Positions 1-64,000 of a DNA stretch of 64,000 nucleotides are shown piece by piece. Each line of letters starts with the position of its first letter. Positions within the stretch are counted from its first letter, which is position 1. Both the position numbers and the translations under genes were made by a program. Under the pieces are notes generated by a model. The model did no database searches, was not told where the DNA came from, and saw only the letters and a list, made by a program, of their open reading frames with translations. Source of the DNA: an uncultured Poribacteria bacterium (GTDB taxonomy: Bacteria; Poribacteria; WGA-4E; WGA-3G); contig OX639973.1 of the NCBI GenBank assembly GCA_951828385.1, forward strand, positions 3,277,200-3,341,199, written 5' to 3'.

Positions 1-1
1 T

Positions 2-136
2 ATAGGTTTTAGAGCCGGCGGCGGTGAACATTCCCTGTATGACAATGTGTTGGTTACATCCGTAGGACACAGTTTTGCTGTGAACCCCGAAGACGCTCTA
101 CCGGTTACATGGGGAAAACTCAAGGCTGTCCGATAA
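2..136 (+). CDS. C-terminal end of a secreted protein (partial)
   Basis: An open frame enters from the left edge and stops at TAA 134-136, giving 44 residues that end in VTWGKLKAVR. The segment LYDNVLVTS followed by VTWGKLKAVR resembles the end of the frameshifted secreted protein at 4067-4818 (YFDNMVVVES, then TTWGAIKTRF). The two are therefore probably paralogues of a LamG/concanavalin-like secreted family. The N-terminus lies outside the window. The next gene starts 20 bases downstream on the same strand, so they may be co-transcribed. Assignment rests only on this short similarity. Confidence 0.6.
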   Translation: MGFRAGGGEHSLYDNVLVTSVGHSFAVNPEDALPVTWGKLKAVR

Positions 137-156
137 AGTTAAGAGGAACAATCCTA

Positions 157-1047
157 ATGCACGCCGAATTGCCATTTGTAGACTGCACAGCCTTGGTCGA
201 AAGTCGTGATAGACTTCTTGAACACAGTCGCCAGAACGGATATCTCTTCTTTCCCGGACTGCTTCCTGTAGAACCGGTGCTTGAACTACGCCGACAAGTG
301 CTTCGTGTGTCAGAACAGCACGCGCTCCTTGAACCAAACACCGATCTCGATGCCGGTATCCGCAGAGAAGGGGTCTTCATTTGTGAACAGGATGGCTCCG
401 AAACTTTCAGAAATTTTTACATTGATGTCCAGAAACTCCGACTTTTCCACGCGCTTCCGCATCACAAGCACATCGTGCGTGTTCTGGAGGTTTTGTTCGG
501 CACGTCCGTTTTCATTCATCCGCGCCACATCTGTCACGCTATCTTCCCAGGAGAGCATCAGTATACCACGCCTCCGCATCAAGACTTCAGTCCAGTTCGT
601 GGTTCGCAGGAAACATGGACCGTATGGACCCCTTTGGGAGACTGTGATGCCGAGTTAGGGGGTCTGGCGATTGCACGCGGATCAAACCGTCATGGGTTGT
701 TAGAGGACGGCGGTGTTCGTTCATGGCAGCTAATTGATGACAGTACGGAATGGGTCTGGAACTCCTTCAAGTGCGGAGATGTCGTCATGTTTCACAGCCT
801 AACGATCCACCGAGGCCGTGACAACGTGACCGAGAATCGCATACGGCTCGCAACAAGCGCTCGTTACCAGTCGGTGAATGAACCCGTTGATGAAGACGCG
901 CTCAGGGTCCATCTGAACTGTGCGCAATGGGAAGAGGTCTATTCGGAGTGGGAACCGGACGACGCGCTGAAGTATTATTGGAACGCAATTGACATGGACG
1001 TTCAGCCGTCTTACCATCGCCGCAGGAGAAAACTTGCAAATCGTTAG
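157..1047 (+). CDS. Phytanoyl-CoA dioxygenase (PhyH) family oxygenase
   Basis: A 296-residue protein with the hallmarks of the Fe(II)/2-oxoglutarate-dependent PhyH family. The iron-binding HxD triad is visible as HQD in TTPPHQDFSPV near residue 145 and a distal histidine in FHSLTIHRGRDN near residue 230. A 2-oxoglutarate-binding arginine is likely in the following IRLATSARY stretch. The open frame extends upstream to 109, but ATG 157 is preferred because AGAGGA lies about 9 bases before it and the extension overlaps the preceding gene. These enzymes hydroxylate small molecules; the substrate cannot be read from sequence. PhyH paralogues are abundant in Poribacteria, and a decayed one occurs at 43344-43649. 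The gene lies 8 bases before a deacetylase and probably shares a transcript. Confidence 0.85.
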   Translation: MHAELPFVDCTALVESRDRLLEHSRQNGYLFFPGLLPVEPVLELRRQVLRVSEQHALLEPNTDLDAGIRREGVFICEQDGSETFRNFYIDVQKLRLFHALPHHKHIVRVLEVLFGTSVFIHPRHICHAIFPGEHQYTTPPHQDFSPVRGSQETWTVWTPLGDCDAELGGLAIARGSNRHGLLEDGGVRSWQLIDDSTEWVWNSFKCGDVVMFHSLTIHRGRDNVTENRIRLATSARYQSVNEPVDEDALRVHLNCAQWEEVYSEWEPDDALKYYWNAIDMDVQPSYHRRRRKLANR

Positions 1048-1055
1048 GGGCAAAA

Positions 1056-1838
1056 ATGCAAAAAGAAAATCACGGATTATCTGAAACTCTACAACCTATT
1101 CCCGACAGGTTGGTTGTCCTCACCTTTGATGATGGTAACAAGTCAGATTATACTTACGTTGCACCGCTGTTGCAGCGTTACGGTTTTGGGGCGACTTTTT
1201 TCATCACGGAAGGTCTCAATTTCCTCAATAACAAGGCACACTATGTCACGTGGGAAGAGATCCGTCAATTGCACGAGGCAGGTTTTGAAATAGGTAACCA
1301 CACCCGTCATCACAAGCATACCAACACACAATCGAAAGAGGAATTGCTGGCAGACTTGATACACATCGATGAACGATGCAAAGAATATGGTATCCCTGTC
1401 CCTGAGACCTTTGGCTATCCGGCAGATTGTCGCGGCCCGGAAGCGATAGAAGCGTTGTCAGAAAAAGGGTATCGTTTCGCTCGGCGTGGCATTGGCCCGG
1501 AGTTTCCATTTCATCCAGAGGGCGGACGTGGACCGGCTTACGATCCGGATGTCCATCACCCGTTGGTCATTCCGTCAGCAGGTGTCCCCGGTCCGAACTA
1601 TGGGTTCGAGGATTTGGTATGGGCGGTTGAACAGGCAAAGGACGGAAAGATCGCAGTCCTGACATTTCATGGTGTGCCTGCCGTTGAACATCCATGGGTT
1701 GATGTCTCTCCCGAACAGTTTGAGACGTACATGAATTATCTGCGTGACAACGAGTGTACCGTTATCGCGTTGCGCGATCTGGCTAAATACGTTGATGCCT
1801 CAGAAACAACCGGGAAAAGTATAACGTATTGGCCGTGA
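1056..1838 (+). CDS. Polysaccharide deacetylase (NodB homology domain)
   Basis: A 260-residue carbohydrate esterase family 4-like protein. The first catalytic motif is LTFDDGNKSD near residue 22, which supplies the base and a metal-binding aspartate. The metal-binding histidines lie in GNHTRHHKH near residue 75. A later TFGYPADCRGPEA stretch and LTFHGVP near residue 200 match the downstream motifs of the family. No signal peptide is apparent, so the protein is probably cytoplasmic and may act on small sugars or amides rather than cell wall polymers. Such PuuE-like members are common. It follows the PhyH gene by 8 bases. Confidence 0.88.
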   Translation: MQKENHGLSETLQPIPDRLVVLTFDDGNKSDYTYVAPLLQRYGFGATFFITEGLNFLNNKAHYVTWEEIRQLHEAGFEIGNHTRHHKHTNTQSKEELLADLIHIDERCKEYGIPVPETFGYPADCRGPEAIEALSEKGYRFARRGIGPEFPFHPEGGRGPAYDPDVHHPLVIPSAGVPGPNYGFEDLVWAVEQAKDGKIAVLTFHGVPAVEHPWVDVSPEQFETYMNYLRDNECTVIALRDLAKYVDASETTGKSITYWP

Positions 1839-1997
1839 GAGTTGAGGTATCGAAAACGAAAGTTGCACGATTTTACACAAGTGTATGTTATGACAGCTGC
1901 GCAAAAGGTGCGCGAAATCGCGTAAAAATTAGGCAGAAACGCCGAAGTGTTCCGAAAAAAGACTTGTGCCTCCAAAAAAGTGCTAAAATTTTGAGAA

Positions 1998-2072
1998 TTG
2001 CGTCTTTTTTATCTAAAATTATGCATTTTTTTGACAATTTTATTTGACAAAGCAATTTTAAGCGTGTATAAT
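1998..2072 (+). promoter_or_regulatory. Consensus sigma-70 promoter of the 16S rRNA gene
   Basis: TTGACA at 2044-2049 and TATAAT at 2067-2072 are separated by exactly 17 bases, a perfect consensus, with TG one base before the -10 hexamer. The 45 bases upstream are strongly A/T-rich and resemble an UP element. The rest of 1839-2000 shows a small gcgc/gcgc hairpin but no gene. Confidence 0.9.
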
Positions 2073-2103
2073 TAACATTACCTTTCGACAAGGAAGGTGG
2101 ATT

Positions 2104-2134
2104 TGTTCTTTGAAAGTTAAATAGTTTATACGTG
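2104..2134 (+). other. 5' strand of the pre-16S processing stem
   Basis: Bases 2112-2127 (gaaagttaaatagttt) are an exact 16-base reverse complement of 3867-3882 downstream of the 16S gene. Outward, after a 3x3 internal loop, 2104-2108 pair with 3886-3890. Inward, 2131-2134 pair with 3858-3861. This is the architecture of an RNase III processing stem that loops out the complete 16S rRNA. Confidence 0.85.
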
Positions 2135-2161
2135 ACGTGCCTAAAATAGCTTGTGAGTGCA

Positions 2162-2225
2162 CTTCAAATTCGTTTGAAGATGTACTTCAATGAAATTGGG
2201 AGTACCCTTCAAATTCGTTTGAAGG
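2162..2225 (+). repeat. Two UUCG-capped hairpins in the 16S leader
   Basis: The 18-base sequence cttcaaattcgtttgaag occurs at 2162-2179 and again at 2207-2224. Each folds into a 7-bp stem closed by a UUCG tetraloop; the second stem gains one more pair at 2206/2225. Both lie between the processing stem and the mature 16S 5' end. Confidence 0.85.
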
Positions 2226-2239
2226 TGTGCTACAATACT

Positions 2240-3799
<1,560 letters not shown>

Positions 3800-3857
3800 C
3801 ATTAACATAACGACTCTCACACAGTCCTTATGTTCAAACGCTCTTTACCTTACAAGA

Positions 3858-3890
3858 CACGCACCAAAACTATTTAACTTTCTTTGAACA
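3858..3890 (+). other. 3' strand of the pre-16S processing stem
   Basis: Complement of the leader strand at 2104-2134, with 16 contiguous pairs through 3867-3882 and shorter flanking helices. It lies about 75 bases after the mature 3' end, so the 16S precursor is enclosed without any 23S partner. No hairpin-plus-T-tract terminator is evident between here and 4066. Confidence 0.85.
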
Positions 3891-4066
3891 TCTTCTTTTC
3901 CATACAACAACCGTTTGCGCTATTGAATAACCCGATCCCCATTATTTTCCCAATCTCATCTTTCTTAACGTTCTGCTCTTAAAGAGTCTATTTTAAGTCT
4001 GATTTGTCTGTCTTCCAATTTCTCTTGTCAGTGTTCGACACACGCATCCAAGTAACGGAGGATAAA

Positions 4067-4818
4067 ATGAGAACGTTAGTATTTGTCGTAACGCTCGCTT
4101 TTTTAACGGCGTTCGGCACGGCAAACGCGAAGATTCTTTTTGTTGATGATTTTGAACAAGATGACATCGGTAAAGAACCGTCGAACTGGGAACATCTCAA
4201 CTTTAATTCGGGCAACTCAAAAATCATTGTCGAAAAAGACCCGACCAACCCGAAAAACAAGGCAGCCAAGACTACCGGTATCGGGCTTTACCTACCGATA
4301 ACTGATGGTCGGGAGGAATGGCGAGATTATATTTGGGACTTTGACTGGTTGTGGGAAAATGACAGTTTTGTCGGCACGATCTACCGAGTGGAAGGCGGGC
4401 TTAAAGGTGCCGAATCTCATTTTCACGGCAGCCGCCGCACCGGCGCAGTCAACATTCAGATTTATACACGCAAAGCAGGGGCTTGGGCACTACTCGGAAC
4501 CGGACAGTTCCCTAACGAGAACAACGTATGGTATACCCATCGACTCGTTATGAAAGGCGGACAACATCAAATATATCTCAGGAACGGGAAAAAGAATTAC
4601 CGCCGGCGGATTGGCATCTCAACGAAAAGCCAATTGTAGAAGTTGACAATGACACTTTCAAAACAGGACCCGTCGGCATGATGGGAATTACCGGTGGTGT
4701 CAGTTATTTTGATAATATGGTTGTTGTCGAAAGCGTCGCCGATATTGATAAGGTGCGTCCTGTCTCGCCCCGTCTTAAATTAACAACAACCTGGGGCGCA
4801 ATCAAAACCAGATTCTAA
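4067..4818 (+). pseudogene. Secreted LamG/concanavalin-like protein, frameshifted
   Basis: The start at ATG 4067 follows GGAGG by 6 bases and encodes a clear signal peptide (MRTLVFVVTLAFLTAFGTANA). The mature part begins ILFVDDFEQDD and reads like a concanavalin-type jelly roll. The starting frame stops at 4639. The expected C-terminus (KELPPADWHLNEKP to the YFDNMVVVES stretch and TTWGAIKTRF) continues in the -1 frame to 4818. The shift falls at or near the ggg-aaaaa-g run at about 4586-4594 and is repaired by adding one A. It may be a real lesion, a homopolymer sequencing error, or less likely recoding. It sits between the 16S and tRNA-Ile genes, an unusual place for a protein gene, and is a paralogue of the gene ending at 136. 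Confidence 0.75.
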
Positions 4819-4827
4819 CAAATTAAT

Positions 4828-4856
4828 TTGACAAACCCTCTTTTGGAATGTATAAT
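4828..4856 (+). promoter_or_regulatory. Consensus promoter of tRNA-Ile
   Basis: TTGACA 4828-4833 and TATAAT 4851-4856 with a 17-base spacer: again a perfect consensus. The sequence after the -10 (taattaatagtgctttttgacaaagaaag) resembles the post-promoter stretch of the 16S gene (attaacattacctttcgacaaggaag), so the two units share promoter and leader elements. Confidence 0.88.
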
Positions 4857-4929
4857 TAATAGTGCTTTTTGACAAAGAAAGCGCGACTGTGTTTTCGCGA
4901 ACATTTCTCCTTTTCAAGACACACCTCGT

Positions 4930-5006
<77 letters not shown>

Positions 5007-5139
5007 TTTCTTTTTCCCACTGTTTTCAATACATACCTGCCCCTTCATTACCGAACCTATTGCATCACCTTCCGATAACTTCTAATAGTTTTATCGAACT
5101 CAGGTAAAATTAAGCAACTCTTTTGTCCATTGCGCGCGG

Positions 5140-5189
5140 CACTATATAGTGTGAGTATTAGTATTAAACTCAGATTTCTAAATACTAAT
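5140..5189. repeat. Palindrome and hairpin before the permease array
   Basis: CACTATATAGTG (5140-5151) is a perfect 12-base palindrome. Immediately after, attagtatt (5157-5165) pairs with aatactaat (5181-5189). They lie about 170-215 bases upstream of the first permease gene and could be an operator or leader structure. The remainder of 5007-5356 shows no gene. Confidence 0.6.
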
Positions 5190-5356
5190 GAAGAAAACGC
5201 GTTAGATCGGATTATAACATACCAATGACACTGATCAAATACTGCTATATCAGTACGTTAAGACCTCCCAGCAAGGTTTGAAACGTCGCTGGTAAAGCGT
5301 TTTGTATTTGCTGAAAAAGGAAAGAACTGGTAAACTGGTATAGGGGAAACTTCATA

Positions 5357-6859
5357 ATGCTAACACTCATCCGCCGAGAACTTCTTGACAACCTAATGAC
5401 CTTCCGATTTGCGGCAGCAGTCTTCATTATGCTACTGCTTGTTGTCGCGAATACTGTTGTGCTTATTAAGGACTATGAGCGGCGATTGGTGGATTACAAC
5501 ACTGCTGTCAAAACGCATCACCAGCAACTGCAGGACAAAAAAACTTATTCGGCAGGGAGATTGCACGTTGATCGCCCCCCCAACCCGTTGAGCATCTTCA
5601 ATATTGGGATGGATAAACAGCTCGGTAACCAAGTGGAGGTCTATTTCGGGTTTGTACCGACGCTGTGGGATGCGAAAATGCACGGCTCAGATAACCCGAT
5701 TATGAATATTTTCTCTTCGATCGATATTGCCTTTATCTTTAAGGTGGTTCTGAGTCTACTTGCACTTATATTCGCTTATGATACGCTGGCGGGAGAACGT
5801 GAGCAAGGCACGTTACGCTTGGTGCTAACGCATCCCGTCCGTCGCGGGCATATTCTGTTTGCTAAGTATATGAGCGCGATGGTGTGCCTGCTCGTGCCTT
5901 TATTCATGAGTGTGTCACTTGCGGTAATTTTACTAACGACATCTACCTCGATCTCTCTGAGCACTGACGATTTTCTCCGGATAGTTGGGTTTATTTTGAC
6001 GACTATCGTTTATCTATCGGTGTTTTATCTCATCGGGATGCTCATTTCTGCGGTGACGCGCCGAACGGGTACTGCGCTTATGCTTTCTATGTTCGTGTGG
6101 GGTTTTTGGGTATTGATTTACCCGAACATGGTGCTTGCCTCGATTCTTCCGCAACGCACGGTAGAAGCGCGTACTGCGTCAACTTTCAGCCAAATTGAAC
6201 AGTTATGGGAGGAATTCGAGAAAGAACAGGAACAGTACCTTAAGAACGATGCTGTCCCCGGCGAGAATCCGGGGTTTGGTATAGGGTGGGTAGGGTCTTC
6301 TATGAATCGCCTCAACAAAGACGCAGCCACACTACAATACTATTACAAAAAAGGGATGGACATCTCAGAACTTGATGAGAGGTCCGAACCGCTGATGCCG
6401 CACGTACAAAGTTATTACCAGTTTCTCGTGCCGTTGACGATTGACATGGCAGACCGAACATGGCTCATCCGGAAACCAGCACTTGAGAAAATTTTCGTCC
6501 ATCCAGCACGCATAGATAGAATATTGTTGAAAGTTTCACCTATCGGGATGTACGATGCAGCGACACAAGCTTGGGTAGGCACCGACCTTCTCGGCATTCG
6601 AGATTTTTTTCGGGCAGCGCGCCAGTACCGACGAGTCTTCATCAACTTCTTCTATGATAAAAACGCTTTCGCGGCCCGGCAGTGGATTGCTGCAGACAAG
6701 GGTGCAGCCGACTGGCGCACGCTTCCTCAATTTTCTTTTCAGAGAAGTGGTATCGGTATAAATGTGAAGCGAGCGTTCCCGGATCTATGTCTGCTGTTGA
6801 TTACCAATGTCGTTCTGTTTGTCGTAATATTTCTGATTTTCATCAAAAGTGAAGTGTAA
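5357..6859 (+). CDS. ABC-2 type permease, A-type copy 1
   Basis: 500 residues with one hydrophobic helix near the N-terminus (about 17-38), a first non-membrane region to about 120, four helices between about 122 and 260, a large loop of about 215 residues, and a final helix near 477-496. The segment GEREQGTLRL (about 146-155) is the conserved cytoplasmic coupling motif of NosY/DUF3526-like ABC-2 permeases. It would form the membrane part of an ABC transporter, but no ATP-binding subunit is encoded in the window. It is the first gene of an eight-gene A/B array and pairs with the B-type gene at 6949. Substrate is unknown. The start has a GGGGA sequence 10 bases upstream. Confidence 0.85.
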   Translation: MLTLIRRELLDNLMTFRFAAAVFIMLLLVVANTVVLIKDYERRLVDYNTAVKTHHQQLQDKKTYSAGRLHVDRPPNPLSIFNIGMDKQLGNQVEVYFGFVPTLWDAKMHGSDNPIMNIFSSIDIAFIFKVVLSLLALIFAYDTLAGEREQGTLRLVLTHPVRRGHILFAKYMSAMVCLLVPLFMSVSLAVILLTTSTSISLSTDDFLRIVGFILTTIVYLSVFYLIGMLISAVTRRTGTALMLSMFVWGFWVLIYPNMVLASILPQRTVEARTASTFSQIEQLWEEFEKEQEQYLKNDAVPGENPGFGIGWVGSSMNRLNKDAATLQYYYKKGMDISELDERSEPLMPHVQSYYQFLVPLTIDMADRTWLIRKPALEKIFVHPARIDRILLKVSPIGMYDAATQAWVGTDLLGIRDFFRAARQYRRVFINFFYDKNAFAARQWIAADKGAADWRTLPQFSFQRSGIGINVKRAFPDLCLLLITNVVLFVVIFLIFIKSEV

Positions 6860-6948
6860 AGGAGTTTCCAGTGGCCAGTTAAGAGAAGAAGGAAATGGTT
6901 CATAAAAACCCTCTTCTCTGGAAACTGGAAACTGGAAACTGACTACTT
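6859..6948 (+). repeat. A/B-gap repeat element, copy 1 (short hairpin form)
   Basis: Directly after the A1 stop lies AAGGAG (6859-6864), then tttccagtggccagtta, AGAGAAGAAGG, a 16-base loop, CCCTCTTCTCT, and three tandem ggaaact units, ending ctgactactt right before the B1 ATG. The two arms are complementary and form one long hairpin. The AAGGAG probably is the displaced ribosome-binding site of B1. Confidence 0.85.
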
Positions 6949-8352
6949 ATGTGGCATATCGCAAAACGTGAACTCTATGACAATCTTAATAGCCTCCGAT
7001 TTGCGCTGGCAACGGTGTTGCTGCTCGGATTGATGCTGACCAACGCTGCGGTGTATCTCCATGAGCACCCAAAGCGGATACAAAAGTATAACGCTTCAAT
7101 CAACGAGGCTTTGACGGGTGTAACAACCCGTGCAGAGAGTTTATATACGCTCGCACAAGAGGGGCCGGGATTGCTTTACAAAAAACCGTCCACGCTCCGT
7201 TTCTGCGCAGAAGGCGGTGAACCTTTTTTGCCAAACGTCGTTGGTGGCACCTTTCTTTGGTCCAGCAGTGGCGGACTCAAGGGGTTCTGGCGATTAAACT
7301 ACCCATCGACCTCTCCGAATCTGACGGATATTCGTCCGAACGTTACCAAAGTGGATTGGGCGTTTATTATCGGCTATGTCTTGAGTCTGATTGCGATTTT
7401 GTTCACTTTCGATGCCGTTTCCGGTGAACGCGAACGCGGGACACTGCGATTGATGCTGGCAAATCCAATTCCACGCCACACTGTGTTGATTGGTAAACTT
7501 TTGGGGGCGTTAATAAGTGTTAGTATCCCTTTCGCACTTGCGGTCCTAATGAACCTATTGGTAATTTCTACATCAAGTACTGTGCAACTCGGAGCAGACG
7601 CGTGGGGACGTTTAGGCATTATTTTTTTTATCGCTCTTTTATACGCCAGTCTATTTCTTGCGTTAGGGCTGCTGGTTTCTGCCCGTGTTTCGCGGAGCGC
7701 GGTGTCTCTTGTAATTCTCTTGTTGATTTGGGTTACCTTCGTCGTCTTTGTACCGAGTACGCTCGCCTCCATTGCAGGCGGGTTTTCATCACCGATGTCA
7801 ACAGATGAACTTTGGCAACGCCGAGGTGAGCTTTATGCGAAACGTTGGGAACGGTACGACGCTTATTTTGCAGAAAGGGTTGAACGGTCTAAAGAGATAC
7901 AGTTTAAAGGGGAACACGTCATCGCGGAAGCGGAAGAACAGGAGCGCGTAAACGAGGAACACTTGGCACAACAGATTGCGCAAGTTAAATTTGCGCGCGG
8001 GACAACCCGGGTCTCACCGATAGCGATTTCCCAACATCTCTTTGAATCCTTCGCCGGAACAGGTTTCGAGCGTCATTTGCAATTCTTAGAGAATGCGAGA
8101 ACACATGCCCGACAATTTCGCAAATTCATCGCTGACACCGACAGCGGCGACCCAGAAAGTTCGCATATTATAGGCATTCGCGAAGGGATGTCCGAGAAAC
8201 CTGTCAATCCTGCGGCGGTGCCAAAATTTGAAGATATGTTGAACCTCAGTCGAGATTTCAATGCAGCACTGATGGATTTACTATTGCTGGTGCTTTTGTT
8301 TGTTGTGCTATTATCCGGAGCGTATCTCGCATTTGTGCGCGTTGAGGTGTAA
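6949..8352 (+). CDS. ABC-2 type permease, B-type copy 1
   Basis: 467 residues, a second subfamily clearly related to but distinct from the A type: it starts MWHIAKRELYDNLNSLRF and ends YLAFVRVEV. TM1 is about 17-35, TM2 about 137-155 and is followed by GERERGTLRLML (about 159-170), three more helices reach residue 272, then comes a polar loop of about 165 residues and a terminal helix. A and B probably form a heterodimeric channel. The start codon abuts the repeat element and lacks a close Shine-Dalgarno. Its last codons (GTTGAGGTGTAA) supply the ribosome-binding site of the next A gene, 5 bases on. Confidence 0.85.
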   Translation: MWHIAKRELYDNLNSLRFALATVLLLGLMLTNAAVYLHEHPKRIQKYNASINEALTGVTTRAESLYTLAQEGPGLLYKKPSTLRFCAEGGEPFLPNVVGGTFLWSSSGGLKGFWRLNYPSTSPNLTDIRPNVTKVDWAFIIGYVLSLIAILFTFDAVSGERERGTLRLMLANPIPRHTVLIGKLLGALISVSIPFALAVLMNLLVISTSSTVQLGADAWGRLGIIFFIALLYASLFLALGLLVSARVSRSAVSLVILLLIWVTFVVFVPSTLASIAGGFSSPMSTDELWQRRGELYAKRWERYDAYFAERVERSKEIQFKGEHVIAEAEEQERVNEEHLAQQIAQVKFARGTTRVSPIAISQHLFESFAGTGFERHLQFLENARTHARQFRKFIADTDSGDPESSHIIGIREGMSEKPVNPAAVPKFEDMLNLSRDFNAALMDLLLLVLLFVVLLSGAYLAFVRVEV

Positions 8353-8357
8353 GAAAA

Positions 8358-9860
8358 ATGATGACACTGATCCGTCGAGAACTCCTCGACAACTTAATGA
8401 CATTTCGATTTGCGGCAGCGACTTTCATCATGTTGTTGCTTGTCGTTGCCAATACCTTTGTGTTAATTATAGATTATGAACGACGTTTGGCAAGTCATAA
8501 CGATGCCGTCAAAATGCATCAACGTCAACTACAGGAGAAAATTACCTATTCCGCAGGTGAAGTGCGTGTTGACCGTCCACCGAACCCGTTGAGCATTTTC
8601 AATGTCGGGTTCGATAAGCGTCTCGGAAACGAGGTAAGGATATCCCACAGAGTGGTTCCGTCGCTGTGGGATGCTGGCATGCACGGGTCGGATAATCCGT
8701 TCATGGATATGTTCGCTTCAATGGATATTGTTTTTATTTTTGAGGTTATCCTGAGCCTGTTCGCACTCATTTTCGCGTATAATGCGTTCGCGGGAGAATA
8801 CGAAAGCGGAACACTGCGTTTAGTCCTGACGCATCCTATTGGACGCGGTAAAATATTGGTTGCGAAATACATGAGCGCAATGCTCTGCCTAATTGTACCA
8901 CTGTTGATAAGCCTACTCCTCTCGATAATTTTGTTGACGACATCCACCGCTATATCTCTGAACAGTGATGATTTTCTGCGCATCGGTGGGATAATCTTGA
9001 CATCCGTTGCGTATCTTTCCGTATTTTACCTTATCGGGTTGCTGATTTCAGCGGCGACTCGCCGAACAAGTACGGCATTGATGTTGTCAATGTTTATCTG
9101 GGGTTTTTTGGTCTTAGTCTATCCGAACATGATTCTTACTGTGGTCCCACGTCCGGAGTCACCAGATGCCCTCAGAACATCCGCTTTCAACCAAATTGAA
9201 AATATCTGGGAGACATTCGACAAAGAGCGCAAACATTACTTAGCTACCGACGATTTCCCCGGAGAAGATTGGGGGTATGAACTAAGAGGGTTGGGTTCGC
9301 GCGGTGCCAATCTTATGGGTAATTCCCAAAGACTGCTGTACACCTATAGAAGTGTGATGAACTTTGAAGGATTTGGTGAGAAAGATGAACCGAAGATGCC
9401 GCACGCCCAGAAACATTTTGGGTTCCTTGGCGCGCAGACGATTGATGCCGCGGATCGCACATGGCTCATCCGAAAGCCCGCACTCGAAGAAATTTTCATT
9501 CAACGCGCCGATATCGAGAGAATCTATTTGAAACTCTCGCCGGTAGGGTTGTATGATGCCGCAACACAAGCGTGGGCGGGAACTGACCTACTCGGAGTCA
9601 GAGATTTTTTTCACGCTGCGAGACAATATAGACAGAGCGTTATTAACTATTTCTACGATAATAAGGTGTTTGAATCGAGACAATGGTTCGCTGGAGACAA
9701 GGGCGAGGCGGATTGGAGCGGTCTGCCGCAGTTCTCCTTTCAAAGAGATGATATCAACACAAACGCAAAACGAGCGATCCCGGATGTGTGTCTACTGCTC
9801 ATGATTAACGTCGTTCTGTTTATCGTGATATTTCTGATTTTTATCAAAACTGAAGTGTAA
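8358..9860 (+). CDS. ABC-2 type permease, A-type copy 2
   Basis: 500 residues, closely similar along its whole length to the gene at 5357, including LIRRELLDNLMTFRFAA at the start and IFLIFIKTEV at the end. The coupling motif is changed to GEYESGTLRLVL near residue 147, the most divergent of the four A copies. GAGGTG at the end of the preceding B gene lies 8 bases before its ATG, indicating translational coupling B1 to A2. The large loop between helices 5 and 6 (about 260-475) is the least conserved part among copies, which suggests it carries substrate or partner specificity (inference). Confidence 0.85.
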   Translation: MMTLIRRELLDNLMTFRFAAATFIMLLLVVANTFVLIIDYERRLASHNDAVKMHQRQLQEKITYSAGEVRVDRPPNPLSIFNVGFDKRLGNEVRISHRVVPSLWDAGMHGSDNPFMDMFASMDIVFIFEVILSLFALIFAYNAFAGEYESGTLRLVLTHPIGRGKILVAKYMSAMLCLIVPLLISLLLSIILLTTSTAISLNSDDFLRIGGIILTSVAYLSVFYLIGLLISAATRRTSTALMLSMFIWGFLVLVYPNMILTVVPRPESPDALRTSAFNQIENIWETFDKERKHYLATDDFPGEDWGYELRGLGSRGANLMGNSQRLLYTYRSVMNFEGFGEKDEPKMPHAQKHFGFLGAQTIDAADRTWLIRKPALEEIFIQRADIERIYLKLSPVGLYDAATQAWAGTDLLGVRDFFHAARQYRQSVINYFYDNKVFESRQWFAGDKGEADWSGLPQFSFQRDDINTNAKRAIPDVCLLLMINVVLFIVIFLIFIKTEV

Positions 9861-9970
9861 AGGAGTTTCCAGTGGCCAGTAACCAGTGGCCAGTTAAGAG
9901 AAGAAGGAAATGGTTCATAAAAACCCTCTTCTCTGGTAACTGGTAACTGGTAACTGGTAACTGACTACTT
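9861..9970 (+). repeat. A/B-gap repeat element, copy 2 (short hairpin form)
   Basis: Same layout as copy 1: AGGAG, a left arm with an extra cagtaaccagtggc unit, the AGAGAAGAAGG/CCCTCTTCTCT hairpin with an identical loop, then four ggtaact units. All right-arm units in this copy carry GTAAC instead of GAAAC, so the units have been homogenised within the copy. Confidence 0.85.
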
Positions 9971-11380
9971 ATGTGGCATATCGCAAAACGTGAGATTTAT
10001 AATAACCTGAACAGCCTCCGGTTCGCGCTGGCAACGGTCCTGTTGCTTGGATTGATGCTGACCAACGCCGTTGTACACCTTCGAGAACATCCAGAACGGG
10101 TGCAGCGATACCGCGAGCGTGTCTCCGGACACCAGAATCACATCGCTGCGCATGCCGAGAGCAGCCTATACGACCTTGCGCAAGAGGGACCTGGCAATCT
10201 TTACAAAAAACCGTCTGATCTCCGTTTTTGTGCAGAGGGTGGCGAAGCGTTCATGTCAGATCGGGCACAAGCAGGTTACCACCGTTGGAGTACCGACACA
10301 CTCAAAAGCTTTTGGATACTCGCATACCCATCTGCCACCCCGAATCGGGATAATGTACGTCCGGACGTTACCAAAGTGGATTGGGGTTTCATCATCGGCT
10401 ACGTTTTAAGCCTCGTTGCCCTCTTATTTACTTTCGATTCGATTTCCGGTGAACGCGAACGCGGCACACTCCGGCTGACCTTGTCTAACCCAATCCCGCG
10501 GCATACGGTGCTAATTGGTAAGTTTTTAGGGGCGTTTATAAGTGTTAACATACCCTTCATCCTCGCCGTGCTGGTGAACCTTCTGGTGATTTCTACGTCA
10601 AGCGATGTTCACCTTGATGCGGAGGCATGGGGACGTTTAGGCATCATCTTCTGCGTTGCTGTCCTTTACACCTGCCTTTTTCTGGCATTGGGGATGCTCG
10701 TGTCGGCACGGGTGCAACGGAGCGCGGTGAGTCTCGTAACACTTCTACTGGTTTGGGTGGTATTTGTAGTATTTATGCCGAGTACCCTCGCTTCCATTGC
10801 AGGTAGGTCTACATCATCAGGGCCCACCTATGACTTCTCGGAACGTTCATGGAAATTGCATGAGGAACTATCAAGTGACTACTACTCCCGTCACTATAAA
10901 GAGCCAGAAGGTTCTACCAAGAGAATAGAGATTGATGGTGCGTATGTCACCAAAGATGCTGAACAGCAAGAGCAGTTACACGAAGAACGCTTAAACCGGC
11001 GAATTGCTGAGGTACACCGAGCGCGCGCCATCACTCGAATTTCTCCTGTTACAATTGTCCAGAACCTCATCGAATCCTTCGCTGGAACAGGGTTTGAGAG
11101 ACACCTCCAATTCTTAGAAAATGTCCAAATTTACGCCCGAGAATTCCGAACATTCATTGTTGATACAGATAACGCGGATCCGGAAAGTCTTCACATCTTT
11201 GGTGTTAGAACGGGTATGTCGCAGGAACCTGTCAGTCCAGAAGCAGTTCCGAAGTTTGAAGATACGCTTAACCTGAGTAAAGATTTCAATACTGCAGCAA
11301 TGGAATTGTTACTGCTAACATTATTTGTCTTAGTGCTTCTGTCGGGTGCGTATCTCGCGTTTGTGCGCGTTGAGGTGTAA
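9971..11380 (+). CDS. ABC-2 type permease, B-type copy 2
   Basis: 469 residues, the second B-type subunit, starting MWHIAKREIYNNLNSLRF. The coupling motif is GERERGTLRLTL near residue 161. A conserved soluble segment containing RISPVTIVQNLIESFAGTG near residue 360 recurs in all four B copies, and IESFAGTGFERHLQFLENVQ is almost invariant, so this part of the loop is probably functionally important. The first polar loop, between TM1 and TM2, contains LRFCAEGGEAF, with a cysteine kept in every B copy. The downstream A3 start lies 5 bases after the stop. Confidence 0.85.
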   Translation: MWHIAKREIYNNLNSLRFALATVLLLGLMLTNAVVHLREHPERVQRYRERVSGHQNHIAAHAESSLYDLAQEGPGNLYKKPSDLRFCAEGGEAFMSDRAQAGYHRWSTDTLKSFWILAYPSATPNRDNVRPDVTKVDWGFIIGYVLSLVALLFTFDSISGERERGTLRLTLSNPIPRHTVLIGKFLGAFISVNIPFILAVLVNLLVISTSSDVHLDAEAWGRLGIIFCVAVLYTCLFLALGMLVSARVQRSAVSLVTLLLVWVVFVVFMPSTLASIAGRSTSSGPTYDFSERSWKLHEELSSDYYSRHYKEPEGSTKRIEIDGAYVTKDAEQQEQLHEERLNRRIAEVHRARAITRISPVTIVQNLIESFAGTGFERHLQFLENVQIYAREFRTFIVDTDNADPESLHIFGVRTGMSQEPVSPEAVPKFEDTLNLSKDFNTAAMELLLLTLFVLVLLSGAYLAFVRVEV

Positions 11381-11385
11381 TAGAA

Positions 11386-12912
11386 ATGCTGATGACACTG
11401 ATCCGTCGAGAACTCCTCGACAACCTAATGACATTCCGATTTGCGGCAGCAGTCTTTATTACATTGCTGCTTGTGGTCGCCAATACTATCGTGCTTCTCA
11501 AAGATTATGAGCAGCGACTCACCGCTTACAACAAGGCTGTCAACGAAAGTCACCAAGAATTACGCGAGGAAAAAACCTATTCCGGTTACGCCGGCGCATT
11601 AATTATCCATCGCCCTCCGAACCCGTTGAGCATTTTCAATCTCGGATTAGATAAGCAGGTGGGGAACAAAATTGAGGTATACCACGCGTTTATACCAACA
11701 ATGTGGGATGCGGAGAAGCACGGGGCGGATAACCCGTTTCTCAACCTCTTCACTTCCATTGATATTGTGCTTGTTTTTCAGGGCGTACTCAGTCTGCTCG
11801 CGCTGATCTTCGCTTACGACGCGCTCGCCGGTGAACGTGAACGCGGTACGTTACGCCTCGTGCTGACGCACCCAATCCAGCGCGGATACATCCTGTTTGC
11901 CAAGTACATCAGCGCGATGCTCTGTCTACTTGTGCCGTTGTTAATAAGTCTTCTCCTGTCCATCATTTTGCTGACGACATCCACTACGATGTCCTTGCGC
12001 GCGGATGACTTTCTTCGCATCGGCGGGATTGTTCTGACATCACTTCTTTATGTGTCCTTGTTCTACCTCATCGGCTTATGCATCTCTGCAATGACGCGTC
12101 GAACCAGTACTGCACTCATGCTTTGTATGTTCGTCTGGGGAGTCTTAGTGCTTGTGTATCCAAATCTGATTCTTACCGCAGTTGACATCGTCCCGCAACC
12201 GAACACGCAAATCTCTGTCTATAATCAAATCAAACAGATGTGGGAAGAATGGGATAGAGAAAATAAGCGGTTTCTCCGCAATGATGCCGTCTTAGGTCCG
12301 CTATCGCGTAACGGTGAAGGTTGGGGATTTCGCTTGAAAGGCGTTGAATACTCCTTCGCACCGAGTGAAGACAAACCATCAACATTACTCTATTTTTACC
12401 AAACCTCATTCTACGCCGGAAAAATTGGAGCAGAATCTGAACCACAGGTACCACTCGTACAGGATTATTACGGCTTCTACAATAGAGAAACTATCAATAC
12501 CGTCCAACGAACATGGCTTGTCCGGAAACCGGCACTCGAGGCGATCTACATTCAACCCGCAAATCTCGGTCGAATGTTGTTGAGGTTTTCGCCCGGTGGG
12601 TTGTATGATGCGGCAACGGAAGCTTGGGCGGGCACCGACTTAGACGGTATTCAAGACTTTTTCAGCACCGTTCAACGTTACCGGCGCGCAGTCGTTGACT
12701 ATTTCTATGACAAAAAGATATTTGAATCGCGGCAATGGTTCGCTGCCGACAAAGGCACAGCGGACTGGGATGCGCTCCCGCAGTTTTCCTTTCACAGAAG
12801 CGATACCGGTATCAATGCAAAACGAGCACTCCCGGACATGCTGCTGTTGCTTACAATGAATGTTATTCTCTTTACAGTGATAATGCTGATTTTTATCAAA
12901 AGCGAAGTGTGA
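11386..12912 (+). CDS. ABC-2 type permease, A-type copy 3
   Basis: 508 residues, the longest A copy because of small insertions in the variable loop (about 270-370). The N-terminal LIRRELLDNLMTFRFAA, GERERGTLRLVL near residue 149 and the C-terminal IMLIFIKSEV match the other A copies. A conserved block YDAATEAWAGTDLDG near residue 400 and ESRQWFAADKGTADW near 445 recur in all A copies and mark the end of the large loop. It is preceded by GAGGTG within the B2 stop region. Confidence 0.85.
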   Translation: MLMTLIRRELLDNLMTFRFAAAVFITLLLVVANTIVLLKDYEQRLTAYNKAVNESHQELREEKTYSGYAGALIIHRPPNPLSIFNLGLDKQVGNKIEVYHAFIPTMWDAEKHGADNPFLNLFTSIDIVLVFQGVLSLLALIFAYDALAGERERGTLRLVLTHPIQRGYILFAKYISAMLCLLVPLLISLLLSIILLTTSTTMSLRADDFLRIGGIVLTSLLYVSLFYLIGLCISAMTRRTSTALMLCMFVWGVLVLVYPNLILTAVDIVPQPNTQISVYNQIKQMWEEWDRENKRFLRNDAVLGPLSRNGEGWGFRLKGVEYSFAPSEDKPSTLLYFYQTSFYAGKIGAESEPQVPLVQDYYGFYNRETINTVQRTWLVRKPALEAIYIQPANLGRMLLRFSPGGLYDAATEAWAGTDLDGIQDFFSTVQRYRRAVVDYFYDKKIFESRQWFAADKGTADWDALPQFSFHRSDTGINAKRALPDMLLLLTMNVILFTVIMLIFIKSEV

Positions 12913-13128
12913 AGGAGTTTCCAGTGTACCAGTGGCCAGTTAAGAGAAGAAGGAAATGGTTCATAAAAACCCTCTTCTCTGGAAACGGGAAACTGGAAAC
13001 GGGAAACTGACTACTTATACAGATCTGTTTGCTGGGTTAATGGACACAATAATTGAGGTAAGGAAGATGCTAACCTCTTTACTGCGGAGGCTGTTAACTG
13101 TTAACTGGTTACTGGTTACTGACTACCT
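12913..13128 (+). repeat. A/B-gap repeat element, copy 3 (composite)
   Basis: The short hairpin form (12918-13014, with alternating ggaaacg/ggaaact units) is followed at once by a 76-base remnant of a four-helix-bundle gene (13017-13092). That remnant matches 16539-16614 at 75 of 76 positions. A second right arm (13093-13125) with gttaact/ggttact units then runs up to the B3 ATG. This copy is an intermediate between the short forms and the full-length copy 4. Confidence 0.88.
13017..13092 (+). pseudogene. Remnant of four-helix-bundle gene 3' end
   Basis: Seventy-six bases identical, except for one G-to-A change, to codons near the 3' end of the intact gene at 16271-16630 (the part encoding TDLFAGLMDTIIEVRKML). 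The rest of the gene is missing. It shows that copy 3 once held the full element and lost its interior. Confidence 0.88.
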
Positions 13129-14553
13129 ATGTGGCATATTACAAAACGTGAAATCTACGATAATCTCAATAGCCTCCGATTCGCCCTAACAACCGTTTTA
13201 TTGCTGGCACTGATGGTAACCAATGCCGTTAAGCATCTCCGAGAGCATCCAAAACGGGTACAGAGGTATCAGGACGCTGTTACTGAATCTTCGGATCGCT
13301 TAACTGCTCACGCCGATGGCAGTCTCTATAAACTGGCACAATACGGACCAGGAAACTTCTACAAAAAACCGTCTCCCCTCCACTTCTGTGCAAACGGCGG
13401 TGAATCCATTTTACCAGATACGATCACAGTGCGCGAACCACCTGTGTTCGCGACCGATGCAGAAAATAACGTGATACTTCAAGGGGTCTGGAGCCTGTCC
13501 TATCCAGATGCCAATCTCCAGAATAAGAACGTTGGGCCGAACGTTTCACAAGTGGATTGGGCATTCATCATCGGTTACATCTTGAGTTTGATAGCCCTCT
13601 GGTTCACCTTTGATGCCTTCTCCGGTGAGCGCGAGCAAGGCACACTCCGATTGATGTTAGCCAATTCAATTCCGCGACACACTGTCCTTATCGGCAAATT
13701 CTTAGGGGCATTGTTCAGTATTAGCATCCCGTTTGCACTTGCTGTGTTGGTGAACCTTTTATTAATTTCTACTGCAAATACCGTTCACCTGACGGCAGAG
13801 GCATGGGGACGCTTAGGTATCATTTTCTGTCTCGCGCTTTTGTACACGAGTCTGTTTGTGGCGTTAGGACTGTTAGTCTCGGCGCGCGTGCAACAGAGCG
13901 CGGTGAGTCTGATGATACTGCTGTTGACGTGGGTAACCTTTGTCGTTTTCATGCCGAGTACCCTCGCTTCAATTGCAAGCAGCTTCTCACCTGCGACATC
14001 CTTCGATGAATTTTGGAAGCAGCGGAACCCAGTTAAAGAGGATTTATGGGATAAATACGACGAGTGGCTCTGGTCAAGTAAATTGGACGACAAGACGTTA
14101 AGGGGGAAGAGTGAGTTTTACACCGAAAACGCTGAAAGAGACGAACGCTGGCACGAAGAACGATCAAAGTATCGGAGTTCTCAAGTGTACCGAGCACGCG
14201 CTATCACCGGTATCTCACCCGCCACACTTCTGCAGCACCTGATTGAAGGGTTTGCTGGAACCGGATTTGAGCGGCATTTGCAATTTGTGGAAAACACACA
14301 ACGTTATGCCCGTCAATTGCGGGAATTCGTTGCTGACACCGATAGAGCCGACCCAGAAAGTCTTCATATTTTGGGCGTTCGTGAAGGTACGTCCAAGAAG
14401 CCTATCAGCCCAGAATCCGTTCCAAGATTTGAAGATACACTTAATCTGAGTAGGGATTTCAATACTGCAGCAATGGAATTGTTACTGCTAACGTTATTTG
14501 TCTTAGTGCTATTGTCTGGAGCGTATCTCGCGTTTGTACGCGTTGAGGTGTGA
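13129..14553 (+). CDS. ABC-2 type permease, B-type copy 3
   Basis: 474 residues, third B-type subunit, starting MWHITKREIYDNLNSLRF. The coupling motif is GEREQGTLRLML near residue 166. The first polar loop is slightly longer than in the other B copies (an insertion around VREPPVFATDAENN). The terminal block from AMELLLLTLF to AYLAFVRVEV is almost identical to that of B2. This indicates recent duplication or gene conversion between the B2 and B3 3' ends. It ends 6 bases before A4. Confidence 0.85.
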   Translation: MWHITKREIYDNLNSLRFALTTVLLLALMVTNAVKHLREHPKRVQRYQDAVTESSDRLTAHADGSLYKLAQYGPGNFYKKPSPLHFCANGGESILPDTITVREPPVFATDAENNVILQGVWSLSYPDANLQNKNVGPNVSQVDWAFIIGYILSLIALWFTFDAFSGEREQGTLRLMLANSIPRHTVLIGKFLGALFSISIPFALAVLVNLLLISTANTVHLTAEAWGRLGIIFCLALLYTSLFVALGLLVSARVQQSAVSLMILLLTWVTFVVFMPSTLASIASSFSPATSFDEFWKQRNPVKEDLWDKYDEWLWSSKLDDKTLRGKSEFYTENAERDERWHEERSKYRSSQVYRARAITGISPATLLQHLIEGFAGTGFERHLQFVENTQRYARQLREFVADTDRADPESLHILGVREGTSKKPISPESVPRFEDTLNLSRDFNTAAMELLLLTLFVLVLLSGAYLAFVRVEV

Positions 14554-14559
14554 TACAAA

Positions 14560-16053
14560 ATGCTTAAAACATTGATCGGTAGGGAACTGCTTGACAATCT
14601 AATGACCTTCCGCTTCGCAGCGGTAGCACTCATCACGCTGTTGCTCGTTGTTGTAAACACAGTAGTGCTTACGCAAGATTATGAACAACGTTTGGAAAGT
14701 TACAATGATTCTGTCAAAAGGAATCATCAGGATTTACGCAATTCCAAAACCTATTCTACTGCATATCTGTCAGTTGACCGGGCACCAAATCCGTTGAGTA
14801 TTTTCAACATCGGATTAGATAAACGTTTGGGAAACTACATCGGTATCTATCACGGATTTATGCCGACACTCTGGGATGCCCAAATGCACGGCACGGACAA
14901 CCCATTTATAGCGTTCTTCTCTTCAATCGATATTGTCTTTGTCTTTGAAGTCATCTTGAGTTTAATGGGGTTGATATTCGCTTACGACGCGATTGCGGGG
15001 GAACGTGAACGCGGCACGTTACGTCTCGTTCTTGCGCAGCCCATCGGACGCGGGCAGATTTTACTTGCGAAATATATCAGTGCGATGGTGTGTCTGTTAG
15101 TTCCGTTGATATTGAGTCTGCTTTTCGCCCTACTGTTACTAACGCGTTCGATTCCGTTGTCAACTGCTGATTTTCTCCGCATCGCCGGGATTGTGCTGAC
15201 ATCGTTTGCGTATTTATCCCTGTTCTACCTCATTGGGTTGCTGATTTCCGTAGCAACGCCTAGAACTGGCACGGCACTGATGCTCGCGATGTTTGTATGG
15301 GGATTTCTGATACTCGTGTATCCGAATTTGATTCGAGTGACCGTTAACCCAGGCGGCGACATTCAAGCGCGTGTGAAAACTGCTCACAATCAGATTCAAC
15401 AAATTATAGATGAATATGAAAGGGAACGTCAAAAATTCCTTGAAAACGAGGGAATCGCTGGCGAGATGTCGGAATTCAGCAAGGCGTTGGGGTTTTATCA
15501 CCAAGCGGATGTGAATCCAGTAACCCTGACGACTTATATTGAAAACATGAGTGTTCTTTCAGAGATCCGTCCGGACTTTGAGAAGTACGTCCCGGTCGCT
15601 AAGCGGTATTACAATTTCGTTTTACCGTTGGCTACCCGAACAGTAGAAAAAGCGTGGCGCGTCCGTAAGCAGGCACTTGACGAAATTTATGTTCGACAAG
15701 CCAGAATGGATAGGATATTGTTGAAACTCTCACCTATAGGTATCTATGATGATGCGACGCAGGCGTGGGCGGGGACTGACTTATTAGGCCTCAGAGATTT
15801 TTTCAATGCAGCGCAACGTTACCGGAAAATTATAATTGACTATCTCTATGCGAAAGACGCGTTTTCGTCGCGAGAGTGGTTTGTCGCTGATAAAGGCGGA
15901 GTCGATTGGAGCACACTCCCTCAATTCACTTTTGAAAGAAGTGACGTTAGGACGAATGCAAAACGGGCATTACCAGATATGTTTCTACTGCTGATCTGTA
16001 ACCTCGTCCTGTTCATGGCAATAGTGCTTATCTTCATCAAAAGCGAAGTGTGA
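14560..16053 (+). CDS. ABC-2 type permease, A-type copy 4
   Basis: 497 residues, last A-type subunit, starting MLKTLIGRELLDNLMTF. The coupling motif is GERERGTLRLVL near residue 147. The helix 3-4 connection is two residues shorter (LLTRSIPLSTADF). Helices and the YDDATQAWAGTDLLG block agree with the other A copies. It is followed by AAGGAG and the full-length repeat element, so its B partner starts over 600 bases later. Confidence 0.85.
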   Translation: MLKTLIGRELLDNLMTFRFAAVALITLLLVVVNTVVLTQDYEQRLESYNDSVKRNHQDLRNSKTYSTAYLSVDRAPNPLSIFNIGLDKRLGNYIGIYHGFMPTLWDAQMHGTDNPFIAFFSSIDIVFVFEVILSLMGLIFAYDAIAGERERGTLRLVLAQPIGRGQILLAKYISAMVCLLVPLILSLLFALLLLTRSIPLSTADFLRIAGIVLTSFAYLSLFYLIGLLISVATPRTGTALMLAMFVWGFLILVYPNLIRVTVNPGGDIQARVKTAHNQIQQIIDEYERERQKFLENEGIAGEMSEFSKALGFYHQADVNPVTLTTYIENMSVLSEIRPDFEKYVPVAKRYYNFVLPLATRTVEKAWRVRKQALDEIYVRQARMDRILLKLSPIGIYDDATQAWAGTDLLGLRDFFNAAQRYRKIIIDYLYAKDAFSSREWFVADKGGVDWSTLPQFTFERSDVRTNAKRALPDMFLLLICNLVLFMAIVLIFIKSEV

Positions 16054-16058
16054 AGGAG

Positions 16059-16671
<613 letters not shown>

Positions 16672-18072
16672 ATGTGGCATATTGCAAAGCGTGAACTCTA
16701 CGACAACCTGAATAGCCTCCGGTTCGCATTGGCAACAGTGCTGCTATTGGCATTGATGTTGACCAATGCAGTCCTGTATTTGCGCGAACACCCAGCGCGG
16801 GCACAAGCATATCACAACGCTGCTGCCGATGCTGTAAAGACGTTAAAATCGCGTAGTACCAACTTATATAGCCTCGCGACAGGGGGACCTGGGGATCTTC
16901 ACAAAAGCCCCTCACCCCTCCGCTTCTGTGCAGAAGGCGATGAGGCGTTCCTACCGACGCGCGCCAGCGGCGCGAACTACGGTCAACGCATCGCTAACAT
17001 GCCCCCTGTCTGGCGGCTGTTTTACCCACAAGAAACACCAAATCTCCGCAATATTCGTCCCGATTTCACAACGCTGGATTGGGCGTTTATCGTCGGTTAT
17101 GTGCTGAGTTTTGTCGCGCTCCTGTTCACTTTCGACTCGATTTCCGGCGAACTGGAACGCGGGACATTGCGATTGACTTTGGCAAACCCTATCCCGCGGC
17201 ACGTTGTGTTAGTCGGGAAGTTTTTAGGGGCATTCATCAGCATTAATATTCCGTTCGCGGTCGCGGTGTTGATGAATCTACTCCTGATTTCCACCGCAGA
17301 CACCGTACAACTCAATGCCGAGGCGTGGGGACGTTTAGGCATCTTGTACGGTATTATTATCCTCTATACCTGTCTCTTTATCGCTTTGGGACTTCTGATC
17401 TCCGCAGCAGTACGAGAGAGTGGTGTAAGTCTTGTCGTACTGTTGTTAATCTGGGTCAGTTTTGTGATATTTATACCGAATACGTTGGCATCTATCGGCA
17501 GTCGCACGGCGGTCCCGATCGCGTACATGGAATTTTGGACACAGCGTATGCAACTCGCAGATGAGGCACGCGCAGCATATCGGAATAAATACGGAGACTC
17601 CCAGACTACGCCGTCAGTGCATGTACTTGGGGAGTATGTTACCACAGAAGCAGAGGAATATGAACGTTTCAACGAAGCATATCTGAAGCAGCAGATTGCG
17701 CAAGGAAAACGGGCGCGTGCGATAACCCGCATCTCACCGACTGCAATTATCCAACGCCTTTTTGAATCTTTTGCTGGGACAGGGTTTGAGCGGCATCTGC
17801 AATTTATTGAGAACGTGCAGCGTTATGCCCGTGAATACCGCGAGTTCGTTGTTGATACAGATAGGGCAGATCCAGAGAGTCTCCACGTCGTTGGGATTCA
17901 GGAGGGTATGTCGCAGAAACCTGTCAATCCGGACGCTATCCCTAAATTTAAAGACACACTCAGTCTCAATCGCGATTTCAACACGGCGGCGATGGACCTA
18001 TTGCTATTGGTGCTGTTTCTCGGAGTACTAGCGTCTGGTGCGTATCTCGCCTTTGTCCGGCTTGAGATTTAA
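16672..18072 (+). CDS. ABC-2 type permease, B-type copy 4
   Basis: 466 residues, last gene of the array, starting MWHIAKRELYDNLNSLRF. The coupling motif is GELERGTLRLTL near residue 160, with a leucine replacing the arginine seen in the other B copies. The C-terminus is AYLAFVRLEI. The conserved ESFAGTGFERHLQF block is present near residue 365. With A4 it completes four A/B pairs. No ATPase gene follows: the next gene downstream is a DUF433 protein with its own promoter. Confidence 0.85.
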   Translation: MWHIAKRELYDNLNSLRFALATVLLLALMLTNAVLYLREHPARAQAYHNAAADAVKTLKSRSTNLYSLATGGPGDLHKSPSPLRFCAEGDEAFLPTRASGANYGQRIANMPPVWRLFYPQETPNLRNIRPDFTTLDWAFIVGYVLSFVALLFTFDSISGELERGTLRLTLANPIPRHVVLVGKFLGAFISINIPFAVAVLMNLLLISTADTVQLNAEAWGRLGILYGIIILYTCLFIALGLLISAAVRESGVSLVVLLLIWVSFVIFIPNTLASIGSRTAVPIAYMEFWTQRMQLADEARAAYRNKYGDSQTTPSVHVLGEYVTTEAEEYERFNEAYLKQQIAQGKRARAITRISPTAIIQRLFESFAGTGFERHLQFIENVQRYAREYREFVVDTDRADPESLHVVGIQEGMSQKPVNPDAIPKFKDTLSLNRDFNTAAMDLLLLVLFLGVLASGAYLAFVRLEI

Positions 18073-18119
18073 ATGCGGTAATAGGGAGCTGAATGATGCT
18101 GCTTAGAAATCTAAATCGC

Positions 18120-18148
18120 TTGCTTTTTCTAAATTTTTCGTGTATACT
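18120..18148 (+). promoter_or_regulatory. Promoter of the DUF433 gene
   Basis: TTGCTT (18120-18125) and TATACT (18143-18148), spacer 17, with TG before the -10. It lies 43 bases upstream of the DUF433 start and after the end of the permease operon. Confidence 0.65.
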
Positions 18149-18190
18149 TTGGAATAAGTAAACTTGAAACTTATCCACGAGGGAACAGCA

Positions 18191-18484
18191 ATGAACGACT
18201 ACACAGGCATTATTACTGTTGAACCGGGTAAACGTAGTGGACAACCGTGCATTCGGGGCATGCGGATCACCGTTTACGATATCTTTGAATATCTTGCATC
18301 AGGTATGACAGTGGCGGAAATTCTTGATGATTTTCCCTATTTAACTGAAACAGACATTCGCGCCTGTTTTGCCTACGCCGCCAACTGGGAAAAATCCCAG
18401 ACGGTTGTTTACACGGATGAAACTTCTATTGGATCAGAACCTCTCGCCGAATCTCGTGAATCTGCTGGCGGATCTGTTTCCTAA
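18191..18484 (+). CDS. DUF433 family protein (antitoxin-like)
   Basis: 97 residues. The core GIITVEPGKRSGQPCIRGMRITVYDIFEYLASGMTVAEILDDFPYLTETDIRACFAYAA is typical of DUF433, a VapB-like/HTH family usually paired with a PIN-like (DUF5615) toxin. ATG 18191 is chosen because GAGGGA precedes it; an upstream in-frame start at 18164 lacks a site. The usual toxin gene does not follow: the next gene is convergent, 35 bases away. The C-terminal 20 residues are an unconserved serine/glutamate-rich tail. Confidence 0.82.
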   Translation: MNDYTGIITVEPGKRSGQPCIRGMRITVYDIFEYLASGMTVAEILDDFPYLTETDIRACFAYAANWEKSQTVVYTDETSIGSEPLAESRESAGGSVS

Positions 18485-18519
18485 TTCCATTCCATCCTTC
18501 TATTCTTCCATGTCCAATT

Positions 18520-20016
18520 TCAACTCATAACCTGCCGAATTGGTTCCGCGCCTTCCACACCGACGAGTTTCTGATCTAATCCGCTGTGGAAGTAAGTGAG
18601 TCGGTTCGGATCAATTCCGAGTTGATGGAGGATCGTTGCGTGTAGATGTCTAACATGAAACGGATCTGTGGCCGCTGCGCTGCCGAGTTCATCAGTCTCC
18701 CCGACACTGATACCGCCTTTGATCCCACCACCTGCCATCCACATCGTGAAGCCGTAGGAATTGTGGTCCCGACCTGTGCCTTTGGCGTATTCTGCCGTCG
18801 GTTGACGACCAAATTCGCCACCCCAGACAACGAGCGTTTCGTCGAGTAGCCCGCGCTGTTTGAGGTCTTTCAACAACCCGGCAATCGGTTTATCAGTTGC
18901 TTTGGCGTGCTTGTTGTGGTTTCTCTCGATGTCGCCGTGCGCGTCCCAATTGTCGTCATTATGTGCGCCGCCGGAATAGAGCTGAATGAACCTAACGCCA
19001 CGCTCAACCAACCGTCTCGCCAAAAGACATTTCGTGCCATACTCTTCCGTCTCCTTTTCGTCAATCCCATAAAGTGTTTTGATGTGCTCCGGTTCGCTCT
19101 CCAAATCTACCGCTTCAGGCGCAGTCGCCTGCATCTTATATGCCAGCTCATAACTCGAAATCCGAGCGGAGAGATCGGTGTTATCGGTGCGTTTGGAGAG
19201 ATGCGTTGTGTTAAATTGACGGAGATGATCAAGTAACCTGCGCTGTTGGCTTTGGCTCATGTCGTTCGTAGGCTCCAAATTGAGAATCGGTGGGCCCTCT
19301 GAACGGAAAACTGTGCCTTGATAGACGGCGGGCATATAGCCGCTACTCCAGTTTTTCGCCCCGCTGATGGGACCGCCTGTCCGGTCAAGCATCACAACGT
19401 ATCCGGGGAGGTTTTCGTTCTCACTGCCGAGCCCGTAATTCACCCAAGATCCGAGCGACGGATGCCCACTGAGTATACGCCCCGCGTTCATCATCAACAT
19501 CGCTGAACCGTGCAGTGGTGAGTCTGCAGTCATCGACTTGATAAAAGCGATGTCGTCAACGCAAGTTGCAAGATGTGGAAAAAGTCCTGAGACCCATTGT
19601 CCCGATTCGCCGTACTGCTTGAAATCCCACTTCGGACCGACGATGCGTCCCTGTGATCTCTCACCACCACGTCCTTTCGTCTTGACATCAACAGTCTTAT
19701 CGTTGAGCTTGTACAGCATCGGCTTGTAGTCGAAGGTATCCACATGGCTCGGGCCGCCATACATGAACAAGAAAATCACGCGCTTTGCCTTCGGCGTGAA
19801 GTCCGATGGTTTCGGCTCAAGCGGATTAAGATAGGGTGTCACGCCGTCTGCCGCGACGGCTTGTGAATCGAGAAAACCGTCAGTAGAAAGAAGACCTGTT
19901 AACGCAAGTGACGCAAAACCGCCCGCGATGTTGCCGATAAATTCGCGACGGGTTTGACCACAGAAATCACCTGTCGATTTTATATCTCGCTTCGTCTTAG
20001 AGCGACTGTTCATCAT
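18520..20016 (-). CDS. DUF1501 domain protein with Tat signal
   Basis: 498 residues from ATG 20016, which AGGAG precedes by 7 bases; the frame is open further upstream but into the neighbouring gene. The N-terminus has a twin-arginine signal (TRREFIGNIAGGFASLALTG). The body has FLFMYGGPSHVDTFDYKP near 100, the alkaline-phosphatase-like opening of DUF1501, and GGEFGRQPTAEYAKGTGRDHN near 400. DUF1501 proteins are exported sulfatase/phosphatase-superfamily members of unknown substrate. They are nearly always encoded with PSCyt1/DUF1549/DUF1553 proteins, as here (the upstream gene ends 53 bases away). Its 3' end faces the DUF433 gene. Confidence 0.9.
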   Translation of the reverse strand: MMNSRSKTKRDIKSTGDFCGQTRREFIGNIAGGFASLALTGLLSTDGFLDSQAVAADGVTPYLNPLEPKPSDFTPKAKRVIFLFMYGGPSHVDTFDYKPMLYKLNDKTVDVKTKGRGGERSQGRIVGPKWDFKQYGESGQWVSGLFPHLATCVDDIAFIKSMTADSPLHGSAMLMMNAGRILSGHPSLGSWVNYGLGSENENLPGYVVMLDRTGGPISGAKNWSSGYMPAVYQGTVFRSEGPPILNLEPTNDMSQSQQRRLLDHLRQFNTTHLSKRTDNTDLSARISSYELAYKMQATAPEAVDLESEPEHIKTLYGIDEKETEEYGTKCLLARRLVERGVRFIQLYSGGAHNDDNWDAHGDIERNHNKHAKATDKPIAGLLKDLKQRGLLDETLVVWGGEFGRQPTAEYAKGTGRDHNSYGFTMWMAGGGIKGGISVGETDELGSAAATDPFHVRHLHATILHQLGIDPNRLTYFHSGLDQKLVGVEGAEPIRQVMS

Positions 20017-20069
20017 GTCATCTCCTAATGTTAGCATCTCCGTTTCGTAGAAGCCAAAAATATGCCATA

Positions 20070-22967
20070 TCAATCCAAAAAGATAAATTCGTTTAGATTC
20101 AACGCCAGTAACGCAAATCGGTCGAGCGCGACCTCTGCACTCACGCCTTCATGCTGCTGAAGTTCTCGCATAAAGGTCAACGCCTGCTGAATCTCTGTTG
20201 GTTCCGGTTCACGACACAGCACAAGTCGAAGTCCAAATCGCACACGATCCTCAACCGTCACACCACCCTCCCAGCGCATCCTGTTGGCAAAAGCGACTGC
20301 TTGGTCGTTGATAAACTTACCGTTGAGCATCGTCAGCGATTGTGTCGGTACCGTTGTCGAAAAACGGACTGGGCAGCTCGAATCGGTGTCTGCTTGATCG
20401 TATTGGTTCAGGATAGGCACAAGCAACGAGCGTTTGACCTTTACATAAATACTGCGTCGATTCGCCTCATCCGGCGGTGATTGTCCCCAAACACTCCTTG
20501 GTCTTGAGGATGTTGCTAATACCTCTGCCGGCAGTTCAGGAAAAACACTGGGGCCACCCATTTTGAGGTTCAGTTTTCCAGTAATCCAGAGGACTGTATC
20601 CCGAATCTCCTCCGCAGTCAAGCGGCGCATGTCGAATCGCCAGAAAAGATCATTGTTCGCGTCCTGTTGCATGAATTTCGGATCGCTCCGCGCCGACATC
20701 TGATATGCGTTTGAGGTCATTATCAGTTTGTGCATCGCCTTTAAACGCCAGTTAGACGCGATAAATTCAGACGCGAGCCAATCAAGAAGTTCGGGGTGTG
20801 TCGGTGGTGTACCGAGTTGTCCGAAATCGTTGGTTGAGCGGACAATCCCACGTCCAAAATGGTATTGCCAGATCCGATTGACCATCACGCGTGCTATAAG
20901 CGGGTTCTCAGCACTCGCTACCCACGCCGCGAAGACACTCCGTTTCCCAGACGATTTTGTACCCTCTGGAACAGGTGGCACCTCCACAGCAGGCGGGTTC
21001 AACACCGCAGGAAATGCCGGTTTAACCTCGCGTCCGACGAGGTGTGGGTTGCCGCGTCGAAGGATGTGCGTGGGGGGTTGCTCGCGCTCTGAAACTGCTA
21101 AAGCCTGATGTTCATAAGGCACGCGCCGTCGCCGTTGCTCATTTCGCTGTTTTTTCAATTCTCTCTGTTGAGCCACCAACGCCTTCAGCGATTCGTTCGT
21201 TTCAATAAACTCGGCGTGTGTTTTTAGCAATGCATCAAAATTGACCGCAGTGTTTGTTGAAAGGGATTGTTTTTCAAAGTTCGACCCAGACCACGAGACT
21301 TCCAGTTGGGGTTTATCTACATCTTTGTTGAAGTATTCAAGACGCATCGGTACATCGCCACGCGTGAGTGCAATTTCTACATCTCGCGCACCAATCAATT
21401 CAGCGACTCTGTAACCGTCGAGAATCAATCTACAGGCACCGTGCAGATTGATATGAAACGTATAAGTCGCATCTTCTGGCACCTGTAACGTTCCTTCAAA
21501 AACCAAACCGATGTCTTTCTTTCGGCTGGCAGGCGCAAGAGAGAATAGGTTGCTGAACAGTCTACCTTCGGCAGCAGGTTCCAGGAGATTAAAATCAGTA
21601 GGAAACTGATCAAAGGTGTCACGATAGAAGCGATATGTCAGGTCGCGCATCGGGGACGTTGGTAGATCCGGGAATATTGCCTCTGAAATATGTTGAGCGA
21701 GTTCTATTTTAATGATTTCTTGTATCTCAAAGAGTTTATCTTGTGCTTCTTGTTCTGCGAGCCGTTTTTCAGTGAGCCGTTTATCTCGCACTGCCTGCTG
21801 CTCCGGCGTGCCAATGTCGGCAAGGGGACCATGGTTGTTTGGGATAATGTCATGAAAAAATGCGAGGAGGCTGTAGTAATCCCGCGTCGAAATCGGATCG
21901 ATTTTATGGTCGTGGCATCGAGCACAACCGATTGTCATACCGAGCATCACCTGTCCTGTCGTCGAAACGATGTCGTCAAGATAGTCGTATCGTGCAAGTT
22001 TCCGATCGGCAGGTCCAGTGTCCCAAACACCGAGCTTGTGATACCCGGTCGCAATGACAGTTTCTGTTGTTACGGTATCCAGTTCATCGCCTGCCAGCTG
22101 TTCCTTGATAAATTGATCATACGGTTTGTCTTGGTTGAAGGCATTAATGACGTAATCGCGGTATCGCCATACGTACGGCTTGTCTGAATCGTTCTCATAG
22201 CCGTTGGTCTCGGCGTAACGGACAAGATCGAGCCAATGCCGTCCCCACTTCTCACCATAGCGTGGCGACTTTAGGAGTTTATCAATGCGTTTCTCATAAG
22301 CGTCGGGAGCTGTGTTGTTCAAGAACGCTTCCACCGCCTCTGGCGAAGGCGGTAACCCTGTAAGGTCGTAGTATATCCGACGGATGAGCGTCAGTTTGTT
22401 GGCGGGTGCGGCGGGGGTTAAACCGTGTGCCTCTAATTTTGCGAGAATAAACGCGTCAATCGGGTTATTGACCCAATCCGATGCGTTCACTGACGGCACC
22501 GGCGGTCGTTTTAGCGGACGATATGCCCAATAATCTGATGTTGTTTTAGGAATCGATTGAACGTCGATATCTTGAACGGGATAGGGGAGCCCTAAGTTGA
22601 TCCATTTCGCCAGAATCTCAAGAGAGGCATCATCTAACCTGCCATCCGGTGGCATCTGTGCCGTCTCTTGACCGTAGCCGACCATGTCAAGCAGGAAGCT
22701 ATCGGCAGGATTTTCTAACGACACCGCCGGTCCATAATTGCCACCTTTGAGAATAGCATCTCGACTCGTCAATTCGAGTCCACCCTCCACTACATCCCTG
22801 CCGCCGTGGCATTGGAAGCAGTTCTTCTGGAGAATAGGCTTCACTTGAGAATCAAAAAATTCTACCTTCTCTGCATCAGTCAGATCATTCGCATAACCGA
22901 TATTGAGAGAAGTCAGGACGTACAGGAAAACGGTTGCGAGAAAACAGGAACGATGCGGATATCGCAT
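20070..22967 (-). CDS. PSCyt1-DUF1549-PA14-DUF1553 secreted cytochrome-like protein
   Basis: 965 residues with a signal peptide (ends near GYAND). An N-terminal planctomycete cytochrome domain has the heme-binding motif CFQCH near residue 50. It is followed by DUF1549 (WAYRPLKRPPVP, then PIDAFILAKLEAHGL) with a second CxxCH (GCARCHDHKIDP) near 355. An inserted PA14-like sugar-binding domain lies around residues 470-580, and DUF1553 follows (ENPLIARVMVNRIWQYHFGRG, near 690). The family is typical of Planctomycetes, Verrucomicrobia and Poribacteria, where it is thought to take part in breakdown of complex polysaccharides or sulfated glycans. GGAGAAG precedes the ATG. It forms a two-gene unit with the DUF1501 gene downstream. 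Confidence 0.92.
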   Translation of the reverse strand: MRYPHRSCFLATVFLYVLTSLNIGYANDLTDAEKVEFFDSQVKPILQKNCFQCHGGRDVVEGGLELTSRDAILKGGNYGPAVSLENPADSFLLDMVGYGQETAQMPPDGRLDDASLEILAKWINLGLPYPVQDIDVQSIPKTTSDYWAYRPLKRPPVPSVNASDWVNNPIDAFILAKLEAHGLTPAAPANKLTLIRRIYYDLTGLPPSPEAVEAFLNNTAPDAYEKRIDKLLKSPRYGEKWGRHWLDLVRYAETNGYENDSDKPYVWRYRDYVINAFNQDKPYDQFIKEQLAGDELDTVTTETVIATGYHKLGVWDTGPADRKLARYDYLDDIVSTTGQVMLGMTIGCARCHDHKIDPISTRDYYSLLAFFHDIIPNNHGPLADIGTPEQQAVRDKRLTEKRLAEQEAQDKLFEIQEIIKIELAQHISEAIFPDLPTSPMRDLTYRFYRDTFDQFPTDFNLLEPAAEGRLFSNLFSLAPASRKKDIGLVFEGTLQVPEDATYTFHINLHGACRLILDGYRVAELIGARDVEIALTRGDVPMRLEYFNKDVDKPQLEVSWSGSNFEKQSLSTNTAVNFDALLKTHAEFIETNESLKALVAQQRELKKQRNEQRRRRVPYEHQALAVSEREQPPTHILRRGNPHLVGREVKPAFPAVLNPPAVEVPPVPEGTKSSGKRSVFAAWVASAENPLIARVMVNRIWQYHFGRGIVRSTNDFGQLGTPPTHPELLDWLASEFIASNWRLKAMHKLIMTSNAYQMSARSDPKFMQQDANNDLFWRFDMRRLTAEEIRDTVLWITGKLNLKMGGPSVFPELPAEVLATSSRPRSVWGQSPPDEANRRSIYVKVKRSLLVPILNQYDQADTDSSCPVRFSTTVPTQSLTMLNGKFINDQAVAFANRMRWEGGVTVEDRVRFGLRLVLCREPEPTEIQQALTFMRELQQHEGVSAEVALDRFALLALNLNEFIFLD

Positions 22968-23059
22968 AGTCTTCTCCTTGAACTGTGATACATTGCCATC
23001 AATTCTAACGAAGTCGATTGCCTATTTGACGTGAATTCGACTTAAGGGTTTAGTGAGAT

Positions 23060-23087
23060 GTTGGGTTTCACTTGCGTTCAACCCAAC
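23060..23087. repeat. Palindrome gttgggtt/aacccaac
   Basis: An 8-bp perfect inverted repeat with a 12-base loop lies just after the selenoprotein gene's 3' end. No T-tract follows on the minus strand, so it looks more like a dispersed palindromic repeat than a terminator. Confidence 0.55.
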
Positions 23088-23103
23088 CTACGTCCCCATT
23101 AGC

Positions 23104-24672
23104 CTATGACGATGCTTCTGTCTTTTCTGTTTCCTTCGGAACGATAGAAATTCGAGCGAGGAAGGCATTGGTACTCCCCTTCTTACAGGGCCAACTGCCT
23201 GTTGCCCCTAATTTAAACTTCTGTCCACAGGCAAACGGGTGCCGGATTTGTCCTGTGTCGCCGGGTGAAATATCCCACGCCGAGGCGAGTGCTTCATCTG
23301 GATATCCTTCTGTCGGCAGTTCAGCGTCACCCGCAAACAGGTCAAACGAACCCATCGCCTCCCCTTCGCCTACCTGTATATCAATAATAAGCGTGCCACC
23401 TTGTTCAAACGGCGTAGTGTCAATCTCAACAGGTGTATAATCCTGATAACCGGCTCCCGGCCCACGGAAGACGTTCAAAACCGCCATCAACTCTTCACGT
23501 AAACTAAGATCCAATTCTGGCATTGATTCTTCGCTTTCGCTGGAGAAATCCATAACCTCACCCTTAGCAGCAGCACCTAACAACATTAGATATCTTTCTA
23601 CCCGATCACCACGCAATCTGCTATCTGGCAATTTGTTATCTGGTTGATGTATAATCACCTCGGCTTCAGGACTCAGCACCTGAATATCCACTGGGTAGAT
23701 ATAATTGTCTTTGAGCGTTTTAGCGAAGAGACTGACGCGTTCTGTGTCTGAACCCTCTATCAGTTCTGACAAATCGCGGAGGAGCACGCAGGTATTTACA
23801 AAATTCTCGTTGAGTGTTTTTATAACTTCCGAATTCGAGAGCGGACCCACTCTCAGGTTTTTACCGTTCGCTCAGCAAGATTCATCGTCTAATGGACCCC
23901 AGGTAAGAACTGCATGGATCGGACGCTGCGTCGCCTCGGATGCCGCGACGGCTTCTTCAAGGGATAGCCAGTCAATTTCAGCGAATTTGTAGAGTTTCAA
24001 CGCCAATCTTTTACGTGCTTCTTCGGATGTGATAGCATCCTTCCACTCAATGTTGTCCGGTGTTTTTGTCGGCGTGGCAAGGAGCTCCATGCGCGGCACG
24101 AAAACCATATCAGCATATTCAAAGTCATTGATGTCCACATTACTATTGCGCGGCGGTAGTGAGAGCGAAAAATCACAAATAGTGCCTGTCTTCAGGTTGA
24201 TGCGTAATCGTCCGGCATATTGTGACGGAATAAAGCGTGCTAAATATACCTGTCTCTCATTACTTCCCGGTTTCCAGTCCGGATTGGGGCGCGTTGCCAA
24301 AGTAAACTCCGCATGAATCCGGAACGTAATGTCGGCATAATCTGCTGAGAGCGCGCGTAAGCAGGCAAAGGCACCTTTCTGTCCGTGACGCAATGTGCCT
24401 GTAGCACCCGGGTGAAATTGGGAAAGAAACGGAATAACACTATACAGATTCAGTTCCCAAACATCTCCTACCGCCACAGTTGATGATGGAAGAAAGGCAT
24501 TGAAAGCATCTCCCTTATATTCTCTAATAGGTTCGTGTGGCGACAGATCAAAGAGTTCCGTATTTTCTGGTGAGTTTTTATGCAAGCTATAAGTCGAATC
24601 GGCAATCGAGTCCCAATGTGCATGTACTTCTAAGGATGCTGGATTATTCAGGACGTTATTCAGATCTATCAC
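23104..24672 (-). CDS. selN: Selenoprotein N homologue (in-frame UGA = Sec267)
   Basis: The TGA at 23874-23872 does not end the gene: seven codons later the same frame continues to 23104, giving 522 residues with Sec at 267. Around it, LTWGPLDDESC-U-ANGKNLR closely matches the active-site region of animal selenoprotein N (GALDDQSC-U-GSGRTLR, from memory). Upstream NVDINDFEYADMVFVPRMEL and SEEARKRLALKLYKF, and downstream LSNSEVIKTLNENFVNT, also match that family. The SCU motif implies a thiol redox function; animal SELENON acts in the ER, whereas this one shows no clear signal peptide. The start GTG 24672 is chosen because GGAGG lies 7 bases upstream; ATG 24708 is the alternative. A candidate SECIS hairpin follows the UGA. 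Sec machinery must be elsewhere. Confidence 0.88.
23838..23857 (-). promoter_or_regulatory. Candidate bacterial SECIS hairpin
   Basis: On the coding strand, beginning 16 bases after the UGA, UGAGAG and CUCUCG pair around the loop UGGGUCCG. The loop contains GGUC, like the apical loop of E. coli fdhF. Distance from UGA to the apical GU is about 26 bases, within the range accepted for bacterial SECIS elements. Prediction only. Confidence 0.5.
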
Positions 24673-24689
24673 TGGTTTTCCTCCGTTGT

Positions 24690-24741
24690 GTAACTCAATC
24701 ATAAGCATTCTTGATGTAACTCAATTATAAGCATTCTTGGA
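24690..24741. repeat. 26-bp tandem duplication before selN
   Basis: The unit beginning gtaactcaat and ending gcattcttg occurs at 24690-24715 and at 24716-24741 with about two differences. It covers the alternative ATG start of the selenoprotein gene and lies directly upstream of its preferred start. Confidence 0.75.
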
Positions 24742-24794
24742 TGCACTTTTTGCCACTTTCAAACAACGGATGACCTTAAATTACTAAACTGCAG

Positions 24795-25697
24795 CTATGG
24801 CAGCGGTTCGCCTTCGTTGGCAGTCCGTTCTGCATACAGTTCCTGTAACCGAGTCGTTACGGGACCGATGCCTTCGTCTCCAATCTTTCTGCCGTCAACC
24901 TCAAGGACCGGACTCAATTCACCGACAGTTCCTGTTGTAAAGACTTCGGCTGCGGTGTAGACTTCAGTCAATGAGACGTTCCGTTCCGTCAATGGAATAC
25001 CCGCCTCGTGAGCGATTTGGATGACCATACCCCGCGTAATTCCGGGTAGGCAGCTATCAGCGTGTGGTGTCAACACATGTCCACGCTTTATGAGAAACAT
25101 ATTCGTGGCGTTCGTCTCTGAGACATATCCGTGGATGTCAAGCATAATCGCATCATCCACACCAGCGACGTTTGCTTCAATTTTGGCGAGGATGTTGTTA
25201 ATCAGGTTGTTGTGGTGGATCTTAGAGTCAACACATTGCGGTGGGTTGCGTCGGATCGCTGAGGTGATTAAACGGACCCCGCTCTTTGAATAGATAGGCG
25301 GTTTCCACTCTGCGATCACAATTAAGGTGGTGCCGTACTGATTGACGCGGGCATCCATGCTGGAGGTGACCTTTTTCCCACGACTGAGCGTTAGGCGGAT
25401 ATGAACACCGTCCCGCATACCGTTGGCAGCGAGCGTCTCGAAGATCGCCTTTTTGACCTCATCGCGCGTCGGAATGTTTGCGAACGCCATAGCGTGTGCG
25501 GAATCTATGAGCCGGTCAAGATGTGCATCCAGCGCAAAGATTTTTCCGTTATAGACACGCAAACCCTCCCATACGCCATCGCCGCCTTGAACAAGGCTAT
25601 CGAATACGGAGATCTTCGCGTCTTCGCGGGGTAAGAGTTCACCGTTGACGTGGATTAAAATATTTTCATTTCTTGAATCAGGTAATTTAGGCTGCAT
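24795..25697 (-). CDS. ilvE: Branched-chain / class IV aminotransferase
   Basis: 300 residues, a PLP-dependent fold-type IV transaminase. VFDSLVQGGDGVWEGLRVYNG near residue 30 and DSKIHHNNLINNILAKIEA near 160, which contains the PLP-binding lysine, are characteristic. VSETNATNMFLIKRG near 195 and VFTTGTVGELSPV near 255 complete the PLP phosphate-binding region. It most resembles branched-chain amino acid aminotransferases, but D-alanine aminotransferase cannot be excluded. GGAGGAG lies just before the ATG. It is followed by a repeat-rich gap and then hisF on the same strand. Confidence 0.85.
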   Translation of the reverse strand: MQPKLPDSRNENILIHVNGELLPREDAKISVFDSLVQGGDGVWEGLRVYNGKIFALDAHLDRLIDSAHAMAFANIPTRDEVKKAIFETLAANGMRDGVHIRLTLSRGKKVTSSMDARVNQYGTTLIVIAEWKPPIYSKSGVRLITSAIRRNPPQCVDSKIHHNNLINNILAKIEANVAGVDDAIMLDIHGYVSETNATNMFLIKRGHVLTPHADSCLPGITRGMVIQIAHEAGIPLTERNVSLTEVYTAAEVFTTGTVGELSPVLEVDGRKIGDEGIGPVTTRLQELYAERTANEGEPLP

Positions 25698-25715
25698 TTC
25701 TCCTCCATTTTAAGA

Positions 25716-25950
25716 GTTATCAGTTGTCAGTTCGCTTCGCTTCCAGTTATCAGTTAATTATATTTGAACTTGAGGTGCGGTTCGTAGTAGTGCGATTTTG
25801 CGGCGTACTCGACCAAATGCGAAGTGCATTATCGCACGTCAAGAACGGGCAATGAATTGCCCTACTACGAACAGGATCACCTATAAACTCAACATTGAAG
25901 AACTAATAGTAACCTCTTTAACTGAAAACTGATAACTGACTACTGATAAC
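25716..25950. repeat. Dispersed repeat element with cagttat arms
   Basis: The left end has gttatcagttgtcagtt and ttccagttatcagttaatt; the right end has cctctttaactgaaaactg, gataactg and tactgataac, the complementary heptad units. The interior holds an 11-bp perfect inverted repeat (gttcgtagtag 25780-25790 with ctactacgaac 25862-25872) and gggcaat/attgccc. It has no gene. The arms and the AAGAG/CCTCTT pair near them match the elements of the permease array. Confidence 0.7.
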
Positions 25951-25955
25951 CAACA

Positions 25956-26735
25956 CTACCATGTATCTCGGACGCTTACGCCTTCATTCGTTAGATAGGT
26001 TTTGATGCTCTCAATCGTGAATTCGCCGTAGTGTGTGATAGACGCAACAATCGCGGCATCGGCGTTGCTTTCGACAAAGACATCGCGCAAGTGCTGCGGG
26101 TTACCCGCACCGCCAGAGGCAATCACAGGCACCGGCACCAGATCAGCGATAGCACCCGTCAATGCAAGTTCATATCCGGCTTTCGTGCCGTCTGCATCAA
26201 TGCTATTGACGACAATCTCACCGGCTCCCAAGTCAACACCGCGTGCCGACCATTCCAGTGCGTCCCAACCGATCGGTTTTCTGCCGCCATCTATGTAAAT
26301 TTCATAACCGCTTGGAATCTGCTCGCTTTTCGGGACGCGCTTTACCTGCATGCTCAACACGACGCACTGGCTGCCAAACGCACGCGCACCTTCCGCGATG
26401 AGTTCGGGGTTCCGCACAGCACCGGAATCTATACTCACCTTCTCTGCACCCGCAAGTAGGGCGCGTCGCATATCCTCAAGCGTCCGCAACCCACCACCGA
26501 CAGAAAAAGGGATAAAGATTTCGGAGGCAACAGCGGAGACGACATCAATCATTATATCCCGTCGTTCATTGCTTGCCGTGATGTCGTAAAAGACGAGTTC
26601 ATCGGCACCACCTTCATAATAAAAACGCGCCATCTCAACCGGGTCACCGACATCAACATTGCCCTGAAAAGCGATGCCTTTCGTGACCTTCCCAGCGCGT
26701 ACATCTAAACATGGAATGATTCGTTTCGTTAGCAT
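25956..26735 (-). CDS. hisF: Imidazole glycerol phosphate synthase cyclase subunit HisF
   Basis: 259 residues, a complete (beta/alpha)8 His[10 protein letters not shown] holds the first catalytic aspartate (Asp11 in T. maritima numbering). [34 protein letters not shown] and [11 protein letters not shown] are all conserved. The strand that normally reads VAIDAKR with the second catalytic aspartate (Asp130) reads LSMQVKR here, so this residue appears to be glutamine. HisF closes the imidazole ring in histidine biosynthesis using ammonia from HisH; no hisH is adjacent. The start at ATG 26735 has only a weak Shine-Dalgarno. Confidence 0.92.
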
Positions 26736-26815
26736 TTTTTAATTATGGAACCTCGTTATGATCTTTTTTCGTCAATATCATCGATTTTCGGTTAGGTTTA
26801 GCGTCATTCAAGTCT

Positions 26816-26841
26816 GTAGGGGCGAGGTTCCCTCGCCCTAC
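26816..26841. repeat. Dispersed GC-rich palindrome
   Basis: gtagg-ggcgagg-ttc-cctcgcc-ctac forms an 11-bp stem with a single bulged base and a 3-base loop. It lies between murJ and hisF without a T-tract. A related ggcgaggtt/aacctcgcc hairpin occurs at 61921. Confidence 0.65.
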
Positions 26842-26883
26842 GGCGAACTGGCTCTAAAATTCAAAGCTGACAGAACAATAATA

Positions 26884-28527
26884 TCACTTTCCAAGTCGCT
26901 GTTTGAATATATTTAAAATGTCGTCAAATTCGGAGACCTTTAAAAACTTATACATCCCCGCGAGTGCAATGAGACCCAATCCGATGGGTACGAACACCCC
27001 GATAGTGCGGGGGATGATGCCTTCCGTGCCGAGCCAACCGCTTTCGATGACAGCGTTTATCAACCAGCAGAGAAACCCCATCACCACTGAAGCGGTCAAG
27101 ATTTTAAGCGTCAGTGGAACGACCGCTCGTAACCCTAATCCTCCGACTTTTCGACGGAGCAATAACAATAGGATAGCACAATTTAGTGTTACGGTCAAAA
27201 CCGTTGAGAATACCACGGCGCGCGGGTCCAAGAAGAATCCGCGAAAGATAAAGAGATAGTTGAGGCAGATGTTGAGTGTAACGGCGCAGATGCTAACGAT
27301 AACGGGGGCGCGGATGTCTTTGTAGGCGTAAAACCCATCTGTAACGATCTTTAGTGCAGAGAACCCACACAGACCGAACGCATAGATGAATAGGATCCCC
27401 GCCGTTCCGATTGTGTCTTCTTCAACGGTTGCTCCCCATTCGTAAAGTAAACGGCAGATCGGCTCTGACAACGCCATGAGCCCAATTGCAGCTGGAATTG
27501 TCAGGACAAGCATTAAGCGGAGTGCATAAGAGATCGCTTTACGGAAGTTCTCTGTCTCTCCTGCCGTTGCGAGCCTCGCGAGTTGCGGGAGTGCCACCGT
27601 TGAAATCGCTACGCCGAATATCCCGATAGGGAGATGCATAACGCGATACGCCCTCGTAATCCAAGTCAACCATCCGGAATCTGAAGTGATAAAGAAGGTA
27701 TTCGTCAGTAAGTTTACCTGCACCGCCGCGACCCCTAACACAGCGGGGCCTATGAGATGCAGGACTTGAAGCACTCTCGGATCCCGAAGACTGAGCATCG
27801 GATGATATCGAAATCCGACGCGGGACATAGACGGCACTTGAATCAGGAATTGAAGGATACCACCAATAATTACACCGAAAGCCATACCCGTTACAGGGTG
27901 AATATCTAACAGTGGACACACATAGTAGCCGCCTATCCCGATAGCGAGAGAACTCACATTAAAGAAGGCGGAAGCACACGCCGGGATACCGAACCGTCCC
28001 TTACTATTCAACAATCCCATCGCAATTGCTGCGAACGATACAAATAGTAGATACGGAAACATCAACTGCGTGAGATAGATTGCCAACTCAACTTTACTGT
28101 CAAATCCAAAATGCTCGACGGTGTCTAAACTTTCATTAAAATCGTCTCGTGCCAGAACATCGACCACGATAGGTGCGAAAACGATGCCGAGTGCTGTGAT
28201 ACCGATTAAAACGAGAAAAGTCAGATTAAAGATACGATTCGCGAGGTTCCACGCCGCCGTTTCACCATCTTCAGCCTCTGTCGCGAGGAATGTCGTAATA
28301 AACGCCTTGCTCAAGATGCCTTCGCCGAACATATCTCGCAGAAAGTTCGGTATTCGGAAGGCGAGGTAAAAAGCGTCCGCGCTGACTCTTGAAGAGAAGT
28401 AATAACCGATCACTGTTTCGCGGGCGAGACCTAATATCCGAGATACCATCACGGCGATGCTAACAACCCCCGCAGCACGGGTGACGTTTTGATGCTGTTG
28501 CTCCGTGGATTTCGTTTCATTTTCCAT
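26884..28527 (-). CDS. murJ: Lipid II flippase MurJ
   Basis: 547 residues, highly hydrophobic, consistent with the 14-helix MOP-superfamily fold. The N-terminal block SRILGLARETVIGYYF, followed by RIPNFLRDMFGEGILSKAFI, is diagnostic of MurJ, and WLTWITRAYRVMHLPIGIFGVAISTVALP near 300 is another conserved region. It moves the peptidoglycan precursor lipid II across the inner membrane. The ATG follows an A-rich stretch without a strong Shine-Dalgarno. Divergently transcribed from the DUF2203 gene across a repeat-bearing gap. Confidence 0.93.
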   Translation of the reverse strand: MENETKSTEQQHQNVTRAAGVVSIAVMVSRILGLARETVIGYYFSSRVSADAFYLAFRIPNFLRDMFGEGILSKAFITTFLATEAEDGETAAWNLANRIFNLTFLVLIGITALGIVFAPIVVDVLARDDFNESLDTVEHFGFDSKVELAIYLTQLMFPYLLFVSFAAIAMGLLNSKGRFGIPACASAFFNVSSLAIGIGGYYVCPLLDIHPVTGMAFGVIIGGILQFLIQVPSMSRVGFRYHPMLSLRDPRVLQVLHLIGPAVLGVAAVQVNLLTNTFFITSDSGWLTWITRAYRVMHLPIGIFGVAISTVALPQLARLATAGETENFRKAISYALRLMLVLTIPAAIGLMALSEPICRLLYEWGATVEEDTIGTAGILFIYAFGLCGFSALKIVTDGFYAYKDIRAPVIVSICAVTLNICLNYLFIFRGFFLDPRAVVFSTVLTVTLNCAILLLLLRRKVGGLGLRAVVPLTLKILTASVVMGFLCWLINAVIESGWLGTEGIIPRTIGVFVPIGLGLIALAGMYKFLKVSEFDDILNIFKQRLGK

Positions 28528-28532
28528 TTTTT

Positions 28533-28614
28533 TACTGGCAATCGGCTATCAGCAAAGAGGATTTTGGGCTATCAGAAACCTCTTGTTACTGACAGCTGAT
28601 GGCCGACAGTTATC
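28533..28614. repeat. Short cagttat-type repeat between murJ and DUF2203
   Basis: atcggctatcagc, aagagg, a loop with ggctatcag, cctctt, then actgacagctgatggccgacag. The AAGAGG (28555-28560) and CCTCTT (28579-28584) pair and the arms are partly complementary, as in the permease-gap elements. Confidence 0.6.
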
Positions 28615-28624
28615 TTAAACTTGA

Positions 28625-28653
28625 TTGACATTTCACGTAAATTCGTGTAAACT
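28625..28653 (+). promoter_or_regulatory. Promoter of the DUF2203 gene
   Basis: TTGACA (28625-28630), 17-base spacer, TAAACT (28648-28653) with TG before the -10; 33 bases upstream of the ATG. Confidence 0.75.
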
Positions 28654-28686
28654 TAGAGAAACGATAGAAGATAAGGAGAACGCAAG

Positions 28687-29067
28687 ATGCAGGAAAAACG
28701 ATATTTTACGCTTGAAGAAGCCAACGCATGTATCCCCGAATTAGTTGATGAGATTTCACTGTTAAGAGCCATAAGAAACCTACTCGCAGGACTACACGCA
28801 GAAATTACGCCACTCTTGGAGGTGGTCTCCTCTAACGGTGGTAGTAAGCACACCCCCGCGCTCCTTAAAGCGACTGCCCGCTTTGAGGAAATTTTGGAAC
28901 GGATTGCGGCGCGCGGCTGTCATCTGAAAGGGCTTGACCCCGGATTGGTCGATTTCCCACACCTCCGTGATGGTAGGGAGGTCTATCTCTGTTGGCGGAT
29001 CAATGAAAAGGAGATCCGCTACTGGCATGAAATTGACGACGGATTTGAAGGACGACAACGGTTGTAG
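28687..29067 (+). CDS. DUF2203 family protein
   Basis: 126 residues. The N-terminal KRYFTLEEANACIPEL, the central helix ARFEEILERIAARGCHLKGLDPGLVDFPHLRDGREVYLCWR and the acidic end IRYWHEIDDGFEGRQ are typical of DUF2203. This is a small conserved cytoplasmic family of unknown function in diverse bacteria. AAGGAG precedes the ATG by 8 bases. It is monocistronic and converges with thiD, 21 bases away. Confidence 0.88.
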   Translation: MQEKRYFTLEEANACIPELVDEISLLRAIRNLLAGLHAEITPLLEVVSSNGGSKHTPALLKATARFEEILERIAARGCHLKGLDPGLVDFPHLRDGREVYLCWRINEKEIRYWHEIDDGFEGRQRL

Positions 29068-29088
29068 GGAAACCGGGTTACCCAACCC

Positions 29089-29874
29089 CTACGTCCTAAA
29101 AAAATGGTTGGTTGGTCCGTGTCCGTGCCCAATATCCAAGGCGTGCTGAATAGCACCGGTAATATACGTCTTCGCTGTCCTAATAGCATCCATTAAATCT
29201 TGGTTTCCGTGCGCCAGTTGTGTCGCGATCGCTGCCGAGTAGGTGCAACCGGTGCCGTGCGTATTTTCTGTCTCAACGCGTTCGGCTTGAAAAAAAGACC
29301 ACTCGCCATTGCAGTAAAGCACATCAGTTGCGTCGTCTCCAATAAGGTGTCCACCTTTCACAAGCACAGCGTGACAACCGAGTTCAGCAATCGCTTTCGC
29401 AGCACTTTTTGCGTCATCAATATTTCGGATGTCCTGTTGTGCGAGCAATTCTGCCTCGTAGACGTTAGGTGTAATCACTGTCGCAAGCGGAATCAACGCC
29501 GTTTTGAGACTATCAATCGCCTCCGCTTTCAAGAGAGGGAATTTGCTTTTAGAGATCATCACCGGGTCCACAACGATGGTAGGTGGTGTATATTCTTTCA
29601 ACTTCCCTGCGACCGCCTCAACAATCCTTGATGAAGAGAGCATTCCTGTCTTAACACTGGCTACGTCGAAATCCGTAAAGACAGCGTCCAATTGTGCTTC
29701 AATCAGCGAAATTGGTAAATCAAACGCGTCTGTCACTGCCACTGTATTCTGTGCCGTGACAGAGGTAATCGCGGACATTGCAAAGCCGCCATTCGCAGAA
29801 ATCGCCTTGATATCTGCCTGTATACCGGCACCGCCGCCTGAATCTGAGCCTGCGATAGTTAAAATTTGTTTCAT
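29089..29874 (-). CDS. thiD: Hydroxymethylpyrimidine (phospho)kinase ThiD
   Basis: 261 residues from ATG 29874 (MKQILTIAGSDSGGGAGIQAD), preferred over ATG starts further upstream because it matches the family start. GSDSGGGAGIQAD binds the pyrimidine, VVDPVMISKS is near 120, and the anion-hole and catalytic segment THGTGCTYSAAIATQLAHG near 215 is intact. It phosphorylates HMP and HMP-P in thiamine biosynthesis. It follows thiE on the same strand, with a large palindrome between them. Confidence 0.92.
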   Translation of the reverse strand: MKQILTIAGSDSGGGAGIQADIKAISANGGFAMSAITSVTAQNTVAVTDAFDLPISLIEAQLDAVFTDFDVASVKTGMLSSSRIVEAVAGKLKEYTPPTIVVDPVMISKSKFPLLKAEAIDSLKTALIPLATVITPNVYEAELLAQQDIRNIDDAKSAAKAIAELGCHAVLVKGGHLIGDDATDVLYCNGEWSFFQAERVETENTHGTGCTYSAAIATQLAHGNQDLMDAIRTAKTYITGAIQHALDIGHGHGPTNHFFRT

Positions 29875-29902
29875 TTTCCCGCCTGCTAACATAAAACATC
29901 TG

Positions 29903-29944
29903 CTGAAGCACGCGATCACGATAATCGTGATCGCGTGACTTCAG
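29903..29944. repeat. Long palindrome at the thiE-thiD junction
   Basis: 29909-29922 and 29924-29937 are perfect 14-base reverse complements around one central base. ctgaag/cttcag (29903-29908 and 29939-29944) extends the helix past one bulged A. It covers the last codons of thiE and the thiD leader. There is no T-tract. Confidence 0.88.
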
Positions 29945-30548
29945 AGAGATAGCGTCTCGCCTGTTCTCCTGCATTTGCGGGAGACATAACGCCTGACATC
30001 ACAGCCACCCCGAAAGCACCAGCAGCCACACACTCATCAACCCGATCCGATGTAATCCCACCTAACGCGAAGACCGGCATTTTAACAGCCTCTGCCACCT
30101 CCGCGAGGCGCGCTATACCGACCGCTGGACCGTATCCGGGTTTGCTTGCTGTGGGATAGATAGGACTATAGGTTACGAAATCTGCCCCTTCTGTCTCGCG
30201 TTTTTGTGCCGCATCAAGACTGTGCACCGAGCAACCCACATAGAGTTTGTTATCTGTTCGTGCTTTTACCATCTCTACCGATTCTGCATTCGCTGGCAGA
30301 TGAACCCCTGCTGCACCGACTTCGCGCGCAACGTACCTGCTTGTATTGATGAAAAGTTTCGCCTTATAAGTTCGACACAACTCGGCGATCGGTTCCGCCA
30401 GCCCGATCAACTCGGTATCGTCTAAATCCTTCTCACGCAATTGGATGGCAGTGACTCCGGCATCTAACAACTCCGAAACGACATCGGCTAACGGGGTGGG
30501 TGTGCATCGGTGTCTGTCGGTAATGACGTATAACTTGAAATCGATCAT
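29916..30548 (-). CDS. thiE: Thiamine phosphate synthase ThiE
   Basis: 210 residues with a TIM-barrel thiamine phosphate synthase sequence. LYVITDR at the start, AIQLREKDLDD near 35, GAAGVHLPANA near 80, VGCSVHSLDAAQKRETEGADFVTYSPIYPT near 105 and ALGGITSDRVDECVAAGAFGVAVMSGVM near 165 are all present. It couples HMP-PP and thiazole phosphate. The ATG directly follows the rsmB stop codon, so rsmB-thiE-thiD form an operon. The last residues (VTRSRLS) are encoded by one arm of the palindrome. Confidence 0.92.
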   Translation of the reverse strand: MIDFKLYVITDRHRCTPTPLADVVSELLDAGVTAIQLREKDLDDTELIGLAEPIAELCRTYKAKLFINTSRYVAREVGAAGVHLPANAESVEMVKARTDNKLYVGCSVHSLDAAQKRETEGADFVTYSPIYPTASKPGYGPAVGIARLAEVAEAVKMPVFALGGITSDRVDECVAAGAFGVAVMSGVMSPANAGEQARRYLSEVTRSRLS

Positions 30549-31931
30549 CTATTTTGCCGAGACCCGTCGAAGGCGTGCAGCAAACGCGCCATCAACGCCG
30601 TGTTCATGTGGGAATGTCTGGACGAAGCCTTGTGGTGTTATTGCACTTGGTGGAATATCAGGCAAAAAATCTTTAGCATTTTCTATCCGATACATTGGGA
30701 AGTCTGTCAAAAACCGCTGGATAACCTTCTCGTTTTCGATGGGTTCTATGCTACAAGTGCTGTAAACGAGGATGCCTCCGGGTTTGATATGTCGTGCTGC
30801 GTTTTTTAATAGGTTATATTGCATCTCACTGAGGGTGCGAACCTGCTCAAGCGTTTTATTCCATCGGATGTCAGGGTGCCGCCGTAATGTCCCGAACCCT
30901 GAACACGGCGCGTCAATTAGCACGGCATCCGCAGTTTTCATAAAACTGAGGTCAGCTTTCGCCGCGTCCAACACACGAGTATCAACGTTGCGTGCACCGA
31001 CACGTCGGCAGTTTTTTTGTAACAAGGCGATTTTTTCGGATGATACATCCACTGCGATAATTTTTCCGGCATTGCCCATGAGATGCGCGAGATGCGTTGT
31101 TTTACCGCCCGGTGCAGCGCACAAGTCTACGACACATTCCGCATCCTCCGGTGAGAGCAGGCGCGCCACTAACATCGCGCTCTCATCTTGAGCATAGATG
31201 TCCTCTCGGTTGAGGATGTCCTTCAATGTCCCTTCATCCGCATCATCAAAAGCGGTGACAGCACGGTTTTCAAGGACCACCCCATCGGGTGCCATTTTGG
31301 AGGCGGTTGCCGTGATGCCCATCGCTGCTAACGATTGGCACACTTCTTCACGTTTTGTTAGGAGGGTATTTACGCGGAGCGCAAGCGGTGCGATCTGGTT
31401 ACTGGCGCGACAGAACGCCAACGTCCACGAAACGCCGCGCGTCTGAAGCCACTGTTTTACCAACCACGTCGGGTAGGACAACGAAAGTGCTATATGTTCT
31501 ATGGGGTTCGCATCAAGTAATGGATAAGCGAGTGCAGCACCTTCGCGTTGCACGGAGCGGAGGACGGCATTGATAAATCCCGCAGTTCTCCGTCCTCTGT
31601 TGCGTCGCAAATGGGTAGTAGCGAGTTGGACGGTTTCAAAAATAGCGGCGTGCGCGGGTATACCATCCAGGTGTAGCAGCTGAAACGCGCCGAGTCGCAG
31701 GATATTGCGATGGCGCGCGTCTAACTGAAATCGTGGATTGATAAACTGATCCAGCACCCAATCCAGCTGTTTCTGCCAACGGATAACACCGTAGACAAGT
31801 CCATTGATGAAGCGACGTTCGCGCCCTTCAAAAGCGTGCCGTCCGAATGCGCTGTCAACGACAGATGCGATTGACGTGCTGCTGTGTGAGAGGGTCAGTA
31901 AACACTCTAAGGCGACTTCGCGCACGTTCAT
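30549..31931 (-). CDS. rsmB: 16S rRNA (cytosine-967-C5)-methyltransferase RsmB
   Basis: 460 residues. The N-terminal part (about 1-140) is NusB-like (RRFINGLVYGVIRWQKQLDWVL). The C-terminal part is the NOL1/NOP2/Sun methyltransferase. VVDLCAAPGGKTTHLAHL near 267 binds SAM, DAPCSGFGTLRRHPDIRW near 340 has one catalytic cysteine, and VYSTCSIEPIENE near 405 has the other. It methylates C967 of 16S rRNA. First gene of the rsmB-thiE-thiD unit; the start has a weak ribosome-binding site. Confidence 0.93.
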   Translation of the reverse strand: MNVREVALECLLTLSHSSTSIASVVDSAFGRHAFEGRERRFINGLVYGVIRWQKQLDWVLDQFINPRFQLDARHRNILRLGAFQLLHLDGIPAHAAIFETVQLATTHLRRNRGRRTAGFINAVLRSVQREGAALAYPLLDANPIEHIALSLSYPTWLVKQWLQTRGVSWTLAFCRASNQIAPLALRVNTLLTKREEVCQSLAAMGITATASKMAPDGVVLENRAVTAFDDADEGTLKDILNREDIYAQDESAMLVARLLSPEDAECVVDLCAAPGGKTTHLAHLMGNAGKIIAVDVSSEKIALLQKNCRRVGARNVDTRVLDAAKADLSFMKTADAVLIDAPCSGFGTLRRHPDIRWNKTLEQVRTLSEMQYNLLKNAARHIKPGGILVYSTCSIEPIENEKVIQRFLTDFPMYRIENAKDFLPDIPPSAITPQGFVQTFPHEHGVDGAFAARLRRVSAK

Positions 31932-32057
31932 ATTTTTTTAACTTTCGCAAGGCGTGCAACAACATGGAACGTTTAAGAACAGCCCTCGCCTCCGAGTCGC
32001 CTGCGGCCGTTGTTGCAGGCTTGTTATCCTTTTCGATTTTTAAATAGCAAGCCGAAA

Positions 32058-32330
32058 TTACGCTGCTGCAGCGGTGATAGTATTCAACTTACGGGTGAGC
32101 CGAGACTTCTGACGATTTGCCGTCCCTTTTTTAATAACGCCTTTACTTGCAGCTCTATCCAAGAGGCTTGCTACGGTTTTGCACAACTCTTGTGCCTGAT
32201 CAACGTTGCCTTCCTCAAGTGCGGTTTCTGTCTGTTTAAGCACTGTTCGCAGTGTTACTTTGCGGTGGCGGTTGCGTATCCGCTTCGCTTCGTCCGCCCG
32301 TGCGTGTTTCCTTGCAGATGGTCGATTCAA
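32058..32330 (-). CDS. rpsT: 30S ribosomal protein S20
   Basis: 90 residues, basic and helical: SARKHARADEAKRIRNRHRKVTLRTVLKQ, then VIKKGTANRQKSRLTRKLN, as in S20. The start is TTG at 32330, with AGGAG 7 bases before it. The nearby ATG is in another frame and too close to the AGGAG. E. coli rpsT also starts with UUG, which is part of its autogenous control, so the same may apply here. Downstream, gcctgc/gcaggc forms a hairpin but without a T-tract. Confidence 0.92.
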   Translation of the reverse strand: MNRPSARKHARADEAKRIRNRHRKVTLRTVLKQTETALEEGNVDQAQELCKTVASLLDRAASKGVIKKGTANRQKSRLTRKLNTITAAAA

Positions 32331-32403
32331 AACTCATACTCCTTTTGTGAACTTATCGCCTCGAAACCGAGGTATTGAATATTTTTCACAATGTGTGTAC
32401 TTA

Positions 32404-32432
32404 ATGATACCACAAAATATCGGGTTTGTCCA
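32404..32432 (-). promoter_or_regulatory. Promoter of rpsT
   Basis: On the minus strand TGGACA (32432-32427), a 17-base spacer and TATCAT (32409-32404). A small cctcg/cgagg hairpin lies in the leader. The rest of 32433-32574 shows nothing else. Confidence 0.65.
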
Positions 32433-32574
32433 TATTTTTTGCATAACGGACGCTGCCGACTTTACTTTACTGCCGGCGGTATCCATCTTTTCGCTTCAGC
32501 CGATTTGACTAAATCGCGCAAGGTAAGTACAGCACCAACACACCAAAAACAACAAAAATAAAAGACTTCAAAAT

Positions 32575-34506
32575 TTATTGTGTTGCAACGACATCCCACA
32601 AAAAGAAAATACCATCATCACTCATACTTGCAAGCACTTTCCCGTCCGCAGCGAACCCAACAACCTTCACCTGTGCCTGATGCCCCGTGAACCGCTGCTG
32701 AGATACGCCCGTCTCCGCATCTAAAATAGTGACAGCACCATCTACACCACCAACCGCAAGCCGCTGCCCATCGGAATTAAACGCTACACTTATGACACCG
32801 GCACCATGCGCTATGCGAAACTTCTTTTCCGTGCTTGTCTCTATATCCCACAGATAGATGGTTGCTGTGTTATCTACAGCAGCGATTGTTTTACCATCGG
32901 GACGCAACGCCATATCTGTGAGGGCATCCATATCTCCTGAAAAGACTTTCTGTTTCGTCATCGTGTTCGCGTCCCACAATTTGATAGTCTTATCCGCACT
33001 CGCACTGACGATTGTTTTGCCATCCGGACTGTATGCCAAACTGACGACACGCCCCTGGTGTGCTGCGAGGGTCACCTGCCCTTTATAGTTTCTTCTCTCT
33101 ACATCAAACAGCAAGACGGTGCCATCGTCATTTCCAGTTACAATTTTTTTTCCATCCGGACTAAAACCGACACTTGCGGCAGATGAACCAATTCCAAGAA
33201 AATGTGCTGCGCGTTCCACTGTATTCCGATCATACAGAAATTTTGCATTCGTCGACGGTAGGATGAATTTTCCGCCCGGGATGAACGCAATATTACCGGC
33301 GGCATACGAACTTTCGGTAAAAGTTTTTTCACGTTTGCCCGATGCTACATCCCATAAACAGGTGGGACCAGAGCCGCCCATAAGGATAGTTTTGCTGTCT
33401 GCACTCACGTCAAAACCTATGACCTTATCGAAAAACCCTTCAAATGTCTGCTTATTTTTGCCGGAAACCACTTCCCAAATACGGAGGGTGCCATCCTTAC
33501 TGCCACTCGCAAACGTCCGCATATCCGCACTGAAGGAGATAGCAACAATTTCTTTGCTATGCCCTTCAAGTTTTTTTATGTATTTGCCTGTGTTTGGGTC
33601 CACCAAGTGGATTTGTCCGAACTGATCACCACCGGCTAATAGATTCCCATCTGGACTAAAGGCGACGCTCCAAATATCAAACATATCTTCACCAGAAAAT
33701 CTATGTTTCCGCTTCCCTTTAACAGCGTCCCACACGTGGAAAACCCCGTTATCACGACGGAAATTTCCGTCTTCACCACGGATGAACTCACCCTCACCTC
33801 CGCTTGCTAATGTTTTGCCATCCGGACTGAAAGCGAGGCAATTAAGATATCCTTTCTGTCTTCTTAGTGTTTTCTTGCGTACACCTTCAACTAAATCCCA
33901 CAAATAGATTGTGTTGTCCAATTCGCCGGTTGCCAGTATATTATTATTCCGATCGAAGGTCGTATGGTGAGCCTGAATAAAGTCTATATCATTCATGTGC
34001 ATATCTTTGACCTGCTTTTCAGCACCTGAATCTACGTGATAAAGAATGGTACTTATGAATGGGCTCCCCCTACCCAATGTCACGAGTGTTTGTCCATCCG
34101 CACTGAAGTCGAAATGTTTGATACCGCCCCGGTGGTCAAGTTTATATTTATGTTTTCCTGTGTTGACATCCCAAAGATGGATGTCGAAGCGTTCCTCACT
34201 TGCGAGGAGGCCTCCGTCCGGACTGAAAACGATACGTTCAACAAGGTATTCGTGTTTCTTCAGGAAATGAAGGGGTTGGTAGGTCGTTGCATCGTATATC
34301 CAAATTCCAAGAGAGGTGGCGACAGCGAGTCGCGTGCCGTCCGGTGAATACTGCATATCGTAGATGCGACCCTTACCGAACCATTCTATCGCGCCTTCGG
34401 GTATAGGGGATTGCGCGAAAAGGAGTGGGAGATAGAACGTTGAAAAGAGAATGAGTGTTAAAATGACCAGAATGTCCCTATTTTTTATTGTTGCGTATTT
34501 TTTCAT
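32575..34506 (-). CDS. Exported WD40-repeat protein
   Basis: 643 residues with a signal peptide (hydrophobic ILVILTLILFSTFYLPLLFA) followed by about 13 WD40-like blades from residue 45 to the end. Blades show the FSPDGKTLASGG and LWDV pattern (for example AYSPDGKTIVSASADKTIKLWD near 500). Twelve or more blades could make two stacked propellers or one large ring. Such exported propellers serve as protein-interaction platforms; the partner is unknown. GGAGG precedes the ATG. A second protein of the same type is at 55385-57571. Confidence 0.88.
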   Translation of the reverse strand: MKKYATIKNRDILVILTLILFSTFYLPLLFAQSPIPEGAIEWFGKGRIYDMQYSPDGTRLAVATSLGIWIYDATTYQPLHFLKKHEYLVERIVFSPDGGLLASEERFDIHLWDVNTGKHKYKLDHRGGIKHFDFSADGQTLVTLGRGSPFISTILYHVDSGAEKQVKDMHMNDIDFIQAHHTTFDRNNNILATGELDNTIYLWDLVEGVRKKTLRRQKGYLNCLAFSPDGKTLASGGEGEFIRGEDGNFRRDNGVFHVWDAVKGKRKHRFSGEDMFDIWSVAFSPDGNLLAGGDQFGQIHLVDPNTGKYIKKLEGHSKEIVAISFSADMRTFASGSKDGTLRIWEVVSGKNKQTFEGFFDKVIGFDVSADSKTILMGGSGPTCLWDVASGKREKTFTESSYAAGNIAFIPGGKFILPSTNAKFLYDRNTVERAAHFLGIGSSAASVGFSPDGKKIVTGNDDGTVLLFDVERRNYKGQVTLAAHQGRVVSLAYSPDGKTIVSASADKTIKLWDANTMTKQKVFSGDMDALTDMALRPDGKTIAAVDNTATIYLWDIETSTEKKFRIAHGAGVISVAFNSDGQRLAVGGVDGAVTILDAETGVSQQRFTGHQAQVKVVGFAADGKVLASMSDDGIFFLWDVVATQ

Positions 34507-34622
34507 TACGGTGCCTCCTGAATGTAATGGGAAGTTAAAATTTTATTTTAAGAAAATTTCAGCCAAAAAGTTCACCCTCAAGTGGACGTAGGTGTTTTTA
34601 TTTATGTCAAACTCACATTGTG

Positions 34623-35138
34623 TTAGTTCCTAAACGCATTCGCAACAATCACTAAATCTTGGATATTCACAACACCATCACCATTCAGGTCGGGTTCTGC
34701 TTCGCCAAACGCATTTGCCACTGCCACTAAATCAAGAATGTTGACGACACCATCGCCAGTCACATCCGCAGGATTGCTGGCTTTTAGTTGCACTTCATCA
34801 TATTCAAATTCAACGAGATCCAAGGCGAGTAGGGGCGCAATGTTTTTCACCGGATTATCTGTGATATTGAGTGCTTCTAAAGCGGGTAAGTTCAATATCG
34901 GACTAATGTTTGCAACAAGGTTGTTGTTAAACCGTAATTCCTGAAGATTTATCAAATTTTCTATGGTGCTTATATCCTCAATCAAATTATTATCAATCTC
35001 TAACTTCTCCAATTCCGTAAGATTTCTGAGTGGGGTAATATCGCTGACTTGATTGTTACCAAAGTTGAGTCGCGTCAGGTTTAGCAGATTCGCAAGCGGA
35101 CTAACGTCTGTAACAAGGTTATTGTTAAATAGTATCAA
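34623..35138 (-). pseudogene. 3' part of LRR-dockerin gene split by the DUF1670 element
   Basis: Encodes the C-terminal LRRs (NNNLVTDVSPLANLLNLTRLNFG onward) and two dockerin-like calcium repeats (DVTGDGVVNILDLVAVANAF and DLNGDGVVNIQDLVIVANAF). The true gene part ends at 35129, next to the element. Joining its codons to those at 37150 through one copy of TTTA restores INLQELRFNNNLV without a gap. The apparent start codon lies inside the element. Confidence 0.85.
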
Positions 35139-35269
35139 ATGACCATAGGATAGCTGGAAGGTTGATGTTTATTGACTTCCCAGCGATGGTTTCTCAGTGG
35201 GTTGCGTTGGATTCGCTGGCATCTTCATTGAAAAATGATGTGCTGAGCGATCCACACGTCTAAAGTATA

Positions 35270-35325
35270 GCAAAACCGGGAAACGACTGTCAAGCGTATT
35301 TTTACAGAAGCGGCTCCGGTTTTGC
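35270..35325. repeat. Inverted repeat inside the element
   Basis: gcaaaaccgg (35270-35279) pairs perfectly with ccggttttgc (35316-35325). It lies just past the 3' end of the second DUF1670-like gene and could act as a terminator or a transposition signal. Confidence 0.65.
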
Positions 35326-35360
35326 CAAGTCAAATGGGTTAGGAACAGGAGGTTAGGGTA

Positions 35361-36248
35361 TCATTGGGTTTCTCCTTGCTCTGTCGCGTTATCGTTTGCG
35401 GCTGAATTGGCGAGGTTTGCATCTATGGCTTGGAGTTGGTGCTTGGGAATCAGGTCGAGATATTGAGAAATGACGCGTCTCGAAAGTCGTGTAATCTGTG
35501 AGATGTTGTCAATATCAGCGGTTGCCTTGCGAACGACTTTGACGATCTCATAGTCGCGAATGTATCGGTCAACTGCTTCTTTAGAGTGCTTGGTTTTCGC
35601 AGCAATACTCGGGGTGAGATGTCCTTGAAGATAGAGGGTTATGATCTCTTTCTTGTGGGTAATAGCCCCCGATAAATCATGGATATTGCCCCGAGTGGGC
35701 AGGATTTCGCCAGTGGTCTTTTGCCACTCATTGACATAATCACAGACGACAGCATCACAGACATTGAGCAAGACGGCTAAGTCGAGTTGTGTCAATAAGG
35801 CCCCTTGGTCATAAGCTTGATGACACCAGCGAACCAAGCGATTGATCCGCAGTGGTTTCCGTGAGGTAAAACCGTTGCGAAAGGATTCAATATCCTCTGT
35901 GGCGAGGTATGTCAGGATGATAGGTTTCATACGCGTTTTGATGATGGATTTTCCTCTTTCAGGGTGTTCCTCAATAGGTACAGCCATCCAAACGAGGTGT
36001 CCATAACTCAGCAACCGTTCATCAGGGAGTTGATCCCCCGTGGCGAGTTTCTCCAAAGGGAGGGTAATCACGAAATAGTCCTCAACGGTCGTAAGAATAT
36101 CATCAACAATAGCGGTAGCCGTGACTTCGCCTTTGTCATAGCCATAGTCATTGAGAAAGCGATGGATCAGCAGCTGGCGTAGCGATTTATCGTTGATGCG
36201 TCTGAACTTCTTCTCGTTGATCTGCGTGCGCGTCAAAGGTTTGCTCAT
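35361..36248 (-). CDS. DUF1670-like protein, element gene 2
   Basis: 295 residues, mainly helical and basic. INRLVRWCHQAYDQGALLTQLDLAVLLNVCDAVVCDYVNEW (about 135-175) reads like a helix-turn-helix. It is followed by GNIHDLSGAITHKKEIITLYLQGHLTPSIAAKTKHSKEAVDRYIRDYEIV, a second HTH. These features match the DUF1670 family as I remember it. The start ATG overlaps the stop of the first element gene by four bases (ATGA), so the two are translationally coupled. A role in mobilising the element is inferred only from location. The C-terminal tail is Asn/Ala/Gln-rich. Confidence 0.75.
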   Translation of the reverse strand: MSKPLTRTQINEKKFRRINDKSLRQLLIHRFLNDYGYDKGEVTATAIVDDILTTVEDYFVITLPLEKLATGDQLPDERLLSYGHLVWMAVPIEEHPERGKSIIKTRMKPIILTYLATEDIESFRNGFTSRKPLRINRLVRWCHQAYDQGALLTQLDLAVLLNVCDAVVCDYVNEWQKTTGEILPTRGNIHDLSGAITHKKEIITLYLQGHLTPSIAAKTKHSKEAVDRYIRDYEIVKVVRKATADIDNISQITRLSRRVISQYLDLIPKHQLQAIDANLANSAANDNATEQGETQ

Positions 36249-37045
36249 GAGAGTTCCCCCTTTTTTGGATCCGCTGGTTCTGGGTGAAGGCGCTCGGTCA
36301 TTCGGTCCGTGTTCTGGTATTCCTTATACAGCGCGAGATACTCGCGTATGAGTCGGTCGGAGAAGTGAGTGATGAGCCGTATCTGTGCGTCAGGAAAGCC
36401 TTGATGATGCAGTGTTGCGACTTGTGTGAAGTCTTTCAAGTACCGCCAGACAGCGCGTTCAGAGTGGTTCGTCTTTTGCTCAATCTCGGTGAAGGTATAC
36501 GCCTTGAAATACAACTCCAAGATCTGGGTTTTATGGGACGTGCCGGGGCCCATGTCGTGTTTTGCCCCGCGCGTCATCACGAAATAGCCGGCCTGCTTTA
36601 ACGCTCGGATGTCGCGTTTGACAGTGGCGGGACTGGTGGTTAATAACACCGCCAGATCCTCATGACTCAACAAGGCCTCTTGGTCATAAGCTTCTTGGGT
36701 CAATCGGAGGATGCGATGGCGTCTGAGTCCTGCAAGCCCATAAGTGCCTAAGACTTCAAAGTCCTCCTGAATGGCATTGAGTGTCAACCGACAGGAGACT
36801 TTTCTCGCTAAAGCGATGTGTTTACCTGCGGGTTCCTCGGCGGCGACGGCTTCATAACAGATTTGCCCGGATGTCAGTTGCACATCGGCGTGTTGCTCAA
36901 AGTAACTTGAAATCTGTTTATAGTAGGCTTCAGCAACGATAGGCATAAGATTAAAGTCTGCTGAAATCTTCTGAATAATCGCAGCTCTTGCGTTCTTGGA
37001 TTCGAGTCGTTTGATACCATAGGCGGTATCATTTTGGCGTGTCAT
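36245..37045 (-). CDS. DUF1670-like protein, element gene 1
   Basis: 266 residues from ATG 37045, which GGAGGTC precedes closely; ATG 37057 is the longer alternative. LRRHRILRLTQEAYDQEALLSHEDLAVLLTTSPATVKRDIRALKQAGYFVMTRG (about 105-160) contains a DeoR/HTH-like segment. It is followed by GPGTSHKTQILELYFKAYTFTEIEQKTNHSERAVWRYLKDF, a second HTH. It is a diverged paralogue of the next gene. No catalytic acidic triad of a DDE transposase is evident. Confidence 0.75.
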   Translation of the reverse strand: MTRQNDTAYGIKRLESKNARAAIIQKISADFNLMPIVAEAYYKQISSYFEQHADVQLTSGQICYEAVAAEEPAGKHIALARKVSCRLTLNAIQEDFEVLGTYGLAGLRRHRILRLTQEAYDQEALLSHEDLAVLLTTSPATVKRDIRALKQAGYFVMTRGAKHDMGPGTSHKTQILELYFKAYTFTEIEQKTNHSERAVWRYLKDFTQVATLHHQGFPDAQIRLITHFSDRLIREYLALYKEYQNTDRMTERLHPEPADPKKGELS

Positions 37046-37128
37046 AGTGACCTCCATGAGTAGAGTATCGGTGATAAAAATACATCTACTTGTTAGGTTA
37101 ACGCATACTATTAGTGTAACTCATGGGG

Positions 37129-39528
37129 TCATTTGATACAAACTATAAACCGTAGTTCCTGAAGATTTATCAAATTTGCTACTGCACTTATATCCTCAAC
37201 CAAACTGTTATCAATCTCTAATTTCTTCAATTTCGTGAGATCTCCGAGCGGGGTAATATTACTTATCTGATTACTACCTAAATTGAGCCACGTCAGGTCC
37301 AGTAGATTCGCAAGCGGTGAAATATCGACAATCTGATTTTCGTTGAGCGTTATGTTATTTAGATGCACCAAATTCGCTAAGGGCTGTAAGTCTGTGATTT
37401 CATTACCACTTGCATCGAGATGTTTTAAGAACACCGCATGTTCTAAGCCTGTCAAATCACTTATCTTGAGCCCGTTAATGCTCAAGTCGCGTAATAATCT
37501 GACTTGATCTTTTCTAAGTGGCACACCCTCCGGTAACGCTACTTTTTCTCTGAGTTGTTCTGTTATTGCCATTCGCAGGTTTACATCGGGCATCCATTCC
37601 GTAGCATTTTCTGTGTTAGTGGTATCAAGGCCCACAACACCATCCTCTTTAAGGTCAACAATCTCGTCCATCTTCAAGTAGATCTCACCATCTAAATCTG
37701 CAAGGGTATGCGCGTGCCCTTTGATCCCACTTGAAAAGCCTGTTGTGCTTCCTATGAATTCAATCTGCTGCTCCTTTCCGGAGCGGTTATAGACCGTCCA
37801 GCCGTTGGTGAACTCTCGGACGAATACACCGTCACGGTTGTCGTAAAGTTGCCCTTTTGTTTCAGCACCGCCGACAGGACGACCCAACTCAGCATTCCAG
37901 AAATCATACCAAATACGATCTTTGTTACGATCAATGTCTTCTACCCCGAAGAAAAGATAACCGTCCGAGTGCGTGAGAGTCAATGTTGTAAAGACACGCA
38001 TCCAACGTTGACTCGTTGGACTCTCTGATGTACCGATTGCTATGCCCTGCAAAACGTTTATCTGTGGATAGCGTAGGTTTTCTTCATACCAGAGGAATGC
38101 TTCCTCTATATCAATGAGTTCACGATAGGTGTAGCCTGCTTCCTTGAGTTCAGGTCCCGTTTCAATAAAACTGCCGTTAACGTATTCAGTGAAACTTACA
38201 GGCTTTTGAATGCCAGCATTCACCAGAATTAGGAAATCTTCTGGCACTCGGAGACGTACTTCATGTAATATGCGTTTGTATGCTGCTCGGATTTCTTCAT
38301 CAGTCGCGGGGTGTAGTTCGCGTCCGATGAACCCGGCGCCGTCATTGACGAACCCATCAATAGCAATGCCATCATAAAGCCCACTTTTGGCGATACCAAC
38401 AATATGCTCTATGAGAATGTCTTGGACACGAGGCTTAACTAAGTCTATCTGATATTCCAACCACGGTTGATTTACGTCTTTGGCGACGATCTGTCCAGTA
38501 GCGTCCCTGAGCCACACGTCGGAATCTTCAGGGAAACCTCCGGCATGTGACGAGTAGAACCCGATACCAAACAGAAGTAGATAGTTTGGATTAATATCAA
38601 GTCGCTGTTGGTAGATCGCCGCTGCGAGGGCACACCTACCAGACAGTCGGTTTGCTAATCCCTCAGTCGGGCGATCTTCCGTGATATGAACCTCAATCTC
38701 TGCTGCTTGATAGGGTGTAAAATCATTAATATGAAGATCGTGATAAGTCTCACTGACTTCTCTCGGTAAATTTGTGACATAAAACCCTGATTGGGAGAGA
38801 GATGGGTATGTTCGGTTTAAGACCCGTTCCTCAATAGGTGGCGGGAACGGTGGATTTTCGCATACCTCCTCGTAGTGAAAAACGTCGATGTTCAAATGGC
38901 GTAAGGGTGCGATATCCTCATTGAAGTTCTCTTTCATGGAGAGTCGCTTTAATCGGGTAAGGTTCGCTAAGGGGCTGAAATCTGTGATGAAGTTGCTTGT
39001 CAGTCGTAGGTCTTCTAAAATCGTGAGATTGCTGAGGACGGATATATCCCGAATCTGATTATATTCAAGGTCCAACCAGCGCAATCCTGTTAGATTTTCA
39101 AGGGCTATAATATCGGAGATTTGATTTATCGATAAATTGAGGCGATGCAAAGTGGTGAGATTCGCGAGCGGTGAAATATCAAATATCTGATTTTCACGGA
39201 GTGATAAGGTATGGAGGCGAACTAAACCCGACAGTGGGGTTAAGTCACTGATTTGATTACTATCGCCATTGAAATCTTGCAAGTTGATTGCGTGTTCTAA
39301 GCCGGTTAGATCGCTAATATTGCTGTTCCGCACGTCTAAATGTGAAAGATATTTCAGATGTTCTTCGGTAAGTGGTGTGTGATCGGGGAGTCCAATCTCT
39401 GCTCGGAGTGTCTTCCTGATTGCCATCCGCAAATTCGGATCGGGGATCCAAACTTCTGCGAAAAGCGGACTGTTTATGATTGTAACAGCGAAGAAAGCAA
39501 AAGACAAAAGACAATTTCTTATTTTCAT
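37129..39528 (-). pseudogene. 5' part of LRR / glycosidase-like / LRR gene, split by the element
   Basis: Starts at ATG 39528 (MKIRNCLLSFAFF), with AAGGA upstream, and has a signal peptide ending at FAE. An LRR cap WIPDPNLRMAIRKTLRAE and about seven LRRs (to residue 220) are followed by a TIM-barrel-like middle domain with YDGIAIDGFVNDGAG and LILVNAG near 395-450, which resembles putative glycoside hydrolases. A second cap and LRRs begin at WMPDVNLRMAITEQLRE. The frame runs into the element after INLQELRF and stops in its terminal repeat. With the part at 34623 the intact protein would be about 960 residues. Confidence 0.85.
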
Positions 39529-39570
39529 ACGGATTTCCTTCATTTTTCTTTTTTCAAGTATCATTTTCTG

Positions 39571-41790
39571 TTAGTTACTAAACGCATTCGCAACAATCAC
39601 CAAATCAAGGATATTGACGACACCATCACTATTCAGATCGGGGCCTGTTTCACCGAAAGCATTAGCAACAATGACCAAATCCAAGATATTCACAATGCCA
39701 TCGCCATTGAGATCGGCAACGTTGATTTTCAGATACATCTCACCATCGAGATCGGGGATTGTGTGTTCAATGCCGGTGATACCGCTTTCAACACCCGTAG
39801 TTTCCATCGGTAACGTAATCGTCTGTACTTGTCCGCTTCGGTTATAGACTGCCCAACCGTTGGTGAACTCGCGGATGAAGATGCCGTCGCGGTTATCGTA
39901 AAGCTGCCCTTTTGTTTCAGCACCGCCGATAGGACGACCGAGATCGGCATCCCAGAAATCATACCAGATATGTTCGTTATCTTCCTCACCTCTATTGTAA
40001 ACCACATAGGCATCCGAATGCGTGAGGGCGAGTGTCGTAAAGACACGCATCCATTTTTGATTGATTGGGCTGTTTGGATGTTCTGTTCCAATTCCATACC
40101 CTTCTACAACATTGACTTGCGGGTACCGTAAGTTTGCTTCGTTCCATTGCAGTGCATTTTCCAGAATGGAAAGGTCCTCATAATTATAGTATCTGCCAGG
40201 CTCTCTAACAAACTCTACAAGAGATCCGTTTATGAGTTCCGAAAGACTTTCCATTTTTGAGGCACCCGCGTTAACAATAATTATGAAATCGTCTGGCACA
40301 CGAGCACGAATTTCACTGAAAATGTGGATAACAGCTGCCTCAATTTCTTCAGAAGAGGCTTTAAGGCTATCACGATCATCTATTGATACGATACGACCGG
40401 GACCTCCGGCAAAGTTATCAATCATAATACCATCAAAAAGACCACAAGTTGCTATAGCGACCCCTTGTCTTATCAAAATTTCTTGAACTTCAGGGTCAAC
40501 TATATTAAGATAAGATTGGCTGTCGAGATTGACCCGATTTCCCGCCCGGTCTGTCATCCAATACTTGGATTCATCTGGAAATAACGCGCCGCCGGGTTTC
40601 CATGCGAAAAATTCCCACCAATATAAGGAGACGAAATTGGGGTTCCGCGCATGATAATACGCGTGACGCTCCTGTGGGACGTTCTCCTTCAATATTAAAT
40701 CTGCTCCCAGAGTGCTCTTTTGAAAATGTAAGTCTCCGTAGTGGATAAGTCCAGCAAGAAGGAGATCCGGAAACGGCACCGATTCGGGATCTGCATAACG
40801 ATTCAATAACGGTATCCCTTCAAACCAAATTGGACTTACGGCTTGAAAAACAGAAGGGAATGTCCGGGTTGAGATTCGTTCCTCAACAGAAATAATAGAG
40901 AATTCGACAGACTCACACAGGATATCGTATCTGAATTCTATTAAATTTAAACCGAGGAACGGTGTAATATCTTCTACCAAAATTCCTTCAATATTCAGAT
41001 ACCTTAGGACAGGTAAATTCAGTAATGGACTCAGGTCTCGGATAGGGTTGCCTTGAAGCCTGACTTGCACAAGATTTGTCAGATTTTCCAATGTGGATAT
41101 ATCTACGATCTTATTATCGTTAAGACTGAGCTCTACTAATTCAGTGAGGTTTCTCAGGGGCGTTATATCGCTAATCTGATTGATGCCTAAATGCAATGTT
41201 TTCAAGTTAGTTAGTTGTTCAAGGGGTGAAATATCAGAGACACGATTTGCTGTCAAACTGAGTTGTTCAAGTTCAACCAAATCTGATAGCGGAAGTAGAT
41301 TGCTAACTTGATTTTCGCCAAAATGTAAGTGCAATGTTTTTAAGTTGGTTAGTTGTTCGAGCGGCGATATGTCGGAGATACGATTTTCACTCAGGTAGAG
41401 ATCTTTCAAGTTTGTCAGGTTCGCAAGTGGCGAAATATCTGATATTTGATTCTTATGAAGAGATAAACTCGTCAAATTCCCCAAACTTGCCAAAGGTTGT
41501 AAATCTTCGATGTGGTTATCATCCGCGTAAAACTGTTCTAAAGAGACTGCATGCTCTAAGCCGGTTAGATCCTTGACTTGGTTACCCTCAGGAACACCCA
41601 AATACGTTAGCAACCTCAGATGTTCTTTGGTAAGTGGTGTGTGATCGGGGAGTCCAATCTCTGCTCGGAGTGTCTTCCTGATTGCCATCCGCAAATTCGG
41701 ATCGGGGATCCAAACTTCTGCGAAAAGCGGACTGTTTATGATTGTAACAGTGAAGAAAGCAAAAGCCAAAAGACAATTTCTTATTTTCAT
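39571..41790 (-). CDS. Secreted LRR - glycosidase-like - dockerin protein
   Basis: 739 residues from ATG 41790 (MKIRNCLLAFAFFTV) with a signal peptide. The LRR cap VWIPDPNLRMAIRKTLRAE is followed by nine or so 22-residue internalin-type LRRs (to about 310). A TIM-barrel-like domain follows, with LFDGIMIDNFAGGPGR and DFIIIVNAGASKM, and a beta-rich end with KGQLYDNRDGIFIREFTNGWAVYNRSG. Two dockerin-like repeats (DLNGDGIVNILDLVIVANAF) close the protein. Calcium-binding dockerin pairs normally dock to cohesins, none of which is seen here. It lies 43 bases from the next gene's signal start, in the same orientation as its paralogues. Confidence 0.87.
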   Translation of the reverse strand: MKIRNCLLAFAFFTVTIINSPLFAEVWIPDPNLRMAIRKTLRAEIGLPDHTPLTKEHLRLLTYLGVPEGNQVKDLTGLEHAVSLEQFYADDNHIEDLQPLASLGNLTSLSLHKNQISDISPLANLTNLKDLYLSENRISDISPLEQLTNLKTLHLHFGENQVSNLLPLSDLVELEQLSLTANRVSDISPLEQLTNLKTLHLGINQISDITPLRNLTELVELSLNDNKIVDISTLENLTNLVQVRLQGNPIRDLSPLLNLPVLRYLNIEGILVEDITPFLGLNLIEFRYDILCESVEFSIISVEERISTRTFPSVFQAVSPIWFEGIPLLNRYADPESVPFPDLLLAGLIHYGDLHFQKSTLGADLILKENVPQERHAYYHARNPNFVSLYWWEFFAWKPGGALFPDESKYWMTDRAGNRVNLDSQSYLNIVDPEVQEILIRQGVAIATCGLFDGIMIDNFAGGPGRIVSIDDRDSLKASSEEIEAAVIHIFSEIRARVPDDFIIIVNAGASKMESLSELINGSLVEFVREPGRYYNYEDLSILENALQWNEANLRYPQVNVVEGYGIGTEHPNSPINQKWMRVFTTLALTHSDAYVVYNRGEEDNEHIWYDFWDADLGRPIGGAETKGQLYDNRDGIFIREFTNGWAVYNRSGQVQTITLPMETTGVESGITGIEHTIPDLDGEMYLKINVADLNGDGIVNILDLVIVANAFGETGPDLNSDGVVNILDLVIVANAFSN

Positions 41791-41832
41791 ACGGATTTCC
41801 TTCATTTTTCTTGTTTGAAGTGCCATTTTCTG

Positions 41833-43347
41833 TTAGTTACTAAACGCATTCGCAACAATCACCAAATCAAGGATATTCACAATCCCATCGCCGTTGAGAT
41901 CAGAGGTTGTCTTCCCGAGAGCATTAGCGACAATGACTAAATCCAAAACATTGACGACACCATCGCCATTGATGTCGGCGGTTATTCCTGTCTTTAGATA
42001 CATCTCACCGTCTAAATCGGCAATGACATGCCGAAAACTTGTGGCACCGCTCGCAACGCCAGTGGTTTGTGCAATAAAATTGATTTGCTGTTCTGTGCCA
42101 CTGCGGTTATATACTGCCCAACCATTAGTGAACTCACGGATAAAAATGCCGTCAATGTCGTTGTAGGTTTGTGCTTTTGTTTCATTGCCGCCAACAGGGC
42201 GACCGAGGTCGGCATCCCAGAAGTCATACCAGATGTGGTCGTGGTGAGCCTCCCCAATGTAAAATCCACCTCTATTGTAAAGGACATAGCCATCGGAGTG
42301 TGTGAGACTGAGAGTGGTAAAGACGCGCATCCATTTTTGGTTTTCTGGACTATCCGGCGGTTGCATTTCAAGTCCGAAACCTTCGAGACAATTAATCTGT
42401 GGATACCGTAAGTTTTCCTCGTTCCATAGCAATAGTTCTTCTATTAGGACAAGGTCATCGTAATTGTAGTGTCTATGGGGTTGTCTGACAACCTCCATAA
42501 AACTGCCGTTAATATATTTTGTAAAACTTTCTAATTCCCCAGCTCCGATCCCACCGTTAACGAGTATTAGAAAATCGTCTGGCACCCGTTCACGCACCTC
42601 GCTAAAAAGATACACAAGTGCTTCTATAATCTCGGCACCCATTTTCTCGGAGACCCTATTAGGGTCTATACGCCCATAACGGTCATTGGTAAATAAAGTA
42701 AACGAGTCAATCATCATACCATCAAAAAGCCCACAGTTCGCATAATCTACTGTTTGGTTAATAATAATATCTTGAACTTCACGATTGAAAATATTAAGAT
42801 AATATACACCAGGATCTGGATATTCAATCAAACCCCCGTCAATATCCGATCTAAGCCAGAAATCAGGATTGTCTGGATATTGATGTAGTTCACCTACATG
42901 AAAACTGACCCATAACAAAAATATATAATTCGGATTCAGCGCAAGTCTACGTTGATGCGTTGCTTTTGCAATTTCCATATCCTCTACACCTATCTGTCTT
43001 GATAAGCCAGTGAACGGTTGATCCTCGGTAACATGGTGTCTGATAAATGCACGTTCATAGGGCATAAAGTCGCTAAAATGTAGATCATGAACGATAATAT
43101 ATTCATCTTTTGTATATGATTCAAACCATTCCTCAACGTTCATTTCAAAGGTAGGAGCGGGCAAACCATCAACCAAAAGTGGATTCGCTGCTTGAAAAGT
43201 AGATGGGAATGTCCGTGTCAGGATCCGTTCTTCAACGGGTGGCGCAGGAAATTCAACAGTCTGGTCACATATTTGCGCATGATCGTCAGCGTAAAGTAGA
43301 CAGGTGATAACTAAGAGAACAAGGATATAGAAATTAAGTTTTCTCAT
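41833..43347 (-). CDS. Secreted glycosidase-like - dockerin protein without LRR
   Basis: 504 residues, a shorter paralogue. The signal peptide MRKLNFYILVLLVITCLLYAD is of the same type as the protein at 43825. The LRR part is absent: the mature protein goes straight to the barrel-like domain (RILTRTFPSTFQAANP, then LFDGMMIDSFTLF and DFLILVNGGIGAG). Two dockerin-like repeats end the protein (ADINGDGVVNVLDLVIVANAL and DLNGDGIVNILDLVIVANAF). Its ATG overlaps the stop of the PhyH remnant by four bases; AGGAGA precedes it. Confidence 0.87.
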   Translation of the reverse strand: MRKLNFYILVLLVITCLLYADDHAQICDQTVEFPAPPVEERILTRTFPSTFQAANPLLVDGLPAPTFEMNVEEWFESYTKDEYIIVHDLHFSDFMPYERAFIRHHVTEDQPFTGLSRQIGVEDMEIAKATHQRRLALNPNYIFLLWVSFHVGELHQYPDNPDFWLRSDIDGGLIEYPDPGVYYLNIFNREVQDIIINQTVDYANCGLFDGMMIDSFTLFTNDRYGRIDPNRVSEKMGAEIIEALVYLFSEVRERVPDDFLILVNGGIGAGELESFTKYINGSFMEVVRQPHRHYNYDDLVLIEELLLWNEENLRYPQINCLEGFGLEMQPPDSPENQKWMRVFTTLSLTHSDGYVLYNRGGFYIGEAHHDHIWYDFWDADLGRPVGGNETKAQTYNDIDGIFIREFTNGWAVYNRSGTEQQINFIAQTTGVASGATSFRHVIADLDGEMYLKTGITADINGDGVVNVLDLVIVANALGKTTSDLNGDGIVNILDLVIVANAFSN

Positions 43348-43640
43348 GGAAGTCTCCTATTTTTGCGGTTTGTTTCATTTTCTTTCCTTACCCAATCATG
43401 AAATAATATGATCCGTATCTTGTCGGAGGTATTCGGTTGTTCCTGATGTGCGAGTTTCGGATGCCAGAACAGGACATCTCCCACATTTCCATAAAAGAAA
43501 ACAGGTTCTGCTAATCTTTGTTGCTGCGTTTCATCCAAGTCGCGAGTCTCTTTTGGGAACCCAAGTCTATGGCTCCCCGGATAAATCGAAAAACAGCCGC
43601 CATCGGGTTGGACATCATCTAAAAGGTGGTGTGTGATCGG
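43344..43640 (-). pseudogene. C-terminal remnant of a PhyH-family dioxygenase
   Basis: About 95 codons with the PhyH end: DDVQPDGGCFSIYPGSHRLGFP, then GDVLFWHPKLAHQEQPN, which has the distal iron histidine. The N-terminal half with HxD is missing. The 5' edge fuses at about 43622 to a truncated LRR gene, so the fragment is a recombination product. Its stop overlaps the next gene's ATG. Confidence 0.8.
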
Positions 43641-43782
43641 GGAGTTCAATCTCTGCTCGGAGTGTCTTCCTGATTGCCATCCGTAAATTCGGATCGGGGA
43701 GCCAGTCTTCTGCGAAAAGGGGACTGTTTATAATCGTAACACTGAGCAAAACAAAAGCCAAAAGACAATTTCTTATTTTCAT
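43618..43782 (-). pseudogene. 5' remnant of an LRR-dockerin gene
   Basis: ATG 43782 opens the same signal peptide as at 39528 and 41790 (MKIRNCLLAFVLLSVTIINS), followed by the cap WLPDPNLRMAIRKTLRAEIELPDHTP. Identity with the paralogues ends at that point; the frame stops five codons later where the PhyH remnant begins. The LRR, barrel and dockerin parts are gone. Confidence 0.82.
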
Positions 43783-43824
43783 ACGGATTTCCTTCATTTC
43801 TCTTTTTTGAAGTATCATTTTCTG

Positions 43825-45825
43825 TTAGTTACTAAACGCATTCGCAACAATCACCAAATCAAGGATATTCACAATCCCATCGCCGTTAAGATCCGGTGTT
43901 GTTTTGCCGAAAGCATTAGCAACAATGACCAAATCCAAGATATTGACAATACCATCACTGTTGAGATCAGCGACCTCTCCAATGCGCTTCAAGTAAATTT
44001 CGCCATCTAAATCTGGTAGGGGGTGGGCGTATCCTTTGATGCCACTTGAAACGGCTGTTGTGCTCTCCGAGAACTCGATCTGCTGTTCCTCACCAGAACG
44101 GTTATAGACCGCCCAACCGTTGGTGAACTCACGAATGAATACACCATTGCGATTATCGTAAAGCTGCCCTTTTGTTTCAGCACCGCCGACAGGATGACCA
44201 AGGTCGGCATCCCAGAAATCATACCAGATATGTTCGTGATCAGGTCCGCCGTGAAATCGCTTACCAGTATTGTAAAGCACGTAACCATCAGAGTGTGTTA
44301 ATCCCATTGTCGTGAACAACCGCATCCAACGTCGGTTGTCGGGACTGTCAGCCGGTTCTGTGCCGATGCCCTCACCTTCCAAACAATTGATCTGCGGAGA
44401 GCGTAGATTTAATTCATTCCAGAGGAGTATATCCTCAATTTCAATGAGTTCGCGATAAGTATAACCTTCTGGATGATCTCTACCAAGTTCCATAAAACTC
44501 CCGTCAACGTATTCGGCATAGGCTGTCGGTCTCGATCTACCAGCATTAATAAGTATCAGAAAATCTTTCCGAACTCGGTTGCGAGCCTCACGCAATATGC
44601 GGGTTGTTGCAGCGATGATTTCTTCATTGGTGTGAGGAAAGACATCTCGTCCAACAAAACCGGTAGCATTCCAAGCAAACCCGTCAATCATAATACCATC
44701 ATAAAGTCCACACTCAGCAATACTCACAATCCGTTCGATTATTATATCTTGTAGCCCTGGGTTCATAAAGTTTACCATTGGCCCGTTGAGAATCTCGCTG
44801 TAGACTATTTGATCGTTGTCATCTTTAAGCCAAAAATCGGAGTTCGGTGGATACCTTGATAACTCGCCACTACCATTAATAATAATGTGTCGAAGGGTAA
44901 CTATATTCGGATTTAGGGCAAGAAGCCTATCACGTTCATCTTGAGCGGCTTCTAAATTACCGCCAACCCGAGTCGCCAAGCCGCGTGTGCTCTTACTCGG
45001 AGTTGTTCGCCAAGCAAGTTCAAAAGTCAGACTGAAAGCGAGATCATGATAATCTATACCGCCATGTTTAGGGAGCCCCGCAATTATGAGGCTATCCCAT
45101 GCTTTAAAAACAGATGGAAACGAGCGTGTTAGGATACGCTCTTCAACTGGTAAAGACGGTATATTACAAAGCCTATTATACTCAAATACGGTCAGATTCA
45201 AATGCTGCAATGGACTGAAATCCGAGACAGGATTATCCACAATATCTAACACTTCCAACTGGCTAAGATCTTTTAAAGGACTGACATCTGTGATCAAATT
45301 ACTACCAAGGATTAACTTTTTTAGATTTTTCAATCCAGCAAGCGGAGCTACATCCGAGATTTGACAACCTGCCAAATCTAAGTCTTCTAAATGGATAAGG
45401 TTTGAGACTGGGCTGAGGTCGCTTATCGGATTGAATGCACAGTTCAAATATACAAGGGAGGTCAAAGGCTCTAATGGCGATAAATCGGAGACTTGATTGC
45501 CAAGCAGAACCAATCCACGTAATTTTGTTAAGTTTCGCAGCGGCGTTATATCTTCTATGAGATTAATTCCGAGATTGAGACCGACTTCAAGATTTTGTGC
45601 GAATTCCAATCCTTGTATTGAACGAATCCCTCTGTGTTGTGCCTCAAGATGTATCAGTGATTTGATATTCTCTTTTGTCAAGGGCACTTCATCGGGTAAC
45701 TCAAGCTTTTCTCGAATCGCTATGCGCAGGTTCGCATCCGGCATCCAGTGTGGTTCTTCTGCGCCAGCGTAAAGTAGACATCCAATCGCTAAGAGGATAA
45801 GGATACAGCAGTTAAGTTTTTTCAT
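43825..45825 (-). CDS. Secreted LRR - glycosidase-like - dockerin protein
   Basis: 666 residues. The signal peptide is MKKLNCCILILLAIGCLLYAG and the cap is WMPDANLRIAIREKLELPDE. About six LRRs follow to residue 220 (for example LKNLKKLILGSNLITDVSPL), then the barrel-like domain with LYDGIMIDGFAWNATG and DFLILINAGRSRP near 410-450. A KGQLYDNRNGVFIREFTNGWAVYNRSG segment and two dockerin-like repeats end the protein. GGAGA precedes the ATG. The gene directly follows the sigma-LRR gene and shares its LRR cap type, so the two probably belong to one transcription unit. Confidence 0.87.
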   Translation of the reverse strand: MKKLNCCILILLAIGCLLYAGAEEPHWMPDANLRIAIREKLELPDEVPLTKENIKSLIHLEAQHRGIRSIQGLEFAQNLEVGLNLGINLIEDITPLRNLTKLRGLVLLGNQVSDLSPLEPLTSLVYLNCAFNPISDLSPVSNLIHLEDLDLAGCQISDVAPLAGLKNLKKLILGSNLITDVSPLKDLSQLEVLDIVDNPVSDFSPLQHLNLTVFEYNRLCNIPSLPVEERILTRSFPSVFKAWDSLIIAGLPKHGGIDYHDLAFSLTFELAWRTTPSKSTRGLATRVGGNLEAAQDERDRLLALNPNIVTLRHIIINGSGELSRYPPNSDFWLKDDNDQIVYSEILNGPMVNFMNPGLQDIIIERIVSIAECGLYDGIMIDGFAWNATGFVGRDVFPHTNEEIIAATTRILREARNRVRKDFLILINAGRSRPTAYAEYVDGSFMELGRDHPEGYTYRELIEIEDILLWNELNLRSPQINCLEGEGIGTEPADSPDNRRWMRLFTTMGLTHSDGYVLYNTGKRFHGGPDHEHIWYDFWDADLGHPVGGAETKGQLYDNRNGVFIREFTNGWAVYNRSGEEQQIEFSESTTAVSSGIKGYAHPLPDLDGEIYLKRIGEVADLNSDGIVNILDLVIVANAFGKTTPDLNGDGIVNILDLVIVANAFSN

Positions 45826-45843
45826 ATAAATCTCCGATTTTTG

Positions 45844-45876
45844 TTATCCACTAAATGCATTGGCAACAATTACCAA
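45844..45876 (-). pseudogene. Dockerin tail remnant after the sigma-LRR gene
   Basis: Eleven codons encode LVIVANAFSG and a stop, the exact end of a dockerin-like repeat, in the same frame as the sigma-LRR gene. They begin about 18 bases after that gene's TAG. The sigma-LRR gene, or an ancestor that recombined here, once ended in a dockerin-like repeat. Confidence 0.75.
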
Positions 45877-45894
45877 GTGGCAGCACCCTTCATT

Positions 45895-48795
45895 CTACCT
45901 CGACTCTATAAGGTTCAATCCAATGAGGGGTGTAAAATCTGTTATCGGATTTCCTTGAACCTGCAATGTCCGCAACGCAACTAACCGCGCAAGGGGGCTG
46001 ATGTCTTCAATGGCATTACCGCTAATATCCAAAACATGAAGCCTCTTCAACTTAGCAAGCGGACGGATATCCGAAACCTTACTATTTGCCAGCCAAAGTC
46101 GCTCCAAGTTGATGAGGTTCGTCAGAGCGTATAGGTCAAGATTTGGCGTGTTTGGTGTTATCCCCGAAATATTCAAGACCTTAAGGTTCATCAAAGTCGT
46201 CAGTGCGTATAGGTCTGTTATCGAATTCCGACTCAGGTTAAGTTCTCTGAGGTTCGTCGCAAACTCTAAACCACGAATGTTATTGATACCTTTGTTGGAG
46301 ATATTTAGCTCCTGCAGTTGTAGCATGTTCTCTTTTGTAAGCGGCACATTCGGTAGGAGTCCAACCTCACCGCGTACTGCAATGCGCAACGCAGCATCCG
46401 GCATCCACACTTCGGCAGCATCAGTTTGCTGATTCATCTGTTGGGTAACATCGTATTTGAAGTCCGTGAGATTCAGTTCGGCAATCGGTGTGAAATCTGT
46501 TATCGGATTTCCCTGAACCCACAAAGTATGCAGCGCAGTTAACTCCGAAAGCGGAAGGATGTCTTCAATGTCGTTATATCTAATATCCAAGATGTGCAGG
46601 TTCGTCAACCCCGACAACGGACGGATATCCGAAATACCGCTGTATTCCAGACAGATGTATTCTAAGCTGGTGAGACGCGCTAATTGACGCAGGTCTATTA
46701 GCGAACAGTGACTCGCGTCGAGTTCTCTCAGATTCAATCTGTAGAGTGGGCGCAAATCTGTGATTGGGTTCCCTTCAATGGATAATGTCCGCAGTTTTGT
46801 CAATCCCGAAAGCGGCGTTATATCCAAAATGCCATTCCTGTGCAGAATGAGCCTCTCTAAGTTCGTTAAATTCGTCAGCGGATGGAGCTCAAGGTTTGCC
46901 ATCTGTAGAGAGACATCTCCGATATGTAAAACCTTAAGTTTCGTTAAGTTTGCAAGCGGACGTAAATCTGTGATTGGATTCCGACTCAGGTGGAGCTCTC
47001 TGAGATTCGTCGCAAACTCTAAGCCTGTGATATCAAGGATGCCTTTGTCGTGCACATCAAGATAGTCCAACCTTAACATCTTTTCTTTCGTTAATGGGAC
47101 CTCCGGTAGGAGTCCGAGTTCCCCTCGAATTACGGCGCGCAATACTGGATCTGGCATCCATGCTTCAGAAGGCTGCGTTTGTGATGCGTGATTTGCTACT
47201 CCATCGTATTTCAGGTCTGTAAGATGCAATTCAGAGAGTGGGCGCAGGTCTTTTATCGGATTCCCCTTGATCCATAATATTTGCAGATTCGTCAGTCCTG
47301 TAAGCGGACTAAAGTCTCTAATATGGTTCTCTGTAAGGATCAGATGCTTTAGGTTTCTCAAGTCTGCGAGCGGAGCCACATTTTGCAAGTCGTTGTCAAA
47401 AAGGTCTAATTTTTTCAAGTTTACCAGATTCGCGAGCGGACTGAGATCGTCTACATAATTGTCAGCCAAATTCAGGTAAGTCAGGGCAGTCAAGGCAGCG
47501 AGTGGCGATATATCGTTTACTCGGTTATTCCAGAGGCTAAGCCCAGTTAAATGCGTCAGGTTCGCGAGGGGCCTCAGGTCTGCGACTTGGTTACCGCCTA
47601 CATTGAGATAGGTCAGATCGGTGAGCGTAGCGAGTGGTCTTAAGTTGATGATAGCATTCCCCTCATCGCCTAAACGTAAGTCCACTAAATTTTGGGCAAA
47701 TTCCAAGCCCTTTAAATCGGTGATACCTTTTCCACCGGCATGTAGACGCTGCAGCTCGAGCAGCATCTCCTGCGTTAAGGGCACGGCTGCCGGAAGCGCG
47801 AGTTCCTCCCGAACAGCAGCGCGTAACGCTGGATCGGGCATCCATGAGACGGTATCCTCTGGATGCACCTGTGCACCTGGTGCTGAAACTGTTTCAGAAT
47901 CTTGTAATCCGGGGCTATTGGTCTTATGGGTCATGATAGCCCGTCCGGCTTGAGAGTGAAGCGCGGGTTTTGCGTCGGTGTCAAGAACAATAGGTGCTTC
48001 AATGATTTCGATGGTCGGTTCCGATGCTGCCTCAAAACTATAGGGTCTCTGAAATCGTATGAGGTATTTGTTGCTAAGTCCGAGCATCAGCATCACCAAA
48101 ATTGCAGCCACGCCGACGGCGAGCCACGGAATAGGGGATTTTGTAGGGGGCGACGCGATCGGTTTCATATCGGCAATTTTCTGGGTGATGGTTTCTGCAA
48201 GGTCGGTAGAGAGTTGGAAACTTCCGAGCATTTCTTGTATCAAAAGCGTTTCGTCCTGTTGTAAACGGCGTCGTGCCCGCTGCAGGCGGCTGGTAATCGT
48301 GTGCACAGAGACACCGAGAAATCTGCTAATCTCTCGTGTCGTCATTTCACCGAGATAGTAGAGCGTCATGACAGTGCGTTCGCTCTCAGGAAGTTTATCA
48401 ATCAATTTCTTGACAAGCTTCTGGCGATTTTCAACAGATTCAGCCTCGCGTTGCTCTGATATATAACGCGCGTATGCAGATTTATCAACTGCGTCCATAG
48501 CTATCGTCTCCAGCAATTGTAGCCTTGCTTTATTGTTGCGCCGCCAGTTGCTACAGTGCCGACTTGTCATAACATAAAGCCAGCCAGCGAATTGGCGCGG
48601 ATTCTTAAGCGTTGAAAGTTTGTTATAGACTTGGAGGAAAATGTCTTGCGTAACCTCTTCGGCATAGTGGAAATCACCGATCTTCCGCCATGCCAAAGCA
48701 TGTACACTTTTCTGATATTTTCGGACTAAAGCAGTGAAAGCTGCATCATCGCCCGACAAAATTCTGTGGATGAGTTGAACATCTTCTTCTATCAT
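45895..48795 (-). CDS. ECF sigma factor fused to a TM helix and extracytoplasmic LRR domain
   Basis: 966 residues. Residues about 10-90 are sigma region 2 (FTALVRKYQKSVHALAWRKIGDFHYAEEVTQDIFLQVYNKL). Residues about 130-185 are region 4 (LPESERTVMTLYYLGEMTTREISRFLGVSVHTITSRLQRARRRL). A single hydrophobic helix (WLAVGVAAILVMLMLGL, about 224-240) follows, then a linker of about 80 residues. Three LRR modules come next, each led by a cap (WMPDPALRAAVREEL near 320; WMPDPVLRAVIRGEL near 550; WMPDAALRIAVRGEV near 805). The layout implies a membrane-tethered sigma factor with an outside LRR sensor. No separate anti-sigma gene is adjacent. GGAGC precedes the ATG. It heads the collinear LRR-dockerin cluster. 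Confidence 0.9.
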   Translation of the reverse strand: MIEEDVQLIHRILSGDDAAFTALVRKYQKSVHALAWRKIGDFHYAEEVTQDIFLQVYNKLSTLKNPRQFAGWLYVMTSRHCSNWRRNNKARLQLLETIAMDAVDKSAYARYISEQREAESVENRQKLVKKLIDKLPESERTVMTLYYLGEMTTREISRFLGVSVHTITSRLQRARRRLQQDETLLIQEMLGSFQLSTDLAETITQKIADMKPIASPPTKSPIPWLAVGVAAILVMLMLGLSNKYLIRFQRPYSFEAASEPTIEIIEAPIVLDTDAKPALHSQAGRAIMTHKTNSPGLQDSETVSAPGAQVHPEDTVSWMPDPALRAAVREELALPAAVPLTQEMLLELQRLHAGGKGITDLKGLEFAQNLVDLRLGDEGNAIINLRPLATLTDLTYLNVGGNQVADLRPLANLTHLTGLSLWNNRVNDISPLAALTALTYLNLADNYVDDLSPLANLVNLKKLDLFDNDLQNVAPLADLRNLKHLILTENHIRDFSPLTGLTNLQILWIKGNPIKDLRPLSELHLTDLKYDGVANHASQTQPSEAWMPDPVLRAVIRGELGLLPEVPLTKEKMLRLDYLDVHDKGILDITGLEFATNLRELHLSRNPITDLRPLANLTKLKVLHIGDVSLQMANLELHPLTNLTNLERLILHRNGILDITPLSGLTKLRTLSIEGNPITDLRPLYRLNLRELDASHCSLIDLRQLARLTSLEYICLEYSGISDIRPLSGLTNLHILDIRYNDIEDILPLSELTALHTLWVQGNPITDFTPIAELNLTDFKYDVTQQMNQQTDAAEVWMPDAALRIAVRGEVGLLPNVPLTKENMLQLQELNISNKGINNIRGLEFATNLRELNLSRNSITDLYALTTLMNLKVLNISGITPNTPNLDLYALTNLINLERLWLANSKVSDIRPLAKLKRLHVLDISGNAIEDISPLARLVALRTLQVQGNPITDFTPLIGLNLIESR

Positions 48796-48893
48796 TGCTG
48801 TGCTCCGTAATGAATGGATTTGGGTCTCTTGCCTATCCGTTACTTTTCAGTTTTTTCAAAACTTACTTAGTCTCGGTCCACTAATCATATCTC

Positions 48894-48926
48894 TTAAAGA
48901 CACATTTTATTGCCGAAAACGTGCAT
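48894..48926 (-). promoter_or_regulatory. Bipartite motif upstream of sigma-LRR gene
   Basis: Minus strand: ATGCACGTTTTC (48926-48915), 10 bases, TGTGTCTTTAA (48904-48894), about 100 bases before the start codon. Both blocks recur exactly upstream of the WD40 gene at 57571. It is a candidate ECF promoter, perhaps recognised by the sigma factor it precedes. Confidence 0.6.
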
Positions 48927-48993
48927 AATAAGAAAAAAATGAATAGGGCTTAGGCAGACAGGATATTTGCCTCCGATTGGATGTGTCTGTTTT

Positions 48994-50520
48994 TCAGTGG
49001 CGTGGCAGTTTTTTCAAAATGGATTCCGCGGTGTGAACGTAATGTTGTTTTTTCCCATGTTCGGCGACCCACTGTAGATAGCCTCGCGCCATTGAGACGT
49101 TACTCCGATAGTAGTATACCAGCCCGATGTAAAAACTGTATTCCTCGAATCTTCCATAGTGATTCAGCACATGATTATAATTGTTCAATAACGCAATAAG
49201 GAACTCGTCATTCTCGGCATAGAACCTTTCGTTATTCAAGACGTAAGTGGTCCCATCCCACTCGTAGAGGCTTACCCATTCAGGACGTGACCCCATATCA
49301 ATATTGATAGCTATACGGTCAGGAATCTTGATCTCGTAGATGCCATCGTTATCCAAGTCAATATATTCCATAGGATCCTTCCTTCTGGTAGAACTATAGG
49401 CACTGCAGACTGCCTTGAATTCACCGTTCTGGAAAGAAATCACAGCTATACCGTAGGCATGTTCCACCCATAAGTCTAAAATGCCATCTCCCGTCAAATC
49501 CACGATTTCAAAGGAAACATGTGGAAATTCCCATGGACCACTTCCGTAAAATTTTCGGAAGACGAAGGGTGCGCTCTGAACTTTAATGTTTTTCGCTGGA
49601 ACATCCCACGGATAAGCCCGCGAAGCAAAAAGCTTGAAAAGGTCTTTTTTCTTGGGCAACTCGTCTGCTGTATTCTCAGCAATCAGAAGAAACGCTTGGT
49701 TCCATTGCCCCCATTCGACCGATTCGCCTCTTGGCTGAGTAACCATCAGAACAATAGTCTCTTTTTTGGGGGTATCATCAATATTTGCAATGGCTTTCAT
49801 CCGGGTAGTGTAAGAGAGTGTTTCCGGTGGTGGCGTCGCCAAAAACCGATGATATTTTTCACCTTCAGGATCACTCGGGAAATCATAGGGATCGTAAAAA
49901 TGACACTCGACATCGGGAGTTTCTGCAAGTTTTTGTCCGGTCACTGGATAGTTGTTGAAGACTTCCTTGAACTCGCCGTTTTCAAAAGAGATGAGGGCGA
50001 CACCATAAACGGATTCTACCCAGACATCTAAGGTGCCATCGCCCGTTAAATCCACGAGTCTAAAGGCGGTATCGGTCGGTTGTTTCAAGACAAAGGGTGG
50101 CTCATAAAGTTCAATAACTTTTGCGGGGACCTCCAACTGATGCGTCCGCGAATCATAAAGTTTGAATAAATCCTTTTTCTTCGGACCCGAGTATGATTGG
50201 GTGTCCGTAATGAGGAGAAACGCTTGGTGCCCATTGCCGGACGGTGCCCGCGGTTTTGTATCAACAACGATTAGCACAATGGTCTCTTTTCCGGGTGTAT
50301 CATCAATATTTGCGCTGGCTATCATCTGGGTATGGTAATCGAATCCTTCCGGTGGCGGGTTAGGGAAAAAACGGTCATACCTCTCCTCATGAAAACGGGC
50401 TCTGGAGTGATACGTGACTGCAGAAGTCGTCGTTTTGGCGGTCTCCGCATTTATGACAAGAGAACTAAGTATCAGCAAAATAGCAAATCCAAGAAGTGTG
50501 GTTTGAATGTGTTGCTTCAT
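48994..50520 (-). CDS. Secreted VCBS/FG-GAP-like protein, copy 5 (two-unit)
   Basis: 508 residues with a signal peptide (MKQHIQTTLLGFAILLILSSLVINA). It contains two copies of the roughly 180-residue unit seen in the neighbours: each starts with a (Y/H)xRF-type segment, then DTPxKETIVLM, LTGDGTLDVWVE and ISFQNGEFK. The calcium-binding-like motifs LTGDGILDLWVEHAYG and YIDLDNDGIYEIKIPDRI resemble FG-GAP/VCBS beta-propeller repeats. A helical C-terminal segment (YSFYIGLVYYYRSN) ends the protein. Last gene of the five-gene tandem array. Function unknown; probably cell-surface binding. Confidence 0.82.
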   Translation of the reverse strand: MKQHIQTTLLGFAILLILSSLVINAETAKTTTSAVTYHSRARFHEERYDRFFPNPPPEGFDYHTQMIASANIDDTPGKETIVLIVVDTKPRAPSGNGHQAFLLITDTQSYSGPKKKDLFKLYDSRTHQLEVPAKVIELYEPPFVLKQPTDTAFRLVDLTGDGTLDVWVESVYGVALISFENGEFKEVFNNYPVTGQKLAETPDVECHFYDPYDFPSDPEGEKYHRFLATPPPETLSYTTRMKAIANIDDTPKKETIVLMVTQPRGESVEWGQWNQAFLLIAENTADELPKKKDLFKLFASRAYPWDVPAKNIKVQSAPFVFRKFYGSGPWEFPHVSFEIVDLTGDGILDLWVEHAYGIAVISFQNGEFKAVCSAYSSTRRKDPMEYIDLDNDGIYEIKIPDRIAINIDMGSRPEWVSLYEWDGTTYVLNNERFYAENDEFLIALLNNYNHVLNHYGRFEEYSFYIGLVYYYRSNVSMARGYLQWVAEHGKKQHYVHTAESILKKLPRH

Positions 50521-50571
50521 GCTTTTTGTCTCCGAATAAAAGCGTTGATGATTCTGTGTATTGGTTGGTTT

Positions 50572-51591
50572 TCATCTTCGCAAGGGTGGTGCTTTTTTCA
50601 AGAGAACTGATGCCGCTTGAATATAATCGTTATTCTTCGCATGTTCCAGAATCCACTCTAAATCCGAGGGTGACTTGCTGCCACGATAGTAGTATAGCAA
50701 CCCTAAATAGAACCTATATGTTTCGCAGTAGCTGATAAATGCCCCTCGTTGAAGTAGCTGATAATTATACTCGCTCAATAACTCAATGAGGAAATCGTTA
50801 TTCTCGGCATAGAACCTTTCGTTACTCAAGACGTAGGCGTTCCCATCCCATTCATATAGACTCATCCATGGTAGGTGTGGTAATCCCGGAAGATCCTCAA
50901 TATATATGCTGTATGGAATCTTTATTTCATAGCTGCCGTCATTATCGAGATCAATGTACTCAGGACCAGGCAGCATCCCGGGAACCGTATAGGAGCTGAA
51001 GATTTCCTTGAATTCGCCATCCTGAAATGAAATCACAGCCACGGCATATCCAAATTCAACCCAGACGTCTAAAGTGCCATCGCCTGTTAAATCGACGAGT
51101 CTAAAGGAAACATCGGGAGGCTTAAGAGCATCTTTTGGCGGTTGCGTGAAGATGAACTGTGGGCTACGAAGTTCAACAGTTTTCGCTGGCACCTCCAACG
51201 CATAAGTCCCTGAATCGAAAAGTTTGAAAAGGTCTATTTTCTTTGAAAAACCGGCTGCTACGGTGTCAGTAATCAGGAGATACGCTTGTTCCCAGTTGCC
51301 GGGGACTGATGCCTCGTTTGCACCAACAATCATTAGAACAGCAGTCTCTTTTTCAGGTGTATCATCGATATTTGCAATGGCTTTGAGCTCGGTAGAGTAA
51401 TAAAGTTCTTTCGGTCGAGGAGCGGGTAAAAATCGTTGATATATTCGCCCCATAGGATGATACCCATAATGAAACCGTCGATACCTGACATCAGAAGTTT
51501 CGGATATTGGCGGGTCAGCACTCACCGCCGCACTCGACAGCAAGAAGCAGATAGCCAGTCCAAAAAGTATGGTTTGAAAATGTTTTTTCAT
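50572..51591 (-). CDS. Secreted VCBS/FG-GAP-like protein, copy 4 (one-unit)
   Basis: 339 residues with signal peptide MKKHFQTILFGLAICFLLSSAAVSA. It has a single unit: ELKAIANIDDTPEKETAVLM, DLTGDGTLDVWVEFGY, ISFQDGEFKEIF, YIDLDNDGSYEIKIPYSI and LPWMSLYEWDGNAYVLSNERFYAEN. The C-terminus again has a short helical stretch (YRFYLGLLYYYRGS). It differs from its neighbours in having only one repeat unit and a PPKDALK insertion. GGGAGAC lies before the ATG. Spacing of 52 bases to the next gene suggests co-transcription. Confidence 0.82.
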   Translation of the reverse strand: MKKHFQTILFGLAICFLLSSAAVSADPPISETSDVRYRRFHYGYHPMGRIYQRFLPAPRPKELYYSTELKAIANIDDTPEKETAVLMIVGANEASVPGNWEQAYLLITDTVAAGFSKKIDLFKLFDSGTYALEVPAKTVELRSPQFIFTQPPKDALKPPDVSFRLVDLTGDGTLDVWVEFGYAVAVISFQDGEFKEIFSSYTVPGMLPGPEYIDLDNDGSYEIKIPYSIYIEDLPGLPHLPWMSLYEWDGNAYVLSNERFYAENNDFLIELLSEYNYQLLQRGAFISYCETYRFYLGLLYYYRGSKSPSDLEWILEHAKNNDYIQAASVLLKKAPPLRR

Positions 51592-51643
51592 GTTTTTGTC
51601 TCCCGTTGGGTCTGTTAGATGTCAGACGGGTTGGGTCTGTTTT

Positions 51644-53185
51644 TTAGTGGTGTGTCAATTTTTTCAAGATCGATTCCGCGGCTTCAATGTAATCATCGTT
51701 CTTCACATTTCTGACGACCCATTGTAGATATTTTTGCGCCATTACTGCGTTGCCGCGATAGTAGAAGACTAATCCTATGTAGAAACTGTATTCATCCTGT
51801 ATTGCATAATAATGCCAAAAATTATACTTTTCCAACAACCGAACTAAGAACTCGTCATTGTCAGCATAGAATCTTCGGTTATTCAAGACGTAGGTGGTGC
51901 CGTCCCACTCGTAGAAACTCATCCATTTCAGAGCCGCTGCGCCAGGGGCACCCTTGATATGTATGCTATCAGGAATCTTGATTTCGTAGATGCCATCGTT
52001 ATCTATATCAAGGTATTCTATCGGGCCCTCCCTTCTGGTAGAACTATAGGCACTGCAGACTGCCACAAACTCACCATCTTGGAAAGAAATCACAGCCACA
52101 CCGTAGGCATGTTCAACCCATACGTCTAAAATGCCATCACCCGTCAGATCAACAAGGTCAAAAGAGACCCCGCCAAAACTCCAAGGAGAACCTCTGTGCG
52201 TCCATTCTCGGAAGACGAACGGTGTACGCTGCGCTTCAATAGAAACTCTCGCTGGTACATCCAAATCATGAGTCCCTGTATCAAAAAGTTTAAAAAGGTC
52301 TTTTTTCTTCAGGATGTCTACCTCGTTTTCAGCAATGAGGAGAAACGCTTGAACCCATTCGCCGTGGGGCCCGTTCCTTCCGGTCTCAGCAATCATTAGA
52401 ACAATCCTCTCTTTTTCAGGCGTGTCATCCACATTTGCTGTGGCTATCATCCGAGTATCGTAATAGAGTCCTTCCGGAGCCGGAGCAGACAAAAAACGGT
52501 GATACAATCGTCCCTGAGGCTCGATTGGGGCATCGTAATAATGATATTCGATGTCAGAAGTTTCTGCGAGTTTCTTTTTAGTCACGGTGTAGTTGCTGAA
52601 GACCTCTTTGAATTCACCGTTCTGAAAAGAAATGAGCGCGACACCATAAGCAGATTCCACCCATACATCTAAAGTGCCATCACCCGTCAAATCAATGAGT
52701 CTAAAGGAGACACCGTGCGGTTTCCAAGGCGCATCATTCAGCCGTTCCTTGAAGATAAACGGTGGACTCTGAAGTTCAATGGTTTTCGCTGCTGGAACCT
52801 CCAAATCATAAGAATCCGAATCAAAAAGTTTGAATAAATCTTTTTTCTTCGGGCTGTCTATGTCGGGGTCTGTTATGAGGAGAAATGCTTGAAGCCACTC
52901 ACCGTACGGTGTGTGCCGTTTTGTATCGACAACGATTAGAACAACTTTCTCTTTTTCAGGCGTGTCATTAATATCTGCATCGGCTACCATCCGGGTATGG
53001 TAGCGGAGTTCTTCAGGAGCAACAGAAGGTAAAAAACGGTGATACCTTTCAAGGTCTCGGTAATAGTAATGGTAATACTTGACCTCGGAAGTCGTCGTTT
53101 TGGCAGTCTCCGCATTCACAGCAAAACAACTGAGTATCAGCAAAATAACACATCCAAGAAGTGTGGTTTGAAGAGGTTGTTTCAT
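51644..53185 (-). CDS. Secreted VCBS/FG-GAP-like protein, copy 3 (two-unit)
   Basis: 513 residues from ATG 53185 (MKQPLQTTLLGCVILLILSC), preferred to ATG 53200 because GGGAGAC then lies 6 bases upstream. Two tandem units with DTPEKEKVVLIVVD, LTGDGTLDVWVESAYGVALIS, then DTPEKERIVLMIAE, LTGDGILDVWVEHAYGVAVIS and YLDIDNDGIYEIKIPDSIH. Very similar to the protein at 48994, so the two-unit forms are close duplicates separated by a one-unit form. Confidence 0.82.
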   Translation of the reverse strand: MKQPLQTTLLGCVILLILSCFAVNAETAKTTTSEVKYYHYYYRDLERYHRFLPSVAPEELRYHTRMVADADINDTPEKEKVVLIVVDTKRHTPYGEWLQAFLLITDPDIDSPKKKDLFKLFDSDSYDLEVPAAKTIELQSPPFIFKERLNDAPWKPHGVSFRLIDLTGDGTLDVWVESAYGVALISFQNGEFKEVFSNYTVTKKKLAETSDIEYHYYDAPIEPQGRLYHRFLSAPAPEGLYYDTRMIATANVDDTPEKERIVLMIAETGRNGPHGEWVQAFLLIAENEVDILKKKDLFKLFDTGTHDLDVPARVSIEAQRTPFVFREWTHRGSPWSFGGVSFDLVDLTGDGILDVWVEHAYGVAVISFQDGEFVAVCSAYSSTRREGPIEYLDIDNDGIYEIKIPDSIHIKGAPGAAALKWMSFYEWDGTTYVLNNRRFYADNDEFLVRLLEKYNFWHYYAIQDEYSFYIGLVFYYRGNAVMAQKYLQWVVRNVKNDDYIEAAESILKKLTHH

Positions 53186-53200
53186 GCTTTTGTCTCCCAT

Positions 53201-54207
53201 TTATTCGGATGGCAATTTTTTAAAGATGGATTCCGCGGCTTGAATGTAATGGTCCTGCTTCCCATGTTCAATGATCCATTTTAAATGCCCCGGTGTCTCG
53301 CTGCCCCGATAGTAGGATACCAACCCTAAGTAGAAACGGTATGTCTCACAGTTATAAATAACGCGCCCATGCCGAAGCATCTGATAATTATACTCGCTCA
53401 ATAACTGAATGAGGAACTCGTCATTCTCGGCATAGAATCTCTCGTTATTCAAGATGTACGCGTTTCCATTCCACTCGTAAAGGCTCATCCATGGCAGATG
53501 TGGCGCGCTAGGGACACGGTCAATATTTATACTGTATGGAACCTTGATTTCGTAGCTGCCATCGTTATCTAAGTCAACGTACTCGGCTTCAGATAGAAAT
53601 CCAGGAATGGTGTAGTTGCCGAAGACTTCCTTGAATGCCCCGTTCTGAAACGAAATCACAGCAACACCGTAGGTGGATTCAAACCATACGTCTAAAACTC
53701 CATCACCCGTTAAATCAACGAGTTCAAAGGTGGCATGAGATTGAAGCACATCTTTCGGGGGTTGCGTGAAGACGAATGGCGGGTTCTGAAGTTCAATAGT
53801 TTCCGCTGTGGGGACCTCCAATGCATAAGTCCCCGTATCAAAAAGTTTGAAAAGTGCCTTTTCTTGGGGTTCCGCTGCCTCGGTATTAGCAATGAGAAGA
53901 AACGCTTGGACCCATTCGTCAACATATCTGTACGGTTCTCTCGGCACATCAACAAGTATTAAGACAACGGTCTCTTTTTCAGGTGTATCATCAATATTTG
54001 CGGTAGCCGCCATTCGTGTATTGTAATAAAGTCCTTTTGGGGCGGCGGTAGGCAAAAAACGGTGATACTTTTTCTCCTGATATGAGTAATATCGTTGATA
54101 CTTGACTTCAGGCGTTGTAGTTTCAGGGGACTCCGCATTCACTACAAGAGAACTGAGTATCAGGAAATAGAAAGTCCAAGAAGTGTGGTTTGAAAATGTT
54201 TTTTCAT
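53201..54207 (-). pseudogene. Secreted VCBS/FG-GAP-like protein, copy 2, frameshift in signal peptide
   Basis: The mature part (313 residues from VNAESPETTTPEVKYQ) is complete, with LTGDGVLDVWFESTYG and YVDLDNDGSYEIKVPYSI. The signal peptide starts at ATG 54207 (MKKHFQTTLLGLSI) and then meets a stop. The expected LILSSLVVNAE is in a neighbouring frame about 45 bases in, so one base appears to be missing near 54163-54170. The shift may be a true inactivating mutation or a sequencing error. A GTG start within the mature part would give a protein without export signal. Confidence 0.78.
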
Positions 54208-54257
54208 GTTTTTTGTCTCCGATTCGGTCTGTTAAATGTCAGGCCTTGTTCCACATT

Positions 54258-55289
54258 TCACTGCGGTGGCAATTTTTTCAAAATGGATTCCGCAGCATGA
54301 ATGTAATCTGGCTTCTTAGCATATTTGACCACCGATTGTAGATACCTTCGTGCCATTGCCGTATTGCCGCGATAGTAGAAGACCAGCCCGATGTAGAAAC
54401 TGTATGGCTCGTACCTTCCATATCGAATCAGCGCATAATTATACTGGCGCAATAACTGAATGAGGAACGCGTCATTCTCGGCATAAATCCTTTCGTTATT
54501 CAAGACGTAAGCGGTGCCATCCCATTCGTAGAGGCTCATCCAATGCACATATCGCAACCCAGGAATGTCAATCATAAATATGCTGCGAGGAATTTTGATT
54601 TCGTAGATGCCATCGTTATCCAAGTCAACGTACTCAGGAGAGTGCTCCCTGGAATACGCGTACCCGCTACAGATTTCCTTGAACTCACCATTTTGAAAGG
54701 AAATCACAGCCACACCGCAGTAGGCATGGTCAATCCATATATCCAAAATGCCGTCCCCTGTCAAATCCACGAGTTTGAAGGAAACCCGCTTGGAACGCCA
54801 AGATCCACCTCTCCACAATCCCTCGAAGACGAAGGGTGGGTTACGAACTTCAATGGTTTTCCCCGGAACATCGAAATCATAAACGCCCGCATCAAAAAGT
54901 TTAAAAAGGTCTTTTTTCTTCGGGAGCCCGACTCCTTCAACTTCAGCCTCAGCAATGAGGAGAAACGCTTGGCACCATTCGCGCCACTCTTCTCCAGCCT
55001 CAGCCACCATCAGAACAATAGTTTCTTTTTCAGGCGTGTCATCAATATTTGCTGTCGCTTTCTTCCGAGTGTCGTAAGATGCACCTTGCGGTGCGGGGAA
55101 CTGCAAAAAACGGTGATACTTTCGACCTTCAGGGTCAATTGGAACATCATACCATTTATACTCGACATCAGAATCCGTAGGGGTTTGGGTCTCCGCGTTC
55201 ACTGGAAAAGCACTGAGGATAAGCGAGATAGTAAGTCCTAAAAGGATGCGCTGGATGTGTTTTGACACGATTTTTGTTTTCTTATACAT
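54258..55289 (-). CDS. Secreted VCBS/FG-GAP-like protein, copy 1 (one-unit)
   Basis: 343 residues, the first gene of the array. MYKKTKIVSKHIQRILLGLTISLILSAFPVNA is a signal peptide with a longer charged start than in the other copies. One unit follows: DTPEKETIVLMVAE, LTGDGILDIWIDHAYCGVAVIS, YVDLDNDGIYEIKIPRSI and VHWMSLYEWDGTAYVLNNERIYAEN. AGAGGAG lies 8 bases before the ATG. The stop of the WD40 gene is 95 bases upstream on the same strand, so both may share the promoter near 57650. Confidence 0.82.
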   Translation of the reverse strand: MYKKTKIVSKHIQRILLGLTISLILSAFPVNAETQTPTDSDVEYKWYDVPIDPEGRKYHRFLQFPAPQGASYDTRKKATANIDDTPEKETIVLMVAEAGEEWREWCQAFLLIAEAEVEGVGLPKKKDLFKLFDAGVYDFDVPGKTIEVRNPPFVFEGLWRGGSWRSKRVSFKLVDLTGDGILDIWIDHAYCGVAVISFQNGEFKEICSGYAYSREHSPEYVDLDNDGIYEIKIPRSIFMIDIPGLRYVHWMSLYEWDGTAYVLNNERIYAENDAFLIQLLRQYNYALIRYGRYEPYSFYIGLVFYYRGNTAMARRYLQSVVKYAKKPDYIHAAESILKKLPPQ

Positions 55290-55384
55290 TGTGATAACTC
55301 CTCTGGCTAACTGTTTAATGATGGAGGGTTCATCTTAGTTCGATTCCAACCGTTCGGGGACCCCTGTCGCATATGTCTGACGTG

Positions 55385-57571
55385 TTACTCCCACAGAATC
55401 ACTGTACCGTCCCGACTTCTACTTGCGATTGTCTTTCCATCTGGGCTGAACGATACACTATAAATGCTGCCCCTATGTCCAGCAAGTTTTGTTTTAAGGG
55501 TGCCGGTTGCAACGTCCCACAAAAGCACCGCATAGTCTTGCCAAGCATCCCCGCTTGCGATGGTCTTCCCATCTGGACTGAATGCTACGCTATAGACACT
55601 TCCCGCATGACCAACGAGTTTCGTTTTGAGACTGCCTGTTGCGACACCCCACAAAAGCACTGCATGGTCCCCCGCGTCCCGACTCGCACTTGCGATCGTC
55701 TTACTATCCGGACTGAATGCTACGCTCCTGACCTCACCCTTATGCTCGGCGAGCTCAGCTTTGAGGGCACCTGTCTCTACGTCCCATAAACGGACCTCAC
55801 TTTCATAACTCAAATTGGCAAGTGTTGTGCCATCTGGACTGAACGCTATACGCCTAATCCTACTACCGGTATCGAGTATCCGTTTGACCTCACCCGTCGC
55901 AACGTCCCATAAAAAAACTTTATAGTCATAGTCGTCGTCATAGTCTTTCGGATTCCAAGTCACACCGGCAAGTGTCTTTCCATCTGGACTGAACGTTACA
56001 CGCCTGACCTCACCTGTAGGTCTTGTGAGTTTTCTTTTCATCGAACCCGTTGTGACGTCCCAGAAAATAACCTGACTGTTGATATAATTCGCACCGTCAG
56101 GTGTCACACCGGCAAGCGTCTTTCCATCCGAACTGAACGATAGACTCCTGACACTGCCTCTATATCCGGTGAGTTTTCTTTTTATTGAACCAGTTGCGAT
56201 GTCCCACAAATGAACCTTCCTATCCGAACTTGCACTTGCAAGTGTCGTGCTATCTGGACTGAACGCTACACTATTGACAGCATCCATATCAAGTTTCATT
56301 TTCACCGAATCCGTTGCAACGTCCCACAAACGAAGCGCACCGCCACCACTTCGACTCGCGATTGTCTTTCCGTCTGGACTGAATACTACACTATTGGCGC
56401 TGCCTGTATGCCCTGTGAGTTTCGCTTTCACTGAACCCGTCTCGACATCCGAGAAAAAAACAGCGTGGTCTCCTTCGCCCTGATTTGCACTTACAAGTGT
56501 CTTTCCATCCGGACTGAACAATACATGACTGACCATAGCCGTATGCCCTATAAGTTTCGCTTTCACCGAATTCGTCTCAACATCCCAGAAAAATACCGTA
56601 GGATCCCTCTCACTGCGACTCGCGCTTACAAGCGTCTTTCCATCTGGACTGAACGCTACACTGTTGACTACAGTTGTATGCCCTGTGAGTTTCGCTTTCA
56701 CCGACTCTGTCGCAATATCCCAGAAAAGAATTGTCTTGTTTGAACAACTCGCGATTGTCTTTCCATCCGGACTGAACGCTACACTATTGACCCTATGCGT
56801 ATGACCAGTGAGTGTCAATTTTACCACACCTGTCTCAACATCCCAGAAAAGAATTGTCCTGTTTGAGCAACTCGCGATTGTCTTTCCATCCGGACTGAAT
56901 GCTAAATTATCGACAGAGAACTCATCTCCTGCAAGTGTCGTTTTGAAGTTGCCCGTCGCAACGTCCCACAAGCACACCGTATCGTCATAACTCCGACCAC
57001 CACTGGCGAGTGTAGACCCATCCGGACTGAACAAGACGCTACCGATCCCGCTTGTATGTCCTGTGAGTGTTGCTTTAAGTGTGCCTGTCGCAACGTCCCA
57101 CAGACGAACCGTGCTATCATAACTCCCACTTGCAAGTATCGTGCCATCTGGACTGAACGATATACTCTTGATCCCACTCGTATGTCCGGTGAAGGTCGCT
57201 TTCACACCACCCGTCCCAACATCCCACAAACGAACCGTACAGTCCATATCTCCACCGCCACTGGCAAGTGTCTCGCTATCTGGACTGAACGATAAACTGT
57301 AGATCCAGTCCATACGTCCAGGGAGAAATGCAAGTTCTTGGGATGTTTTGGTATCATACAACCATATACCGATGTTACTTCCTACGGCAAGCAACGAACC
57401 GTCTGGAGAATATATGACCTTTTCTACGCTCCCTTTACCGAGACGCGCTTTGGCACCCTCGGGTAAACTGAGTTGCGTATATGCCACATCCTGCGCGAAC
57501 CCAAGGCGGATACTGGTGCTTGAAACCATTAGGAACATTAAGGTGAACAAAAACGTTGCTTTTACTTTCAT
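55385..57571 (-). CDS. Exported WD40-repeat protein
   Basis: 728 residues from ATG 57571 (MKVKATFLFTLMFLMVSSTS), which AGAGGA precedes; the frame is open to 57628. A signal peptide is followed by about fifteen WD40 blades, each with the FSPDGKTIASxS and LWDV pattern and LTGH or LAGH connectors. Adjacent blades are close to identical in places (for example the two CSNRTILFWD/CSNKTILFWD blades around 250-300), which indicates recent blade duplication. It probably heads the VCBS array. Related to the WD40 protein at 32575 but with more regular blades. Confidence 0.88.
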   Translation of the reverse strand: MKVKATFLFTLMFLMVSSTSIRLGFAQDVAYTQLSLPEGAKARLGKGSVEKVIYSPDGSLLAVGSNIGIWLYDTKTSQELAFLPGRMDWIYSLSFSPDSETLASGGGDMDCTVRLWDVGTGGVKATFTGHTSGIKSISFSPDGTILASGSYDSTVRLWDVATGTLKATLTGHTSGIGSVLFSPDGSTLASGGRSYDDTVCLWDVATGNFKTTLAGDEFSVDNLAFSPDGKTIASCSNRTILFWDVETGVVKLTLTGHTHRVNSVAFSPDGKTIASCSNKTILFWDIATESVKAKLTGHTTVVNSVAFSPDGKTLVSASRSERDPTVFFWDVETNSVKAKLIGHTAMVSHVLFSPDGKTLVSANQGEGDHAVFFSDVETGSVKAKLTGHTGSANSVVFSPDGKTIASRSGGGALRLWDVATDSVKMKLDMDAVNSVAFSPDSTTLASASSDRKVHLWDIATGSIKRKLTGYRGSVRSLSFSSDGKTLAGVTPDGANYINSQVIFWDVTTGSMKRKLTRPTGEVRRVTFSPDGKTLAGVTWNPKDYDDDYDYKVFLWDVATGEVKRILDTGSRIRRIAFSPDGTTLANLSYESEVRLWDVETGALKAELAEHKGEVRSVAFSPDSKTIASASRDAGDHAVLLWGVATGSLKTKLVGHAGSVYSVAFSPDGKTIASGDAWQDYAVLLWDVATGTLKTKLAGHRGSIYSVSFSPDGKTIASRSRDGTVILWE

Positions 57572-57644
57572 GTGTTGATTCCTCTTTTTCAGACAGAAAG
57601 TTTTGGTTAAATAACCGAAACGGAACATATTTTTCCTCCTGCCA

Positions 57645-57678
57645 TTAAAGACACAATTTTGGGGTGGAAAACGTGCAT
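57645..57678 (-). promoter_or_regulatory. Bipartite motif upstream of WD40/VCBS cluster
   Basis: Minus strand: ATGCACGTTTTC (57678-57667), 11 bases, TGTGTCTTTAA (57655-57645), 74 bases before the WD40 start. It is identical in both blocks to the motif at 48894-48926. The remaining intergenic bases to 57888 show no further gene. Confidence 0.6.
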
Positions 57679-57888
57679 TCTGTAAAAAAAGTGAAATAAA
57701 TTTGGATTTTTTTATGGGTTGTCCGGCGAGTGTCGGGATAGACCTTTACCCATTTAGGACTCATCCCTCCAATTTAATTATAACATCTGTTGAAACCGAT
57801 TGCGAAAAAAGCAAAAGACTGGGCAAATATTTTCTATTTGATTTCTCTGTGAAAATGCGGTAGAATGTCCCTCAAAGGAGACTTCTTG

Positions 57889-59649
57889 ATGAAACTGTTA
57901 TCCCATCTATTGGTTTTTACGATTGGCATCGGACTTTATGCCCCCGCAGCCGTTATTGACACACCTCCGTGGCAACCCACCGGAAAATACATACACCCCG
58001 ACATTAAGGAGAGTTCCGGCATCGTCGCGAGCCGGCAATTTGAAGGAGTCTACTGGACACTCAATGACTCCGGCAATCCCGCGACACTTTACGCCACAAA
58101 ACTAAACGGCGAATTGATCCAAGAAATCGCAGTGAAAGGTTCCGGAAACTTCGACTGGGAGGCACTCGGTATTGATGACAAAAATCAGCTCTGGATTGGC
58201 GAAATTGGTAATAACAGCAGGCTGCGATTCGATCTGAAAGTGGTTGTCATCAAAGAACCGGATCCATTCACCGAGACGGAGGCGGAAGTCATCGCGAGTT
58301 ATCCGTATCGGTACCCGAACGAAAATGTGGATGCGGAAGGGCTTTTTATTTTTGAAGGTGTCCCTTATATCGTCTCTAAAGAGAGAGAACGGGCGGTGCT
58401 TTACCGGTTTCCGACCCTGCAAACCGATACAAAACAGGTATTAGAAAGGGTTGGTGAGTTTGCTGAGGCGAAGTTCGTGACGGGTGCCGGTGTGTCAGAA
58501 GATGGCACGCGGCTTGCTGTTTGTACCTATGACGCGCTCTGGGTCTATCACAGCACAGCGGATGATTTAGCGAAAATGATTCAAGGTACACCGTGGCACT
58601 TACCGCATAGTTTCTATGGAGAAGCCGTCTGCTTTGATGGCTACAACCTCGTCCTGACAAACGAGGCACGGGACATCTACATGGTGCCACAATTTTGGTA
58701 TGAGAAGGAATGGACATTACCGCCAAAGAACACCCAATCCGCAATTGTCCTATTACCTAAAACAACGGCACACGGTGTAGCGGTCCAGGTGGAAAGTTAC
58801 AGCACCGAAGGCATTGATATAGGTGGTAGTCATGTTGCTTTCACGCCGGAGATTGTTGAGGAAACTGGATCCTTAACCGTCCCGATTGAGGCTCCTTACA
58901 GGGACGTTTATGAAATCCGTGCCGTTTTGACACGCGGGCAAGCGTATGCACAAGTTCAATTATCTGTCAATGGCACAGCAGTCGGGACACCCTACGATTG
59001 CTATGCTTCTGAGCCGATTGCTGGAACACTATTTTCATTTGGAACTGCCCCTTTGAATGCTGGTGAAAATCAGATAATGCTCAGCATCGTCGGGAAAGCA
59101 TCTGAAGCCACAGGTTCTAAAATCGGTGTTGATTCCTATCAAGTGTTACACGCCTCCCCTTATGTCAAGCGTTACATGATTTTGGGACCGTTCCCGAAGA
59201 CAGATATTGACACGATTGATGAACTATTACACCCTGAAGATCAATTGGATTTGGAGAAAACTTACACAGGTGTTGATGGCAAAGCCGTCCACTGGCAGGA
59301 AGCGACCACCAGAGCAGATGGGTTTCTCGACTTACGTAGAAACCTTGATCCTAACCCAATGACTGTCGGGTACACGTTGGTGTATATCTACGCGCCGAAA
59401 GCGACCGATACTGTAATGTTGATCGGCAGTGATGACGAGATCGCTGTTTGGTTAAACGGCACTGAAATCCACCGGAAAAGTATCAACGCTGGCGCAACGG
59501 CGGATGCAGATGCGGTGCCGTGTCAATTGAAAGCGGGATGGAACACGGTTTTGTGCCAAAAAGTTGATCTCGGATGGTCTTGGGGTCTCTATTTGCGGTT
59601 CACGGATGCAGATGGCGTTCTCAGATATGCCATCCACCCTGCAGAGTAA
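57889..59649 (+). CDS. Secreted beta-propeller protein with C-terminal binding domain
   Basis: 586 residues. ATG 57889 is chosen because AAGGAG lies 8 bases upstream; ATG 57865 is out of range. A signal peptide ends near PAAVIDTP. Residues about 30-290 look like a six-bladed propeller (SSGIVASRQFEGVYWTLNDSGNPATLYA, then GNFDWEALGIDDKNQLWIGEIGNNS and NVDAEGLFIFEGVPYIVSKERE). Residues about 300-420 are beta-rich (VRAVLTRGQAYAQVQLSVNG-like). A C-terminal domain with DDEIAVWLNGTEIHRK and LKAGWNTVLCQKVDLGWSWGLYLRF resembles those appended to secreted carbohydrate-active proteins. No enzymatic motif is clear. Confidence 0.75.
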   Translation: MKLLSHLLVFTIGIGLYAPAAVIDTPPWQPTGKYIHPDIKESSGIVASRQFEGVYWTLNDSGNPATLYATKLNGELIQEIAVKGSGNFDWEALGIDDKNQLWIGEIGNNSRLRFDLKVVVIKEPDPFTETEAEVIASYPYRYPNENVDAEGLFIFEGVPYIVSKERERAVLYRFPTLQTDTKQVLERVGEFAEAKFVTGAGVSEDGTRLAVCTYDALWVYHSTADDLAKMIQGTPWHLPHSFYGEAVCFDGYNLVLTNEARDIYMVPQFWYEKEWTLPPKNTQSAIVLLPKTTAHGVAVQVESYSTEGIDIGGSHVAFTPEIVEETGSLTVPIEAPYRDVYEIRAVLTRGQAYAQVQLSVNGTAVGTPYDCYASEPIAGTLFSFGTAPLNAGENQIMLSIVGKASEATGSKIGVDSYQVLHASPYVKRYMILGPFPKTDIDTIDELLHPEDQLDLEKTYTGVDGKAVHWQEATTRADGFLDLRRNLDPNPMTVGYTLVYIYAPKATDTVMLIGSDDEIAVWLNGTEIHRKSINAGATADADAVPCQLKAGWNTVLCQKVDLGWSWGLYLRFTDADGVLRYAIHPAE

Positions 59650-59873
59650 AAACCGTTCCAAAATCGGGGTTACAAACCCTCCCACAAGAGAAAAAGTACC
59701 TCTAATCCCAAAAACTTTACACGCTCTGTCCTATCACATTTTCCTACCTATAACCCTGCTTGTACCCATTTCTGTCAATTCAACGTTAAATAAACAGGTA
59801 AATATACCATCAAAGTTTAAACAGTGCAAATAGACACATCATTAAAGTTGAAAACAGCAGTGGGGTGTATTCA

Positions 59874-61847
59874 ATGCAATTCAATTCTCTTAGACGTAGC
59901 AAACAAAACTTGCTGCGAATCATACGAAAGTTCGTTTTAGTTGGGGTAATTCTGACAGTCATATCTGTTAGTGCCGGTGCTTCAAGCATAGCACACCGGG
60001 ATATTTTTGTCGGCGCGAGTGCACGCGCAGTCGGTATGGGGAGTGCTTTTACCGCAGGACCCTCCGCAAACAACGGTTTCCTCTGGAACCCGTCTTCATT
60101 AGGATTTATGGACGGTGCGGAAGTGAACATGAGTGGGATGCCGGTTTCAGGGGGCGCATCGAGTAGTGAGCAGGCATTCTCTGTCGCCGCGAACCCTAAT
60201 ACCCTTGGTATAACAGACAGAAATTTCGGGAACCTCTCCTTCGCGACATGGCTTGACGGCTGGGGCAGCAACGTAACTGAATCTACACAGATTGTGCTTT
60301 TCGGATATGGACTTGCGTTCGGACAAAACGCGTCAGCAGGTGCGAACCTACGCTACTATCAAAACAATACACCGATCAGAACGAATTTTCTATGGAGCGT
60401 AGATTTAGGGATGCAGTTTGCCTACCCATTGGAAAAATGGGGTGATAGGTTGCGGGTCGGTCTCAACTTCTCGGAATTGAGTAACGGTATTCGGGAGGAT
60501 GGTGTACTTCTTGAGAGTATACCCTTAGCTGCACGCTTCGGCACAACCTACGAATTAGGTCAGGACACACTTTTTTCCGCCGATTTTGCTGTCCGAGGCG
60601 AGAACGACATAAATTGGGGTGAACGCCTCCGATTCCATATCGGTGCGGAACGCTGGCTCATCAATGGACACTTCGGTGTCCGCGTCGGCTATACCACTTT
60701 AACCGCTTATGATACATTCTGGAGTGGCGAATTGGCACGCGGTTTAAGTTTCCGAAATTCGACGGGGCAACTCGATTATGCTTATGTGACTGGCAGTGAA
60801 TTAGAGCAGGAGGTCCACTGGATCTCTGCGACTTTACACTGGGGTCGGCGCGATACCAAACCTGCAGCAACCGTCATATCCCCTGAGGTCGTTAAAACTG
60901 AGGAAGCTCCAGCTGCACCGATTCTAATGCCGGCGACCCTCACCCCTGCTGTAACACCTGAAATAACTGCAGTAGAATTACAACTTTCAACGCACACAAT
61001 TTCACCCAATAACGACGGTGTTGCCGATAACACGACCTTCCGCTTTGGCCTCCAAGAAACTGGCGATTCGCAACGGGTCGCAAGTAGCACCTTGAAATGG
61101 CGGTTGAACATCCGTGATGAATATACCGAAAGTATCTGGGAAAAATCTGGGACAGGTGTACCCGCAGAGGGAATCGTCTGGAACGGCATCGCGAATACCG
61201 GTAGTTTGGTCCCTGATGGTAACTACGAGGTGCAGCTGCATCTTCTTGACACGCAAGGGAAAACCCACTTAAAAGATAGCAAGAAACTTGCAGTAGACCT
61301 TATTCCTACGACATTAGAACTCTTTGGGAGCACACCGACAACGGTCAGCGTGAAAACGTGGGATATGAGTCCGATCGCACATTGGAAACTTGAAATCTTC
61401 AATACTGCGAATACACTCGTTGAAGAGTTAGAAGGGGAAGGCTCACCGCCCGCCGAGATCGCTTTAAGCAAGGTGCAAACGCAGCCAGCCGCAACTTACA
61501 TCTGTAAGCTGCACGTGCAGGACATTGCCGGTAATCAGAGCACACAACAAGCGGAACTACAACTCGGTACAGACCCGCAACCGACAGCAGCACCGACAAC
61601 GTCAACAACCAGACTGACACTGATGGTCGGTTCTTTTGCGCAATCCAGTAACGCCGAAATGATGGCTGAGAATTTGGGGGGGATGTATCCAGATGAAAAG
61701 GTGCAGATATACACGGCTGTTGTTGACGCGAGAACGATGCATCGGGTAACGATTGGCGAGTTTAACGCGCGAGCAGAAGCAGCGGATCTCAAACAACACA
61801 TCCAAGAAACACAAGGGATTGAACCGATATTGATTACAGTTCAATAG
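59874..61847 (+). CDS. Outer-membrane barrel (PorV-like) with FlgD-type Ig and SPOR domains
   Basis: 657 residues from ATG 59874, preceded by GGGGTG; GTG 59865 is also possible. A signal peptide ends near SAGASS. The N-terminal region (about 45-325) has the PorV/UPF0164 barrel signature IFVGASARAVGMGSAFTAG, then NGFLWNPSSLGFMDGAEV. After a Pro/Ala/Thr linker, LSTHTISPNNDGVADNTTFRFGL starts a FlgD-like Ig region (about 370-560; VWNGIANTGSLVPDGNYEVQLHLLD). The last 80 residues (LTLMVGSFAQSSNAEMMAENL to ITVQ) form a SPOR domain, which usually binds denuded peptidoglycan. The protein may thus link outer membrane and cell wall. Confidence 0.82.
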   Translation: MQFNSLRRSKQNLLRIIRKFVLVGVILTVISVSAGASSIAHRDIFVGASARAVGMGSAFTAGPSANNGFLWNPSSLGFMDGAEVNMSGMPVSGGASSSEQAFSVAANPNTLGITDRNFGNLSFATWLDGWGSNVTESTQIVLFGYGLAFGQNASAGANLRYYQNNTPIRTNFLWSVDLGMQFAYPLEKWGDRLRVGLNFSELSNGIREDGVLLESIPLAARFGTTYELGQDTLFSADFAVRGENDINWGERLRFHIGAERWLINGHFGVRVGYTTLTAYDTFWSGELARGLSFRNSTGQLDYAYVTGSELEQEVHWISATLHWGRRDTKPAATVISPEVVKTEEAPAAPILMPATLTPAVTPEITAVELQLSTHTISPNNDGVADNTTFRFGLQETGDSQRVASSTLKWRLNIRDEYTESIWEKSGTGVPAEGIVWNGIANTGSLVPDGNYEVQLHLLDTQGKTHLKDSKKLAVDLIPTTLELFGSTPTTVSVKTWDMSPIAHWKLEIFNTANTLVEELEGEGSPPAEIALSKVQTQPAATYICKLHVQDIAGNQSTQQAELQLGTDPQPTAAPTTSTTRLTLMVGSFAQSSNAEMMAENLGGMYPDEKVQIYTAVVDARTMHRVTIGEFNARAEAADLKQHIQETQGIEPILITVQ

Positions 61848-61920
61848 CATGGCTATCGGAAACCGCCAGCAGTCAACTATCCGAATTCCGTTCTTGTCTC
61901 AAATCGTTTCTCCTCCTGCT

Positions 61921-61944
61921 GGCGAGGTTTCTAACCTCGCCTTT
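61921..61944 (+). terminator. Hairpin after the barrel-SPOR gene
   Basis: ggcgaggtt / aacctcgcc (9 bp, loop tct) followed by a short TTT run, 74 bases after the stop. It is terminator-like but the T-tract is short; related palindromes elsewhere suggest it may belong to a dispersed family. Confidence 0.5.
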
Positions 61945-62120
61945 CCACAACAACAATAGGCACGGCTTCTTTTGTCTGAATGCAGGTCGCATTTGGGCGA
62001 GTACGCCGCAAATCTCGGATTGTCGCGGATTGCGCGGATTAGAAGAGGTCCTTTTCTATCCTAACCATTCTTGAAGTCCAGAGGAGCAGCACCTGCATAG
62101 TATCTGATGGGTACTAGACG

Positions 62121-62336
62121 CGGTAGGTGCGGTTTCCTAACCGAACCGGAACTTAGCCACAAACTTTTCAGACATCAAAGGCCTCTTGAGTTCCGTAGGA
62201 ACGGTATGTTTATAGAAAAACGTCTCCACCGGCTCTTGAACCCTGTAAGGGTGGCATGTCTATAATAACGCCTACAAAATGCTGGCAGAAATCCCTAAGT
62301 TGACACCTATGTGCGGTTAGGAAACCGCACCTACCG
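62121..62336. repeat. Repeat element with 23-bp inverted ends and two covarying hairpins
   Basis: Bases 62121-62143 and 62314-62336 are perfect 23-base reverse complements (gcggtttcctaaccg core). Between them two diverged tandem units each hold a hairpin with a GTA loop: gttcc-gta-ggaac (62190-62202) and accct-gta-agggt (62240-62252). A third partial copy of the terminal repeat lies at 62383-62398. No open frame is present in 61848-62415. Confidence 0.8.
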
Positions 62337-62415
62337 GGCCTGGGAGGAATTAGAATTACCGATTTAAACAATTAAACTTCATGAAACCGCACCTACCGGG
62401 TTGGAATAGACAATT

Positions 62416-63255
62416 CTATACCGAATAGAATTCCGAAGCGTTTTCGTAAAAGAGTCTGCTTTTCTCTGTCTCTGACGCATCTTCGACAGCCCATAAGAGC
62501 GCGTCTACCCACTCCTGATATGTCGCTGCCAGCGTGCAGACGGGCCAATCACTCCCAAACATCAGTCGCTCATAGCCGAATGCTTCTATTAGATGTCGGA
62601 TATACGGCTTGAGCTCCTCACGCGTCCAATTCTCGCTTGCGGTCGTTACAATGCCTGATACCTTGCAATGGACGTTTTTAAAGGCAGCGAGTTCGCTTAT
62701 ATGCGTTGCCCACGGTTCAAATTGCCCACCTTTTATATCCGGTCCTCCGCAGTGATTGAGGGCGTGCCGCACATCTGGTGTCGCCTTGACGAGTTCGATT
62801 GCTGCGGGCAGCTGCGCATGGTTCGCACAGAGTTCAAATGAGAGATCAAACTTCGTCAGTAATTTCACGCCGTTAATCAGTTCAGGACTCGCGTAGAACT
62901 GTGGATCCGGATGATGCCACGCCATCCGGCGCACGCCTACGACGAGACCGAACCCTGCAAGCTGCTCAAGGATAGCCTCGGCATTGGGTTTTTCCAACGG
63001 TGCTGCCGCCGCGATTGCACCTATCATACCATCTGTCTCAGCGATCTCTGTTAACCACTCGACCTCTTTGACGACATCTGTTTCAGCGGGATCCCCCTCA
63101 ACGTGTACCGATTTGACGACGTTAAGGTCGCCAATCGCCGCGCGATAGTCTTGCGCTGTATACCGTTCTGCCAACAAGTCAAAACCATCAAGCCAAGGAT
63201 ATTCCAAGTTTTCAGTATCCCAGAGGTGTTGGTGTGTATCAATTATTTTAAGCAT
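62416..63255 (-). CDS. Amidohydrolase family protein (COG3618, lactonase-like)
   Basis: 279 residues, a metal-dependent TIM-barrel hydrolase. IIDTHQHLWD at the start has the HxH metal ligands, VKSVHVEGDPAETD follows near 48, HALNHCGGPDIKGGQ is near 165 and LMFGSDWPVCT near 240 ends with the conserved aspartate. These motifs fit the COG3618 group that includes L-fuconolactonases and 2-pyrone-4,6-dicarboxylate-type lactonases. Substrate is not predictable. The gene is divergent from the zinc peptidase. Confidence 0.88.
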   Translation of the reverse strand: MLKIIDTHQHLWDTENLEYPWLDGFDLLAERYTAQDYRAAIGDLNVVKSVHVEGDPAETDVVKEVEWLTEIAETDGMIGAIAAAAPLEKPNAEAILEQLAGFGLVVGVRRMAWHHPDPQFYASPELINGVKLLTKFDLSFELCANHAQLPAAIELVKATPDVRHALNHCGGPDIKGGQFEPWATHISELAAFKNVHCKVSGIVTTASENWTREELKPYIRHLIEAFGYERLMFGSDWPVCTLAATYQEWVDALLWAVEDASETEKSRLFYENASEFYSV

Positions 63256-63346
63256 CTGTTCTTCCTTATTTCCTATAGGTTAGACACATCCTGCAGTATA
63301 ACACGTTATCGGAATAGCGTCAATTTTCAGTTGGGAGAAAAATGAT

Positions 63347-63375
63347 TTGAATTTTACGGCGATATCCCGTATAAT
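63347..63375 (+). promoter_or_regulatory. Promoter of the YugP-like peptidase
   Basis: TTGAAT (63347-63352), 17-base spacer, TATAAT (63370-63375), 60 bases before the ATG. Confidence 0.75.
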
Positions 63376-63435
63376 TTCTTAACCGAATAAATATTTAACA
63401 ACAGAAAACAAAAACAGACTTTGGAGGTGTTTATC

Positions 63436-64000
63436 ATGTTTTGGGGTTTCTTTGACCCACTGTATTTTATAATTATAGCACCGGGATTCGCATTGTCTTT
63501 ATACGCGACGTTTCGCACAAAATCGACATTTTCAAAATATTCAAAAGTCGGATCGCGTAGTGGATTGACCGGGGCAGCAGCTGCGGAGTTGATGCTAAGG
63601 AGACAGGGTGTTAGCGGTGTGCGCATTGAACGCTCTGGTGGCTGGCTAAGCGACCACTACGATCCGAGTAAGAAGGCATTACGGTTATCCGAGGATGTCT
63701 ATTCCAGCCAATCGCTCTCTGCAATAGGTGTTGCCTGCCATGAGGCAGGACACGCAATTCAGGATGCACACGGCTACGGCATGCTCAGTTTGCGTACTGC
63801 GCTCGTTCCTGCGACGAACTTCAGTTCGACTTTTGCATTTATTGTGATGATAGCAGGCTTCTTTCTCCAGCTGACAGGCTTGATATTCGTAGGCGTATGC
63901 CTATTTTCAGTGGGAGTCGTTTTTTCACTGATAACGCTTCCAGTTGAATGGGATGCCAGCAAACGTGCGAAAGTTGCAATGGACGCAGCGGGGGTGCTTT
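63436..64000 (+). CDS. Zinc metallopeptidase, YugP-like (partial, 3' end outside window)
   Basis: ATG 63436 follows GGAGGTG. The 188 visible residues begin MFWGFFDPLYFIIIAPGFALSLYA (membrane helix) and include GLTGAAAAELMLRRQGV, SGGWLSDHYDPSKKALRLS and the zinc-binding ACHEAGHAIQDA near residue 98. They are followed by two further hydrophobic helices and LPVEWDASKRAKVAM. This matches the YugP/Zn_peptidase_2 family of membrane-bound metalloproteases. The frame is still open at the window edge. Confidence 0.9.
   Translation, partial: MFWGFFDPLYFIIIAPGFALSLYATFRTKSTFSKYSKVGSRSGLTGAAAAELMLRRQGVSGVRIERSGGWLSDHYDPSKKALRLSEDVYSSQSLSAIGVACHEAGHAIQDAHGYGMLSLRTALVPATNFSSTFAFIVMIAGFFLQLTGLIFVGVCLFSVGVVFSLITLPVEWDASKRAKVAMDAAGVL

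Follow-up and report, generated by a model that had tools for sequence, protein, structure and literature searches.

A mobile element whose only genes encode two proteins of the DUF1670 family lies within the window, a stretch of 64,000 nucleotides of Poribacteria DNA. Our analysis suggests that this is probably an autonomous, target-specific element of insertion-sequence type, in which the DUF1670 proteins themselves would act as the recombinase. DUF1670 (PF07900) is, to our knowledge, a family of unknown function, and a search of open-licence PMC papers returned none on the family or on the sorting-domain target described below.

The insertion and its boundaries

The insertion interrupts an LRR-dockerin gene and carries exact 13-bp inverted repeats, GTATCAAATGACC, at 35132-35144 (plus strand) and 37127-37139 (minus strand), as the preliminary description had stated. 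Excision of 35130-37149 (2020 nt, one TAAA retained) yields, as also claimed there, an uninterrupted frame, namely a single 973-aa LRR-dockerin open reading frame that ends at 34623. The features are as follows:

34623-35129, minus strand: LRR-dockerin gene, interrupted, 3' part; frame restored on excision
35127-35128: left AA of the duplicated 2-bp target, inside the earlier TAAA 35126-35129
35129-37146, minus strand: complete element of 2018 bp, with tips ATAG...CTAT; its genes run right to left; boundaries common to 25 two-ended copies in 13 genomes
35132-35144, plus strand: left 13-bp inverted repeat (B end), usually adjoining a sorting-domain gene as AAA-TAG-TATC
35145-35360: non-coding B-end region, 216 nt; 21 of the 27 Poribacteria copies, counting that of the window, match it for at least 150 nt
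35361-36248, minus strand: gene B, DUF1670 protein of 295 aa (P0001); PF07900 E 2.9e-59; dN/dS 0.06-0.10 in seven comparisons
36245-37057, minus strand: gene A, DUF1670 protein of 270 aa (P0002); PF07900 E 1e-61; dN/dS 0.10-0.16 in seven comparisons
37127-37139, minus strand: right 13-bp inverted repeat (A end), preceded by a longer spacer, ATAGTTTG
37147-37148: right AA of the duplicated 2-bp target, inside the earlier TAAA 37146-37149
37150-39564, minus strand: LRR-dockerin gene, interrupted, 5' part; frame restored on excision

The direct repeat had been given as 4 bp. TAAA is indeed present, literally, at both outer edges (35126-35129 and 37146-37149), but it is in part a coincidence of the window, and the recurring duplication is 2 bp. 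The base that precedes AAA at the gene-side end differs among the 27 copies and partial copies, and the far side repeats AA. The best boundary of the window element is 35129-37146, with AA on each flank. About two chance occurrences of a single 13-mer, two mismatches allowed, are expected per window; the same 13-bp ends bound five near-identical copies in the element's own genome, all on one contig with differing flanks, and the distance from repeat to repeat is 2008 bp in every one.

Of the empty sites that were sought, a paralogous one was found and an orthologous one was not. The joined flanks align without gaps, at 82% over 193 bp, with a neighbouring LRR repeat of the interrupted gene (GTTAAACCG). 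No orthologous empty site of the gene was found, although 33 of the 38 genomes of the genus gave matches; in relatives the match is partial, at best 69% over some 720 bp, and higher identity is confined to short stretches. A sub-threshold Rfam line in the flanking LRR gene, GcvB, was taken as chance.

Copies, orientation and target

The distribution of the element in the phylum is patchy (16 of 84 genomes searched), and 25 two-ended copies were examined in 13 Poribacteria-group genomes. The end repeats are identical within two mismatches in all 25, and 22 are exact at both ends. The refuting outcomes named in the preliminary description did not turn up where they were checked in Poribacteria, and the transposon-like character proposed for the insert holds. 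In the generic sense the element is an insertion sequence: it is multicopy and has defined ends, different flanks and a target-site duplication (AA; CG in locus L221).

In 23 of the 25 two-ended copies the insertion point is the last codon of a gene with a type IX-type C-terminal sorting domain, and both partial copies likewise lie at the 3' end of such a gene. These targets were assigned by C-terminal sequence, with a Poribacteria sample checked in Pfam (4/4 pass). Of ten target tails run against Pfam, nine score above the curated cut-off for a T9SS sorting domain (FlgD_ig/Por_Secre_tail or TIGR04183), and so do nine of ten in a partly overlapping set run against NCBIfam; the target of L162 is under cut-off in both, and the remaining targets were judged by sequence only. 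The B ends read AAATAG in 27/27, and the target gene thus retains a Lys codon and stop, supplied from the tip of the element. On the far side, AAR plus stop, the former Lys and stop, follows in 21/23 (in L087 and L139 an exact copy of the displaced Lys and stop is missing). Twelve of these codons are AAG, which implies that the third base of the gene-side codon is supplied by the element.

The pattern AARATGNTNNTNNNNAARTRR is matched at just 34 sites of the 6.66-Mb genome (0 for the reversed control), and four of the five intact copies occupy such sites. Two of the 25 copies, that of the window and L093, are off target. With a target matrix built from 25 sorting-domain sites, the window site falls in the top 2.3% of the AA sites of the window, and the score of L093 is reached by 75% of AA sites. 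The window copy being off target, the usual target at the last Lys codon could not be known from that copy alone.

DUF1670 pairs at the same target are also found in Bacteroidota, Ignavibacteria and Neomarinimicrobiota. Among 11 loci outside Poribacteria, which were chosen for recognisable ends, the B end adjoins a sorting-domain gene in 8/9 and a Lys or Arg codon plus stop lies at the A end in 9/10; no target was identified at the Bacteroidota loci L222, L224 and L226. At L221, CGA replaces AAA at both ends, which suggests, from this one case, that the dinucleotide follows the target. Inverted repeats beat all 60 resamples at 17 of 31 pair loci outside Poribacteria, in two of them via a segment other than the end repeat. 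Boundaries are less clear in archaea and at some distant loci, and certain archaeal pairs are without clear inverted repeats. Relatives of the element have multiplied in methane-making archaea: one archaeal genome (G868), probably Methanosarcina acetivorans, holds seven full copies, of which six are near 100% identical and the seventh 97%. These copies occupy different A-rich sites, and their targets are not sorting domains.

The DUF1670 proteins and the mode of movement

That the only genes are two overlapping DUF1670-like paralogues was confirmed: both proteins match PF07900 (200.5 and 208.6 bits against a gathering cut-off of 25), and their genes overlap by 4 bp. Apart from DUF1670, nothing exceeds a curated cut-off except HTH_11 and HTH_24 in A. 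The dN/dS values, taken from comparisons of Poribacteria copies, indicate that purifying selection acts on both genes. Eight residues are invariant or nearly so across bacteria and archaea (D99, R118, H175, K176, H198, R205, Y206 and Y240). The AF2 models are middling, with pLDDT of 79 and 73 and pTM of 0.49 and 0.47.

Profile searches recognised neither a nuclease nor a recombinase domain in the two proteins, in agreement with the earlier failure to recognise a DDE, HUH, serine or tyrosine recombinase. No DDE family exceeded its cut-off for either protein (a lone IS1-family line for A reached 12 bits against 100), and neither a serine-recombinase or HUH catalytic domain nor a tyrosine-recombinase domain was matched by HMM. 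PHROGs gave weak lines only, for the most part regulators; a line named HNH endonuclease covers residues 107-206 of an archaeal B (E 3e-4), and others are named DNA transposition protein and excisionase (E 0.01-0.02). Searches of viral contigs with P0002 and A1, and of phages and plasmids with P0002, returned no relative, and the single match of a PDB sequence search (E 0.12) is not credible. Foldseek with A found nothing at E<=0.001 in PDB or viral models; the best viral model scored E 0.0023 and endonuclease or transposase names E 0.003-0.1, with TM-scores of about 0.2 or less over the model, which we do not read as kinship. In VIA, the one structure search for B, the best Z was 6.5 for A, and likewise for B, and the matches are HTH or winged-helix parts. 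Topoisomerase VI A ranked first for B (Z 6.5, rmsd 1.7, 62 residues); kinship was not accepted, since values of Z below 8 are frequent and the matched stretch contains no tyrosine conserved at 93% or more.

The sequences themselves establish mobility, boundaries, target, orientation and the selection on A and B. In the mechanism that we propose, A and B, both with winged-helix/HTH parts, would bind the nearly palindromic subterminal repeats of the element's two unequal ends and would insert the element in one orientation at a cut staggered by 2 bp, giving the 2-bp duplication. The preferred bacterial target, presumably read by protein, is the DNA for the closing residues (K-M-x-I/L-x-K-stop) of C-terminal sorting domains of type IX type, and this motif recurs in many genes of a genome. 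With its gene-side tip, (A)TAG, the element completes Lys and stop, so that the host protein is unchanged and the target re-formed, and the displaced Lys and stop end up past the far end. On a further proposal we are evenly divided: A and B may form a DNA recombinase of a new enzymatic class, built of winged-helix/HTH units, with an active site of the eight conserved residues, that reads the DNA of a protein-export tail and inserts harmlessly at its last codon.

In a variant that would still allow A and B to be the enzyme, a circular form would recombine site-specifically, in the manner of integrases, through a short core of matching sequence, in place of staggered-cut transposition. The strict orientation and target and the 2-bp overlap are consistent with it, and the derived circle junction, CTAT-AA-ATAG, would be symmetric about AA. 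The tyrosine-recombinase catalytic set is R-K-H-R-H/W-Y, of which the conserved R118, H175, K176, H198, R205, Y206 and Y240 are at most reminiscent. The failure of profile searches to find a tyrosine- or serine-recombinase domain in A or B and the dinucleotide of L221, which follows the target in that one case, count against this variant, and we regard it as possible but rather doubtful.

Catalysis by A and B would be unnecessary if the pair were cargo or a regulator and another recombinase, recognising the same ends, moved the element in trans, in line with the want of a known catalytic domain in either protein. The ends do persist without DUF1670 genes: in the 1.4-kb unit L130, which shares both ends and target, a Transposase_31/YhgA-like gene takes their place. 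At L133 a solitary B end has as neighbours a TnpB-type gene and a gene with a serine-resolvase domain (PF00239), but this end lies in sequence that matches the L130-type unit for 175 bp and as far as about 3400, where the IS607-like part has an end of its own; the latter end recurs without GTATCAAATGACC-type ends at window 16099-16251 and in L131. The L133 resolvase was thus set aside as mover, being part of a separate IS607-like element inserted in a remnant. Ten open reading frames, a subset of those beside solitary ends, were scanned and revealed no other recombinase. Moreover, A and B are alone between the ends in several phyla and both are under purifying selection in Poribacteria, and we consider movement in trans unlikely.

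RNA-guided targeting through a structured B-end region is very improbable. The region is conserved in 21/27 Poribacteria copies, and 231 nt containing it fold at -68 kcal/mol, but the z-score is -1.74, with 12 of 200 shuffles equally stable, and covariation in seven sequences lends no support (double changes at 3 of 45 pairs). The same target is also used by L162, L163 and L165, which have just about 20-40 nt there; in L162 about 20 bp follow gene B and about 50 bp precede gene A. Least probable of all is one founding insertion spread by homologous recombination among paralogous sorting-domain genes, which would place the majority of copies at paralogous gene ends as seen, since the target genes differ right up to the last codon, A-side flanks differ among the copies compared, copies lie off target in the window and in L093, and those of G868 occupy different A-rich sites.

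Significance and comparison with known systems

Should the DUF1670 proteins prove to be the recombinase, a domain so far without an assigned function and present in two domains of life would become a family of transposases in which no catalytic fold is recognised, and one of its multicopy hosts is probably a cultured methanogen. The target would likewise be a new kind of safe harbour, namely the 3' end of an export-signal domain that is repeated genome-wide and is restored by the element itself. Harmless, domain-specific insertion is also of practical interest.

Insertion sequences carry DDE, HUH, serine or DEDD transposases. The DUF1670 element resembles them in being small and multicopy, with mobility-type genes only, inverted repeats and a target duplication; it differs in that none of these domains was recognised and a two-gene DUF1670 pair is found instead. 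A passage of PMC3196728 deals with an IS5-family element.

ISA1214-type archaeal insertion sequences have two ORFs, a length of 1.2 kb and a duplication of 8-12 bp; the two ORFs would be shared, and length and duplication would set the DUF1670 element apart. A Tn7-like transposon comprises TnsA/B/C together with the target-choosing TniQ/TnsD, and Tn7 inserts beyond the 3' end of glmS. The DUF1670 element holds just its two genes, with no recognisable TnsA/B/C-like gene and no Tns-type Pfam match. Like Tn7, it inserts harmlessly and in one orientation at a conserved gene's 3' end; unlike Tn7, it has as its target a domain that recurs in many genes, and itself supplies the last base and the stop codon.

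Copies of the DUF1670 element in Poribacteria

The insert in the LRR-dockerin gene is real, and its 13-bp inverted repeats match exactly. Its parts are:

35132-35144 (+), 13-bp repeat of the B end, the end that normally abuts a gene encoding a C-terminal sorting domain (type IX-type)
35145-35360, 216-nt non-coding B-end region
35361-36248 (-), gene B
36245-37057 (-), gene A, upstream of gene B and overlapping it by 4 bp
37127-37139 (-), 13-bp repeat of the A end

Deleting 35130-37149 yields a single LRR-dockerin open reading frame of 973 aa, which bears out the frame restoration claimed in the preliminary description, and the flanks, once joined, give an ungapped alignment of 193 bp (82%) with the gene's next LRR repeat. 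Genes A and B, described there as DUF1670-like paralogues, both belong to PF07900 (DUF1670), and their proteins are 31% identical. The reported TAAA direct repeat is literally present at both edges in the window, but the duplication that recurs across copies is of two bases only. The 216-nt region, which is kept in most Poribacteria copies, contains a GCAAAACCGG stem and, near the end, a hairpin; it may act as a terminator or as a regulatory RNA.

The DUF1670-pair element is mobile. The genome of the window's bacterium (6.66 Mb in a single contig, estimated to be 95% complete) contains five copies with differing flanks, each of which measures 2008 bp repeat to repeat. The family is patchy among relatives, being present in 12 of 60 genomes (16 of 84 within the phylum); G017 has eight DUF1670 pairs, one with a disrupted gene A, and G032 has two. 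Besides two partial copies (L098, L100), our sample comprises 25 two-ended copies from 13 genomes. In 22 of the 25 both 13-bp repeats match exactly, and in L094, L095 and L097 they carry at most two mismatches. One of the 25 (L101, 2823-3865) is a 1042-bp deletion derivative with intact ends, in which the start of A is fused out of frame to the end of B; neither element end was seen in the relic L102. Three contigs of genome G005 (C1, C12 and C184, positions 4-369) begin at the same point within a DUF1670 gene, as expected for an assembly break at a multicopy repeat.

The target site

In 23 of the 25 two-ended copies and in both partial ones, the B end adjoins the 3' end of a gene for a protein with a C-terminus resembling ..YFYTLTAGDFTATRKMLIRK. 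The sequence at all 27 B ends is AAA-TAG, in which TAG is the element tip and doubles as the stop codon of the host gene. The A end, read outward, gives AA-R-stop in 21 of 23 cases, corresponding to the former last Lys codon and stop; the exceptions are L087 (AATAAG) and L139 (AAATCG). In 12 of the 21 the far side has AAG whereas the gene side has AAA, so the third base is supplied by the element and the duplication comprises two bases only. The tip thus re-forms the last Lys codon and the stop, leaving the host protein unchanged. Nine of ten sampled target tails score above the Pfam cut-off for FlgD_ig or Por_Secre_tail, and nine of ten in a partly overlapping set above that for TIGR04183; the tail at L162, a locus outside Poribacteria, falls below the cut-off in both tests, and targets beyond these two samples were assigned by sequence.

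This insertion pattern is targeting rather than tolerance. The genome of the window's bacterium has 34 occurrences of the motif AARATGNTNNTNNNNAARTRR (reversed control, 0), and four of its five intact copies sit at these sites; the probability of a chance insertion at one of the 34 positions is about 5 in a million (34/6,656,312). A solitary B end is found at five further sites of the 34, two of these with one mismatch. Two copies are off target, L093 and the window's own in the LRR gene; scored by a matrix of the other targets, the window site ranks among the top 2.3% of AA sites and L093 is unremarkable. In the genome of the window's bacterium, solitary B ends mark sorting-domain 3' ends at 1200389, 1421809, 1935430, 2965701 and 5931609, and behind the 12-13 bp tip of several of these the sequence is unrelated or related only briefly.

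Distribution beyond Poribacteria

A scan of genome contigs gave 28 loci, labelled Poribacteria, Bacteroidetes, Neomarinimicrobiota, Chloroflexi, Ignavibacteria, Deltaproteobacteria and Methanosarcinales. Mis-binning is possible for two contigs of about 3.2 kb each, those labelled Chloroflexi (L163) and Deltaproteobacteria (L166). At L166 (1641-2591) the DUF1670 pair adjoins a DDE (PF01609) transposase ORF and is perhaps inserted into that element. The L162 host's phylum has matches in 12 of 395 genomes, most of them as pairs. Around non-Poribacteria pairs, the inverted repeats score above every one of 60 resamples at 17 of 31 loci (at L191 and L267 by virtue of a segment other than the end repeat) and above the 95% level at 21; six of the 31 are copies of a single element in genome G868.

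Among 11 non-Poribacteria loci chosen because their ends are recognisable by eye, eight of nine B ends adjoin a sorting-domain gene (assigned by sequence for L162 and L228), the ninth (L164) adjoining a different gene that likewise ends Lys-stop, and nine of ten A ends show Lys/Arg plus stop (exception, L228). The last codon of the L221 target is Arg CGA, and CGA is present at both element ends, so it is the target's own dinucleotide that is duplicated. A second element type (L191, L225 and, read by eye, L223) has its A end, not its B end, at the sorting-domain gene. Immediately behind the type II element of L191 lies a type I tip (AAATAGTATCAAATGATACCC), an arrangement that successive insertion at a re-formed target would be expected to produce. 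No target was identified on inspection of L222, L224 and L226; L227, L230 and L231 are incomplete.

Matches were obtained in 53 of the 392 genomes from the Methanosarcinales host's phylum, 48 of them above the cut-off. G868, a single contig of 5,751,492 bp and probably Methanosarcina acetivorans, carries a 1.7-kb element in seven full copies, six of them close to 100% identical and one 97%; the six target sites read are A-rich and are not sorting domains. All seven copies (L281-L287) lie on the same chromosome strand (chance about 1 in 64).

The candidate recombinase

The sequences show that the two ends of the element are unequal, that a subterminal repeat is near-palindromic, that the orientation is fixed, and that insertion duplicates 2 bp and restores Lys-stop; both genes are under selection. 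The smallest copies hold almost nothing besides both genes (in L162, gene B is followed by about 20 bp and gene A preceded by about 50 bp). The window's genes compared with those of seven chosen Poribacteria copies give dN/dS values of 0.10-0.16 (A) and 0.06-0.10 (B); three comparisons over a greater distance are saturated. Among 92 proteins (46 each of A and B; exact duplicates and copies at least 95% identical to the window's excluded), D99, R118, H175, H198 and Y206 are invariant and Y240 and K176 almost so; conservation of R205 is 0.93 and 0.96, and that of R163 drops from 1.00 in A to 0.80 in B. The AF2 models (pLDDT 79 and 73) contain winged-helix and HTH parts along with helices and a beta hairpin. 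HMM and fold searches gave no credible catalytic domain in A or B, the lines so named in PHROGs and viral models being weak.

Most likely, A and B would jointly constitute the recombinase. The target would be read by protein, since a guide RNA would have little space in the small elements and no convincing RNA structure was seen in the B-end region (folding z -1.74). The conserved R, H, K, R and Y residues make a phosphotyrosine mechanism a candidate worth testing, but nothing beyond that.

The main rival is that a recombinase acting in trans moves the DUF1670 element. A serine-resolvase domain and a TnpB-type gene lie alongside the solitary B end of L133. That B end is part of the remnant of an L130-type unit (175 bp at 91%). 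The resolvase part is bounded by an end of its own, which is found again, without the DUF1670 element's ends, at window 16099-16251 and in L131; we read this part as a separate IS607-like insertion. The IS607-like pair occupies L133 1828-3574 within the remnant, and about 154 bp of its end are found at window 16099-16251 (89%). L130 itself (2780-4222; 5556281-5557716 in the genome of the window's bacterium) has both element ends and the same kind of target, with a Transposase_31/YhgA-like (Rpn) gene replacing DUF1670; in a similar unit, L132 2787-3981, the A end is the only end found.

No paper on DUF1670 or its identifiers, or on the insertion target, was found among the open-licence papers searched. 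As judged from those papers, the DUF1670 element would be new at the level of the enzyme, though ISfinder may have an entry for it.

Follow-up and report, generated by a model that had tools for sequence, protein, structure and literature searches.

ECF sigma factors are usually controlled by a separate anti-sigma protein. One gene in the 64,000-nucleotide stretch of DNA from an uncultured Poribacteria bacterium analysed here (the window) joins such a sigma factor to a membrane helix and a large LRR domain, which raises the question of what a sigma factor of this build senses and which genes it controls. An earlier note, made from the sequence alone, had pointed for comparison to the C-terminally extended ECF factors of Planctomycetes; the genome itself belongs to Poribacteria. 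The parts of the protein are as follows.

45895..48795, minus strand: sigma-TM-LRR gene, 966 aa (ORF, Pfam)
48529..48729, minus strand: sigma region 2, residues 23-89 (Pfam Sigma70_r2)
48262..48414, minus strand: sigma region 4, residues 128-178, including recognition helix 165-172 (Pfam Sigma70_r4_2; -35 covariation)
48169..48255, minus strand: conserved cytoplasmic linker with predicted helices, residues 181-209 (family conservation, AlphaFold2)
48076..48132, minus strand: sole transmembrane helix, residues 222-240 (hydropathy, structure prediction)
47980..48057, minus strand: conserved outer juxtamembrane segment, residues 247-272, RFQxPYSFxAxSExTxEII[ED]AP (conservation)
47191..47844, minus strand: LRR module 1 and cap, residues 318-535 (Pfam, AlphaFold2, Foldseek)
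46441..47160, minus strand: LRR module 2 and cap, residues 546-785 (Pfam, AlphaFold2)
45898..46410, minus strand: LRR module 3 and cap, residues 796-966 (Pfam, AlphaFold2)

The gene reads and translates as a single unbroken ORF with an ATG start. Pfam places sigma regions 2 and 4 in the product (Sigma70_r2 and Sigma70_r4_2) and region 3 is absent, which is the composition of ECF (sigma-70 family group 4) factors; the NCBIfam model TIGR02937 (sigma70-ECF) also exceeds its cut-off. Residues 222-240 form the only hydrophobic segment (Kyte–Doolittle 2.45), and the LRR part covers approximately 650 residues (318-966), with 13 LRR_4 stretches across the protein (Pfam, E 1.4e-78). The single-polypeptide architecture that the earlier note had read by eye is thus borne out by Pfam and hydropathy, and the helix recurs throughout the family, with a hydropathy of at least 1.8 in 127 of 132 members and at least 1.6 in 131. 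An AlphaFold2 model from a 14-row alignment (mean pLDDT 74.7) has three LRR blocks, mostly at pLDDT 80-95 and each headed by a WMPD...LR helical cap, with residues 181-314 below 50 and a sigma part of only moderate quality; the sigma part is weaker in this second job because the alignment had 14 rows, and is confident in a run with a deeper alignment. Internalin A gives the best PDB matches of the LRR part (Foldseek, E 1.3e-26), so the label 'internalin-like' given to the three capped modules is right. The array has the internalin (class 1) fold, but the NCBIfam internalin models score 263 bits against a cut-off of 1600, and the protein, a membrane-anchored fusion to a sigma factor, is unlike a secreted surface internalin.

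A frameshift or assembly join between the sigma and LRR parts, named in advance as what would undo the case, is rejected. An orthologue (L091) also has 966 aa, its N-terminal 310 aa being 95% identical, the frame is kept in orthologues from other Poribacteria assemblies, and dN/dS is low in every part of the gene (0.08-0.24 overall, 0.08-0.12 in the sigma part).

Sigma-TM-ectodomain proteins made in one piece form a large family in Poribacteria, to which this protein belongs; its genome holds 56 copies. They are found among 94 sigma homologues, 74 of them close (at least 42% identity), and share a common cytoplasmic part, helix and outer juxtamembrane segment. Residues 185-300, the linker, helix and juxtamembrane segment, used as a query match 55 places, all within these 56 genes. 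Conservation at residues 241-270 (3.0-3.3 bits) lies within the range of the sigma domains and is lower in the helix (2.7 bits). AlphaFold2 predicts the juxtamembrane segment to be disordered, and a folded domain at this position is unsupported (pLDDT about 30-41). In the members scanned, Pfam reported no anti-sigma domain (zinc finger or FecR), the linker included, and the Pfam and NCBIfam matches shown for the 966-aa protein include no RsgI domain. Beyond the juxtamembrane segment the proteins diverge into BNR/sortilin, WD40, LRR (some with GHL15), Kelch, PD40 and other ectodomains. The LRR ectodomain that the earlier note had singled out is therefore real, but is one of about ten types on the same chassis, and another type is commoner.

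These ectodomains have been exchanged at orthologous loci between assemblies. Among 238 pairs with at least 78% identity over the sigma-TM part, which are not independent of one another, 65 carry different ectodomains, and in 58 of those homology breaks at residue 254-325, just past the juxtamembrane segment. For example, the sigma parts of a Kelch protein (L149) and a BNR protein (L150) are 91% identical; homology ends at residue 312, and the DNA downstream of the differing ectodomains is homologous over 5.6 kb; a second BNR–Kelch pair (L139 and L159) has homology on both flanks. Such swaps at the same locus in related genomes suggest a large, recombining set of one-protein receptors.

Most members follow a common ECF-type promoter of the form ATGCA...GTC. 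Because a scan with an exact CGTC recovered only 23 of the 56 genes and missed the one in the window, we used a weight matrix instead, which places two sites in the window.

48894..48926, minus strand: ECF-type promoter of the sigma-TM-LRR gene, ATGCACGTTTT ... GTCTTTAA (weight matrix; 0 expected in the window)
57645..57678, minus strand: another promoter site of this type, ahead of the WD40 gene (weight matrix)

Across 1.05 Mb of fetched loci the matrix finds 76 sites, with none in shuffled or reversed sequence; 40 precede sigma-TM genes and 12 precede related sigma genes without the helix. A matrix trained only on other genomes still puts 40 of the 56 genes above the shuffled 95% level. Twelve of the 56 have no site within 300 bp, seven of which have one further upstream, and only 34 of 76 sigma-TM genes from other genomes have a site.

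For five of the six variable -35 positions the sigma residue that covaries most is 168, 169 or 172, on a chance scale where 10 of 124 eligible residues fall in 160-178; residue 83 is the top partner of positions 6-9 of the -10 window. This covariation is in part shared ancestry: the best-testable pair yields only 6 independent contrasts, of which 5.2 agree in direction and 0.0 disagree (median p 0.06). The two remaining pairs yield 4 and 3, and all these numbers of contrasts are too small for significance. Because the -35 bases covary mainly with the recognition helix, it is probable that a fused sigma recognises the promoter of its own gene. The covariation at a shared promoter argues that these sigmas do control transcription, as the earlier note suggested. 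The neighbouring operons were compared through 14 of the 18 sites before other genes, leaving out two near sigmas without the helix (749388 and 5389965) and two without an assigned sigma (2302870 and 6058820). Thirteen of the 14 agree with the residue-168 rule (random sigma mean 9.1; equalled in 7 of 2,000 trials); the residue-172 rule is unsupported there (9 of 14, random mean 7.1, equalled in 456 of 2,000). Most of these 14 sites, each before the gene preceding a sigma, may have been inherited along with the sigma.

The genes around the two promoters in the window, which run on the same strand from the WD40 gene to the sigma gene, are the following.

55385..57628, minus strand: WD40 protein of 747 aa that looks secreted, encoded by the gene next to the second promoter (Pfam)
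48994..55289, minus strand: five FG-GAP-like paralogues between the WD40 and sigma genes, at 48994-50520, 50572-51591, 51644-53200, 53201-54142 and 54258-55289 (ORFs, Pfam; FG-GAP_3 above its cut-off in two of the five)
43825..45825, minus strand: LRR-GHL15-dockerin protein, 70 bp downstream of the sigma gene (ORF, Pfam)
41833..43347, minus strand: GHL15-dockerin protein (Pfam)
39571..41826, minus strand: LRR-GHL15-dockerin protein (Pfam)
37129..39564, minus strand: LRR-GHL15-LRR protein (Pfam)

The product of the gene at 43825-45825 has an apparent signal peptide, read by eye, in agreement with the observation that the sigma gene adjoins secreted proteins with the same type of LRR. This arrangement is common in the LRR class, where an LRR homologue is among the first two same-strand non-sigma genes downstream in 19 of 30 cases (shuffled partners, mean 4.1, maximum 10) and upstream in 2 of 28. 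That an ectodomain always copies the next gene is rejected (BNR 0 of 44, M16-like 0 of 16, WD40 2 of 17); copying is seen in the LRR class and in some single cases. Because the LRR ectodomain often copies secreted LRR(-GHL15) proteins just downstream, the sensor probably shares its ligand with the product that it controls, a relation already proposed for the cellulosome's RsgI sensors.

We lean towards reading the protein as a one-piece transenvelope receptor, in which a working ECF sigma factor, an inner-membrane helix and the juxtamembrane segment carry an exchangeable periplasmic recognition domain, here the three internalin-like LRR modules. Very probably, judging from the promoter and recognition-helix sequences, each fused sigma or its closest paralogues recognises the shared promoter, and would therefore autoregulate its own operon and adjacent operons with the same site; here these would be the operon that includes the downstream LRR-GHL15 genes and the WD40/FG-GAP-like operon. 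We hypothesize that the sigma is kept inactive at the membrane while the ectodomain is unoccupied, that on ligand binding either the juxtamembrane segment or the helix would become accessible, first to a site-1 protease and next to RseP, and that the freed sigma would associate with RNA polymerase. Proteolytic release is possible, since S41 proteases and an M50 protease resembling RseP are encoded in the genome. The genome also encodes Omp85 proteins (9 matches, 8 above the cut-off); the cell is therefore diderm, and an inner-membrane anchor puts the ectodomain on the periplasmic side. A surface ligand, as first proposed, would thus have to get into the periplasm. Taken alone, the charge rule is ambiguous about this topology: over the 132 members it favours a cytoplasmic N terminus in 36, is equal in 29 and opposes it in 67 with 15-residue flanks, and gives 88, 25 and 19, respectively, with 20-residue flanks.

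Alternatively, and in our view unlikely although worth serious consideration, the sigma may work unreleased at the membrane, its activity altered by clustering or conformation of the ectodomain, with the effect that transcription of secreted-protein genes takes place beside the export machinery. Region 4 is linked to the helix by approximately 40 residues, which gives room for a tethered sigma to bind RNA polymerase, the nearby controlled genes look secreted, and no site-1 protease motif was recognised. However, the genome encodes an RseP-like protease, and in the published accounts cited below cleavage by Prc and RseP activates IutY, a fused sigma that has been characterised, and a truncated SCO4117 acts as activated. 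It is less probable still that envelope proteins have captured the sigma-TM part as a module that promotes its own expression. The sigma would then drive its own operon only, and the ectodomain would be an effector that senses nothing. Most promoters do stand before the sigma genes themselves, and ectodomains often resemble neighbouring secreted proteins, some with a GHL15 enzyme domain; yet this leaves the conserved juxtamembrane segment unexplained and gives no account of why dozens of recognition domains stay covalently tied to a sigma when the downstream genes already supply free proteins. A membrane tether could conceivably sequester the sigma, but a role as a non-activating decoy or inhibitor that titrates RNA polymerase or promoters is very improbable, given that recognition-helix residues covary with -35 bases in the promoters before these same genes and that the sigma part is under strong purifying selection. 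Although every sequence comes from metagenome assemblies, an artefact of assembly, frameshift or gene calling can be practically dismissed, as the sigma-TM-LRR architecture, sought in other genomes, recurs in 27 of 76 complete genes, the module is held by 58 of 58 family genomes and dN/dS is low throughout.

Proteins combining sigma, membrane helix and ectodomain are already known. The closest to the receptor that we favour is ECF52 (SCO4117 of Streptomyces coelicolor, which has one copy), described as exclusive to Actinobacteria, in which a sigma, a transmembrane region and an outside carbohydrate-binding domain form one protein; a promoter motif before its own gene suggests autoregulation, and proteolytic activation has been proposed (PMC5826349). 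The Poribacteria family shares this plan, with an outside recognition domain and own-gene promoter. In ECF52 the membrane region is preceded by an anti-sigma-like zinc finger, of which Pfam finds no example in the Poribacteria members scanned, and a carbohydrate-binding module follows a proline-rich stretch, where the protein in the window has LRR_4 repeats. The Poribacteria family differs further in having as many as 56 copies, ectodomains that can be exchanged and a juxtamembrane segment that is conserved. IutY (ECF243, Pseudomonas putida) likewise joins a sigma to a membrane-spanning, outside-sensing part subject to Prc and RseP proteolysis (PMC8999054), but that part is the anti-sigma of iron–siderophore surface signalling, and the Poribacteria members scanned have no FecR match. 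As described in these papers, ECF52 and IutY come without such a repertoire, exchange or promoter code. The SigI/RsgI systems of Clostridium thermocellum are paralogous and autoregulated, with sigma-specific promoters, intramembrane proteolysis (RIP) by RseP and divergent outside sensors that resemble the secreted enzymes they control (PMC6056542, PMC12203970). These, however, are two proteins, a sigma and a membrane anti-sigma, in eight or nine copies with a folded, self-cleaving periplasmic domain, whereas the far more numerous Poribacteria copies are single proteins, without an RsgI domain among the matches shown. ECF57 (WD40 extension) and ECF42 (TPR extension) also carry C-terminal repeat domains, discussed as intracellular interaction domains (PMC8999054); the Poribacteria protein differs in the membrane helix between sigma and repeats.

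What distinguishes the family is that sensing, membrane crossing and promoter choice lie in one polypeptide, across dozens of paralogues with exchanged sensors. We tentatively suggest, while holding it short of probable, that sponge-symbiont Poribacteria keep a combinatorial receptor repertoire, in which one sigma-helix-juxtamembrane chassis, in up to at least 54 copies per genome, is recombined at fixed loci with unrelated recognition domains (LRR, BNR/sortilin, WD40, Kelch and enzyme-like) while sigma and promoter co-diversify. If so, each receptor would retain its own output through that co-diversification, the repertoire would plausibly read host or neighbour glycans and proteins, and expanded pattern-receptor families would have in it a bacterial counterpart that is coupled to transcription. 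The family makes testable how a tethered sigma switches on, how many close sigmas are insulated from one another, with the covariation as a readable residue-to-base code, and what use an uncultured sponge symbiont makes of the eukaryote-like repeat proteins on which it spends its genome. Proteins rich in LRR and WD40 repeats have been noted in Poribacteria since 2014 (PMC3909097), and the link to a sigma factor offers a role for some of them.

The open reading frame at 45895-48795 (-) encodes a single protein of 966 residues, in which Pfam, the hydrophobicity profile and AlphaFold2 bear out what had been read from the DNA: sigma regions 2 and 4, one hydrophobic helix and leucine-rich repeats (LRRs) in one polypeptide.

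Residues 23-89, sigma region 2 (Pfam)
Residues 128-178, sigma region 4 (Pfam)
Residues 222-240, sole hydrophobic segment

The protein passes the cut-off of TIGR02937 (sigma70-ECF) and has 13 LRR_4 stretches in Pfam. In the AlphaFold2 models the sigma part is predicted with confidence and residues 225-238 form a helix (94-row alignment), and the LRRs make up three blocks (14-row alignment); the solved structures that best match the LRR model are of internalin A, in agreement with the earlier note's three LRR modules with internalin-like caps. A frameshift or assembly join of the sigma and LRR parts, which the note had raised, is excluded by orthologues (L062, L063, L091, L100 and L127, from the fetched loci) with dN/dS of 0.08-0.24 across the sigma, linker/helix and LRR parts; L062 and L063 are covered to residue 810 only, leaving the third LRR module unscored for both, and L092 and L094 were left out of this comparison.

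Searched against the same genome (6.66 Mb, one contig), the N-terminal 310 residues give 94 matches. The top 74, at identities of at least 42%, form a close family, and in 56 of these the similarity extends past the helix and across a conserved outer segment (sigma-TM proteins, 440-1283 aa). Residues 185-300 alone retrieve 55 places, every one within the 56 sigma-TM genes, and miss only member m61. Conservation of the outer segment, RFQxPYSFxAxSExTxEII, equals that of the sigma domains, and AlphaFold2 has it disordered; it could be a linear motif recognised, for example, by a protease or a partner. No helix is present in the remaining 18 close-family sigmas, which bear other C-terminal parts, including TPR with AhpC/TSA redoxin, M61 peptidase-like and, by eye, beta-clamp-like (L051:12108-15074, L027:12859-14991, L024:3889-5811 and others). 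Twelve sigma-TM genes of WD40 and BNR types lie in tandem within 50 kb (L001-L004, G000:C1:1510500-1578000), a likely source of recombination.

Residues 185-300 (E<=1e-6, 84 genomes) were found in 58/58 genomes of the same taxonomic family, with 1 to at least 54 copies each, in 9/14 from the order's remaining families (1-3 copies), and in none of 10 from the rest of the class or 2 beyond it. The best 79 loci in the genome collection (best 80 of 171) are all from Candidatus Poribacteria metagenome assemblies. The architecture singled out in the earlier note recurs there, 27 of the 76 complete genes being of LRR type.

Ectodomain types of sigma-TM genes, assigned by BLAST against Pfam-typed representatives
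Own genome (56): BNR/sortilin-type 25; WD40 18; LRR 4; Kelch, Reg_prop, PD40, CarboxypepD_reg and M16-like, 1 each; 4 more without type
Other assemblies (76 complete, picked by nearness to the N-terminus of the window's protein; 3 of 79, cut genes, excluded): LRR 27; BNR 26; M16-like 16; Kelch 6; without type 1

Eight of the 18 own-genome WD40 genes have as their nearest representative a member that carries an additional N-terminal domain. GHL15 matches occur in 8/10 further LRR-class genes scanned, counting L012 (weak, E 0.0018, below cut-off) and L160 (just below cut-off), and these genes resemble the secreted LRR-GHL15-dockerin proteins adjoining the window's gene.

In a tree built from the N-terminal parts of 132 family members, the ectodomain labels need 26 changes, against a minimum of 11 and a shuffled mean of 72, a pattern indicating that ectodomains are inherited yet repeatedly switched. 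Among 238 gene pairs with at least 78% sigma-TM identity, which are not mutually independent, ectodomains differ in 65; the break in DNA homology falls at residue 254-325 for 58 of these and at residues 334 and 359 for two, and tandem or long homologies make it unreadable for five. Three same-locus pairs are the clearest exchanges: L149 (Kelch; in a 5.7-Mb chromosome-level record) and L150 (BNR), with a break at residue 312 and 5.6 kb homologous downstream; L139 (BNR) and L159 (Kelch), homologous over 1.5 kb upstream and 3 kb downstream; and the window's gene and L093, homologous from 2.7 kb upstream to residue 272 and then with a different LRR-type end. L093 resembles member m16 over its length and, because it stops early (732 aa), may be decaying.

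An LRR homologue is among the first two same-strand non-sigma genes downstream of 19 of the 30 LRR-type sigmas that have downstream sequence, and upstream of 2 of 28 (shuffled mean 4.1, maximum 10). Downstream of another sigma-TM-LRR gene is a 1303-aa protein with LRRs, a cohesin domain and a FlgD-Ig/Por-type tail (L032:5962-9873 (-)); its neighbours carry type I dockerins, and a cohesin-dockerin assembly in Poribacteria is possible.

The upstream sequences share TATGCA[AC]... and [CT]GTC[AT][CT]TA, with a TGCA-CGTC spacing of 19 or 20 bases. A weight matrix places a site within 300 bp upstream of 44/56 own genes and 34/76 others (shuffled sequence, 5%), and still of 40/56 own genes when trained on 16 other-genome sites only. 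Sites above 22 bits in 1.05 Mb of loci number 76 (shuffled 0, reversed 0): 40 stand before sigma-TM genes, 12 before helix-less family sigmas and 18 before other genes, and the last 6 have no gene start nearby. Across the whole genome, two strict patterns have 18 and 20 matches, and their reversed controls 2 and 1. The window holds exactly two such sites (expected 0):

48894-48926, before the sigma gene
57645-57678, before the WD40 gene heading the adjacent FG-GAP-like run

A remote LRR-GHL15-dockerin cluster (L173) also lies behind a site bearing the window's -35 and -10 letters. By eye, transposase-like ORFs (L173:4258-5383 (-)) break this cluster just past the promoter. The same promoter type precedes many of the 18 helix-less sigmas.

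Sigma-promoter covariation was scored as normalised mutual information over 74 genes and 124 eligible sigma residues, with figures inflated by shared ancestry. The top residues for -35 window positions 9-13 are 169, 169, 172, 168 and 168, and for position 14 they are 148, then 175; just 10 of the 124 fall within residues 160-178, which form the second helix of the helix-turn-helix in region 4. Residue 83 leads for -10 positions 6-9, and residues 65, 66, 55, 55, 127 and 183 for positions 4, 5, 12, 13, 16 and 17. With G at -35 position 12, K/R stands at residue 168 in 0/23 genes; without it, in 43/51. There are only 4, 3 and 6 independent contrasts, none significant singly and almost none in the opposite direction. 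Because the recognition helix emerged without structural input, the pattern speaks for a genuine contact, and with it for recognition of each promoter by the gene's own sigma or its nearest paralogues.

The earlier note proposed that the protein could sense a surface ligand. The genome has nine Omp85 matches, eight above cut-off (control set: family present in 7/14 genomes), so the organism is, on its gene content, diderm. A domain that follows an inner-membrane helix on its C-terminal side should then lie in the periplasm and not on the cell surface. Apparent signal peptides, judged by eye, start several downstream homologues of LRR-type sigma genes, which speaks for the fused copy lying outside; from the charge rule no clear orientation emerges. 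The anatomy fits a one-piece receptor, in which a periplasmic recognition domain and helix would be joined to a sigma driving the operon it belongs to and neighbouring ones. The genome codes for an RseP-like M50 protease and has three S41 matches, and RIP of the kind known from IutY would thus be available.

The literature covered (listings and abstracts; subscription papers outside its scope) yielded no Poribacteria sigma-TM family, and neither the 2014 single-cell genome paper on Poribacteria (PMC3909097) nor PMC8546597 uses the word 'sigma' in its main text. Sigma-TM-ectodomain fusion as such is known from that literature (ECF52 SCO4117, IutY and ECF48/52/53). The fused ectodomain copies secreted LRR/GHL15 proteins much as the outside domains of RsgI sensors do, which are described there as including carbohydrate-binding and glycosidase domains.

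Four further features lie in the window:

2240-3791 (+), complete 16S rRNA gene
4930-5006 (+), tRNA-Ile
5357-18072 (+), eight consecutive same-strand ORFs of 466-508 aa
43344-43649 (-), 101-aa ORF between the first two GHL15 genes

As 23S rRNA has no match anywhere in the 64 kb, the rRNA operon would seem to be split, or its genes unlinked. The 101-aa ORF looks like a phytanoyl-CoA dioxygenase fragment and is probably a remnant. The eight ORFs, judged by size only, look like a tandem paralogous family.

Follow-up and report, generated by a model that had tools for sequence, protein, structure and literature searches.

A bipartite motif upstream of two genes of an uncultured Poribacteria bacterium is very probably the -35/-10 promoter of a Poribacteria family of ECF sigma factors, whose members would transcribe their own genes and also neighbouring operons. 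Promoter architecture, presence across the family and covariation with the contact residues of the sigma factors are each well supported at the sequence level. ECF promoters and ECF autoregulation are already known. The window is the whole stretch of 64,000 nucleotides that was analysed. Its relevant features are as follows.

39571..45825, minus strand: GHL15-dockerin proteins encoded after the sigma gene; the LRRs of two of them are homologous to the sigma extension
45895..48795, minus strand: ECF sigma factor of 966 aa with regions 2 and 4, a predicted TM helix and a C-terminal LRR array (Pfam, hydropathy, solved homologues)
48894..48939, minus strand: P2, predicted promoter of the sigma-LRR gene, with a T-tract at 48939-48933
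48925-48920, minus strand: P2 -35 element TGCACG, with G-35 at 48924
48901-48899, minus strand: P2 -10 core GTC, with a predicted transcription start near 48889
48994..55289, minus strand: five tandem paralogous signal-like FG-GAP-like proteins between the WD40 and sigma genes, in the same order in the relative G003
55385..57571, minus strand: WD40 beta-propeller protein with a signal-like N-terminus, the first gene after P1 (Pfam; start supported by G003)
57645..57690, minus strand: P1, predicted promoter of the WD40/FG-GAP operon, with a T-tract at 57690-57684
57677-57672, minus strand: P1 -35 element TGCACG, with G-35 at 57676
57652-57650, minus strand: P1 -10 core GTC, with a predicted transcription start near 57640

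Both blocks were exact at both window sites on the minus strand. ATGCACGTTTTC is located at 48926-48915 and 57678-57667, and TGTGTCTTTAA at 48904-48894 and 57655-57645. The gap between them is 10 bases at the sigma-LRR site and 11 at the WD40 site, confirming the same orientation and spacing at both genes given in the initial annotation. The distances of 99 and 74 bases to the start codons reported there are right if the WD40 gene starts at ATG 57571. The longest WD40 ORF starts at 57628, and the start at 57571 is supported by the G003 orthologue, which starts at the equivalent position. A genome-wide scan for the exact pair with a gap of 8-13 bases found four copies in the 6.66 Mb genome and none for the reversed-pattern control. 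Nineteen sites were found when up to three mismatches were allowed, again with no control sites. Fourteen of the 19 were aligned. Also conserved were AAAA(T)T directly before the second block and a T-tract about 8 bases before the TGCAC of the first. The bases between the blocks had been described as differing; the blocks are indeed exact, but the spacer is not free, as the AAAA(T)T and the T-tract are kept. The register of P1 and P2 was set from alignment to the contacts in solved ECF-DNA structures. The five FG-GAP-like genes, some encoding one and some two repeat units, are probably within the P1 operon. Read-through from P2 into the GHL15-dockerin genes is possible.

The window sigma factor matched Pfam Sigma70_r2, Sigma70_r4_2 and Sigma70_ECF over residues 7-181, and so has the regions 2 and 4 of an ECF (group IV) sigma factor. 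Its solved homologues include SigW, SigH and SigE. It is up to 94% identical to proteins of named Candidatus Poribacteria relatives. A TM helix was predicted at residues 222-240 (mean hydropathy 2.45), placing it C-terminal to sigma4, a feature of ECF48, ECF52 and ECF53. A protein search identified 94 ECF sigma genes in the genome, 74 of them forming one closely related family at a cut-off of at least 42% identity to the window sigma. A helix with hydropathy above 1.6 was present in 54 of these 74.

The motif profile R1 gave 65 sites in the genome. Twenty-five of these had a listed ECF gene at most 400 nt downstream in the same orientation, compared to an expected fraction of 0.28%; the profile was built on 14 sites, only three of which are themselves within 400 nt of a listed ECF gene. 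Expectation-maximisation was then run with random starts on a non-redundant set of 66 ECF upstream regions. It converged on ATTATGCAaCntTT-N12/13-gCGTCacTAa in 83% of genes, with a log-likelihood of 655 compared to 79 for shuffled sequence. The resulting matrix was scanned at a threshold set to the 99th percentile of dinucleotide shuffles. A site was found in 62/74 family upstream regions compared to 2/20 for the other ECFs, with 0/74 on the opposite strand and 0/74 inside genes as controls. In other Poribacteria a site was present at 41 of 77 loci. The initial annotation would have been undermined by a motif scattered without relation to genes, or absent at homologous loci. Enrichment upstream of genes was seen in place of scatter, and the motif was present in family upstream regions and in relatives.

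The family consensus is TGCAaC ... CGTC with 23-24 bases from G-35 to GTC. It has the AAC and CGTC cores and the -35/-10 spacing of ECF-type promoters; the window copies deviate from it to CACG and TGTC. Two sub-classes were seen. The first is window-like, GTGTCTTTAA, mostly with a longer leader. The second, GCGTCACTAT, mostly lies 20-47 nt before the start codon. Family genes with no site directly upstream include ECF3, 4, 6, 9, 11, 13 and 18, where an intervening gene separates the family gene from a site about 0.7-2.4 kb away, an operon-like arrangement. The other 40 of the 65 R1 sites do not directly precede any listed ECF gene. Most of them lie before genes for ABC-2 type permeases or for proteins whose N-termini look signal-like by eye, and 37 of the 40 are outside same-strand ORFs.

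A number of individual sites were also recorded. A class-2-like ECF promoter, ATTAAGCAACTCTT-N13-GCGGCACTAT, is present in the window at 5109-5145 (plus strand), followed about 210 nt further on by an ABC-2 type permease gene at 5357-6859. TGCACG and TGCACC sites precede short ORFs at L288 (G000:C1:941027) and L291 (G000:C1:2179357), and these ORFs are similar to portions of the GHL15-dockerin proteins encoded after the window sigma gene. Tandem promoter pairs about 80-100 bp apart were found at L095, L099 and L348, each upstream of a single gene. At L295 (G000:C1:3610028) a strong window-type site is located about 250 nt upstream of a small sigma-like gene of 196 aa that is outside the family search list. 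A different candidate motif, TTTAAACCTTTT...CCTCTTTA, seemingly belongs to another ECF group (L169, L171 and L172; ECF86, 88 and 89), where it is found a short way ahead of the start codon.

Covariation between sigma factors and promoters was analysed in 60 pairs from the window genome. In partial Mantel tests sigma2 was correlated with the -10 given sigma4 (r=0.21, p=0.002) and sigma4 with the -35 given sigma2 (r=0.17, p=0.005). These correlations are modest in size, and the crossed tests on the same 60 pairs were not significant. The residue-base pairs were 168 with -31, 172 with -32, and 169 and 165 with -34. With K or R at residue 168, C was found at -31 in 48/49 pairs, compared to 1/11 for other residues (Fisher 1.6e-9). 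The pattern was repeated with the same residues in 36 pairs from other Poribacteria species. Forty-seven disjoint sister pairs were also compared, a test which takes away most of the effect of shared descent. Here the best of 177 columns was 168 for -31, 172 for -32 and 165 for -34; no single sigma2 contact residue was picked out for the -10. The alignment to solved ECFs is unambiguous within the recognition helix. The counterparts of residue 168 are sigmaE R171 and sigmaW K170, both of which form a hydrogen bond to the template G opposite -31 (PMC6713349). Residue 169 aligns with S172 and T171, which make a contact at -34, and residue 172 with F175 and H174, which make contacts at -32/-33 (PMC6713349). 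A residue-base code for ECFs has already been described (review PMC8103513). Since the covariation repeats in other species and in the 47 sister pairs, each sigma factor of the family most likely reads its own upstream promoter. There were 52 distinct -35/-10 combinations among the approximately 60 pairs.

The window sigma has T168 and Q172 in the helix TITSRLQ, which goes with TGCACG. This helix is common to five sigma factors of the genome (ECF1, 2, 3, 5 and 56). TGCACG therefore fits five sigma factors and the sequence does not fix which of them acts at P1. The sigma-LRR regulon of the initial annotation stands as regards an ECF's own promoter, on the strength of family-wide occurrence, -35/-10 geometry and covariation with DNA-contact residues. 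It does not stand as a label for the motif, which marks a 74-member family with varied C-terminal sensors, and a private two-promoter regulon is not established, TGCACG being predicted to be readable by about five sigma factors. LRR extensions were found in 4 of 37 members scanned and the proposal that all members are sigma-LRR proteins was rejected.

The shared helix also bears on an alternative in which both sites are ECF promoters read by one or a few other family members rather than the adjacent sigma, giving a cross-regulated circuit. Many TGCACG sites are far from any of the five sigma factors, as such a circuit would allow. However, across the family the promoter follows the adjacent sigma residue by residue, so that self-reading is needed as a general rule, and ECF1 is the sole ECF within 9 kb of P1. 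Cross-regulation of this kind is considered unlikely. The covariation weighs further against an operator for a DNA-binding activator or repressor common to these genes, as the covarying residues are those of the sigma4 recognition helix, at the register known from the solved structures. Bipartite conserved blocks at a fixed spacing could suit an operator, but the spacing is that of ECF -35/-10 elements and the motif is neither a palindrome nor a direct repeat. An operator is thus highly improbable.

That the motif is a functionless remnant of duplicated upstream regions, or else a dispersed repeat, is scarcely credible. Some upstream regions are partly similar, for example with ATGTTCCG after the motif in L003, L004 and L011, and there are tandem duplicates among some promoters. 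Against this, the motif persists at 50-60% sigma identity with unalignable flanks and in other species, its orientation is fixed relative to genes, and only 3 of the 40 non-ECF sites are inside ORFs. No conserved sequence well beyond the motif was seen in most copies of the 14-site alignment.

The promoter reading was examined in relatives. The motif profile gave 7-72 sites per genome in 13 genomes of the genus, the window genome included. Only 0-1 sites were found in each of eight genomes that belong to other families of the order and have few close sigma homologues. Site number tracks ECF number over these 21 genomes (Spearman 0.93). In G003 the whole cluster is kept with both promoters, P1 having T for G at -31. 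The P2 blocks are kept amid diverged flanks in G011. In G005 the orthologous sigma gene is itself directly preceded by a near-identical P1 sequence, which has the same flanking gene next to it. On the basis of this arrangement P1 may originally have been a sigma gene promoter, since separated from it by the WD40 and FG-GAP genes.

A mechanism can be proposed in which transcription, the sigma acting at P1, membrane topology, the release mechanism and the signal are all inferred. The first block carries the -35 (TGCACG, G at -35), to be read by the region 4 recognition helix, and the second the -10 (GTC at about -12 to -10), to be read by region 2. Each family member most likely transcribes its own gene from its own copy, a positive autoregulation, together with neighbouring operons that have further copies. 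In the window the sigma-LRR gene would be transcribed from P2 and the adjacent upstream WD40/FG-GAP operon from P1. A single TM helix probably tethers the sigma to the inner membrane, and on sensing a signal the external LRR domain would bring about its release, by regulated proteolysis or a change of shape. The released sigma would transcribe from P2 and P1, closing a local positive feedback circuit. Release by proteolysis is suggested by analogy with IutY (PMC8999054).

The C-termini of the family are swappable sensors, mostly behind the predicted TM helix. Pfam matches among the extensions were BNR/sortilin-like propellers, LRR, LRR with GHL15, Kelch, M16, Reg_prop, thioredoxin-like, DnaN-like and TPR domains. 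In two ECF extensions the match was to the beta clamp of DNA polymerase III (DnaN), which is an odd partner for a sigma factor. In 20 kb neighbourhoods, a neighbouring gene was homologous to the sigma's own extension at 9 of 20 loci. Such homology was found in 15/257 own pairs compared to 70/4883 other pairs (Fisher 1.6e-5), the pairs being not fully independent because some neighbourhoods overlap. In the window, the LRR array of the sigma is similar to the LRRs encoded by the GHL15-dockerin genes immediately downstream, with 46% identity over 218 aa between the sigma extension and the first of the two LRR-bearing proteins.

E. coli sigmaE and B. subtilis sigmaW are alike to the family in the sigma2-sigma4 core, the -35/-10 spacing, the register of contact residues, the AAC-type -35 and CGTC -10 of the consensus and, as predicted here, self-regulation. 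They differ in that 74 related paralogues are present in one Poribacteria genome, most with a large C-terminal extension. The Poribacteria -35 also starts with TGCA, and the window variant has G at -31 and T168 in place of K/R. A few groups of membrane-fused ECFs are already known (PMC8999054). IutY, ECF48, ECF52 (SCO4117) and ECF53 have a sigma domain, TM helix and extracytoplasmic domain on one polypeptide, as here, and proteolytic release is plausible in both cases (PMC8999054). Unlike those groups, the present family is from a different phylum, is much more expanded and has LRR, BNR/sortilin-like, Kelch, M16 and GHL15 sensors, among others. No ZAS (zinc-finger anti-sigma) domain was matched by Pfam in the window protein or the listed family extensions, and an ECF52-type fusion was therefore rejected as the class. 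Ten window proteins scanned had no Pfam match to an anti-sigma family, although remote anti-sigma domains are possible.

SigI/RsgI of cellulolytic clostridia are similar in that sigma-promoter pairs exist as many paralogues, cross-talk between them is limited, sensing is extracellular and the products controlled are secreted and bear dockerins (PMC6056542). However, SigI belongs to another sigma family and has its sensor on the separate anti-sigma RsgI, whereas extension and sigma domain are on one polypeptide here. ECF57 and ECF42, with WD40 or TPR extensions, also have repeat-domain C-termini, proposed to act in protein interaction (PMC8999054), whereas most Poribacteria members have a predicted TM helix right after sigma4. 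No description of this family was found in the open literature searched on Poribacteria sigma factors and LRR-fused ECFs, and one elsewhere is possible. What appears to be new is a family spanning the genus in which each sigma has a promoter variant and the sensors are swappable and resemble neighbouring products. A broader picture is put forward tentatively, with doubt slightly outweighing belief. Each genome of the genus would encode about 20-80 one-protein transmembrane sigma factors, each with a sensor recruited from or mimicking a secreted neighbour and its own diverged promoter code, forming dozens of largely separate local self-activating circuits.

The observation of two sites thus becomes a testable map for the possible control of a large set of secreted LRR, WD40, FG-GAP and dockerin proteins by an uncultured sponge symbiont. 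With about 60 natural sigma-promoter pairs and a residue-to-base code that can be read, this one genome offers good data for promoter specificity and insulation among paralogues. The likeness between sensors and neighbouring products suggests a route by which new sensory sigma factors may arise.
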